Origin: Pyramidobacter sp. C12-8
Lineage (GTDB): Bacteria > Synergistota > Synergistia > Synergistales > Dethiosulfovibrionaceae
Assembly (NCBI RefSeq): GCF_002007215.1
Contig: NZ_MUHX01000031.1
Span: 1-35,084, forward strand
DNA: 35,084 nucleotides
Direction: 5' to 3'
Both the position numbers and the translations under genes were made by a program. Under the pieces are notes generated by a model. That model ran no database searches. It saw nothing but the letters and a program-made list of their open reading frames with translations, and was not told where the DNA came from. Each line of letters starts with the position of its first letter. Position 1 is the first letter of the stretch. Of this stretch, positions 1-35,084 are shown piece after piece.

Positions 1-225
1 AGAGGTGTTACAAAGGGAAGTAACGGAGCAGTCATACCGGTGAAGGCAGCAGTTTGCTGTCCGGCCATAACAGCCTTTGAAGACAGTCTCTGCATGTTTT
101 CTGATCTCTCTGGAGATCGTACTCGGCGACTTCAGAACTGTTGAGGCAATACTTCTGAGAGATTCTCGCCGGTTGAGGGCGCTTTCAATGGCTTTTCTTT
201 CAGCCAGAGTCAAATGTTTGTTCAT
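1..225 (-). CDS. IS30-family transposase, N-terminal part (cut by window edge)
   Basis: This is the first 75 codons of a transposase starting at ATG 225-223, with a GGAAAGGAG ribosome binding site upstream. The N-terminus reads LTLAERKAIE, then LRSIASTVLKSPSTISREI. That is the helix-turn-helix typical of IS30 transposases, which binds the IS ends. The Cys-rich stretch that follows (NCCLHRYDC) is also seen in this IS30 subgroup. The DDE catalytic domain lies beyond the window. The translation is the same as the copy at the right edge. Confidence 0.8.
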   Translation of the reverse strand, partial: MNKHLTLAERKAIESALNRRESLRSIASTVLKSPSTISREIRKHAETVFKGCYGRTANCCLHRYDCSVTSLCNTS

Positions 226-365
226 GATGATGAACTCCTTTCCGAGATCTGTTGTCTCGTAAGAAAGGTCTTTCATCAATTCAGACTAAATGCAAGCTCC
301 TTTTAATTCAGATTTAATGCAACGGGGTACCGGATGTTGCGTTGCATTTACCTTGAAGAATTTCA
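1..365 (-). mobile_element. IS30-family element, left copy (partial)
   Basis: This segment is the reverse complement of 34720-35084. I found one difference between the arms (C at 299 against the base mirrored at 34786). It contains the IS end, the leader and the first 75 codons of a transposase reading off the left edge. A 9-bp perfect inverted repeat (AATGCAACG / CGTTGCATT, 316-348) lies near the inner edge. Homology between the arms stops at about 364-365. The true IS terminus inside the shared region cannot be fixed from two copies. Both arms break at exactly the same transposase base, as expected when an assembler stops in a multicopy repeat. Confidence 0.8.
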
Positions 366-402
366 AATATGCACAGCGACTTTTCCCGGCTCAGGGCTCG
401 AC

Positions 403-431
403 TGGCATTTTTCCGGAACTTTTCGTATAAT
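403..431 (+). promoter_or_regulatory. Predicted sigma70-type promoter for the first glycosyltransferase
   Basis: TGGCAT (403-408) and TATAAT (426-431) are 17 bp apart. The surrounding block of about 35 bp recurs almost unchanged at 2182-2215, ahead of the exporter genes. Between the promoter and the glycosyltransferase lies a 14-bp direct repeat, CAGATACTGACTTC, at 444-457 and 461-474. No gene is seen between 366 and 523. Confidence 0.6.
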
Positions 432-523
432 GAACAAATCTTGCAGATACTGACTTCAATCAGATACTGACTTCCACTTTGCTTTTCGTCAAAACGATTC
501 TTGTTCGCAAAGGATGGTTCAGC

Positions 524-1279
524 ATGAATCCAGCGCTTTGCTCGGTCATTATTCCCGCTTCGAAGGCGGAAAGAACGATCTCGCTCGCCCTCGACAGCCT
601 GATCGCCCAAACCTGCCCCGACTGGCGCGCGTTCGTCATCGTCGACGGCCCGGAAGGCAACGATGCAACGTTAAAGATCGCCAACGACTACGCAGTGCGT
701 GACCGTCGTTTTGAAGTCCTGTGCAACCGGCAAAACCTCGGCGCCGCCGACTCCCGCAACCGTGGCGTCCGTGCCGCCAAGACCCCCTGGATCGCTTTTC
801 TCGACAGCGACGACGTCTTCCATCCCGACAAGCTCGAACGGCAGCTTGCCTTGGCGGAGCAAAAAGGCGCTTCCTTCCTGTGCAGCGCCTACAACATGAT
901 TTCTTACCCGGCGCGGACTCTGTGCAAAGTGTCGCGTGTTCCCCCGCGGATCGCCCGCGGCGATCTGATCAAATGGAACTCCATCGGCTGCTCCACCGTC
1001 ATGCTCCGCAGCGAACTGGCGCGAAAGTACCCCATGGACGCCCGCGCCATTCACGAAGATTACCTGTGCTGGCTCCAGTGTCTCCAAGAGTGCGACTGCT
1101 TTGCCTGCCAGGAATCGCTGACCGATACCCTGATCCTCCCCGGCTCCCGCAACCACAGCAAGCTCCGCGCCGCCAGAGGCGTATGGGAAATTTATCGGCA
1201 ACATCTGGGACTGAGCGCGCTCCGATCAATAGAGTACATGTGCGGATACGCGATCCGGGGATTCTTGAAATATATCTAA
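524..1279 (+). CDS. Family 2 glycosyltransferase
   Basis: This is a 251-residue GT-A fold glycosyltransferase, predicted to add a sugar from a nucleotide-sugar donor to a surface glycan on the cytoplasmic side. It opens with CSVIIPASKAERTISLALDSL. The usual nucleotide-binding DDGS is present in altered form as VDGPEGND. The metal-binding motif is clear as AFLDSDDVFHPDKLE, and HEDYLCWLQ near residue 180 supplies the acidic pair expected for the catalytic base. I chose ATG 524 because AAAGGATGG lies just upstream; a longer reading to 479 would cover that site. It stands alone between its own promoter and a terminator. Donor and acceptor cannot be told. Confidence 0.85.
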   Translation: MNPALCSVIIPASKAERTISLALDSLIAQTCPDWRAFVIVDGPEGNDATLKIANDYAVRDRRFEVLCNRQNLGAADSRNRGVRAAKTPWIAFLDSDDVFHPDKLERQLALAEQKGASFLCSAYNMISYPARTLCKVSRVPPRIARGDLIKWNSIGCSTVMLRSELARKYPMDARAIHEDYLCWLQCLQECDCFACQESLTDTLILPGSRNHSKLRAARGVWEIYRQHLGLSALRSIEYMCGYAIRGFLKYI

Positions 1280-1315
1280 ACTCGGGGCGTCCCCGAACAG
1301 TCATCGAGCTTTTGG

Positions 1316-1341
1316 GCTCCGGCGTGACCGGCGCTTTTTTT
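1316..1341 (+). terminator. Terminator after the glycosyltransferase
   Basis: A GCTCCGG / CCGGCGC stem with one mismatch and a 5-nt loop is followed directly by seven T residues at 1335-1341. It sits 37 bp after the glycosyltransferase stop. Confidence 0.6.
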
Positions 1342-1362
1342 AGAGTTTCACGGCCGCAGACA

Positions 1363-1412
1363 TAAAAAAACGCCCGAAGCGAACGCATTGTGTCCGTTCG
1401 CCTCGGGCGTTT
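1363..1412 (-). terminator. Terminator of the DUF1659/DUF2922 pair
   Basis: The arms CGCCCGAAGCGAACG and CGTTCGCCTCGGGCG pair over 15 bp around a short loop. The one irregular pair becomes a G-U wobble only in leftward RNA. Leftward RNA also ends in a run of seven U (plus-strand A run at 1364-1370). It therefore best serves the leftward genes, and could also back up the rightward terminator. Confidence 0.75.
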
Positions 1413-1460
1413 GTCATCGCGCGCGGAAGGAAAAACTCTCCAGCGCCTCTATTTTTATGG

Positions 1461-1480
1461 CGGCGCTCCGCGGAGCGCCG
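1461..1480. repeat. Perfect 20-bp GC-rich palindrome
   Basis: CGGCGCTCCG is followed immediately by its exact reverse complement. It lies just after the stop of the leftward DUF2922-like gene. It may be a second hairpin in that transcript's tail or a protein binding site. It is GC-rich and has no adjacent T run. Confidence 0.5.
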
Positions 1481-1510
1481 CTCTTGTTTTCGGTTTATCC
1501 GTTATCCGTT

Positions 1511-1726
1511 TTACTCGTTATCCAGCAGCACCGTGGTGGTGCGCTCGGTCACTTCCGCCTTGAGCGCGCCGGTCAGCGCGTCGTCGAACGCCGCGCCGGC
1601 TCCGACGATGGCGTTCATGCAGCCGGTCACCGTCTCCGCGTTCAGATCGTCCTTCACATCGGATACCGAAATGGTGCGCTTGCCGCCGCTGGCCAGGCCG
1701 AATTTCATCGCAAGGGTCTTGGGCAT
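1511..1726 (-). CDS. Small DUF2922-like protein
   Basis: This 71-residue protein has the core KTLAMKFGLASGGKRTISVSD and then DDLNAETVTGCMNAIVG. That resembles the DUF2922 family of small proteins (about 70 residues, function unknown) common in Firmicutes and Synergistota. The start is ATG 1724-1726, because AGGAGG sits 7 nt upstream; a GTG three codons earlier would overlap that site. It forms a two-gene operon with the DUF1659-like gene upstream, and this pairing is usual for the two families. No signal peptide or membrane segment is seen. Confidence 0.65.
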   Translation of the reverse strand: MPKTLAMKFGLASGGKRTISVSDVKDDLNAETVTGCMNAIVGAGAAFDDALTGALKAEVTERTTTVLLDNE

Positions 1727-1765
1727 CCCCGTCACCTCCTTTCGTTTTTCCCGTCACAAACCGCC

Positions 1766-1990
1766 TTATTCGGCGGAAACCACGTTCTCGTCAACGCGCA
1801 GCACTTCCAGCACCGGGTTGCTGATCACCGTGCCGATCGCGCCCGCCACGTCGAGCAGCTGCTGGCCTTCGGCCCCTTCCCGGATGCCGGCCAGGGAAAT
1901 GCTCTTTACCTTGTCGGCGCCGTTCTCCAACGTGCCGGCCTTAGTTTTGATCCGCAGTTTGCAGTTCGCAAGAACAATCTGTGCAGCCAT
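1766..1990 (-). CDS. Small DUF1659-like protein
   Basis: This 74-residue protein contains CKLRIKTKAGTLENGADKVKSISL, broken by a helix with LLDVAGAIGTVISNPVLEV. Length and pattern suit the DUF1659 family, whose role is unknown. The start is ATG 1988-1990 with AAAGGAGGT upstream. It is first in the two-gene leftward operon; both genes share nearly the same ribosome binding site. No convincing promoter was found upstream. Confidence 0.6.
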   Translation of the reverse strand: MAAQIVLANCKLRIKTKAGTLENGADKVKSISLAGIREGAEGQQLLDVAGAIGTVISNPVLEVLRVDENVVSAE

Positions 1991-2183
1991 CGTTCTCACC
2001 TCCTTTCCCGTTACATCACCAAGAGTGCTTTTCCATCGTCTAAATTACAACCAGTTGTCTTTTCCGAAGAGAATTTTCCCTTCCGCGCCTCGCCACTTCG
2101 CGCGGCGGTGCGCCCGTGAAACGAACCGACCGGCGGACGCCGCGCCAGCGCGCCCGACAAAACAGGATCCGATCGGTGCAAAC

Positions 2184-2212
2184 TGGCATTTTTCCGGAAC
2201 CTTGCGTATAAT
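2184..2212 (+). promoter_or_regulatory. Predicted promoter for the ABC exporter genes
   Basis: TGGCAT (2184-2189) and TATAAT (2207-2212) have 17-bp spacing, in a block nearly identical to the promoter at 403-431. The leader to the exporter start is about 180 nt. It contains an AGCGGC / GCCGCT hairpin near 2317-2339 without a T run. The rest of 2000-2397 shows no gene. Confidence 0.6.
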
Positions 2213-2397
2213 GAGCACGTCGTGCCGCCTGCCAATTTAAGATCCATGCAGGCCGTCTTGAAGATTCGAAGTAAGGGAAACCGTTCGTACCGGACATATG
2301 AAGCCGCCATAAAAAGCGGCTGCGGAACAACGCCGCTCAGTTCGAAAACAGCTATCCCCATAACCGTTAGATATCATGCCAAAGCAAGGAGCGTCTC

Positions 2398-3165
2398 ATG
2401 CTTGAAAAATACAAAAAACACCAGTTCCTCTTTGAGGAACTGGTGAAGCGCGATTTCAAGAAAAAATACAAACGAACCGTTCTCGGAATGGGATGGAGCA
2501 TTCTTTCGCCGCTCGTGACCTTGCTGGTCATGCGGCTTGTCTTCACCCACTTTTTTGGACGCACCATGTCGCACTACACGACGTACCTTTTCTGCGGCAA
2601 CCTGGTTTTTGCCTATTTCAGCGAATCCACGTCGCAGGGCATGACCTCGCTCCTCGGCAACGCCGCGATTTTTACCAAGGTCAACGTCCCCAAGTATCTG
2701 TTTCTCCTCTCCAAAAACTGTCAGACCCTGATCAATTTTGGCCTGACTCTTGTCGTCTTCTTCATTTTTTGCCTGCTCGACCACATTGTCTTCACGTGGA
2801 AATTTGCCTTTCTCCTCTATCCCGTCGCGCTGCTGATGCTGTTCAACATCGGCATGGGCCTGGTGCTGTCGGCGCTGTACGTTTTTTTCCGCGACATTCA
2901 ATATCTGTGGTCCATTTTTTCCCAGCTGCTCATGTACATGTCCGCCATCTTTTACAGCATCGACAGCTTCAGCCCTGCGGCCCAGCGTGTTTTTCTGCTG
3001 AATCCGGTTTATCTGTTCATCCGCTATTTCCGCTCAATCGTCATCGACGCGGCGGTCCCCAACGCGGGCTTCCACCTTCTGATGGCTTTCGACGTCGCGG
3101 TCGTCGTTCTTTTCGGCTGTTGGATGTACCGCCGGTACAACACCGAATTCCTTTATTACGTATAA
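2398..3165 (+). CDS. wzm: ABC-2 type polysaccharide export permease (Wzm-like)
   Basis: This 255-residue integral membrane protein should form the channel of an ABC exporter that moves an undecaprenyl-linked glycan across the inner membrane. The N-terminus has the amphipathic lead and LVKRDFKKKYKRTVLG signature of the family, followed by about six hydrophobic segments. The C-terminal part FYSIDSFSPAAQ...LLNPVYLFIRYFRS is typical of Wzm/TagG proteins. The start is ATG 2398, with AAGGAG about 8 nt upstream. The ATPase partner follows 12 bp downstream. Wzm-type exporters imply that the glycan is completed in the cytoplasm before export, in line with the absence of Wzx/Wzy genes here. Confidence 0.88.
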   Translation: MLEKYKKHQFLFEELVKRDFKKKYKRTVLGMGWSILSPLVTLLVMRLVFTHFFGRTMSHYTTYLFCGNLVFAYFSESTSQGMTSLLGNAAIFTKVNVPKYLFLLSKNCQTLINFGLTLVVFFIFCLLDHIVFTWKFAFLLYPVALLMLFNIGMGLVLSALYVFFRDIQYLWSIFSQLLMYMSAIFYSIDSFSPAAQRVFLLNPVYLFIRYFRSIVIDAAVPNAGFHLLMAFDVAVVVLFGCWMYRRYNTEFLYYV

Positions 3166-3177
3166 CGGGTGATCGGC

Positions 3178-3927
3178 ATGTCAGTCATCGAATTGAACAA
3201 CGTCTCGATCCGTTACAAAGTGGGAGATTTCAAAGCGATCGGGCTCAAAGAGTACGTCATCCGCAAAATCAAGCGGAATTACCACGTTCAGGAGTTCTGG
3301 GCCGACCGGCATGTCACGTTTTCTCTGGAAAAGGGAGATATGCTCGGCATCATCGGCGCCAATGGAGCCGGAAAATCGACCTTGCTCAAAGCGATCGCCG
3401 GCATCATGACCCCGACCGAAGGCAGCGTCCAGTGTCAGGGGAACATCGCCGCGCTGCTGGAACTTGCCAGCGGCTTCGACGGCGAGCTGACCATCCGCGA
3501 AAACACCTACCTGCGCGGCGCCATGCTGGGATACACCCGCAAGTTCATGAACGAAAGATACGAAGAGATCGTCAACTTCGCGGAACTCGCCGATTTTCAG
3601 GACCGGCCCTTCAAGCAGCTTTCCTCGGGAATGAAATCGCGCCTTGCCTTTTCCATCGCCTCCCTCGTCAACCCCGACATCCTCATTCTCGACGAAGTGC
3701 TGTCCGTGGGCGACGGCGCGTTCCGCAAGCGCAGCGAAGAAAAAATGATGGAGATCATCCGCGGCGGCGCGACCACCATTCTGGTATCCCATTCGCTTGA
3801 GCAGGTTCGCGCCTTGTGCAACAAAGTGTTGTGGCTGCACAAGGGCCGGCAGGTCGAATTCGGGGACCGGGTAGACGACATCTGCACGCGCTATCAAGAT
3901 TTCCTCGATAAAAAAATTCAGTTATAG
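3178..3927 (+). CDS. wzt: Polysaccharide exporter ATPase (Wzt/TagH-like, short form)
   Basis: This 249-residue ABC ATPase powers the preceding permease. It has the Walker A motif GANGAGKST, the signature LSSGMKSRLAF, the Walker B motif ILILDE and the H-loop SHS. The N-terminal ISIRYKVGDFKAIGLKEYVIR-like extension before the first strand is typical of Wzt/TagH. I start it at ATG 3178, preceded by GGGTGAT; the GTG at 3169 is inside that site. The protein ends right after the nucleotide-binding domain, so it lacks the C-terminal glycan-recognition domain of Wzt proteins that read a capped non-reducing end. It is likely co-translated with the permease. Confidence 0.88.
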   Translation: MSVIELNNVSIRYKVGDFKAIGLKEYVIRKIKRNYHVQEFWADRHVTFSLEKGDMLGIIGANGAGKSTLLKAIAGIMTPTEGSVQCQGNIAALLELASGFDGELTIRENTYLRGAMLGYTRKFMNERYEEIVNFAELADFQDRPFKQLSSGMKSRLAFSIASLVNPDILILDEVLSVGDGAFRKRSEEKMMEIIRGGATTILVSHSLEQVRALCNKVLWLHKGRQVEFGDRVDDICTRYQDFLDKKIQL

Positions 3928-3933
3928 CCGTCA

Positions 3934-3981
3934 AAAAACAAGGCACTCACCCGAAAAAATCCTGCCGGGCAAGCGCCTTTT
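3934..3981. terminator. Bidirectional terminator between convergent genes
   Basis: AACAAGGC and GCCTTTTGTT flank an inner CCCG / CGGG stem. There are A runs on the left and T runs on the right, so either strand ends in U. It separates the rightward exporter genes from the leftward rfbB-rfbA pair. Confidence 0.55.
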
Positions 3982-3997
3982 GTTTGCGTTGAACTTT

Positions 3998-5017
3998 TCA
4001 GCGTTCCTCATACATCTTGGCATAGTAATTCCGATATTCGCCGCTGACGATGCGGCGCCACCATTCCGTGTGCGACAGATACCACCGCACGGTTTTACGG
4101 ATCCCCTCGTCGAACGTCGTTTCCGGCAGCCAGCCCAATTCCGCGTGGATCTTGGCCGGATCGATCGCGTAGCGCAGATCGTGCCCCGGGCGGTCGGTCA
4201 CGAAGCGGATCAGGCTTTCCGGCTTGTCAAGTTCTTTGAGGATCGTTTTCACAACCTGCAGATTCGTCCGCTCGTTATGGCCGCCGATGTTGTAAATCTC
4301 CCCTTCGCGCCCTCTGCGCACGATCAGGTCGATGGCGGCGCAATGATCCTCGACGTACAGCCAGTCGCGTACGTTCTCGCCTTTGCCGTACACGGGCAGC
4401 GGTTTGTCCGCCAAGGCGTTGGCGATCATCAGCGGGATCAGTTTCTCGGGAAACTGATACGGGCCGTAATTGTTAGAACAGCGCGAGATCGTGACCGGCA
4501 GTCCAAACGTGCGGCAGTAAGCAAGCACAAGCAGATCGGACGACGCCTTGGACGCCGAATAAGGGCTCGACGCATGCAGAGGCGTGTTTTCCGTAAAAAA
4601 CAGATCGGGACGGTCGAGCGGTAGATCGCCGTAGACCTCGTCGGTCGAAACCTGATGGAAGCGGGCGATCCCATATTTGCGGCACGCATCCATCAGCACT
4701 CCGGTTCCAAGCACGTTCGTGCGCAAAAACAATCCCGGGTCGAGGATCGAACGGTCGACGTGGCTTTCAGCGGCAAAGTTGACAACGACATCGGGCCGAT
4801 ATTTTTCGAACATCGCCTCAACCTGTCCGCGGTCGGCAATATCGCCCTTGACAAACGAAAAACGCGGATCGCCGGCGGCGCTCGCCAACGTTTCCATGTT
4901 GCCGGCGTAAGTCAGGGCGTCAAAACAGATGACCCGATCCTCGGGATATGTGCGCAGCAGATAATAGACGAAATTGGCGCCGATAAAACCGGCGCCGCCG
5001 GTGACAACGATCTTCAT
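3998..5017 (-). CDS. rfbB: dTDP-glucose 4,6-dehydratase
   Basis: This 339-residue short-chain dehydrogenase/reductase converts dTDP-glucose to dTDP-4-keto-6-deoxyglucose, using bound NAD. The Rossmann motif TGGAGFIG is at the N-terminus. The catalytic stretch STDEVYGD carries the Asp-Glu dyad typical of RfbB, and YSASK gives the Tyr/Lys pair. [18 protein letters not shown] and [10 protein letters not shown] are also family hallmarks. It lies downstream of rfbA with a 44-bp gap. Its product is the branch point for the 3-amino sugar made by the ketoisomerase and aminotransferase encoded at 16.1-17.6 kb. There are no rfbC or rfbD genes here, so rhamnose is not the implied end product. Confidence 0.95.
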
Positions 5018-5061
5018 TATTATGCGCCTCCGGATGCGGTATGATGTCGGGGATCAGAACT

Positions 5062-5946
5062 TTACTTCCCGTAAATGAACTTTCCTTCGGCGACAGCCTT
5101 CAGGTGCGCGCCATAGGGCGACTTGCCGTAAAGTTTTGCCGATTCAAGGAGCTTCTCGCGCGCGATCCAGCCGTTGATATAAGCGATCTCCTCCACGGCG
5201 GAGATTTGCACACCCTGCGACCGCTCGACGACGCGCACGAATTCCGAAGCCTGCGACAGAGCCTCCACGGTGCCCGTGTCCAGCCAGGCGTAACCGCGCC
5301 CGAGCGTGACAACCTCGAGCTCGTCTTTTTCAAGATAGAGCCGGTTGAGGTCGGTGATCTCCAATTCGCCGCGCGGCGAAGGCTTCACCTGCTTCGCCAG
5401 CTCGCAGACGGATGCGTCGTAAAAATAGAGCCCGGTCACGCAGTAGTTCGACTTCGGGTACCGCGGTTTTTCTTCCAGAGAGATCGCTTTCCCCTGCGCG
5501 TCAAATTCCACCACGCCGAAACGCCAGGGATCGTCCACATAATATCCGAACACCGTGGCCCCTTCCGTCCGGGAAGCGGCAGTGCGCAAAAGCCGCCCCA
5601 AGCCGCTGCCATAGAAGATATTGTCCCCCAGGATCATGGCGCAGCCCTGTCCGCCGATAAACTTTTCGCCGATGATGAACGCTTGGGCAAGACCGTCGGG
5701 AGAAGGCTGAACGGCGTAGGACAGCGAGATGCCGAATGCCGAGCCGTCGCCGAGAAGACGTTCGAAGTTGGGCAGGTCCACGGGAGTGGAGATGATCAGG
5801 ATATCGCGGATGCCGGCCAGCATAAGCGTTGAAAGCGGATAATAGATCATCGGCTTGTCGTAGATCGGCAAAAGCTGCTTGGAAGTGACGCGGGTCAGCG
5901 GATACAGACGCGTGCCGGAACCTCCGGCCAGGATGATTCCTTTCAT
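5062..5946 (-). CDS. rfbA: Glucose-1-phosphate thymidylyltransferase
   Basis: This 294-residue enzyme makes dTDP-glucose from dTTP and glucose-1-phosphate. It begins [20 protein letters not shown], the classic nucleotide-binding loop. [38 protein letters not shown] and the [10 protein letters not shown] segment all follow the RmlA pattern. The start is ATG 5946, with AAGGAG 8-9 nt upstream. It is first of the two-gene leftward operon with rfbB. The 213-bp gap upstream is divergent with the next glycosyltransferase. Confidence 0.95.
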
Positions 5947-6052
5947 GGGAGAAAACTCCTTTGGCTTGAGTTATACGATGCGCGGTCAGCACTCGACACA
6001 TACTCTGCAGCGCCGCGACTGACAAGCGCTCCTCGACGCAGGGTCAAAGAGC

Positions 6053-6081
6053 TGGAATAAAAAAGCGCGGCGCGGTACAAT
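6053..6081 (+). promoter_or_regulatory. Candidate promoter for the second glycosyltransferase
   Basis: TGGAAT (6053-6058) and TACAAT (6076-6081) have 17-bp spacing in the divergent gap between rfbA and the glycosyltransferase. The -35 resembles the TGGCAT of the promoters at 403 and 2184. A leftward -10-like TATAAC for rfbA also lies in this gap but has no good -35. Confidence 0.4.
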
Positions 6082-6159
6082 TACAAACGCGGTACCGGTC
6101 CTGCCAACGACCGTTCGTTTTCGTCCCGCGCCGCAACAACGACAGAAAGGGGCGCCCTC

Positions 6160-7116
6160 ATGAGCAACCCGACGATCTCTCTTATTGTGCTGTCATACAA
6201 CAATTCCCAATATATCCGTGGCATGCTCGATTCGATCATCGATCAAGACTATCGCGAGATAGAACTCGTTATCAGCGACGACGGCTCCAAAGATTTTTCG
6301 GCTCGGGCCGTCGAAACGTACCTGGGGCGCAGCGCGCCTGCAAGGTTCGTAAAGACGCGCGTCAACCGCAACCCAGCCAATCTGGGCATTGTAAAAAACG
6401 TCGAGATCGCGCTGAAACTGTGCTCGGGCAAATATGTCATGACCTTGGCCGCGGACGATGAATTATACAGCGACGATACGATATCCCGCCTTGTAAGCGA
6501 ATTTGAAAAATTCGACGACGGCGTCGGCGTCCTCGTGTCGCAGTCCGTGATGTGCGAAGAAGACCTGCGCGTCACGGACAGACTGTTCACGGAACAACGC
6601 TTCGCGGAAATCATAAACTCCGACGACCTGTCGCTGTTGTTTTCGGAGCTGTCCTTACAGTGCTTCATCGCCGCGCCGTCAGTCGTCTTCAGGCGTTCTT
6701 CGCTCGACGCAATCGGGACGCTAACGGATCAATACACGATGATAGAAGATTGGCCGGCCTATCTGCGCTTGGCGCGGGCGGGAGTCCGCTTCAAATACAG
6801 CGACATCCTGTCCATAAAACACAGGGAAGGCGGCATTTCGCACGGGAACTCGAATAATACATTCTCGGCATACAAAAAATACCGACGCGACTTCATCGCG
6901 CTCTACGAAAATGAGATCATCCCGTATTTAAACCTGCTGCCCCAGGAGAAAGCCGTGCAAGCGATGCAAAATTACTACGCGCACAAGCTCCACTACAAAT
7001 ACGTCGCGTACGAAAATATTTTGCACGCTTTGGGCATCCGAAAATTTATACTCCCCCCTCTGCGGTCGCTCCTGCATTTCATCGCCCGTCTTTCGGCAAG
7101 GGGCAAGCGCCCCTGA
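6160..7116 (+). CDS. Family 2 glycosyltransferase
   Basis: This 318-residue GT2 enzyme has an intact catalytic set: ISLIVLSYNNSQYI at the N-terminus, ISDDGSKDF for nucleotide binding, LAADDELY as the metal motif, and MIEDWPAYLRLARAG with the acidic pair of the catalytic base. It shares its layout and wording (NSQY, DDGS, ED, then HREGGISHGN) with the glycosyltransferase at 11597-12778, so the two are paralogues. It lacks that gene's C-terminal membrane segments. The start is ATG 6160 with GAAAGGGG upstream. It probably adds one sugar of the same glycan; the specificity is unknown. Confidence 0.88.
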   Translation: MSNPTISLIVLSYNNSQYIRGMLDSIIDQDYREIELVISDDGSKDFSARAVETYLGRSAPARFVKTRVNRNPANLGIVKNVEIALKLCSGKYVMTLAADDELYSDDTISRLVSEFEKFDDGVGVLVSQSVMCEEDLRVTDRLFTEQRFAEIINSDDLSLLFSELSLQCFIAAPSVVFRRSSLDAIGTLTDQYTMIEDWPAYLRLARAGVRFKYSDILSIKHREGGISHGNSNNTFSAYKKYRRDFIALYENEIIPYLNLLPQEKAVQAMQNYYAHKLHYKYVAYENILHALGIRKFILPPLRSLLHFIARLSARGKRP

Positions 7117-7160
7117 CCGCCGTTTATCCAGCCGTATCACAAACTTATTCTTGTTTTTTT

Positions 7161-7205
7161 AGAGAGCGCTTTCTCTTCGCGCGCCGCGGAGAAAAGCGCT
7201 CTTTG
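7161..7205. terminator. Hairpin between convergent genes
   Basis: AGAGCGCTTTCTC and GAGAAAAGCGCTCT pair strongly across a GC-rich loop. The T run precedes the stem (7154-7160) and only TTT follows it, so it is not a textbook terminator on either strand. Its place between two convergent stops supports the call. Confidence 0.5.
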
Positions 7206-7237
7206 TCGTTCCGGCGCAAAACAAGGGATGAACGGGG

Positions 7238-8374
7238 CTACAGCACTTCGCGGAGGATCGCCAGCGCGTCGTCCCGTGAAAACGCGACGGGATTGTTGTC
7301 CATCCTCCCGGCGGTAAAAGCGTGAGCGCACAGCATGTCAAGGTCGTCCGCCTTCACGCCGAACGAGGAAAGCCGCAGAGGGCGGAACTGCGCGCACACC
7401 TCGTTAAGCCACGCCTGCACCCCGCCGTAGGGGGCAAACAGCTCGAAGAGCTCCGCGTCGTCGGGAAAGTGTCCCGTGTTTCTCCGCGCCACGGCGCCCA
7501 GCGTCATGGCCGCAGCCACCCCGTGAGGGATATTGAAAAATATCGTCAGCGGGTACGAAAGCGAATGGCACGCCGTCGTCCGCGTCTGCGAGAAAGCCAA
7601 TCCCGCCAGTACCGACGCGCAGCAGAGCTTTTCGCGCAATTTTACGTTCTGCGGCTGCGCGAGCAACGGCTCGAGCGAGCCGAGGATCATTCCGATCGAC
7701 TGCGACGCCAGCGCCCGCACCAGCGGAGAAGTGCGTTTTGACCAGTAGGCTTCGACCGCATGCGATAGCGCGTCGACGCCCGTGCTCAAGGTGACCGCGG
7801 GCGAGAGCGTCAGCGTCAGTTCCGGCACGATGTACGCCGCCCTCGGCTTGAGCGCAGGCGCGTCGACCGAATACTTTTTCTTTTCGTCAAGGTTCCAGAT
7901 CGTCCCCCACTGCGTGAGTTCCGAGCCGGTCCCCGCAGTGGTCGGGACCGCGACGATCGGAAGAAGCGAATCGCGAAGGCGATAGCCATGCCGCCGAATG
8001 CCTTCGACGATCCGCGTTTCGTCAGGGACCGATTCAGGGTCGTAAAAAGCGCTGACGCCCTTGGCAAGGTCGATGATGCTGCCGCCGCCAAGAGCGACGA
8101 TGCAGTCGATCGGCTCGCCGGCAAACTTCAGCAGCGCCTCGCGGATATCCTTCGGCGTCGGATTGGCCACCGCCGCGGTTACAAAGCGCACAGCAGCGCG
8201 CTTCCGCATCGCTTCGATCAACGGTTGCAGCCCCCAGCGCTCCAACGCCGACGGGCTTGACAAAAAAAGAATATGCGAACAGGGAAGAGCCGAAAGCCTG
8301 TCTTTCAGCTCTTCCTTGTCCATAAACGCCACGGCGGCGCTGCACAGCGGATCGAAAAGAGCCTGTTCAGCCAT
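7238..8374 (-). CDS. Phosphonoacetaldehyde reductase (iron-type alcohol dehydrogenase)
   Basis: This 378-residue family III (Fe-type) alcohol dehydrogenase is predicted to reduce phosphonoacetaldehyde to 2-hydroxyethylphosphonate. It shows the cofactor loop VALGGGSIIDLAKG, VPTTAGTGSE, the metal ligands in STGVDALSHAVEAY and NIPHGVAAAM, and the late motif GRMDNNPVAFS. The substrate assignment rests on context: it is last in an operon after PEP mutase and phosphonopyruvate decarboxylase, as in known phosphonate clusters. ATG 8374 lies 12 bp after the pepM stop without a strong ribosome binding site, so coupling is likely. No 2-aminoethylphosphonate transaminase is present, which favours the hydroxy product. 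Confidence 0.82.
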   Translation of the reverse strand: MAEQALFDPLCSAAVAFMDKEELKDRLSALPCSHILFLSSPSALERWGLQPLIEAMRKRAAVRFVTAAVANPTPKDIREALLKFAGEPIDCIVALGGGSIIDLAKGVSAFYDPESVPDETRIVEGIRRHGYRLRDSLLPIVAVPTTAGTGSELTQWGTIWNLDEKKKYSVDAPALKPRAAYIVPELTLTLSPAVTLSTGVDALSHAVEAYWSKRTSPLVRALASQSIGMILGSLEPLLAQPQNVKLREKLCCASVLAGLAFSQTRTTACHSLSYPLTIFFNIPHGVAAAMTLGAVARRNTGHFPDDAELFELFAPYGGVQAWLNEVCAQFRPLRLSSFGVKADDLDMLCAHAFTAGRMDNNPVAFSRDDALAILREVL

Positions 8375-8386
8375 TTTCGCGCGCGA

Positions 8387-9682
8387 TCACTGTTGCGGGA
8401 TCAGCGTCAGGATCTCCTTGATGGAGATGCAGTTGTCGTCCACTTCCTTGCAGCGGTGCGCTTCAAGAATCATCTCGGCCGTTTTCTGCATGGCTTTGAA
8501 ACTGCTGCGGATCAGGTGATTAGCGTAGATGACGATATTGACGCCGCGTTTGGCAAACTCCTCTTCCGTAACGGCGTTGAAGGAAGTCGGGACGACGATC
8601 AAAGGCGTCGTTGCATCTTTCTCGCGGAACTTGGCGCAGAACTCGAAGATCTCGGCGGGATCTTTTTTGCGCGAGTGGATCATAATGCCGTCGGCGCCGG
8701 CGGCGACGAAGGCAAAAGCTCTCCGCAGGGCGTCTTCCATGCCCTGTTCGAGGATCAGACTCTCGATCCTGGCGATGATCATGAAGTCCTTGGTCCGCAG
8801 AGCCTTTTTGCCGGCGGCGATTTTGGCGCTGAAGTTCTCGATGCTGTCCTGCGTCTGTTTGACTTCAGTGCCGAAAAGCGAATTTTTCTTCAACCCCACT
8901 TTATCCTCGATGATGATCGCCGAAACGCCCATGCGCTCAAGCGTGCGCACGTTGTAGACGAAATGTTCCGTCTTGCCGCCGGTATCGCCGTCGAGGATGA
9001 TCGGCTTGGTCGTCACTTCCATGATCTCGTCGATCGTCTGCAGGCGCGAGGTCATATCGACCAGTTCGATATCCGGCTTGCCCTTGGCGGTCGAATCGCA
9101 GAGGCTGGACACCCACATCGCGTCAAACTGGCGCGCCTGTCCGTTTTCGACCACGCACGTTTTCTCGACGATCAGCCCCGTGATGCCGTTATGCGCTTCG
9201 AGAACCGAAACGGTTTTTTTGATGGCAAGCAGTTTTTTCAGGCGGCTGCGGCGCACATCAGGCAGCGAGAGCATCTCGCGCGCATTCGAATCCAGAAGCT
9301 TGTGACTTTCGCTGTCGGAATAGGGATATTCGACCAGCTCTCCGCCGTACTCCTTCAGCAGAGCGACGACCTCGTCGCGAATCGGTTTCTGAGCTCCCTT
9401 CACCCAGTCGTCGCCGTGGACGACGTAATCGGGACGCAGTGTGCGGATGTTCTCGGCATAGCTCAGCGAATCCTGTGGAACGACTTCGCTGACGCCTTTC
9501 AGGTTCTCGATGATCGACTTGCGCTCCTCATAAGGCAGCAGCGGATAACGGCGATAACTGGCGACCGCCGTGTCGGTAAGCACGCCGGCGACGACGCGCC
9601 CCAGCTGAGCCGCTTTCTCTACGATCCTGATGTGACCGCCGTGAATGACATCGGTGCCAAAACAAATATAAACGCTTTTCAT
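8387..9682 (-). CDS. pepM: Cytidylyltransferase-PEP mutase fusion
   Basis: This 431-residue two-domain enzyme starts the phosphonate pathway. Residues 1-135 are a nucleotidyltransferase of the HxGH type: CFGTDVIHGGH, with YVVHGDDW further on. Residues 140-431 are PEP mutase, which rearranges PEP to phosphonopyruvate; the diagnostic motif EDKVGLKKNS is intact, and LDGDTGG and IARIESL are also present. The mutase motif separates it from isocitrate-lyase relatives such as methylisocitrate lyase. The start is ATG 9682 with GGAG 8 nt upstream. The nucleotidyltransferase half suggests that the phosphonate end product is activated with CMP. It lies between the separate cytidylyltransferase gene and the reductase gene. 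Confidence 0.92.
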   Translation of the reverse strand: MKSVYICFGTDVIHGGHIRIVEKAAQLGRVVAGVLTDTAVASYRRYPLLPYEERKSIIENLKGVSEVVPQDSLSYAENIRTLRPDYVVHGDDWVKGAQKPIRDEVVALLKEYGGELVEYPYSDSESHKLLDSNAREMLSLPDVRRSRLKKLLAIKKTVSVLEAHNGITGLIVEKTCVVENGQARQFDAMWVSSLCDSTAKGKPDIELVDMTSRLQTIDEIMEVTTKPIILDGDTGGKTEHFVYNVRTLERMGVSAIIIEDKVGLKKNSLFGTEVKQTQDSIENFSAKIAAGKKALRTKDFMIIARIESLILEQGMEDALRRAFAFVAAGADGIMIHSRKKDPAEIFEFCAKFREKDATTPLIVVPTSFNAVTEEEFAKRGVNIVIYANHLIRSSFKAMQKTAEMILEAHRCKEVDDNCISIKEILTLIPQQ

Positions 9683-9700
9683 CGAAGAATCTCCGTCCTT

Positions 9701-10420
9701 TCATTCCTTTGGCAGATCCGCCATCTTGCTGCGGATCATAATAAGATCTCGTTCGTCGTCGATCTCACGGCAGAGATCGTCTTTGACGTCCAACGGCTTC
9801 AGCTCCAGCTCCGGCAGGACTTCGTTCAGGGCGGCTTCCGCATAGCATGCTCTCCGGCCGCTCTCGCAGAAAACAATGATGTTTTCAAGCCAGCGGCGCC
9901 AGCCGTCCCGCGACAGACGATACAGAGGCTGCGCCGTCAGAGCGCTGTCAAAAAATTCAACGCCCACCTTGAGGATGCGCCCGCCTTGAACGACGGCCTT
10001 GAAGTCTTTCTGCGGAAGCGGCGCCGTCGAACTGACGGTCATGCAGTCGCACGCACCGTTCAACACAGCCGCCAAAACGGCATCGGAAAACACCAGATCG
10101 CCGTGCATGAGGACGATCTCGTCGTCGAGAAGAGAGCGCGCCTGATAAATCGAATAAATATAGTTGGTCTGCTCGTACTCGGGATTATGTACGAAGTTCA
10201 GCTTCAGCGGCAGTTTCTGTTCCCGGCAATGGGATCGCAGCAGCCCCTCGAACGGCCCCGTGGTTATGACCGCCTCCCCGATTCCCAATGCGGCGAGCTG
10301 ACGGAGCTGACGGCCGATGATCGTCTCGTCGCCCAGTAAAGGCGTCATGCATTTGGGATGATCCTTGACCAGCGCCCCCATGCGCTTGCCGATCCCGGAA
10401 TTCAGTATCAACGCTTTCAT
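9701..10420 (-). CDS. Nucleotidyltransferase, LicC/PntC-like (phosphonate cytidylyltransferase)
   Basis: This 239-residue NTP-transferase-fold enzyme has the N-terminal loop LNSGIGKRMGALVKDHPKCM and then TPLLGDETIIGRQL. HNPEYEQTNYIYSIYQAR and VLMHGDLVFSD resemble phosphocholine cytidylyltransferase (LicC) and the 2-aminoethylphosphonate cytidylyltransferase PntC. In this operon the likely reaction is CTP plus 2-hydroxyethylphosphonate giving a CMP-phosphonate, ready for transfer to a glycan. The substrate is inferred from the neighbours. It starts 5 bp after the decarboxylase stop, with only a weak ribosome binding site, which suggests translational coupling. A kinase or sugar nucleotidyltransferase role is less likely. 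Confidence 0.78.
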   Translation of the reverse strand: MKALILNSGIGKRMGALVKDHPKCMTPLLGDETIIGRQLRQLAALGIGEAVITTGPFEGLLRSHCREQKLPLKLNFVHNPEYEQTNYIYSIYQARSLLDDEIVLMHGDLVFSDAVLAAVLNGACDCMTVSSTAPLPQKDFKAVVQGGRILKVGVEFFDSALTAQPLYRLSRDGWRRWLENIIVFCESGRRACYAEAALNEVLPELELKPLDVKDDLCREIDDERDLIMIRSKMADLPKE

Positions 10421-10425
10421 CTTCG

Positions 10426-11556
10426 CTACCGCAGTTCCTTCAAATATTCCATAAAGCTGTCTCGGTTTTCCATGGCGCTGGTCGTAGGGCGGCCGAGATC
10501 GGCGCGCGAACCGATCGCCGTCTTGGTCTCGATGAACGTAAGCGCGCCGGCGTCTTTCGCTTCCTTGAGACTCTCGTCAAGTTCTTCAAGCGCGCTCACG
10601 ACTTTGATATTACCGTAGCCGCAGGCCCTAGCGACATCGGCAAGGCGGGCATGATTTGCGACCGTCGGCAGGCCGCCGACGCTCTCGTGCGCGCCGTTGT
10701 TGATCACGATATGCACGAGATTGCGGGGATGCTGCGAACCGATCACAGCCAGCGCCCCCATGTGCATCAGCGCGGCGCCGTCGCCGTCGATGCACCAGAC
10801 TTTGGTATGCGGCTTGCTCAAAGCGATCCCCAGAGCGATGGAAGAGCTGTGCCCCATCGAACCGACCGTGAGAAAATCGTACTTGTGCGGCTGTCCGTTC
10901 TGGACGCGGATTTCGAACAGTTCGCGCGACGCTTTGCCCGTCGTGGAAACGATCGGATCTTCGCCGGAAACCGCGGTGACATGACGGATCACTTCTTCGC
11001 GCGTCATCGTGAAATCGTTTTTGAAAGAAACTTTTTCGTCATAAGTCAAGGCTTCTTTGGCGACGACAAACGCCACGCTCTTCCCGGCGGCAAGGAGCGG
11101 CTGAAACTCCGCCGTTTTTACCGCAAGCTCCTGCTCCGTCGTGTCTTTGCGCACGACAAAAGAGGCGACGTCCATGACTTTCAGAAGATCCAGAGTGACC
11201 GCGCCTTGAAAAACATGCTGCGGCTCGTCCTTGAGCCCCGGCTCCCCGCGCCAGCCGATCACGAAAACGCAGGGGATCCCGTACACCCGGTCGTTCAGAA
11301 GCGAAGCGATCGGATTGACGACGTTGCCCAAACCGCTGTTCTGCATGTAAACGACCGGCACCTTGCCCGTCGCCAGATAATACCCCGCCGCCAGAGCGGT
11401 ACAGTTGCCTTCGTTCGCGGCGATGATATGGTCCGGCGAGATGCCGCAGTTTTTGTAGAGATAGTTGCACAGCGCTTTCAGCTGCGAATCGGGGACCCCG
11501 ACAAAATGGGATGCGCCAACTCTTTTAAGCTGCTCGATAAACACTGAGACCTGCAT
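10426..11556 (-). CDS. ppd: Phosphonopyruvate decarboxylase
   Basis: This 376-residue thiamine-diphosphate enzyme decarboxylates phosphonopyruvate to phosphonoacetaldehyde, the step that pulls the unfavourable PEP mutase reaction forward. The N-terminal half reads HFVGVPDSQLKALCNYL, then AANEGNCTALAAGYYLATG with the catalytic Glu, and MQNSGLGN. The cofactor motif GDGAALMHMG...NN is in the C-terminal half. Family members are about 375 residues. The start is ATG 11556, with GAGGAG 7 nt upstream; the reading could extend upstream to 11610 but that would run through this site. It follows the glycosyltransferase gene by 40 bp and opens the four-gene phosphonate block. Confidence 0.93.
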   Translation of the reverse strand: MQVSVFIEQLKRVGASHFVGVPDSQLKALCNYLYKNCGISPDHIIAANEGNCTALAAGYYLATGKVPVVYMQNSGLGNVVNPIASLLNDRVYGIPCVFVIGWRGEPGLKDEPQHVFQGAVTLDLLKVMDVASFVVRKDTTEQELAVKTAEFQPLLAAGKSVAFVVAKEALTYDEKVSFKNDFTMTREEVIRHVTAVSGEDPIVSTTGKASRELFEIRVQNGQPHKYDFLTVGSMGHSSSIALGIALSKPHTKVWCIDGDGAALMHMGALAVIGSQHPRNLVHIVINNGAHESVGGLPTVANHARLADVARACGYGNIKVVSALEELDESLKEAKDAGALTFIETKTAIGSRADLGRPTTSAMENRDSFMEYLKELR

Positions 11557-11596
11557 AGAGACACTCCTCGACACATTGATATATGATATACAATTC

Positions 11597-12778
11597 TTAA
11601 CCTTTGCCATGCAGACGGCCCAAAAGCATTACGCCGCGCATCACAGCGAGACAGGCGATACCTGCTCCGATCCCCCATAACAGCAACTTTTCCAGCAACT
11701 CTTTCAGGAGCTTGGAATCGACACTCAGCAAAAACAACGCTGAAAGCATCGCGAAAACAGCGATAAAAATGCTCTTTATCGGCATTTTAGACAAATCAGC
11801 GCCCATTTTTTGATACGAAAATCGCGTCAACGAACGCAACAACTCAAAAAAGAAGCTAGGACGCTGTGCCAGAAATTTAAGCAGCGGCAACAGCGACAGC
11901 TTTTTGATCCACAACAGGCGCGCCTTGACAAGCGAATCCTGCTCCCATTGCAGCCGCTTATGGAAAGCTTTCTTGTCTTCAGGAAAAAGCTCATCAAGAT
12001 ACGGTTCGACTTCCTGTTTAAACATCAGCCGCTTGTCTTTGCTGAACTGTTCGATGATATCAATCGAGTAATCGCCGCCGTTGTTGGCGATGCCGCCCTG
12101 AGCGTGCAGTACCGTACATTTGTTCATGAAGACAGGGGTAATGCCCCGCCGCGCCATACGCTGAAACGTGTGCATGTCTTCAGCGTATTTATACGCCGTG
12201 TCGTAGGCTGATACTTTCTGCTCGAAGCCGCGTTTATAACACGAAGAAAGAGAAATCAGAAGACATCGATGCGAGAGCCGGCTAAAGAGCAGCTTGGGGT
12301 CACGCGATAAAATGTCGAACTTATCCTGGTTAGTAATGTGATATCCTTTGACGTTCAATTCGGCGTCAGTGCGCGCACACTGGGCACACAGCAGCCACGG
12401 ATCATAATGATACATCTTCATCATGAACATGTAATCGGAAATAACAGAGCCGTAAGCAAGTACGTCGTCAGCACCGAGATTGATATAGTAATCGCCCGTA
12501 TATATTGCCAGCGCTTTGCGCAGATTTTTTACCGTACCGAGGTTCTTCGGCGACGTTAAAATCTGTACGTTTTTGATATTATCACGCTTATGCGCATCGA
12601 TATAGTCGCGTAACTCTTTAACGGCAGTAGCGTCAAAATGCTCCGAGCCGTCGTCCGTGATGATAAGCTCGATTGCCTCGTAATCCTGCGCCAATATGGA
12701 GTCTAAACAGCGCGTCATGTACTGGCTGTTTTGGTAACTCAAAACAATCACGCTGACCAAAGGGTATTGAGAGTTCAT
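11597..12778 (-). CDS. Family 2 glycosyltransferase with C-terminal membrane anchor
   Basis: This 393-residue protein has an intact GT2 domain (residues 1-290) followed by two hydrophobic segments near residues 330-380. The GT motifs are VSVIVLSYQNSQYM, ITDDGSEHFD, LGADDVLAYG and YAEDMHTFQRMARRG. The membrane segments include SIFIAVFAMLSALFLLSV, so it should sit on the inner face of the cytoplasmic membrane. The start is ATG 12778, with GGAGGTG upstream. It is closely similar in layout to the GT2-like protein at 14316-15584 and the GT2 at 6160-7116. It is translated between the TagF-like gene (13-bp gap) and the decarboxylase. Confidence 0.88.
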   Translation of the reverse strand: MNSQYPLVSVIVLSYQNSQYMTRCLDSILAQDYEAIELIITDDGSEHFDATAVKELRDYIDAHKRDNIKNVQILTSPKNLGTVKNLRKALAIYTGDYYINLGADDVLAYGSVISDYMFMMKMYHYDPWLLCAQCARTDAELNVKGYHITNQDKFDILSRDPKLLFSRLSHRCLLISLSSCYKRGFEQKVSAYDTAYKYAEDMHTFQRMARRGITPVFMNKCTVLHAQGGIANNGGDYSIDIIEQFSKDKRLMFKQEVEPYLDELFPEDKKAFHKRLQWEQDSLVKARLLWIKKLSLLPLLKFLAQRPSFFFELLRSLTRFSYQKMGADLSKMPIKSIFIAVFAMLSALFLLSVDSKLLKELLEKLLLWGIGAGIACLAVMRGVMLLGRLHGKG

Positions 12779-12791
12779 CTCCACACCTCCG

Positions 12792-14297
12792 TCAGTTTTT
12801 GTTCTGCAGGGAAACAAAAAGCTCTTCTGCGCGTCGCTGCAGGTCGATATCCATTTCTTTCAGCACATAATCGCAGATGCGTTCGCTTATGTGCCCATCA
12901 GAATCGCCTAACACACTGCTGAAGGCTTGAACAGAACGCTCGCTCATCTCTGCTGTCCGGTTCGTGCGTACCGCTTCCAAAAAGTCCAGAACGTCTTCAG
13001 GAACAGTCGCTTCAGGAATGCCATTCAGATACTCTTCATGCGAAACACGTTCGCCGCCAGGTTTTGACGTATAAATCACAGGATTGCCAGAAGCGCGATA
13101 TTCAAGCAAGAACGTCGTCGCGTCGCTGATCATCGCCGTTGAAACGCTAAAAGCATCAAGATAATCCGGTCGTTTATCGACGATGATGTTCTCGTAACGG
13201 GCGATATCGTTCATCGTCTCGTTAAACTCATTGACGACCTCTTGACTCTGCTTCATGATACGCTGCCAGAAAATCGGGTGCGGACGCCATAGCAGCACGA
13301 TGTCGTTATGGCGCTTAAAGTAGTCAAATACCACGTCTTTATACAAAAAGTATGTTCCGACGCCGACATTCTCTTCTATGCTGAAGTGCGTGTTCCAGAG
13401 CACAGCCGGCCTGCCTTTAACGACATCAGACCAATAATTATATGCTCGGGCCTGCGCGGCATTATATGCGATATCAAACTTGGGATGCCCCAACGTAACG
13501 ACATTTTCAGCATCTCTGTAGCCATACTGAGCGTGCATTTTTTTGTAGATATCACTATAGCCAATGATGCGCCAGAAATGATAAAACGGCGGCAGCTGAT
13601 AGAAGTATTTAATCAGCTCCGCGCCTCCTTGCGTATCGAGGCAGTACGGAATATACACCGTGTAGGGAGTGTGCTTCTCGACATCGTTGACCTGGAAATA
13701 GGGCATGTTGCCGCGACAGTAATACGGCTTCATGTAGAAGACGATATCGGGCGACTCTGTGGCGATGTTGTACTCATACATCGAATATGCTTCAACGCCG
13801 GCGTCTCTGTATTCAGCCAGCATACGGCGGTAAAATTCTGTATCGTAAAACACCTCCCCGAAATGGACGTTGATCGAATAACTTACAATCACCTGCACCT
13901 CAACGTTCGGCATCACTGAAAAACGCTCGTACACCGGTTTGAACGAAGGCCAACAAGAATATTCATGCGTCAAGAACGCGGCCTTGACTTTGCTTTCTTC
14001 ACCTTTCAGGCCGGCTGTTTTTTCCGCGACGTACTCCTGCAAAACAGCGACGCTGTCGTAAGTATTGTAGCCGATAACGTCGATCAATTCGCGCAGGGCG
14101 CATAAAAGATCGATATTACTCTCTGATGCGGGACGCGTACGCGGCGAGTACTTCATGCCTTCGCACTTTTTCTGCAAAGCGTCGGCATAATGCTTTATAT
14201 CTTCCTTCATCAAGGTAAGGACCGAGGGAGACGCCGCAGCATGATCGCCGATGATAGCGTAGAGATTCATCAAAAAAGTTTTGTCTGAGTAATTCAT
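12792..14297 (-). CDS. CDP-alditol phosphotransferase family protein (TagF-like); candidate phosphonate transferase
   Basis: This 501-residue protein's C-terminal half matches the CDP-glycerol glycerophosphotransferase (TagF/TagB) fold: LGHPKFD, VLWNTHFSIEENVG, LLWRPHP with the catalytic-type His, and the SDATTFLLEYRASGNPVIY segment. That family transfers an alditol phosphate from a CDP-alditol to a glycan or lipid. No CDP-glycerol synthase gene is present here, but CMP-activated hydroxyethylphosphonate is predicted from the downstream genes. I infer that this is the enzyme that moves the phosphonate onto the glycan; an ordinary glycerol- or ribitol-phosphate transferase is the alternative. 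The start is ATG 14297, with GGGAGGA 8 nt upstream. Residues 1-190 look like a family-typical glycosyltransferase-B N-terminal domain. Confidence 0.75.
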   Translation of the reverse strand: MNYSDKTFLMNLYAIIGDHAAASPSVLTLMKEDIKHYADALQKKCEGMKYSPRTRPASESNIDLLCALRELIDVIGYNTYDSVAVLQEYVAEKTAGLKGEESKVKAAFLTHEYSCWPSFKPVYERFSVMPNVEVQVIVSYSINVHFGEVFYDTEFYRRMLAEYRDAGVEAYSMYEYNIATESPDIVFYMKPYYCRGNMPYFQVNDVEKHTPYTVYIPYCLDTQGGAELIKYFYQLPPFYHFWRIIGYSDIYKKMHAQYGYRDAENVVTLGHPKFDIAYNAAQARAYNYWSDVVKGRPAVLWNTHFSIEENVGVGTYFLYKDVVFDYFKRHNDIVLLWRPHPIFWQRIMKQSQEVVNEFNETMNDIARYENIIVDKRPDYLDAFSVSTAMISDATTFLLEYRASGNPVIYTSKPGGERVSHEEYLNGIPEATVPEDVLDFLEAVRTNRTAEMSERSVQAFSSVLGDSDGHISERICDYVLKEMDIDLQRRAEELFVSLQNKN

Positions 14298-14315
14298 GCC
14301 TGGAATCCTCCCTCG

Positions 14316-15584
14316 TTATTTTCTCTTGCCGGCGATGTAGGAGTGCATATAGTACAGCTTGACACCCACGTTCAGGAGAAGCTTGAGCAGAGAGACGCCG
14401 CACTCAATAATTCCCAGCAGCAACAGAAAGGAAGATAGGACCGGGGGCACGTCCGTATACCTGTCGAAAAGCCAGGCAAAAACAAGGAACGGGATTCCCC
14501 GCAGCAGGCTTGTAAAAATCTCCCGCTTCAAAGAAAAGCGAATAATCGCGTCTTTATTGTTTTTCGCAAAGAGAAGAAGTTTCTTTGTGAGCTGACGAAA
14601 GCTTACCATACGCAGATTTGATTTTTTCCGATGCGAAGGATTGTTCAGCGCAGCACCGGAACTCGCGTCTTCACTGCCGCATGACGCGTCAGCGTCTGAG
14701 TCTAAACCGACGGCGGCTGTTCTATACCGGGCGGCGACGCGTCCGGCGAGCGCATAGGCGTCAGACGAAAAAAAGGCACGATAGGGCCTGACTTCGCGTT
14801 CAAAGATCCCTCTGACGTCGTTTTCGCACGCATTCACAGCGGCGTCAGCGATAAATTCGTCTCTTGCATCTTCAATTTGTCTCCTTCTCGCAGAGACATT
14901 TTCCAAAAAGAAAGGACGAACATTCATCCTGAGTGCCCGAAGCTGCAACGGCCAGGCTGCCAGTCGGGAATATCCCTGCAAGGAACCGAGCCTGCCGAAC
15001 AGTGTCCGTTTATACATGCAGCCGACAATGGGCAGAATAACTCCGGAAACGGCTTTATCGCGCAAGGCTGCGACGTCGCCGCGTCGGAGCAGTTCCGCAA
15101 TATCGGCGTCCATCGACAGACGGCCGCGTTTCAGTTTTTCATTGTACATTTCAACTTGCGCAACGATCCACTCCGGCTCGTCGTCATGAGTATTCACAAA
15201 GGTCATCATGTCGGCGAAAACGCATGAGTACTTCCATACGTCATCTGAGGTGATAAAAAGCTCATATTCGCCAGCGCATATTGCGTGAACTTTTTTCAAG
15301 CACGCAATAACGCCGGAATTCTCTTTGTTCTCGGTAATCACAACGCGCTTGATGTTATTGCCGCGGTGCTTAGTAACGTAGTCGATAATTTCGTCCGCGG
15401 GGAAGTCCCCGCCAAGGCGCATACTGCCAACAATCAGCTCTATGTTGGGATAGGTCTGCGTCAGCACGGAGTGCAACGCGTCAAAAATGTATTCGCTGGA
15501 ACCATAGTCAAAAACGATAGCGCTAAGCAAAGGCGCTTGCTGATAGTCGTTCTTGTAGGGTTCGGGCAAAGGCATGTCTGACAT
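14316..15584 (-). CDS. GT2-like membrane protein lacking catalytic motifs (pseudo-glycosyltransferase)
   Basis: This 422-residue paralogue of the neighbouring GT2 has the same N-terminal fold and two C-terminal hydrophobic stretches (LLRGIPFLVFAWLF; VLSSFLLLLGIIECGVSLLKL). Where its paralogues read DDGS it has VGSMRLGG, and where they have the catalytic ED it has SRLAAWPLQ. Only ITSDDVW of the metal motif remains. It is probably inactive or has a different role, for example as a scaffold. I start it at ATG 15584, 10 nt after AGGGAG. A GTG at 15593 overlaps the stop of the acyltransferase and allows coupling. An 11-bp poly-C run (in coding sense) lies just upstream. Confidence 0.78.
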   Translation of the reverse strand: MSDMPLPEPYKNDYQQAPLLSAIVFDYGSSEYIFDALHSVLTQTYPNIELIVGSMRLGGDFPADEIIDYVTKHRGNNIKRVVITENKENSGVIACLKKVHAICAGEYELFITSDDVWKYSCVFADMMTFVNTHDDEPEWIVAQVEMYNEKLKRGRLSMDADIAELLRRGDVAALRDKAVSGVILPIVGCMYKRTLFGRLGSLQGYSRLAAWPLQLRALRMNVRPFFLENVSARRRQIEDARDEFIADAAVNACENDVRGIFEREVRPYRAFFSSDAYALAGRVAARYRTAAVGLDSDADASCGSEDASSGAALNNPSHRKKSNLRMVSFRQLTKKLLLFAKNNKDAIIRFSLKREIFTSLLRGIPFLVFAWLFDRYTDVPPVLSSFLLLLGIIECGVSLLKLLLNVGVKLYYMHSYIAGKRK

Positions 15585-15589
15585 TAAGT

Positions 15590-16075
15590 TCACACTCCCT
15601 GGGGGGGGGGGACTTTAGTTTCGACCTCTCGCCCAGGGTTGCCGACGATGACAGCATGAGCCGGCACGGACTTGGTCACGACCGCCCCCGCGCCGATCAT
15701 CGCGCCTTCGCCGATTTCGATACCCGGCAGGATCGTCGCGTTGGCGCCGATGGAACAGCCTTTTCGCAGAACGGTATGAAGCAGTTTCCAGTTTTCGTTG
15801 CGGCTTTTGGGGTACATGTCGTTGGTCAGCGTCGCGTTAGGGCCGATAAAAACGTTGTCTTCAACGGTAATTCCGTCCCACACCTGCACGCCGCATTTGA
15901 TCGTGACGTTGTCGCCGATGACGACTTCATTCTCCACGAAGACGCCGTCGCAGATGTTGCAGTTTTTGCCGATCCGCGCGCCGGGCAGGATGTGCGCGAA
16001 CGCCCAGATGCGCGTGCCTTCTCCGACGTTTATCGATTCGCAGAGTGCCTGAGGATGGATAAAAACGTCTTCCAT
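15590..16075 (-). CDS. Hexapeptide-repeat sugar N-acyltransferase (FdtC/WbpD-like)
   Basis: This 161-residue left-handed beta-helix enzyme is predicted to acetylate the 3-amino group of a dTDP-3-amino-3,6-dideoxyhexose. Hexapeptide repeats run through most of it: [50 protein letters not shown], then [20 protein letters not shown] and VVGNPG-like closing residues. The conserved [11 protein letters not shown] part is typical of FdtC/QdtC/WbpD enzymes. The start is ATG 16075 with GGAGAGGG upstream, overlapping the end of the aminotransferase. Its last codons, VPPPQGV, are encoded by an 11-base C run, so a one-base slip changes the C-terminus or fuses it to the next gene. Confidence 0.87.
15601..15611. 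repeat. Poly-G tract of 11, candidate phase-variation switch
   Basis: Eleven G on the plus strand are read as C in the operon. With 11 C the acyltransferase ends VPPPQGV at a TGA that overlaps a GTG of the next gene. With 12 C it reads through in frame into the GT2-like gene. With 10 C it continues about 26 codons in the third frame to a TAG. The tract also lies just before the AGGGAG ribosome binding site of the next gene. Confidence 0.7.
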
Positions 16076-16077
16076 GA

Positions 16078-17184
16078 TTACCCTCTCCATTCGTTCAGCG
16101 TCCTGACAACGTATCCTGCGTCGCCGAGGGACATGCCGTTGAAAAAGGGCAGACTGAGGACCGAATCGGCATCCTTTTCCGCCAGGGGGAAGCTGCCTCC
16201 GCCGTACCCTAAACCGCGATAGGCTTCCGACAGGTGCGGCGGGATCGGATAATGGATCAGCGTATCGATCATTTTGCCCTCGAGGTACGCGCGCAGTTCG
16301 TCGCGTTTGGGACAGGTCACGACGTACTGGTGCCACACGTGTTCCGCGCCGAAAGCGATCCGCGGCAGGCCGATCGATGGATGCGTGATGCCGTCGTTAT
16401 AAACTGTGGCAAGTTCTTTCCGTTCCGCCGTCAGTTCGTTCAGGTGAGAAAGCTTGACGCGCAGCAGCGCTGCCTGGATCTCGTCAAGGCGGGAATTCAC
16501 GCCCTGCACTTTGTTATAATACTTTTTCTCGCTGCCATAGTTGCGGTACAGCCGCACTTTGGCGGCGAGCGACTCGTCGTCGGTGACGACGGCTCCGCCG
16601 TCGCCGAAGCCGCCCAGGTTCTTTGTAGGATAAAAGCTGAAGCAGGAAATGGCACCGAAAGTCCCGGTCATCTTTCCGCCGAACGCCGCGCCATGGCTTT
16701 GAGCGCAGTCCTCAATGACGGGCAGGCGATGCTTGGCGGCTATCTTCATGATTTTGTCCATCCGGCACGGCTGGCCGTACAGGTGAACAACGAGGATCGC
16801 CTTGGTACGAGGGGTGATCGCTGCTTCAATCTTGTCGGGGTCGATGTTGTGATATTCGTCGGGCTCTACGAAGGCTGGCGTCGCGCCGTTCTCGGTGATT
16901 CCCAAGACTGTGGCGATGTACGTATTGGCCGGCACGATCACTTCGTCGCCTTTGCCGATTCCAAGCGCTCTCACGGCAAGCAGCAGAGCGTCCAATCCAG
17001 AATTCAGTCCGACGCACCAGCGCGCGCCGAGGTATGAGGCGAATTCTCGTTCGAAAGCTTCCACTTCATGCCCAAGCACGTACCAGCCGGAATCGAGGAC
17101 GCGCGCGGCCGCAGCGACATATTCGTCTCGGTATCTGTCAAAGCCGGGTTTCAAAGCGTTGCAGGGGATCGCGTTGTTCAACAT
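16078..17184 (-). CDS. dTDP-sugar 3-aminotransferase (DegT/FdtB/QdtB-like)
   Basis: This 368-residue DegT/DnrJ/EryC1 family PLP enzyme is predicted to aminate the 3-keto group of dTDP-3-keto-6-deoxyhexose, using glutamate. Its motifs are [20 protein letters not shown] for the cofactor phosphate, [11 protein letters not shown], and [17 protein letters not shown] with the PLP lysine. [11 protein letters not shown] is also typical. I start it at ATG 17184, with AAGGAG 8 nt upstream; an upstream extension to 17283 would cover the ketoisomerase end. The gap to the ketoisomerase stop is 4 bp and the acyltransferase overlaps its end. These three genes in this order match the Fuc3NAc/Qui3NAc pathway. 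Confidence 0.92.
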
Positions 17185-17188
17185 GCGT

Positions 17189-17596
17189 TCAACTCCTTCT
17201 TTTGCCGTATTCAATGAATTCGTCATAGTCGCGGATATAGTCAGCTTCATCATAATGTTCGGACGCCAGGACAAGAAGAACACTGTCGTCCTGCAGCCAC
17301 TTCATCGTCCGCCACATGCCGGGGCCGACGAACAAACCGTTGCCGGGATCGTCCAGCACCGTCGTCCGCACGCCGCTTTTTCCGTCGTCCAACGAAATTT
17401 CAATCTTGCCGTAAACGCAGATCAAAACCTGCTTCAACGTTTTATGCGCATGAGCTCCCCGCTGGACGCCGTTTCGAGCTCCATAAATGTAGTATACTCT
17501 TTTTATATCGAAAGGCACGGATTCCGACGCCGCTTCGGCGACGCTCAGCGTGCCGTTTTTCGGATCGGCTGATTTATGTTCGCGCATCTTTAGCAT
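17189..17596 (-). CDS. dTDP-4-keto-6-deoxyglucose 3,4-ketoisomerase (FdtA/QdtA-like)
   Basis: This 135-residue cupin of the FdtA/WxcM-like family shifts the keto group from C4 to C3, producing the substrate of the aminotransferase. Motifs are [11 protein letters not shown], then [22 protein letters not shown] with the paired His of the active site, and [32 protein letters not shown] in two parts. Whether the product has galacto (FdtA) or gluco (QdtA) configuration cannot be settled by eye. The start is ATG 17596, preceded by AAAGGAG; an overlapping GTG further upstream is less likely. It opens the ten-gene leftward operon. It works with RfbA and RfbB, encoded in a separate operon. Confidence 0.9.
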
Positions 17597-17797
17597 AGCA
17601 ACGACCACTCCTTTGCACTGTTCTCGTTCCCTCCTTTTGTCCTATGCTCCGCTCCAAACATTGAGCGCTCGTTCTTGATTAATCGAACGTTATCAGATCC
17701 GAGAGCCTTCGTCATGCTCCGTACACTGCAAGAACACGATGCCCAGAGTAATATGGTCTTTCCTTGGCGCACAGACTTCTTTTTACTTCAACTGGCC

Positions 17798-17826
17798 ATT
17801 ATAATATTTCTACCCGAACGCCATCG
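17798..17826 (-). promoter_or_regulatory. Weak candidate promoter for the phosphonate-glycan operon
   Basis: A perfect leftward TATAAT (plus-strand 17798-17803) lies about 200 nt upstream of the ketoisomerase start. Its -35 at the right spacing is poor (CGATGG). The stretch 17597-17968 otherwise shows no gene; it is AT-richer than the flanking genes. Confidence 0.3.
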
Positions 17827-17968
17827 CAATCATCTCAACATCTCATGCGCTTGTTATCTCTACGGCTGTCACGGACTTCGCGAATCCTGCAGAGTATAGC
17901 ACAGATGCGCAACTTTGTCCTTCATGTCGATATGGAAGGCAGGATCATCTCTCACTGGAGGCATAACG

Positions 17969-18127
17969 ATGAACGTTTTACTCACCGGCGGGGCCGGTTT
18001 TATCGGGTCGCACACGGCGGTCGAACTGATCGCGGCGAGGCACGGCGTGGTGATCGCCGACGATCCGAGCAACAGTTCGGCTTCGGTGATCGAGCGGGTG
18101 AATGACGCCGGACGTGGGAGACAATAA
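17969..18127 (+). pseudogene. galE: galE 5' fragment
   Basis: The first 43 or so codons match the full galE genes at 22305 and 25336 almost exactly: [15 protein letters not shown], then VVIADDPSNSSASVIER. After about 18095 the match stops and the frame runs on for about ten unrelated residues to a stop. A good ribosome binding site (GGAGG) remains. Only the start of the NAD-binding fold is left, so no enzyme can be made. It marks the left edge of the galE-anchored array. Confidence 0.85.
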
Positions 18128-18153
18128 AACCGACAAACACGAGGCGGTATGAT

Positions 18154-18197
18154 CAAGGCGCCGCAACGCTTTAATACGCGTTGCGGCGCCTTGTTTT
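18154..18197 (+). terminator. Strong intrinsic terminator
   Basis: CAAGGCGCCGCAACGC pairs perfectly with GCGTTGCGGCGCCTTG over 16 bp with an 8-nt loop. TTTT follows. It lies 27 bp after the galE fragment. Confidence 0.8.
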
Positions 18198-18204
18198 ACC
18201 GTTT

Positions 18205-18300
18205 GATCTTTTGAACTCCACTGTCAGCGTTCCTTTATGGGGCAGGATTTCAACCTTCATCGCAATTCCAGCGCAGAGTCAACGTGATTTTAACACATTT
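18205..18300 (-). pseudogene. Relic of the 5' end of an AlbA_2-type gene
   Basis: This stretch resembles the start and upstream region of the AlbA_2 gene at 23412-25058 (compare 25015-25095). On the minus strand KGTLTVEFK mirrors KETLTIEFK of that protein, and the upstream ATTGCGATG-like leader is also recognisable. Only the first codons survive. Lying next to a galE 5' fragment, it copies the order seen in the intact galE plus AlbA_2 unit further right. The rest of 18130-18570 shows only two terminators. Confidence 0.6.
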
Positions 18301-18361
18301 TCTGCGGTTGATGGCGAAGGAACAATTTTACGCTGTGTCTATATGCGATACGGTACATTTA

Positions 18362-18405
18362 TAAAAAGAGACCGTCTCAAAAGTCAATCGAGACGGCCTT
18401 TTTGC
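18362..18405 (+). terminator. Terminator related to the one after galE copy 1
   Basis: CCGTCTC and GAGACGG pair across a loop containing AAAGTCAATC, with A and T runs outside. The same loop and nearly the same stem occur at 23337-23377 after the full galE. This supports 17.97-18.4 kb being a shrunken copy of the galE unit. Confidence 0.65.
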
Positions 18406-18570
18406 TGTCCTTTGGTAATTTCTATTCGGCATTAAAACACAATATACGCGCAAAAAAACAAAGTGACATTATGTGTCTTTAAAGGCAGTTCCGTAGTTTT
18501 GAGACAACCCTCCATAGAATTGAAAGATTTGCTGTCATTGGTTGATTGACGTTACAGGTGCAGTATAGCT

Positions 18571-19111
18571 TTATCCATTCTGTCGCCAGAGAAAACCCGT
18601 CCGCTCCATAAAGTCAAACATGTCCATGCTGGGAACGCCCATCATCCAGGCCATGTCGGGAATCTTCGCGTTGCCCATCAATCCGGAACTCTGCCCCGCG
18701 CCGCGCAGAACTCCAACTTCCTGTGTGACGATAATGGCATTCTTGGCCATTGCGACAGCGATGAGCCAAGGATCTGCCACATGTGGCCGCGACCAGTTTC
18801 TCAGCGCTGCATTTTTATAATAACGCTGACGCTCCACGCAGTCCAACAGGGTTTGCAACACTTTTGCGTAGGCAGTTAAAGTACCTTGATCGGGCTTGAC
18901 GACAAGAGTTTTGTATTCGGCTACATAACTCGCCAGGGCGTCATTTCCACTGCACACTTCCAAGAATACCGGTTCAATGATGAACGCAGATTTCCGCCGA
19001 ACCAAAGAATCGAGATGCTCCCAAAACGCGGGGGGCAAAACTGCGGCGATAGTAAAGCTTCCACGCCGCCACAAAGACGTTGGCATCAAGCAAATAAGCG
19101 TCGCGCGTCAT
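18571..19111 (-). pseudogene. DUF4411 (PIN-like) protein, frameshifted
   Basis: The N-terminus from ATG 19111 reads YLLDANVF, then KLYYRRSFAP, matching the start of DUF4411 proteins, a PIN-domain-like family often found as the toxin-like partner of an ImmA/IrrE gene. The continuation PAFWEHLDSLVRRKS and later HVADPWLIAVAMAKNAIIVTQEV and AKIPDMAWMMGVPSMDMFDFM are in another frame. Removing one base from the six-base C run (plus-strand G run 19030-19035) joins the halves as FAPAFWEHLDSL. So it is disrupted, phase-variable, or a base-call error. It starts 3 bp after the ImmA/IrrE stop. Confidence 0.8.
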
Positions 19112-19114
19112 GCT

Positions 19115-20271
19115 TTATGCCTCCGTCAACTGCCGCACAAGAGTGTCGAAACTCTTGCGGTTTAAGCCGGTAAGTTCGCACGCTTCTGTGAACATCGTCC
19201 GGCCTGTACGAGTGTCACGATCCAGTGCCAGAACAAAATTGGGGTCGAGGCGAGATTTGACCGCGGTGAGAAAATTTCCGCCGGAACTATTTTTCTTTTC
19301 TGCGGCACAATTTCTCCACGCGGTAACCAGCCGCGCATAATCAGCTTTTGTAATCAAGCGCAGGTCTGCTGCCCGACGGGCAATCACTTCGCGGCTGCAA
19401 GGGAAGCCCTGCACAACCGCGCCAATCCGTGCCTCGAGATTTTCAGCAAATTCTTTTTCCCATGCCTCGGCAAAAAGCTTGACAGGCGCCAATATTTCCG
19501 CCGCCACGGCATTGCACAGGACTTCAGTTCTGCTAACTTTTTGCGTGCTCTCCGTCGGCAGATTGTAAAGACTATTTTGTCCTATCCACACATGCGCCGT
19601 TTCATGAAGCAGGGAGAAGACACGCCCCCCCACGCGTCTGCCGCGTTAATAAAAATCAGAGGCGCATAGGCGTCAATAAGCGTAAAAGCCCGAAACTCAT
19701 CCAGCCGTAACGTACGATGAGTATTGCAGCCAACAATGCCGCTCATCATCACCATGATACGGCACGCTTCAAGTTTCCTGCGCAAATATTTGAATGCATC
19801 GTCCGGCCGCTGCGCTTTTTTTACCCGAAACCAGTCTTCTTGCAATCCGAGCATCTCTCGAATATCCGTCACCACGGCAGAAACGCCGGAAGCGGGCGAG
19901 CAGCGGGCAACGCATGCGACAGGGTCATAACCGTTATCCTGGGCATATCGAGACATCCAGTCCTGCGCTTGCTCCATATTAAAGACGATATCGTGCAGAT
20001 TTCTGCTCGGCGCGGGTACATTGCCGCTGTCGATCGTCCGATACGCGATCAACGGAAAGTCTTCTCTAGGCGGCTTTTGCAGGAAAAAGTAGCCAAAAGG
20101 AATTTTTGTCTTTTTGCTGACTTCTTCAATCTGCCTCAACGTTGGCACAGCCTTGCCTTCCTTCCATGCGTGCAAACGAAGAAGCGTTGCGTCGTTGACC
20201 GGCTCATCCTGCGTTTGTGCAACGACCCAGTCAAGCACCGGCTGCGTCACTGTGAATTCGACCTTTGGCAT
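19115..20271 (-). pseudogene. HTH-ImmA/IrrE-type metallopeptidase, frameshifted
   Basis: Read from ATG 20271 (GGGAGGA upstream), the first 218 codons hold an XRE-like N-terminal part (NDATLLRLHAWKEGKAVPTLRQIEEVSKKT) and an ImmA/IrrE lead ending LIFINAADAWGG. The zinc motif HETAHVW and the rest (to 19115) are in another frame. The break is at a seven-base G run (plus-strand C run 19625-19631). Eight G would join them as WGGRVFSLLHETAH. Such proteins cleave or control a partner regulator and are often paired with DUF4411, as here. Whether active protein is made depends on that tract. Confidence 0.82.
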
Positions 20272-20489
20272 ACAGATTCCTCCCTTCGCAACGTTTTGAC
20301 ATGCGAACTCCTGAATTCGTATTCTTCATTGAGAGCGCACTCCGTCGAGAATAAATCTGAAGACCGACGCCCGGGATTTTCTGTCTATGAGCGGCACCAT
20401 GGAGAGCGCGCAGGTCATGTTACTTGCAAGGTTATTATAACATGAAGCCTGCAGACGGCAGCGCGGGCTGCGCAGTCGATTCGGTCCAA

Positions 20490-20635
20490 ATGAACGATCC
20501 ATATGCGCCAATATTAACGGGAGAGAAACAAGCCCGCTCTATCGGATCGCACAGTGGTCGGACTGATTGCGGCGCGGCATGGGTGGTGATTACTGACGAT
20601 CCGGTAAACAGCTTAACTTTGGTGATCAAGCGGCT
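20490..20635 (+). pseudogene. galE: Decayed galE 5' remnant
   Basis: From 20536 to 20635 the sequence still aligns with the start of galE: SIGSH for FIGSH, VVITDDPVNS for VVIADDLSNS, and VIKRL for VIERL. An ATGAACG like the galE start is at 20490, separated by unrelated bases. It has many more changes than the fragment at 17969, so it is older or less constrained. It ends in an AT-rich stretch with a copy of the CTGATACT element (20643-20668). The remaining gap 20272-20778 shows no gene. Confidence 0.7.
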
Positions 20636-20778
20636 AAGTTACGCTGATACTGATTTCCAATTAAAATACATAATCGATACTATTATTGACATTGGCGCTC
20701 TCTAACCTGCGGTCTTTAGATAATTCTATTCCGTCTGCGGCATTGGACATCCACGATTTTCCATAGAGTTCATTACGC

Positions 20779-22122
20779 TTATGAACTCCGGCGCTGTTCC
20801 AATGCCAGTCCAATCAGCCGATCCGTTTGGTCTGCCATGAACAGCGGGATATTCAGCATATCATCGTCCAGTTTCAGATTATCCAGAGAGAATCGCACAC
20901 GGAGCTTCACCTGATCCGGGAACAGTTCCTTGAATTTCTTGAGGCTCTTGCTGGCTGTGTTGGCCTCGGATTTGACCTCTACAGGGAAAATGTCGTTTTC
21001 TCTTTGAATGAGGAAATCCACCTCATAAGGAGGATTGTTCTGGCTCCAATACCGGGGAACAACTTCAAACTGGGTGACCAGGGTCTGAAGCACAAAGTTC
21101 TCGGTCAGTGCGCCTTTGAACTCGGTGAACAGGCGATTGCCTTCGCCAAAGGCCGTAGGAGCCAGCTGCGCAAGACGGCGAAGCAGTCCCACATCGACCA
21201 AATAAATCTTAAAGGCGGAGAGGTCGTCGTAAGCAGCCACAGGCAGGCCAGGCGCGGAGCTGCGATAGATCTTGTGCACCAGACGGGCATCTACCAGCCA
21301 TTGCAGGGCATCCTCGTATTCACGGGCTCTTGCGCCCTCTTTGACGACCTTGTAGATGAATTTCTTGTTTTCCCTTGCCAGCTGGGACGGTATAGACTTC
21401 CAGATCATAGAGATCTTCGGAAACTCATTGATATTAGGATGTTTGGCAAAGTCACGCTCGTAGGCGCCGATGATCCCAGACAGGGCTTCCTGCATGGCGG
21501 ATACATCTCGCGCTTCTGTCCACATCAGAACGGATTCCGGCATGCCGCCGGTCACGTAGTACATTTTGAGTTTTTCATAAAGAGGATTAAAGAAGGCGTC
21601 GGGGATTGGCTCAATGATGTTCACACTGTCCAGATACCTCGCTAAATTCTCGTCGCCGTTGGCGAGCAGGAACTCTGCAAAGGTCATGGGATCAATCTGC
21701 ATAAAGTTGACCTTGCCCACAGGGAATGATGAAGGTTTGGCCAAGGCGATCCCCAACAGAGAACCGGCACAGGCAATGTGATACTGCGGTGCATTCTCGC
21801 AGAAATATTTCATGGAATTGATGACCTTGGGGCAGTCTTGTACCTCGTCAAAAATGATGAGGGTCTTTTCAGGCGTAATCTTCTGACCGCTGGCCAGCAT
21901 CAAATTTTGCAAGATACGATCAACGTCCTTTGTCGTTTCAAAGAACTGTTCGTATTCTTCGTTCTCGTCGAAATTGAAATAAGCAACGTTTTCATAGTAT
22001 CGTGTGCCAAATTCTTTGAGAATCCATGTCTTGCCTACTTGGCGAACACCTTTTAGGATCAAAGGTTTACGGTAAGGTGAATGCTTCCATTCCAGCAATT
22101 GTTTTAAAATCACTCGTTCCAT
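20779..22122 (-). CDS. AAA+ ATPase of the DUF4143 family
   Basis: This 447-residue protein has an N-terminal P-loop ATPase (GVRQVGKTW Walker A, LIIFDEVQD Walker B) and a C-terminal DUF4143 region with the nuclease-like core PPYEVDFLIQREN and IFPVEVKSE, a PD-(D/E)xK pattern. Family members are about 400-450 residues, very widespread in anaerobes, and of uncertain function; they behave as mobile accessory genes. I start it at ATG 22122 because GAGGG lies 9 nt upstream; the ATG at 22131 touches that site. It is a single-gene leftward unit between a galE remnant and galE copy 1. Confidence 0.88.
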   Translation of the reverse strand: MERVILKQLLEWKHSPYRKPLILKGVRQVGKTWILKEFGTRYYENVAYFNFDENEEYEQFFETTKDVDRILQNLMLASGQKITPEKTLIIFDEVQDCPKVINSMKYFCENAPQYHIACAGSLLGIALAKPSSFPVGKVNFMQIDPMTFAEFLLANGDENLARYLDSVNIIEPIPDAFFNPLYEKLKMYYVTGGMPESVLMWTEARDVSAMQEALSGIIGAYERDFAKHPNINEFPKISMIWKSIPSQLARENKKFIYKVVKEGARAREYEDALQWLVDARLVHKIYRSSAPGLPVAAYDDLSAFKIYLVDVGLLRRLAQLAPTAFGEGNRLFTEFKGALTENFVLQTLVTQFEVVPRYWSQNNPPYEVDFLIQRENDIFPVEVKSEANTASKSLKKFKELFPDQVKLRVRFSLDNLKLDDDMLNIPLFMADQTDRLIGLALEQRRSS

Positions 22123-22164
22123 ATGCAACATCCCTCACATTATTATTGATGTTTATGTGTATTA

Positions 22165-22193
22165 TTATCACATAATTATTGTATTCTGCTCAA
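22165..22193 (-). promoter_or_regulatory. Promoter of the DUF4143 ATPase
   Basis: On the minus strand TTGAGC (22193-22188) and TGATAA (22170-22165) are separated by 17 bp, in a strongly AT-rich stretch about 40 bp upstream of the start. The AT content contrasts with the GC-rich flanking galE. Confidence 0.55.
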
Positions 22194-22304
22194 CGAAAAA
22201 AAGCAACAGCCGTCGCGTAATTGTTTCAGTGTATAATTTTGTATTGGAAGTCAGAGTTCGCGTGATGCGTGGCGGCTGACAACTTTTTATTGGAGGGAAG
22301 GACC

Positions 22305-23309
22305 ATGAACGTTTTACTCACCGGCGGGGCCGGTTTTATCGGGTCGCATACGGCGGTCGAACTGATCGCGGCGGGGCACGGCGTGGTGATCGCCGACGAT
22401 CTGAGCAACAGCTCGGCTTCGGTAATCGAGCGGCTGGAACGGATCACGGGCGTGCGCGTGCCGTTTTACCAAATCGACGTGGCCGACACGGCGGCGCTGG
22501 AACGTCTTTTTGCGGAGCGTCATATCGACGCGGTGATCCACTTCGCGGGGTTGAAAGCGGTGGGCGAATCGGTGGCCAAGCCGCTGCTCTATTACCGCAA
22601 CAATCTGGACACGACGCTGGCGCTGCTGGAAGTGATGGCGGCGCACGGCTGCAGGCGCTTCATCTTCAGCTCGTCGGCCACGGTGTACGGGATGACGAAC
22701 TCCGTTCCGTTCACGGAGGAGACGCCGGCCGGCGGCTGCACGAATCCCTACGGCTGGACGAAGTTCATGATCGAGCAGATCCTGCGCGACGCGGCCGCCG
22801 CGGACGCGGAGGTGTCGGCGGTGCTGCTGCGTTACTTCAACCCGATCGGCGCGCACGAGTCGGGGCTGATCGGCGAGCAGCCGCAGGGGATCCCCAACAA
22901 TCTGATGCCGTATCTGTGCCAGGTGGCGGCGGGCAAGCTGCCGCAGCTGCGCGTTTTCGGCGACGACTACCCCACGCCCGACGGCACGGGGGTGCGCGAC
23001 TACATCCACGTGGTCGATCTCGCCAAAGGGCATGCGTCGGCGCTGGCTTACGCCGCCTCGCACCAAGGGGCCGAGGTATTCAATCTCGGCACGGGGCGCG
23101 GCAGCAGCGTGATGGATCTGATCCGTTCGTTCGAACGGGTCAACGGCATTAAAATCCCCTACGCGATCGCGCCGCGCCGCGCCGGCGACATCGCCGCGTG
23201 CTGGGCCGACGCCTCGAAAGCCGAGCGCCTGCTGGGCTGGAAAGCGCGGAAATCGCTCGACGACATGTGCCGCGATTCCTGGAACTGGACGAAGAAGTCG
23301 CTGCTGTAG
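22305..23309 (+). CDS. galE: UDP-glucose 4-epimerase, copy 1 (intact)
   Basis: This 334-residue enzyme interconverts UDP-glucose and UDP-galactose. The NAD-binding motif [10 protein letters not shown] is intact. SSSATVYG, then YGWTKFMIEQ (the Tyr/Lys catalytic pair) and LRYFNPIGAH are the usual GalE landmarks. The start is ATG 22305, with GGAGGGAAGG upstream. A TATAAT lies at 22232-22237 in a stretch, TTCAGTGTATAATTTT, shared with galE copy 2. From 22324 to 23304 I see no base difference from copy 2, so recent duplication or gene conversion is likely. It can supply UDP-galactose for glycan synthesis and is the better candidate for the working copy. Confidence 0.95.
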   Translation: MNVLLTGGAGFIGSHTAVELIAAGHGVVIADDLSNSSASVIERLERITGVRVPFYQIDVADTAALERLFAERHIDAVIHFAGLKAVGESVAKPLLYYRNNLDTTLALLEVMAAHGCRRFIFSSSATVYGMTNSVPFTEETPAGGCTNPYGWTKFMIEQILRDAAAADAEVSAVLLRYFNPIGAHESGLIGEQPQGIPNNLMPYLCQVAAGKLPQLRVFGDDYPTPDGTGVRDYIHVVDLAKGHASALAYAASHQGAEVFNLGTGRGSSVMDLIRSFERVNGIKIPYAIAPRRAGDIAACWADASKAERLLGWKARKSLDDMCRDSWNWTKKSLL

Positions 23310-23336
23310 GATCAGCGAAAGAGTTCGTCGAGAACA

Positions 23337-23377
23337 CGAAGAGGCCGTCTCGAAAGTCAATCGAGACGACCTCTTTT
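23337..23377. terminator. Bidirectional terminator after galE copy 1
   Basis: AGAGGCCGTCTCGA and TCGAGACGACCTCT pair over 14 bp with one irregular pair, and TTTTT follows on the plus strand. It lies between convergent galE and AlbA_2 genes and is related to the hairpin at 18362. Confidence 0.75.
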
Positions 23378-23411
23378 TGTGACGTATAGAGCCGTTACGA
23401 GCCCCAAACGC

Positions 23412-25058
23412 TCACCGCCCAACATAGCGGTATTTTGCGTAGCGGCCTTTGTTCACCGGTTCCAGAAGCCCTCGCGCCACAAGAGCCTTCAGGAGAATGT
23501 ACGCCTGGGAAGCGCTGACATGCAGTAGCTGCATGACGTCTGACCGGGAAATAAAGTCGTTGCCTTTGGCGAATTCTGCGATTGATTCACGATACTTCGT
23601 CTTGTCTCCGTCAGCTCGGCGTACGTCTTCGATTTTACCCGCCTTCGTGGCATATGCTTTAAAACGAATCGCATAGGTTCCAGTTCTACCGCTGCCATAT
23701 TCCTCGACAAGTCCGGTCGCTGTCATTGAATCCAGAATAACTTTTATTGTGTTTTCTGGAATATTTATCTCTTGTGCCAGCCGTTTGACTGTCGACTTCG
23801 GACTATCCTTCAAGACGTTCAGGATCAGCAAAGCGTTGAGCGAAAGAGGGCGTCCCGATCTGTTCTGTTCCTTCGCGATCAGCTCCGCGATCCGTCTGTC
23901 GGGCTCTCCCCGCGGAATAAACAAGGATACCGTCGCCGAGGTCGACGCAGAATAATCGGGCAACGGCTTGCCATAGAGCAACGAGCCTTCGAAGATCCGG
24001 TCGATCCCCCTTCCTGTCCGTTCTGCCAAACCGATACGTTTCAGCGCGTCCGCTAACAGAAGGTTTCTCCCATGCGGCTCGGCCGTGAGCAAATTGTTTA
24101 TGGAGACGCCTTCGACAAATCCGCCGGGATTGGCGACCGTCAATCCTTCATCGCTCAATGCGACCCGGACCCTGCCGCTTTTGGCGTAGTCTCTATGGCT
24201 GAAGGCGTTGACGACGGCTTCTCTGACCGCTCTTTTATCGAATTCCGGAATGGAGAGTCTGAAGAATCCTATGTCGAGTTCCCGATCGGGATTTCGAGCT
24301 TCCAAACCGTTATAGAGTTTCTCTATTGTCGATAAAATCGGCAATACGTAATCATCGTTACGACGGACTTCAGTTCCTTCCAACACCTGAAATACAGCGG
24401 CATGCGTCGGCACAAAGCGCTGAATGGCTTCCAACTTTCCGATCAAGAGAATACCCGTGACCGTGGGACACAGGACGCCGTTCTGTTCCCGAACCAATCC
24501 CAACGCCTTGTACAGGTCTTCGTCCGCCAGTTCCAACAGCGTCTTGTCTCCGCTAAAGGACGAGATCGATCGCTTGAGGCGTTCTGTTTCCAGGGGATCG
24601 AAATCTTTGATGCTGCTTTGGAACAAGGGCATGGCAGAATAATCGAGCAGACGTAAATCAGAGAGCCGCGTCGCGAATTCATAAGGATACATCGCCACGT
24701 TTTCGGGTTCTCCGTTGGCTTTGAGCCGCCGGTGAAGAACTTTTCCGGATGCGGTCGCAACAATTCCGCCGAATGACTTCGGCACCGATATTTTTAGCAC
24801 GGGTTTCGTATCGCCGACGATTTCCGCCCTGACAGAGACAGGTGGTACGGTATTGTTCGCAATAAAAGCGCTGACCGTCGTCACGTTCCGATGCGCTTCA
24901 TGAACGCCCGTTATTTCTCCCGAATCTTCGATGCCAAGATAAAGATCGCCGCCTTCCGTATTGGCGAACGCCACGACCGCTTCAAAAACATCGGCGTCCG
25001 GCAACTTCTTCTGATCGCTTTTGAACTCTATTGTCAACGTTTCTTTATTGGGCAGCAT
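23412..25058 (-). CDS. Schlafen AlbA_2 domain ATP-binding protein with winged-helix C-terminus
   Basis: This 548-residue protein has an N-terminal AlbA_2 (Schlafen-type nucleic-acid binding) domain: ETLTIEFKSDQKK, AFANTEGGDLYLGIEDSGEITG. The middle carries an HATPase-like domain (VREAVVNAFSHRDYA, VANPGGFVEGVS, ERTGRGIDRIF). Two helix-turn-helix-like regions follow near residues 410-450 and 500-545. Family members are thought to be transcription regulators or defence-related factors, but roles are poorly known. The start is ATG 25058, with GGAGGT 6 nt upstream. A 9-bp inverted repeat overlaps its promoter, so it may repress itself. It is the leftward gene between the two full galE copies. Confidence 0.85.
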   Translation of the reverse strand: MLPNKETLTIEFKSDQKKLPDADVFEAVVAFANTEGGDLYLGIEDSGEITGVHEAHRNVTTVSAFIANNTVPPVSVRAEIVGDTKPVLKISVPKSFGGIVATASGKVLHRRLKANGEPENVAMYPYEFATRLSDLRLLDYSAMPLFQSSIKDFDPLETERLKRSISSFSGDKTLLELADEDLYKALGLVREQNGVLCPTVTGILLIGKLEAIQRFVPTHAAVFQVLEGTEVRRNDDYVLPILSTIEKLYNGLEARNPDRELDIGFFRLSIPEFDKRAVREAVVNAFSHRDYAKSGRVRVALSDEGLTVANPGGFVEGVSINNLLTAEPHGRNLLLADALKRIGLAERTGRGIDRIFEGSLLYGKPLPDYSASTSATVSLFIPRGEPDRRIAELIAKEQNRSGRPLSLNALLILNVLKDSPKSTVKRLAQEINIPENTIKVILDSMTATGLVEEYGSGRTGTYAIRFKAYATKAGKIEDVRRADGDKTKYRESIAEFAKGNDFISRSDVMQLLHVSASQAYILLKALVARGLLEPVNKGRYAKYRYVGR

Positions 25059-25076
25059 TTCAACACCTCCATCGCA

Positions 25077-25122
25077 ATTCTAACACACATTTTGCGTTAG
25101 CATCAAATTTTCCAACGCAAAA
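25077..25122 (-). promoter_or_regulatory. Promoter with inverted-repeat operator for the AlbA_2 gene
   Basis: The leftward TAGAAT (plus 25077-25082) and TTGATG (plus 25101-25106) are 18 bp apart. A perfect 9-bp inverted repeat, TTTTGCGTT (25090-25098) / AACGCAAAA (25114-25122), brackets the -35. A regulator bound there would block RNA polymerase; the encoded winged-helix protein is the obvious candidate. The remainder up to the next galE shows no gene. Confidence 0.55.
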
Positions 25123-25335
25123 ACGCATTAAAAAAGACCTTGGCCAAGCTGTTGGCAAAAGAAGGATCTCGGGCAGTACTGCACCATGAAAGCGCCTTCG
25201 AGCAAAACCGAAAAGAACGCCGCGAGCTTTTCTCAGCGTCAGTAAAAAATAACTGATTCAGTGTATAATTTTCTCACAGAAGCAAGAGTTCACATTGTGC
25301 GCTACAGCTGACGCTTTCTCAGGGAAGAAAACACC

Positions 25336-26340
25336 ATGAACGTTTTGCTTACCAGCGGGGCCGGTTTTATCGGGTCGCATACGGCGGTCGAACTGATCGC
25401 GGCGGGGCACGGCGTGGTGATCGCCGACGATCTGAGCAACAGCTCGGCTTCGGTAATCGAGCGGCTGGAACGGATCACGGGCGTGCGCGTGCCGTTTTAC
25501 CAAATCGACGTGGCCGACACGGCGGCGCTGGAACGTCTTTTTGCGGAGCGTCATATCGACGCGGTGATCCACTTCGCGGGGTTGAAAGCGGTGGGCGAAT
25601 CGGTGGCCAAGCCGCTGCTCTATTACCGCAACAATCTGGACACGACGCTGGCGCTGCTGGAAGTGATGGCGGCGCACGGCTGCAGGCGCTTCATCTTCAG
25701 CTCGTCGGCCACGGTGTACGGGATGACGAACTCCGTTCCGTTCACGGAGGAGACGCCGGCCGGCGGCTGCACGAATCCCTACGGCTGGACGAAGTTCATG
25801 ATCGAGCAGATCCTGCGCGACGCGGCCGCCGCGGACGCGGAGGTGTCGGCGGTGCTGCTGCGTTACTTCAACCCGATCGGCGCGCACGAGTCGGGGCTGA
25901 TCGGCGAGCAGCCGCAGGGGATCCCCAACAATCTGATGCCGTATCTGTGCCAGGTGGCGGCGGGCAAGCTGCCGCAGCTGCGCGTTTTCGGCGACGACTA
26001 CCCCACGCCCGACGGCACGGGGGTGCGCGACTACATCCACGTGGTCGATCTCGCCAAAGGGCATGCGTCGGCGCTGGCTTACGCCGCCTCGCACCAAGGG
26101 GCCGAGGTATTCAATCTCGGCACGGGGCGCGGCAGCAGCGTGATGGATCTGATCCGTTCGTTCGAACGGGTCAACGGCATTAAAATCCCCTACGCGATCG
26201 CGCCGCGCCGCGCCGGCGACATCGCCGCGTGCTGGGCCGACGCCTCGAAAGCCGAGCGCCTGCTGGGCTGGAAAGCGCGGAAATCGCTCGACGACATGTG
26301 CCGCGATTCCTGGAACTGGACGAAGAAGTCGCTGCGATAA
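25336..26340 (+). CDS. galE: UDP-glucose 4-epimerase, copy 2 (altered NAD motif)
   Basis: This 334-residue near-duplicate of copy 1 has only two residue differences seen: Ser replaces the first Gly of the NAD-binding GxxGxxG (TSGAGFIG instead of TGGAGFIG), and the last residue is Arg instead of Leu. The catalytic Tyr/Lys (YGWTKFMIEQ) is kept. Losing that glycine often weakens NAD binding in Rossmann enzymes, so this copy may be impaired. The start is ATG 25336, after GGGAAG. It shares the TTCAGTGTATAAT element upstream (TATAAT 25264-25269). A 190-bp segment covering its 3' end and tail recurs at 28407-28594. Confidence 0.93.
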   Translation: MNVLLTSGAGFIGSHTAVELIAAGHGVVIADDLSNSSASVIERLERITGVRVPFYQIDVADTAALERLFAERHIDAVIHFAGLKAVGESVAKPLLYYRNNLDTTLALLEVMAAHGCRRFIFSSSATVYGMTNSVPFTEETPAGGCTNPYGWTKFMIEQILRDAAAADAEVSAVLLRYFNPIGAHESGLIGEQPQGIPNNLMPYLCQVAAGKLPQLRVFGDDYPTPDGTGVRDYIHVVDLAKGHASALAYAASHQGAEVFNLGTGRGSSVMDLIRSFERVNGIKIPYAIAPRRAGDIAACWADASKAERLLGWKARKSLDDMCRDSWNWTKKSLR

Positions 26341-26484
26341 AAGTATCGAAGGGGCTCATAAAAAACGACGTCGCGCCCGTCATGTTTTGAAGGAACAGTT
26401 CAAAACGCGACGGGCGCAACGTCGTTTATCCCGGACTGCCGTCGGGGTCGCAAAGCCTCCGCCGGCTTTCGGTGAGAAATCTCA
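26295..26484 (+). repeat. 190-bp direct repeat, copy A (galE 3' end plus tail)
   Basis: This segment holds the last 15 codons of galE copy 2, its stop and a long hairpin. It matches 28407-28594 with a small number of differences. The match ends at CTCA, which in copy B is the stop codon of the SWIM gene. The two copies flank 1.9 kb containing the second AlbA_2 gene, so recombination between them could delete that gene. Confidence 0.8.
26362..26427 (+). terminator. Long hairpin after galE copy 2
   Basis: ACGACGT, GCGCCCGTC and GTTTTGAA each pair with their partners GACGGGCGC, ACGTCGT and TTCAAAAC around a 7-nt loop, giving a stem of more than 25 bp with small bulges. A similar hairpin with a few changes is at 28470-28537. 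Its place after galE suggests a terminator; its size also fits a repetitive palindromic element. Confidence 0.6.
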
Positions 26485-26768
26485 TTTCGGCTCTATAATA
26501 AACGTTGGGGGGACACGCGTCGAACTGAAGATGTTCACCTCCTCCAACGAGTCTATTCATATTAAGATAGGCATACCCAGTCATTCCTCCCTCGCAATCT
26601 CATCAGCAGAGTTGATCGAAAGGGAAATGATGGATATGCCGCATGCTCGTTTTATCGGATTATTGTCGAGTAGGGAAAAGAGGAGCACCAAGAAGTTTTA
26701 CGACCGCGGCGAGACCCACTCGATGGATTTTATTATGCCCTGTTCTGAGAACTGCAGCAAACATTTCT
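26485..26768. other. Non-coding gap, nothing recognised
   Basis: The 284 bp between the galE tail repeat and the AlbA_2 gene contain a TATAAT-like sequence near 26494 and a G6 run near 26509. No convincing gene was found; a reading frame that crosses it has no good start and no family resemblance. Confidence 0.4.
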
Positions 26769-28106
26769 CTATTTTTCGATAACTTCCCACGTGCCGTCAC
26801 GCCTGGAGCCAAGTCTTCGAATATAGCCTTTCTCTCTCAACGAATCCAGCGTACGCTGAACTGTTCTGACTGTTTTTGATATCTTCTCAGCCATCTCGTC
26901 CCGGGTTGAATCCGGCTTGTTTTTCAATATAGCCAGCACAGCCACTTCCGTCCCCTTTAAAGTGACATTAAAAGTGACATTCTGAATGTCACTTTGAAAC
27001 GCTGGTCTGTAAATAATAAACTTAAATCCGCTTTCGCCTGTCTCATACGAATATCGAATAGCCGCATCCTTGCAAAGACTGTTTATTCGCTTAAAGCCGC
27101 TTCCGAATTGCTCAATAGACTTATTCAGATACAGAACTTTCGAAATAAGAGGGTTACGTATCTCTGACTCTACATTCCTTTTAATGTAATCCTCCGGTTT
27201 ATAACGGCTTGCATATCGTCCGGGACTATAGATTGTTATCTTCCCTGGGTGGATGCATATTTCATGATTTGTGGATTCGTTATATACTGCATGTGCAAAA
27301 CTGTTAGCCAATGCCTCTCTAATGACCGCAACAGGGATCTCCGGGATTTCCTCTCTTTCTGTCCCGATGATTTCGCTTCTCCATCGGACATTCTTCAAAA
27401 TATAATCTTCAGATATCTTCAGCAAATTATATATATTGTCTTCATAGAGCTTCATATCAATAAAAGTAAGCTTTTCATCCGTAGCAAATACAGCAGTTTT
27501 CAATGTGACCGGATGCGTATTTCCGAAAAGGCATTCTCCAGCGTTATTCAAATGATCGTCATCCAGCAAGCCGCACCTCTTCAGAACGATTGGACATGTA
27601 TATTTTCCCTCCGGTATTCTCCCCGCCGAAACAGCTTTTTGCCAAAAAGCTCTGATTGCCGTTTTGTCAATTTGCTTGGATGTCGCCAAAGACGGTGTTT
27701 TCTCCCACTTTTCCTTATATTCATTTGATACAAAGAAGGACTTCAGCGCTTCCGGCACCACCTCACGATCTTCATCAGCAGTTCGGAGGTAATAACGCCC
27801 AAACGCAGAATATGGGACATTACTGCCATTAAATTCGATTTTGATTACATGCCTTCCGTCAAGAACCGTTTCGTTTATAGCAGGATATATCTGAGGTCTG
27901 ATGCTTTCGTATACCATTCTCGAAACATCACGAAGCGACGATTCCGAAACGGCCTGCCCGCTCACATCACCATTCGGTTTGATCCCAAAATAAAGGGTTC
28001 CTATCCCGTGTTTATTCAAAATAGACGAAATAGAAATCATCGCCTCTCGGATCTCGGCAGTTGTCTTTTTGAATTCCAACGTTTCCGTTTCTTTTCCCAG
28101 ATTCAT
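26769..28106 (-). CDS. Schlafen AlbA_2 domain ATP-binding regulator, second type
   Basis: This 445-residue protein has an AlbA_2 domain at the N-terminus (KETETLEFKKTTAEIREAM, GIGTLYFGIKPNGDVSG) and an HATPase-like region (IPVAVIREALANSFAHAVYN, ITIYSPGRYA, EQFGSGFKRIN). A C-terminal winged helix follows (TRDEMAEKISKTVRTVQRTLDSLREKGYI). It differs greatly from the AlbA_2 protein at 23412 and has lower GC than its surroundings, which suggests separate acquisition. ATG 28106 is the start; the ribosome binding site (GCGGGAATG region) is weak. The promoter holds GTGAC/GTCAC palindromes, and a related palindrome occurs within its own coding region. It is the leftward gene between galE copy 2 and the galE 3' fragment. 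Confidence 0.83.
   Translation of the reverse strand: MNLGKETETLEFKKTTAEIREAMISISSILNKHGIGTLYFGIKPNGDVSGQAVSESSLRDVSRMVYESIRPQIYPAINETVLDGRHVIKIEFNGSNVPYSAFGRYYLRTADEDREVVPEALKSFFVSNEYKEKWEKTPSLATSKQIDKTAIRAFWQKAVSAGRIPEGKYTCPIVLKRCGLLDDDHLNNAGECLFGNTHPVTLKTAVFATDEKLTFIDMKLYEDNIYNLLKISEDYILKNVRWRSEIIGTEREEIPEIPVAVIREALANSFAHAVYNESTNHEICIHPGKITIYSPGRYASRYKPEDYIKRNVESEIRNPLISKVLYLNKSIEQFGSGFKRINSLCKDAAIRYSYETGESGFKFIIYRPAFQSDIQNVTFNVTLKGTEVAVLAILKNKPDSTRDEMAEKISKTVRTVQRTLDSLREKGYIRRLGSRRDGTWEVIEK
26959..26995. promoter_or_regulatory. Intragenic GTGACATT palindrome
   Basis: AAAGTGACATTC (26971-26982) and GAATGTCACTTT (26984-26995) form a perfect 12-bp-arm palindrome with a 1-bp centre. Another AAAGTGACATT is directly upstream at 26959-26969. 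The stretch codes for a QNVTFNVTL repeat at the junction to the winged helix, so part of the repetition comes from the protein. The core matches the promoter palindromes at 28132-28168. Confidence 0.45.
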
Positions 28107-28131
28107 TCCCGCTTCCCTCGCCGTTATAAAG

Positions 28132-28168
28132 TGACGTCATCATATCATATAGTGACATTTACGTCACT
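28132..28168 (-). promoter_or_regulatory. Operator-like palindromes upstream of the AlbA_2 gene
   Basis: TGACGTCA (28132-28139) is a perfect 8-bp palindrome within AAAGTGACGTCAT. AGTGAC-n6-GTCACT (28151-28168) is a second one. Between and around them are leftward TATGAT sequences that could be -10 elements, with TTGTTA further upstream. Two related sites over the promoter, 26-60 bp from the start, fit repression of the gene by its own product. Confidence 0.5.
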
Positions 28169-28230
28169 ATTAACAAGGCGAGGCACCTCCCTCCTCAATG
28201 GAGAATACCCCTACGGCGACCGCCGACGGT

Positions 28231-28390
28231 CTGATACTATTTCTCAATTAAAATGCCGAATGCAGAGGTGCTACGGGGGAGATTCACAAAGCGAGCTGTG
28301 CAGACCGCGCAGCGGTCAAGGGAGTCCTGAGCGACTGAACTCCTCCGTAGCGCCCGGAAACTATGTTAATACTTTCTATTAAGAATTAGT
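28231..28390. repeat. Interspersed AT-rich element with a cloverleaf-like hairpin
   Basis: The left part, CTGATACTATTTCTCAATTA and the next 7 bases, recurs at 30372-30398 with four changes and more weakly at 20643-20668. The right part near 28368-28390 (TAATACTTTCTATTAAGAAT) has a relative at about 30411-30432. Between them, GCTACGGGGGAG (28270-28281) pairs with CTCCTCCGTAGC (28340-28351). Inside that are three smaller hairpins: CACA/TGTG, GACCGC/GCGGTC (28303-28317) and AGTC/GACT. It could be a miniature mobile element or a structured RNA; I cannot name a family. Confidence 0.5.
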
Positions 28391-28406
28391 CTGAGCAACA
28401 TCAGCG

Positions 28407-28452
28407 CATGTGCCGCGATTCCTGGAACTGGGGGAAGAAGTCGCTGCGATAA
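28407..28452 (+). pseudogene. galE: galE 3' fragment
   Basis: The last 14 codons and stop of galE (MCRDSWNWGKKSLR and TAA) match copy 2 except for a TGG-to-GGG-type change. No upstream galE sequence is present. With the 5' fragment at 17969 it looks like the two ends of one ancestral galE now separated by about 10 kb. Confidence 0.8.
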
Positions 28453-28594
28453 AAACATCAAGGGGCTCATTAAGAACATGTCGCGCCCGTCATGTTTTGA
28501 AGGAACAGTTCAAAACGCGACGAGCGCGACGTCGTTTATCCCGGACTGCCGTCGGGGTCGCAAAGCCTTCGCCGGCTTTCGTTGCGAGATCTCA
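28407..28594 (+). repeat. 190-bp direct repeat, copy B
   Basis: This is the second copy of 26295-26484: galE 3' end, hairpin and tail. Copy B runs exactly into the stop codon of the SWIM gene, so it probably represents the original junction between galE and that gene, and copy A the duplicated one. Confidence 0.8.
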
Positions 28595-29049
28595 CCAGTC
28601 AAGGTCAAGGTGGTTGCGCGCGAACTGCTCAAATATCCATGTGTCTTCGCAGTCGCACAAAAGGCTGTAAAGCTCCTGCCGAAGCTCTTCCCTGGACAGT
28701 CCGTCGATGTAGCGCCGCAGTTTTTCGTCCAGCTCTTCCCGACGCCGCTCTTCTTCCTCTTCGTATTTGACGATGTCGTCGTAGTATTCCCGGGCTTTCT
28801 CCGGGTACGCCGCAAAGAACAGCGCGATCATGTGCTTGCAGATCACGCGCCGGCCGGCGGCATGGGGACAGGTGCACGAAGACTTGCGCGGATGCTCCGC
28901 GTCGATGCGCACTTCGTAGACGGTGCCGCTCCCGCGCACGCTCCCGCTCGCTTCGAGATCGCCGGTCTTCTCGCACGAAAGGACCCTTCCTTATAGTATT
29001 CGTATCCTCTCCACAGCGAGGCGCCGCTGGCCAGCGTCATCAAACTCAT
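28592..29049 (-). pseudogene. SWIM zinc-finger protein, frameshifted
   Basis: The start at ATG 29049 (GGAGAG upstream) reads MSLMTLASGASLWRGYEYYKEG, the usual opening of SWIM-domain proteins. The zinc motif CTCPHA...RRVICKHMIALFF (CxC and CxH) and the acidic coiled region KYEEEEERRREELDEKLRRYI lie in another frame. Adding one base to the GGG at 28984-28986 (plus CCC) joins them as YYKEGVLSCEKTGDLEASG. SWIM domains bind nucleic acid or protein and are often encoded with SNF2 helicases; no helicase is present here. It may be a recent pseudogene or a sequencing error. Confidence 0.75.
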
Positions 29050-29414
29050 CGAGCCCTCTCCTTGTCGTTCCCATCGTCCGGCTTTTCCGGGCAACGTCTC
29101 CCGCGGCGAAAAAACGCAGCGCGCCCCGTCGCGATTGATTTTTTTACAGTCAGCATTCTTTCCGACGCAAGCCTGACACAGAAATATAATACATCAAAAC
29201 ACAATATCCCGCTCTCCCGTTTCGCAGCCGACGTGGCGCCAAGGGCGCGGAGCGGACTTTCGGCGACGTCGCCGCGCCTGCCGCGGCGCCCGAAGCTCCC
29301 GCGTCAACTTTGGCCTGATCGTTTATATTTTGCAAGTCCCTTATGCTCAACGTATCCCTGTCCAAGCGTGGCATCCCAGCCATGCGCCAAGAAAAAAATC
29401 CGCGCAGAAGACAC

Positions 29415-29443
29415 TTGTTTTTCGAACAGAGGTAAAATATAAT
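29415..29443 (+). promoter_or_regulatory. Promoter of the cyclase-family gene
   Basis: TTGTTT (29415-29420) and TATAAT (29438-29443) are 17 bp apart and about 50 bp upstream of the start. The stretch 29050-29414 shows no gene I can support; it contains a GC-rich block near 29230-29300. Confidence 0.65.
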
Positions 29444-29493
29444 TGAATAAGTTAGCGAACAATGAATATTATTACTGAAAGGATGGATCTTCT

Positions 29494-30252
29494 GTGTATA
29501 AGCTTTGGAACGAGCTTCAGGAACTGAAAAAGCTGCGCTGGATAGACCTTTCGCATCCTCTCGATAATACAAGCCCCTATTGGAGCGGCATACCGGATGG
29601 ATCCGTCGAACTCTGCAAAACTGTGTTCGACTGGGACAATCCGATGCTTGAATGTCTCATTCAGACTTTTAAATTTCCTGGGCAGTTCGGAACACACATA
29701 GATTTCCCCGGGCATTTCGTTAAAGGCGCACCGCTGTCGGAAGCCTTCGGCGTGAAAGACTGCGTGTTCCCGCTCTGCGTCGTCGACATTTCGAAAAAGG
29801 TAAAAGCCGATCCCTGCTATGCCGTGACGGTAGACGACATTAAGGAATACGAAGCGAAATACGGAGCCATACCCGACGGTGCGTTTGTGGCTCTTTATAC
29901 GGGTTGGAGCAAAAATTGGCCCGACATGGATGCCCTCTCCGGAACGAAAATAAAAGAGGACGGCTCAGAAAACTTCCCGGGTTGGTCGCTGCCTGCGCTC
30001 AAATATATCTACGAGTTCCGCTCCGCGGCTGCGAACGGGCACGAGTCCCTTGACACCGATGCGTCGGCCGAAGCGGCGAAGGCTGGCGACCTAGCCTGCG
30101 AGAGATATGTCCTTCAGCAGGGCAAACTTCAGATAGAAGTGCTTTGCAATCTTGATATGCTCCCGCCCGCCGGCGCGCTCCTTTTCGCGGGGTATCCCAA
30201 CATCAAGGGAGCGACGGGACTTCCTGTCCGTGTTTTCGCTATCTGCGAGTAA
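29494..30252 (+). CDS. Cyclase-family metal-dependent hydrolase (kynurenine formamidase-like)
   Basis: This 252-residue protein belongs to the cyclase family (PF04199 type), which includes kynurenine formamidase and isatin hydrolase. The hallmark metal site is present as FGTHIDFPGHF, following DLSHPLDNTSPYWSG. ALYTGWSKNW and the late NLDMLPPAGALLF are also family-like. The substrate cannot be told. It starts at GTG 29494 with AAAGGA about 10 nt upstream; no better ATG exists. It is a single-gene unit with its own promoter and a strong terminator. No signal peptide is seen, so it is cytoplasmic. Confidence 0.85.
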   Translation: MYKLWNELQELKKLRWIDLSHPLDNTSPYWSGIPDGSVELCKTVFDWDNPMLECLIQTFKFPGQFGTHIDFPGHFVKGAPLSEAFGVKDCVFPLCVVDISKKVKADPCYAVTVDDIKEYEAKYGAIPDGAFVALYTGWSKNWPDMDALSGTKIKEDGSENFPGWSLPALKYIYEFRSAAANGHESLDTDASAEAAKAGDLACERYVLQQGKLQIEVLCNLDMLPPAGALLFAGYPNIKGATGLPVRVFAICE

Positions 30253-30277
30253 AACTCGCGTCCGCCATTTGGCGTAA

Positions 30278-30327
30278 ACGGCAAGGCGCCGCCGCGGATA
30301 TTGCGGCGGCGCCTTGCCGTTTCGTTT
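30278..30327 (+). terminator. Strong terminator after the cyclase gene
   Basis: ACGGCAAGGCGCCGCCGC pairs perfectly over 18 bp with GCGGCGGCGCCTTGCCGT around a 7-nt loop, followed by TTCGTTT. Its core AAGGCGCCGC is also the core of the terminator at 18154. Confidence 0.8.
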
Positions 30328-30371
30328 ACTCGTGCGTGAGTTGTTCTCAAGATTTCGGACATATTCCGATA

Positions 30372-30432
30372 CTGATACTATTTCTTGATTGAAAAGCCAA
30401 ACTCAAGGACGTTGCGAGCCATACCAATATTT
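30372..30432. repeat. Second copy of the CTGATACT element
   Basis: The left part (30372-30398) agrees with 28231-28257 at 23 of 27 positions. The right part near 30411-30432 resembles the end of that element by mostly transition changes. The cloverleaf insert is missing. It lies just upstream of the sulfatase gene, whose weak TATAAA at 30449 may be its -10. Confidence 0.45.
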
Positions 30433-30495
30433 TCTGTCGGGAATCGGTATAAATAACCGTTCCGCCACGTTACATTCAACCGGGAGATCATGTTT

Positions 30496-33400
30496 ATGCC
30501 ATTCATAAAAAATCATGCGCGTTTTTTCAAGGGCGCGGCGCTGACGGGCGTTTTCGCCTTCGCGGCGGCGGGGGCGGCGGCGCTGGCGCTGATGCGCCGG
30601 GTCTGGGGGCCGGTGTCGATGGAGCAGATCCTGTTCCATCTGAACGTGCCGCTGACGGGCGGCGTCGACGCCAACCTGCGCCGCCTCATTTTCGCCGCGG
30701 CCGCGGGCGCGGCGACGGTCACGGCGCTGTACGGACTGTTCTGCGGCTTCTGCCTGCGGCGCGGACGGCGCGGGGCGGGGCTGCTGGCGGCGTTGGCTCT
30801 GGCGGGATTCGCGCTGTACGCGGAGCGGAGCGTCGGCGTGGCCGGGTTCGTTCTGCGCCAGTTCCAGACCACGGCGCTGTTCGACGCGGTGCCCGAGCCG
30901 CAGGACGCACGCTGGTCGTTCCCCGGCGCCAAGCGCAATCTGCTGGTGATCCACATGGAATCCATGGAAGACACGTTCAACGACGCGGCGGTCATGGGCG
31001 CCCCGCTGCTGCCCGAGCTGGCGCGGCTGCGGAAGGAGCATCTCCATTTCAAGGGTTTCCGCCAGGTACGCGGCACGACCTGGACAACGGCGGGCGTGAC
31101 GGCCTCGGACTTCGGGCTGCCGCTGCTGCTGCCGATCGGGCACAATGACTACGGCGACTACGAGTCGTTCCTGCCCGGAGCGCTGAGCATCTTCGAGGTG
31201 CTGGAGCGCAGCGGCTACGCGCTGGAGTTCATGTTTTCCAGCGACTGTTCGTTCGGCGGCATCGAAAACCTGATCCGCACGCACGCGGCGCGCCCCGTCG
31301 TCAAGGATCTGCGCTGGTTCAGCCAGTACCGTTCCGACGTGGAACAGAACCGCGGCAACGGCTGGGGCCTGCGCGACCGCTATCTTTACGAGCGGCTCAA
31401 GGAGGATCTGGCGCTGCGCGCCGCTTCGGGCGCGCCCTACGCCTTTTTCGTCGAGACGCTCGACACGCACGGGCCGGACACGTATTACTTCCTCGACCCC
31501 GACGTCCGCCCGGAAACGCGCTGGCACGATTTCCGCGACGTGATCCGCGCCGGCAGCCTGATGATGGGCGAATTCATCGACTGGGTGCAGGCGCAGCCGT
31601 TCGCCCGCGACCTGACGATCGTCGTTCTCGGCGACCACCTCTGGATGGGCGACACGGTCGCCGGGCGCCCGCTGGGGGACGGACGCGCCGTGTTCAACCT
31701 GTTCATCAACGCGATCCCGCGCCCGGAGCGCGGGATCGAACGACTTTTCAGCGCGCCGGATTTCGCGCCGACGATTCTCGAAGCCATCGGCGCGTCCCTG
31801 CCCGGGCGTCGCTTCGGCATCGGCACGTCGCTGTTCAGCGGGCGCCCGACGATGATCGAGGAACTGGGCGAAAAGGCTTATGTCGCCGAGCTGGGCAAGA
31901 CGTCGGCGCGCTACAACCGTTTCTTCAAGCGTCCCGAGGGGAAGCCCGACCGGCGCGCGCCGCTGAAGACGAACGACTTTTCCGCGGGCGCGCCGCGCCT
32001 CGCCCTTTCCGAACCGGAACTGTTCATGAGGACCGGCGGCAGCGGCGCTTTTCAGTGCGCGGTCTTCAATTCAAGCGACAGCCTGTTGTCCGGCGCGGGA
32101 GATTCGCCGCTGCGGATCCGCGCGTCGGTCTGCGCCGCGGACGGCCGCAACATGCCGGAATACGCGCGCACGTTCCCGCTGCCGCGCGATCTGCCGCCGC
32201 AGGACGCCGAATACCTGCAGGCGGCGATCCCCGTGCCGCCGGAAGGAACGTACCGTCTGCGGCTGGAATTCGTCGACGAAAAGGACCGGCCGCTCGCCGC
32301 CGCCTTCGAAACGCCGCTGCGGACGGCGGCGCAGTGGCGGTACGCCGCCGAAGACGGCGGTGTGCCGCAGGACGAGCGTATCGTGCTGGACGGCGGCGCG
32401 CCCTGCGTCGCCTTCGCGGGCGCGATGGAAGTCTGTTGCCATCGGGACACGCTCTTCTGCAAGCTGCTGGACGGCCGACTGTCCGCAAAAGATCTGATTT
32501 TGCGCGCCCGCCGCGGCGGAGAGACGGTCGAACTGACGCCGCGCGAGCTGCGCCGCGCTTCCGACCAAAAATTCCGCTGGGCCGCCGCGCCGCTGGACGG
32601 AGCCGGTCTTGAATATCTGGAAGCGGGCTGGCGGCGCGGCGGCGCGGAAAACGTGCGTCCGTTCAGCCTCCTTCCCGCGGCGAAAAGCGCGCCGCTGCGC
32701 GAGGAGCAGGATTTTTACGCCTACGCGCGCAAACTGTCGCGGTCGAAGGCGCTGATCCTCGCCGCCGTCAACGCCCCGGAGCAAAAGCCCGGCCTACTGG
32801 CCATGCGGGACGGGCAGATCCTCACGCTTCAGCGCGGCGTGCCCGGTACGGCGCTGCACTTCGACGGCGAGGAAGGCGGCGTTTACCTCGACCTCAACAC
32901 GTACGACGAGGCCACCGCCGCCCAGTCGCGCACGCGCGCGCGGCTGTCGATCCGCGTGAACGGCCTCGAATACGCCTGCGCGCAGCAGGGAACGAACTTC
33001 GTCGTCTTCGATCCCGCCTGCGGCGAAGCGCTCGACCGCGCTGCCTGTGCCACGCCGATACCGTTGGACGAACTGGCGGCGCTGCTCGCGGGCGCACAGC
33101 CCGAGACGGCGCGGCGGACCGGCGGCGAAGCGCCCAAACTGCTCCACTGCCCCGTCGATCACCGCGTCCCCATCGAAAAGGGGGCGTTCCTCGCCTCCTG
33201 GCCCGGCGGCCCATACGTCGCGCGCTCCGGCGGCCGCCTTTACTTCCAGACACCGTGGGAACAGGTCTTCAAAATCAAACTGCTCGGCGGTTCCGAAAGC
33301 GCGGGCATCGCGCCGCTGGACCGCGCCGTGTCGGCCGGTTTCGACGGCGTGATCTCCGCCCTGCCGGCGCGAGGGGCGTCCGCCGACGTCGGCTTCATCG

Positions 33401-33903
33401 ACGGGCAGGGGCAAAAACACGCGCAGTCCGTCGACCTGACGCCGCTTTTTCTGGAAACGGACTTCTGCCGCTATCTGCGGCGGCTGGCCAATCCCGATCA
33501 CGTCGTGCTGATCTCCGTGCTCGACGAGGGCGCGCGCCGCCTCACCGAAACGCACCGCAAGCTCTTCGCGCCGCTCGGGCTCGACCTGTCGTTGTCCGGC
33601 AAACGACGCTGGAGCTACGCGGCCGTCAGCGACGGCGGCAAAAAGGTCTACGAAGAATGCGCGCCCGGCCGCATCGACATAACTATCGACGCCGCGGGGC
33701 TGAAGATCGGGCTCGTCAGCACGGGCATGGAAGCCGGCTACGAGTCGTCGATCCGGATCGACGGCGCGGAATATTCCACGCAGTCGCTGGGCATGAACAT
33801 CGTCGTCTACGACAAAAAGCAAAAACGCGTCGTCGACAGCGTCGCCTTCAACACCTACGCCGACCTGTCCGCTTCGCGCAAAGACCCCGCGTTCAAACGG
33901 TAA
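30496..33903 (+). CDS. Membrane sulfatase/phosphoglycerol transferase with tandem ILEI-like domains
   Basis: This 1135-residue protein has about three N-terminal membrane segments (within residues 10-115), then an alkaline-phosphatase-like sulfatase domain (about 145-460) of the LtaS/OpgB group. Motifs are LLVIHMESMEDTF (metal ligand), RGTTWTTAG with the nucleophile Thr, ETLDTHGPD and VVLGDHLWMGD. Such enzymes transfer phosphoglycerol-type groups to glycans outside the membrane. The C-terminal 600 residues include two ILEI/FAM3-like units: about 739-852 (RLSIRVNGLEYA, GTNFVVFD) and 985-1130 (ESSIRIDGAEYS, GMNIVVYD). I start it at ATG 30496, 9 nt after GGGAG; the ATG at 30490 is too close. GC is higher than in its neighbours. 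Confidence 0.82.
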   Translation: MPFIKNHARFFKGAALTGVFAFAAAGAAALALMRRVWGPVSMEQILFHLNVPLTGGVDANLRRLIFAAAAGAATVTALYGLFCGFCLRRGRRGAGLLAALALAGFALYAERSVGVAGFVLRQFQTTALFDAVPEPQDARWSFPGAKRNLLVIHMESMEDTFNDAAVMGAPLLPELARLRKEHLHFKGFRQVRGTTWTTAGVTASDFGLPLLLPIGHNDYGDYESFLPGALSIFEVLERSGYALEFMFSSDCSFGGIENLIRTHAARPVVKDLRWFSQYRSDVEQNRGNGWGLRDRYLYERLKEDLALRAASGAPYAFFVETLDTHGPDTYYFLDPDVRPETRWHDFRDVIRAGSLMMGEFIDWVQAQPFARDLTIVVLGDHLWMGDTVAGRPLGDGRAVFNLFINAIPRPERGIERLFSAPDFAPTILEAIGASLPGRRFGIGTSLFSGRPTMIEELGEKAYVAELGKTSARYNRFFKRPEGKPDRRAPLKTNDFSAGAPRLALSEPELFMRTGGSGAFQCAVFNSSDSLLSGAGDSPLRIRASVCAADGRNMPEYARTFPLPRDLPPQDAEYLQAAIPVPPEGTYRLRLEFVDEKDRPLAAAFETPLRTAAQWRYAAEDGGVPQDERIVLDGGAPCVAFAGAMEVCCHRDTLFCKLLDGRLSAKDLILRARRGGETVELTPRELRRASDQKFRWAAAPLDGAGLEYLEAGWRRGGAENVRPFSLLPAAKSAPLREEQDFYAYARKLSRSKALILAAVNAPEQKPGLLAMRDGQILTLQRGVPGTALHFDGEEGGVYLDLNTYDEATAAQSRTRARLSIRVNGLEYACAQQGTNFVVFDPACGEALDRAACATPIPLDELAALLAGAQPETARRTGGEAPKLLHCPVDHRVPIEKGAFLASWPGGPYVARSGGRLYFQTPWEQVFKIKLLGGSESAGIAPLDRAVSAGFDGVISALPARGASADVGFIDGQGQKHAQSVDLTPLFLETDFCRYLRRLANPDHVVLISVLDEGARRLTETHRKLFAPLGLDLSLSGKRRWSYAAVSDGGKKVYEECAPGRIDITIDAAGLKIGLVSTGMEAGYESSIRIDGAEYSTQSLGMNIVVYDKKQKRVVDSVAFNTYADLSASRKDPAFKR

Positions 33904-33908
33904 AAGCA

Positions 33909-33948
33909 AAGCGGCGAACCTCGCTTCACTCGAGGCTCGCCGCTTTTT
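33909..33948 (+). terminator. Terminator shared by sulfatase and toxin genes
   Basis: AAGCGGCGA-A-CCTCG and CGAGG-C-TCGCCGCTT pair around a short loop, and TTTTT follows. Its end overlaps the stop codon of the leftward toxin gene. Confidence 0.8.
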
Positions 33949-34462
33949 ATCCGTCTGTGTTTTGAGTGACCCACAACTGGCATTTGTGTTCCAACAAGAG
34001 GAAATCGCAGCTGTTGGCCACAAGTCCGGGATTCTTGCCCAACAGCACTCGTTTGTAAGTGCGCTCGGCAAGATACTGGATCCTTTCCTGATTTTTGATA
34101 CAGAACCTCAATTCCTGCGCAAGCAGGGCACGATAAGCTCGATCGGGTTCGTCGTCTATGGAACGGAGCGAGAGTGCGCTTTTGGGAACAGGAAACATAT
34201 AATTAAACCGAAGCGAAGCGACAATCTGACCATTGTCAGCCTGAATGAGGAAGTTATCGGGCTTTTGCTGTTTAAAAGAAGTCACAGGCACGTAATAGTT
34301 CATTTCACGCACCTGAAGCACAACGCCGCATAAAAATTTTCTCTTTCGACTTACTCCATAATCCATGTTAGGGACGCGGCTTACGCCCCTCTTTTCTATC
34401 TCTGCATTTTTCAAATAGTTGGTATAAGCAAAGTCCACGTAGTAAAAATTGAGTTTTTCCAT
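33947..34462 (-). CDS. toxN: Type III toxin-antitoxin endoribonuclease, ToxN/AbiQ family
   Basis: This 171-residue protein matches ToxN/AbiQ in length and layout: LNFYYVDFAYTNYLKNAE at the N-terminus, RKRKFLCGVVLQVREMNYYVPVTSFK in the middle of the fold, SLRFNYMFPVPKSAL, then YRALLAQELRFCIKNQERI and LAERTYKRVL near the end. ToxN cuts RNA and is held inactive by the repeat RNA ToxI. I start it at ATG 34462; an extension to 34522 would run through the upstream terminator. The short GAGG before it suggests modest translation. Upstream on the same strand are a terminator, three 37-bp repeats and a promoter, the standard layout. Such modules act in phage defence and plasmid or island upkeep. Confidence 0.85.
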   Translation of the reverse strand: MEKLNFYYVDFAYTNYLKNAEIEKRGVSRVPNMDYGVSRKRKFLCGVVLQVREMNYYVPVTSFKQQKPDNFLIQADNGQIVASLRFNYMFPVPKSALSLRSIDDEPDRAYRALLAQELRFCIKNQERIQYLAERTYKRVLLGKNPGLVANSCDFLLLEHKCQLWVTQNTDG

Positions 34463-34486
34463 CAATGCGGGCCTCAAAGTCAGAGA

Positions 34487-34512
34487 TAAAAAGAGAGGGG
34501 CCACAGCCCCTC
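34487..34512 (-). terminator. Attenuating terminator between antitoxin RNA and toxN
   Basis: On the minus strand GAGGGGC and GCCCCTC pair with a 4-nt loop and are followed by TCTTTTT. In type III systems a leaky terminator here sets the excess of antitoxin RNA over toxin mRNA. Confidence 0.8.
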
Positions 34513-34649
34513 CTGTTTTCACTACAGCTGCGCTTCAGGCGGCAGCGCGCCTTTCATGATGATCTGCTCTCAAAGCGGCAGGGCGCTTCTCATCGATGAT
34601 CTGCTCTCAAAGCGGCAGGGCACTTGCCAAAAGAGCATCGCTCTTTCTA
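34487..34649 (-). ncRNA. toxI: ToxI-type antitoxin RNA with three 37-nt repeats
   Basis: Three tandem 37-bp units occupy 34524-34634. The two units farthest from toxN are nearly identical over CCCTGCCGCTTTGAGAGCAG; the third, next to the terminator, is divergent. Known ToxI RNAs carry a few repeats of about 34-39 nt, each folding into a pseudoknot that binds ToxN and is cut from the precursor by it. The transcript should begin near 34649, given the promoter at 34656-34684. A small hairpin, AAGAGCGATGCTCTT (34631-34645), is at its 5' end. The RNA boundaries are inferred. Confidence 0.75.
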
Positions 34650-34655
34650 CATGTT

Positions 34656-34684
34656 ATTTTACTCAAGTTATGAATTTTTGTCAA
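34656..34684 (-). promoter_or_regulatory. Strong promoter of the ToxIN module
   Basis: On the minus strand a consensus TTGACA (plus 34679-34684) is followed after exactly 17 bp by TAAAAT (plus 34656-34661). It is the best promoter match in the window, as expected for an antitoxin RNA needed in excess. Confidence 0.8.
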
Positions 34685-34719
34685 ATCATTCTCACGAGGA
34701 AGACAAAATATATGAAAAC

Positions 34720-35084
34720 TGAAATTCTTCAAGGTAAATGCAACGCAACATCCGGTACCCCGTTGCATTAAATCTGAATTAAAAGAAGCTTGCATTTAGT
34801 CTGAATTGATGAAAGACCTTTCTTACGAGACAACAGATCTCGGAAAGGAGTTCATCATCATGAACAAACATTTGACTCTGGCTGAAAGAAAAGCCATTGA
34901 AAGCGCCCTCAACCGGCGAGAATCTCTCAGAAGTATTGCCTCAACAGTTCTGAAGTCGCCGAGTACGATCTCCAGAGAGATCAGAAAACATGCAGAGACT
35001 GTCTTCAAAGGCTGTTATGGCCGGACAGCAAACTGCTGCCTTCACCGGTATGACTGCTCCGTTACTTCCCTTTGTAACACCTCT
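34720..35084 (+). mobile_element. IS30-family element, right copy (partial)
   Basis: This is the inverted partner of 1-365, differing at one base that I could find. It holds the IS end, the AATGCAACG / CGTTGCATT palindrome (34737-34769), the leader and the first 75 transposase codons. It begins only 36 bp from the ToxIN promoter, so the toxin module may be IS-associated cargo or merely adjacent. Confidence 0.8.
34860..35084 (+). CDS. IS30-family transposase, N-terminal part (cut by window edge)
   Basis: It starts at ATG 34860 with GGAAAGGAG upstream and runs off the right edge. The translation equals the left copy: a helix-turn-helix (SIASTVLKSPSTISREI) followed by a Cys-rich stretch. The catalytic domain is outside the window, so intactness cannot be judged. 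Confidence 0.8.
   Translation, partial: MNKHLTLAERKAIESALNRRESLRSIASTVLKSPSTISREIRKHAETVFKGCYGRTANCCLHRYDCSVTSLCNTS

Follow-up and report, generated by a model that had tools for sequence, protein, structure and literature searches.

A TagF-like protein as a candidate phosphonyltransferase in a surface-polysaccharide locus of Pyramidobacter sp. C12-8

In C. jejuni, the MeOPN transferases Cj1421/Cj1422 modify hydroxyls of capsule sugars with a small phosphoryl group other than an alditol phosphate, much as is proposed here for a TagF-like enzyme; the two are likened by function and not by sequence, and Cj1421/Cj1422 move a phosphoramidate, whereas the enzyme described here is predicted to move a phosphonate. 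To our knowledge, no enzyme has been shown to attach a phosphonate (2-hydroxyethylphosphonate, HEP) to a cell-surface sugar. HEP esters occur on marine polysaccharides (PMC5649143). A nucleotidyltransferase gene is present in two-thirds of phosphonate gene clusters and its product presumably turns the phosphonate into an activated CMP conjugate, and the tailoring after phosphonate activation, or transfer onto glycans, has been called enigmatic (PMC6697681). The pnt clusters with PntC and LicD-like transferases (PMC6697681) share with the locus analysed here PepM and cytidylyltransferase (CyT) modules, Ppd and glycan genes; this locus, however, has a HEP route through an alcohol dehydrogenase (ADH) instead of an AEP transaminase, and a TagF-like instead of a LicD-like transferase.

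The locus lies in the window, the whole 35,084-nucleotide stretch of DNA that was analysed (assembly GCF_002007215.1, contig NZ_MUHX01000031.1). From 17608 down to 7238, genes for FdtA, a DegT aminotransferase, a hexapeptide acetyltransferase, GT2, the TagF-like protein, GT2, Ppd, a PntC-like protein, CyT-PepM and an iron-containing ADH (Fe-ADH) follow one another on the same strand. The features were as follows.

2398 to 3927, plus strand: Wzm/Wzt-type polysaccharide ABC exporter (permease 2398-3165, ATPase 3169-3927), conserved in genomes G135, G001 and G003
3998 to 5017, minus strand: RmlB-like dTDP-glucose dehydratase (sequence reading, compared across loci)
5062 to 5946, minus strand: RmlA-like glucose-1-P thymidylyltransferase (sequence reading, compared across loci)
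7238 to 8374, minus strand: Fe-ADH, predicted phosphonoacetaldehyde reductase giving HEP (best NCBIfam match TIGR03405, 236.7 bits, below the cut-off of 423.7)
8387 to 9682, minus strand: cytidylyltransferase (PF01467, HGGH) fused to phosphoenolpyruvate mutase, CyT-PepM (TIGR02320, 422 bits against a cut-off of 319.6)
9701 to 10420, minus strand: PntC-like MobA-type nucleotidyltransferase (PF12804; 54% to the N-terminal domain of the S. copri triple fusion)
10426 to 11610, minus strand: phosphonopyruvate decarboxylase, Ppd (TIGR03297, 458.7 bits against a cut-off of 312.5)
11597 to 12817, minus strand: GT2 glycosyltransferase, overlapping the 3′ end of the TagF-like gene
12792 to 14297, minus strand: TagF-like transferase gene (PF04464 superfamily, Tyr clade), candidate phosphonyltransferase (501 aa, ATG start)
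13278 to 13280, minus strand: His340 codon (RPHP), equivalent of the second essential TagF His (H584) by hhalign and joint alignment
13644 to 13646, minus strand: Tyr218 codon; the joint alignment pairs this residue with H444 of S. epidermidis TagF, the base His of the HG motif
14316 to 15593, minus strand: GT2 glycosyltransferase, upstream of the TagF-like gene
15590 to 16168, minus strand: hexapeptide acetyltransferase (sugar N-acetyltransferase-like)
16078 to 17283, minus strand: DegT-type sugar aminotransferase
17189 to 17608, minus strand: FdtA-type dTDP-ketosugar isomerase (PF05523, 150.8 bits)

The TagF-like reading frame is intact on the minus strand, and the plus strand at this place is broken by stops. 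An earlier sequence-only reading had proposed a TagF-like gene here and two cytidylyltransferase modules among phosphonate genes, and both were confirmed: the gene is real, its relationship to PF04464 being established through an orthologue and profiles, and the modules are CyT-PepM and the PntC-like protein, accompanied by Ppd and Fe-ADH. The PepM motif EDKxxxxxNS is present as EDKVGLKKNS at residue 259, and the Fe-ADH showed 30% identity to an S. copri protein annotated as phosphonoacetaldehyde reductase. A third GT2 gene is found at 6160, and no LicD, sulfatase or CDP-alcohol transferase was detected among the window genes scanned.

Some other features of the window were also recorded. A run of 11 G at 15601-15611, the only such run in the window (about 0.03 expected) and absent from G003, falls at the acetyltransferase gene's 3′ terminus, directly ahead of the start of the upstream GT2, and is a possible phase-variation tract. 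Near-identical galE-like copies at 22283-23309 and 25314-26340, with a third fragment at 17950-18100, flank SLFN_AlbA_2 genes, and a ToxN-type toxin of a type III toxin-antitoxin system (PF13958, 124 bits) is encoded at 33947-34522. The contig ends (1-365 and 34720-35084) form a perfect 365-nt inverted repeat, probably because the assembly broke off at a repeated element.

A scan of genome contigs returned one locus. In a second species of the genus (G003), a 74% orthologue (L002) of the TagF-like protein was found in the same gene order from DegT to Fe-ADH; synonymous change between the two genes far exceeded amino-acid change (dN/dS about 0.07, with dS near saturation). Between these loci, identity was 96% for CyT-PepM, 89% for Fe-ADH, 87% for Ppd and 86% for PntC, whereas it was 74% for the TagF-like transferase and 64% and 44% for its flanking GT2s. 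Better conservation of the donor-making enzymes than of the transferase and the GT2s is what would be expected if the donor were constant and the acceptor glycan variable. In a genome of the same species (G135), the flanks of the locus were kept, namely GT2 (100%), Wzm (98%) and Wzt (94%), and AAA (97%) and cyclase (100%); other sugar genes filled the middle, and neither pepM nor a TagF-like gene was among them. At the same Wzm/Wzt site, the sister species G001 carried a TagD over the cut-off and two canonical TagF-like genes. With its flanks kept around another middle in G135 and TagD/TagF-like genes at the site in G001, the locus is thus a serotype-type cassette within a polysaccharide region of the ABC-transporter kind, and glycerol-phosphate and HEP chemistry appear to be alternatives at this site.

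We then determined the relation of the protein to TagF. By hmmscan, the window protein itself gave no PF04464 match, and its G003 orthologue scored 26-27 bits, above the curated cut-off of 22.1. Comparison of the clade with canonical PF04464 members by hhalign gave 98.7% (E 4e-16), the alignment covering the donor-binding half, and among PDB sequences the 11-row clade profile matched TarL best (8va1, E 1e-13). These comparisons place the protein as a remote member of the PF04464 superfamily, homologous over the donor-binding half to TagF, TarL and TarF and to Gram-negative capsule polymerases (Cps3D, Cps7D, Bcs3 CroT). It shares with them the G-x-P-x-x-D motif, the RPHP His (His340, for the second essential His, H584), the SD motif and a surface-polymer locus, and CMP is the predicted leaving group, as in those enzymes. 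Unlike them, it is a single domain with no polymerase fusion and has Tyr218 in place of the HG-motif base His. In the joint alignment this column (H444 of TagF, H96 of CroT) held Tyr in all nine clade rows and His in all canonical rows; the Tyr clade had a support of 97/98 in the tree. Both His residues are reported to be required in TagF-like enzymes (PMC5974469, PMC10299916). With the base His aligned to Tyr218, the protein is not a TagF sensu stricto, and TagF chemistry is not simply transferable to it. A structure predicted from four rows had a pLDDT of 46.7 with the N-domain unresolved, and its Foldseek matches were generic GT-B folds including TarL and TagF; it was set aside as evidence, being too poor for reading the active site.

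The neighbours of Tyr-clade relatives were informative about the kind of donor. One relative (L078) adjoins a D-ribitol-5-P cytidylyltransferase (over the cut-off), another (L006) a G3P-cytidylyltransferase-like gene and a third (L074) an IspD-like gene, while L003 is located among phosphoramidate-type genes similar to the C. jejuni MeOPN system. In G011 (L075, 8980-16004), the Tyr-clade gene stands beside an NTP transferase, a gamma-glutamyl-CDP-amidate-hydrolase-like protein and a CyT-PPDK fusion (glutamine-kinase-like PRK05849, over the cut-off), a set reminiscent of the Campylobacter phosphoramidate route, here outside Campylobacter. No cytidylyltransferase neighbour was seen for a Bacteroidales gene (L008, contig cut just upstream) or for the prophage/phage copies L077 and L120. 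The cytidylyltransferases beside Tyr-clade genes support a cytidylyl-conjugate donor in the clade. The two phage-type copies, on a Rahnella plasmid (L077, 7578-9146) and a viral contig (L120, 3843-5411), adjoin phage tail genes and are possible lysogenic-conversion surface modifiers; when viral sequences were scanned with the focal family, at most one phage homologue came up per scan.

The chief competing explanation is an ordinary GT-B glycosyltransferase of O-antigen or capsule assembly, using for example the dTDP-acetamidodideoxyhexose of the operon, with HEP attached by something else. The GT-B-like fold class of the poor model, weak NCBIfam similarity of the window protein to the BFO_1060 family glycosyltransferase and TIGR04396, the missing base His and a sugar donor made by the same operon are consistent with it. 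We nevertheless consider it unlikely, since the PDB sequence closest to the clade profile is that of TarL, a polyol-phosphate polymerase, the gene is flanked by two GT2s and a third is at 6160, clade relatives adjoin cytidylyltransferases, and no LicD, sulfatase or CDP-alcohol transferase turned up among the window genes scanned.

We favour phosphonyl transfer onto a sugar hydroxyl as the probable function of the TagF-like enzyme, and the donor, acceptor and chemistry that we infer for it are these. PepM, Ppd and Fe-ADH would convert PEP to HEP, and a cytidylyltransferase would convert HEP to CMP-HEP. The TagF-like protein would act as a GT-B-type cytidylyl-conjugate:hydroxyl phosphoryltransferase of the PF04464 superfamily, in which a sugar hydroxyl of the growing surface polysaccharide would attack the phosphonyl P of CMP-HEP and CMP would depart, presumably while still inside the cytoplasm and prior to export; the catalytic base may be Tyr218 or some other residue. 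The repeat unit, decorated with a HEP monoester, would then be exported by the Wzm/Wzt-type ABC transporter. The acceptor could perhaps be a 3-acetamido-3,6-dideoxyhexose, suggested by RmlA, RmlB, FdtA, DegT and the acetyltransferase, or conceivably a sugar added by the flanking GT2s.

The choice of HEP follows from PepM, Ppd and the likely reductase Fe-ADH together with the lack of any AEP transaminase (TIGR03301) above the cut-off in the genome, a draft about 99% complete. The CyT domain of Fom1, likewise fused to Ppm, makes CMP-HEP (PMC6697681), and by this analogy CMP-HEP is the predicted donor. It is very unlikely that the enzyme instead uses another CMP-phosphonate, for instance that of AEP or of a phosphonate with additional modifications, whose activation would fall to the PntC-like protein. 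The two different cytidylyltransferase modules and the preference of characterised PntCs for AEP (PMC6697681) would agree with such a donor; against it are the missing transaminase, the presence of the ADH and an identical set of PntC, CyT, PepM, Ppd and ADH in S. copri.

Glycerol- or ribitol-phosphate transfer from a CDP-alditol, as by TagF/TarL with an incidental pepM neighbourhood, is likewise very unlikely. It has in its favour the function of the superfamily, the ribitol-5-P or G3P-type cytidylyltransferases beside clade relatives and the CDP-glycerol system at the same site in G001. However, the absence of CDP-glycerol and CDP-ribitol genes, as first read from the window, extends to the whole genome: no TagD (TIGR01518) exceeded the cut-off, the best TagD-like match being the CyT domain of the PepM fusion (45 bits), and an IspD-family profile search, with one strong and one weak match, revealed no spare TarI. 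The remaining PF01467 genes were CoaD, NadD, HldE (from sequence reading) and a weak match in a 346-aa frame, probably RibF. Thus, unlike TagF/TarL-type systems, the genome has no CDP-alditol synthesis, and the predicted donor is a CMP-phosphonate. A CMP-nonulosonate transferase was rejected, as the window has no NeuB pathway; the sole NeuB match was weak (37 bits, model positions 61-237) and in a 381-aa frame that is probably a related aldolase-type synthase.

To place the locus in a wider context, pepM and PF04464 genes were surveyed in the class. Among 183 genomes, 17 had pepM and 27 had PF04464, and in four of them a PF04464-type gene was separated from pepM by no more than a few kb: G000, G003, G161 (CyT-PepM, Ppd, PF04464, radical SAM/SPASM/CyT) and G073 (CyT-PepM, ADH, PF04464); the G073 neighbour may be an older TagF-like/sulfatase pair. 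Four PF04464 genes (three independent) thus lie no more than 10 kb from pepM against 0.12 expected by random placement, with Poisson P values of 7e-6 for four and 2e-4 for three independent cases, the significance of which is overstated because this null ignores the clustering of polysaccharide genes. A plasmid locus of Segatella copri DSM 18205 (L076, capsule) resembles the window in having PntC, CyT, PepM, Ppd, a phosphonoacetaldehyde reductase and then a PF04464 gene in a polysaccharide locus, with O-antigen polymerase and flippase. It differs in its fused PntC-CyT-PepM, in Wzx/Wzy instead of Wzm/Wzt, and in a transferase of the canonical His type (WHGNP), annotated as 'CDP-glycerol glycerophosphotransferase'. 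L101, a contig classified as viral, has a PF04464 gene (68 bits) that ends where CyT-PepM starts. The pepM-linked PF04464 genes fall in at least four places in the tree, so that recruitment looks repeated and not confined to one subfamily. Within the Tyr clade, pepM linkage was seen in the window lineage only; the enrichment near pepM by which the sequence-only reading had proposed to check its idea for the subfamily is therefore found for the PF04464 superfamily and not for the Tyr subfamily.

Other pepM clusters have other candidate transferases, namely a LicD-like neighbour in G178, which has the ADH route, and sulfatase-fold genes on viral contigs. A rule that HEP uses TagF and AEP uses LicD was dropped, since G178 combines the ADH route with the LicD-like neighbour. 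In most viral contigs, what lies upstream of CyT-PepM is not a TagF-like gene (hhalign 0.1%). These IMG/VR contigs (L094-L114, classed as viral) carry CyT-PepM, a split Ppd and Fe-ADH; some (L096, L097 and L108) have a gene that by eye resembles a methylphosphonate synthase relative, and others have a sulfatase-like gene upstream. In 11 genomes of the genus g5 with pepM, no candidate transferase was linked; their conserved loci (L059-L069: nitroreductase, PntC-CyT-PepM, in some a radical SAM/SPASM-CyT fusion, Fe-ADH and Ppd, with no glycan transferase) are candidates for a small-molecule phosphonate pathway. Among open-licence papers, none was found that connects phosphonate, PEP mutase and glycerophosphotransferase.

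Taken together, transfer of HEP to a sugar hydroxyl, as originally suggested for this protein, gains from the CMP-phosphonate operon conserved with the gene in G003, the lack of a CDP-alditol supply, superfamily membership, recurrence near pepM and the cytidylyltransferases of the clade. It is weakened by Tyr in place of the base His, by a window protein below Pfam detection, by a single pepM-linked lineage in the Tyr clade and by an ADH below its NCBIfam cut-off. Since HEP, in contrast to AEP, retains a free hydroxyl, it is also conceivable, though in our view rather improbable, that the enzyme and the flanking glycosyltransferases make HEP part of the polymer backbone, either bridging sugars (sugar-phosphonate-sugar) or forming a poly-HEP chain; the product would resemble teichoic acid but contain C-P bonds. 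The recurrent TagF-type candidate makes the phosphonate-to-glycan step directly testable and ties teichoic-acid chemistry to phosphonoglycans. TagF-type phosphonyl transfer could account for the HEP esters on polysaccharides, and the Tyr clade of TagF relatives without the base His may transfer varied CMP- or CDP-activated groups.
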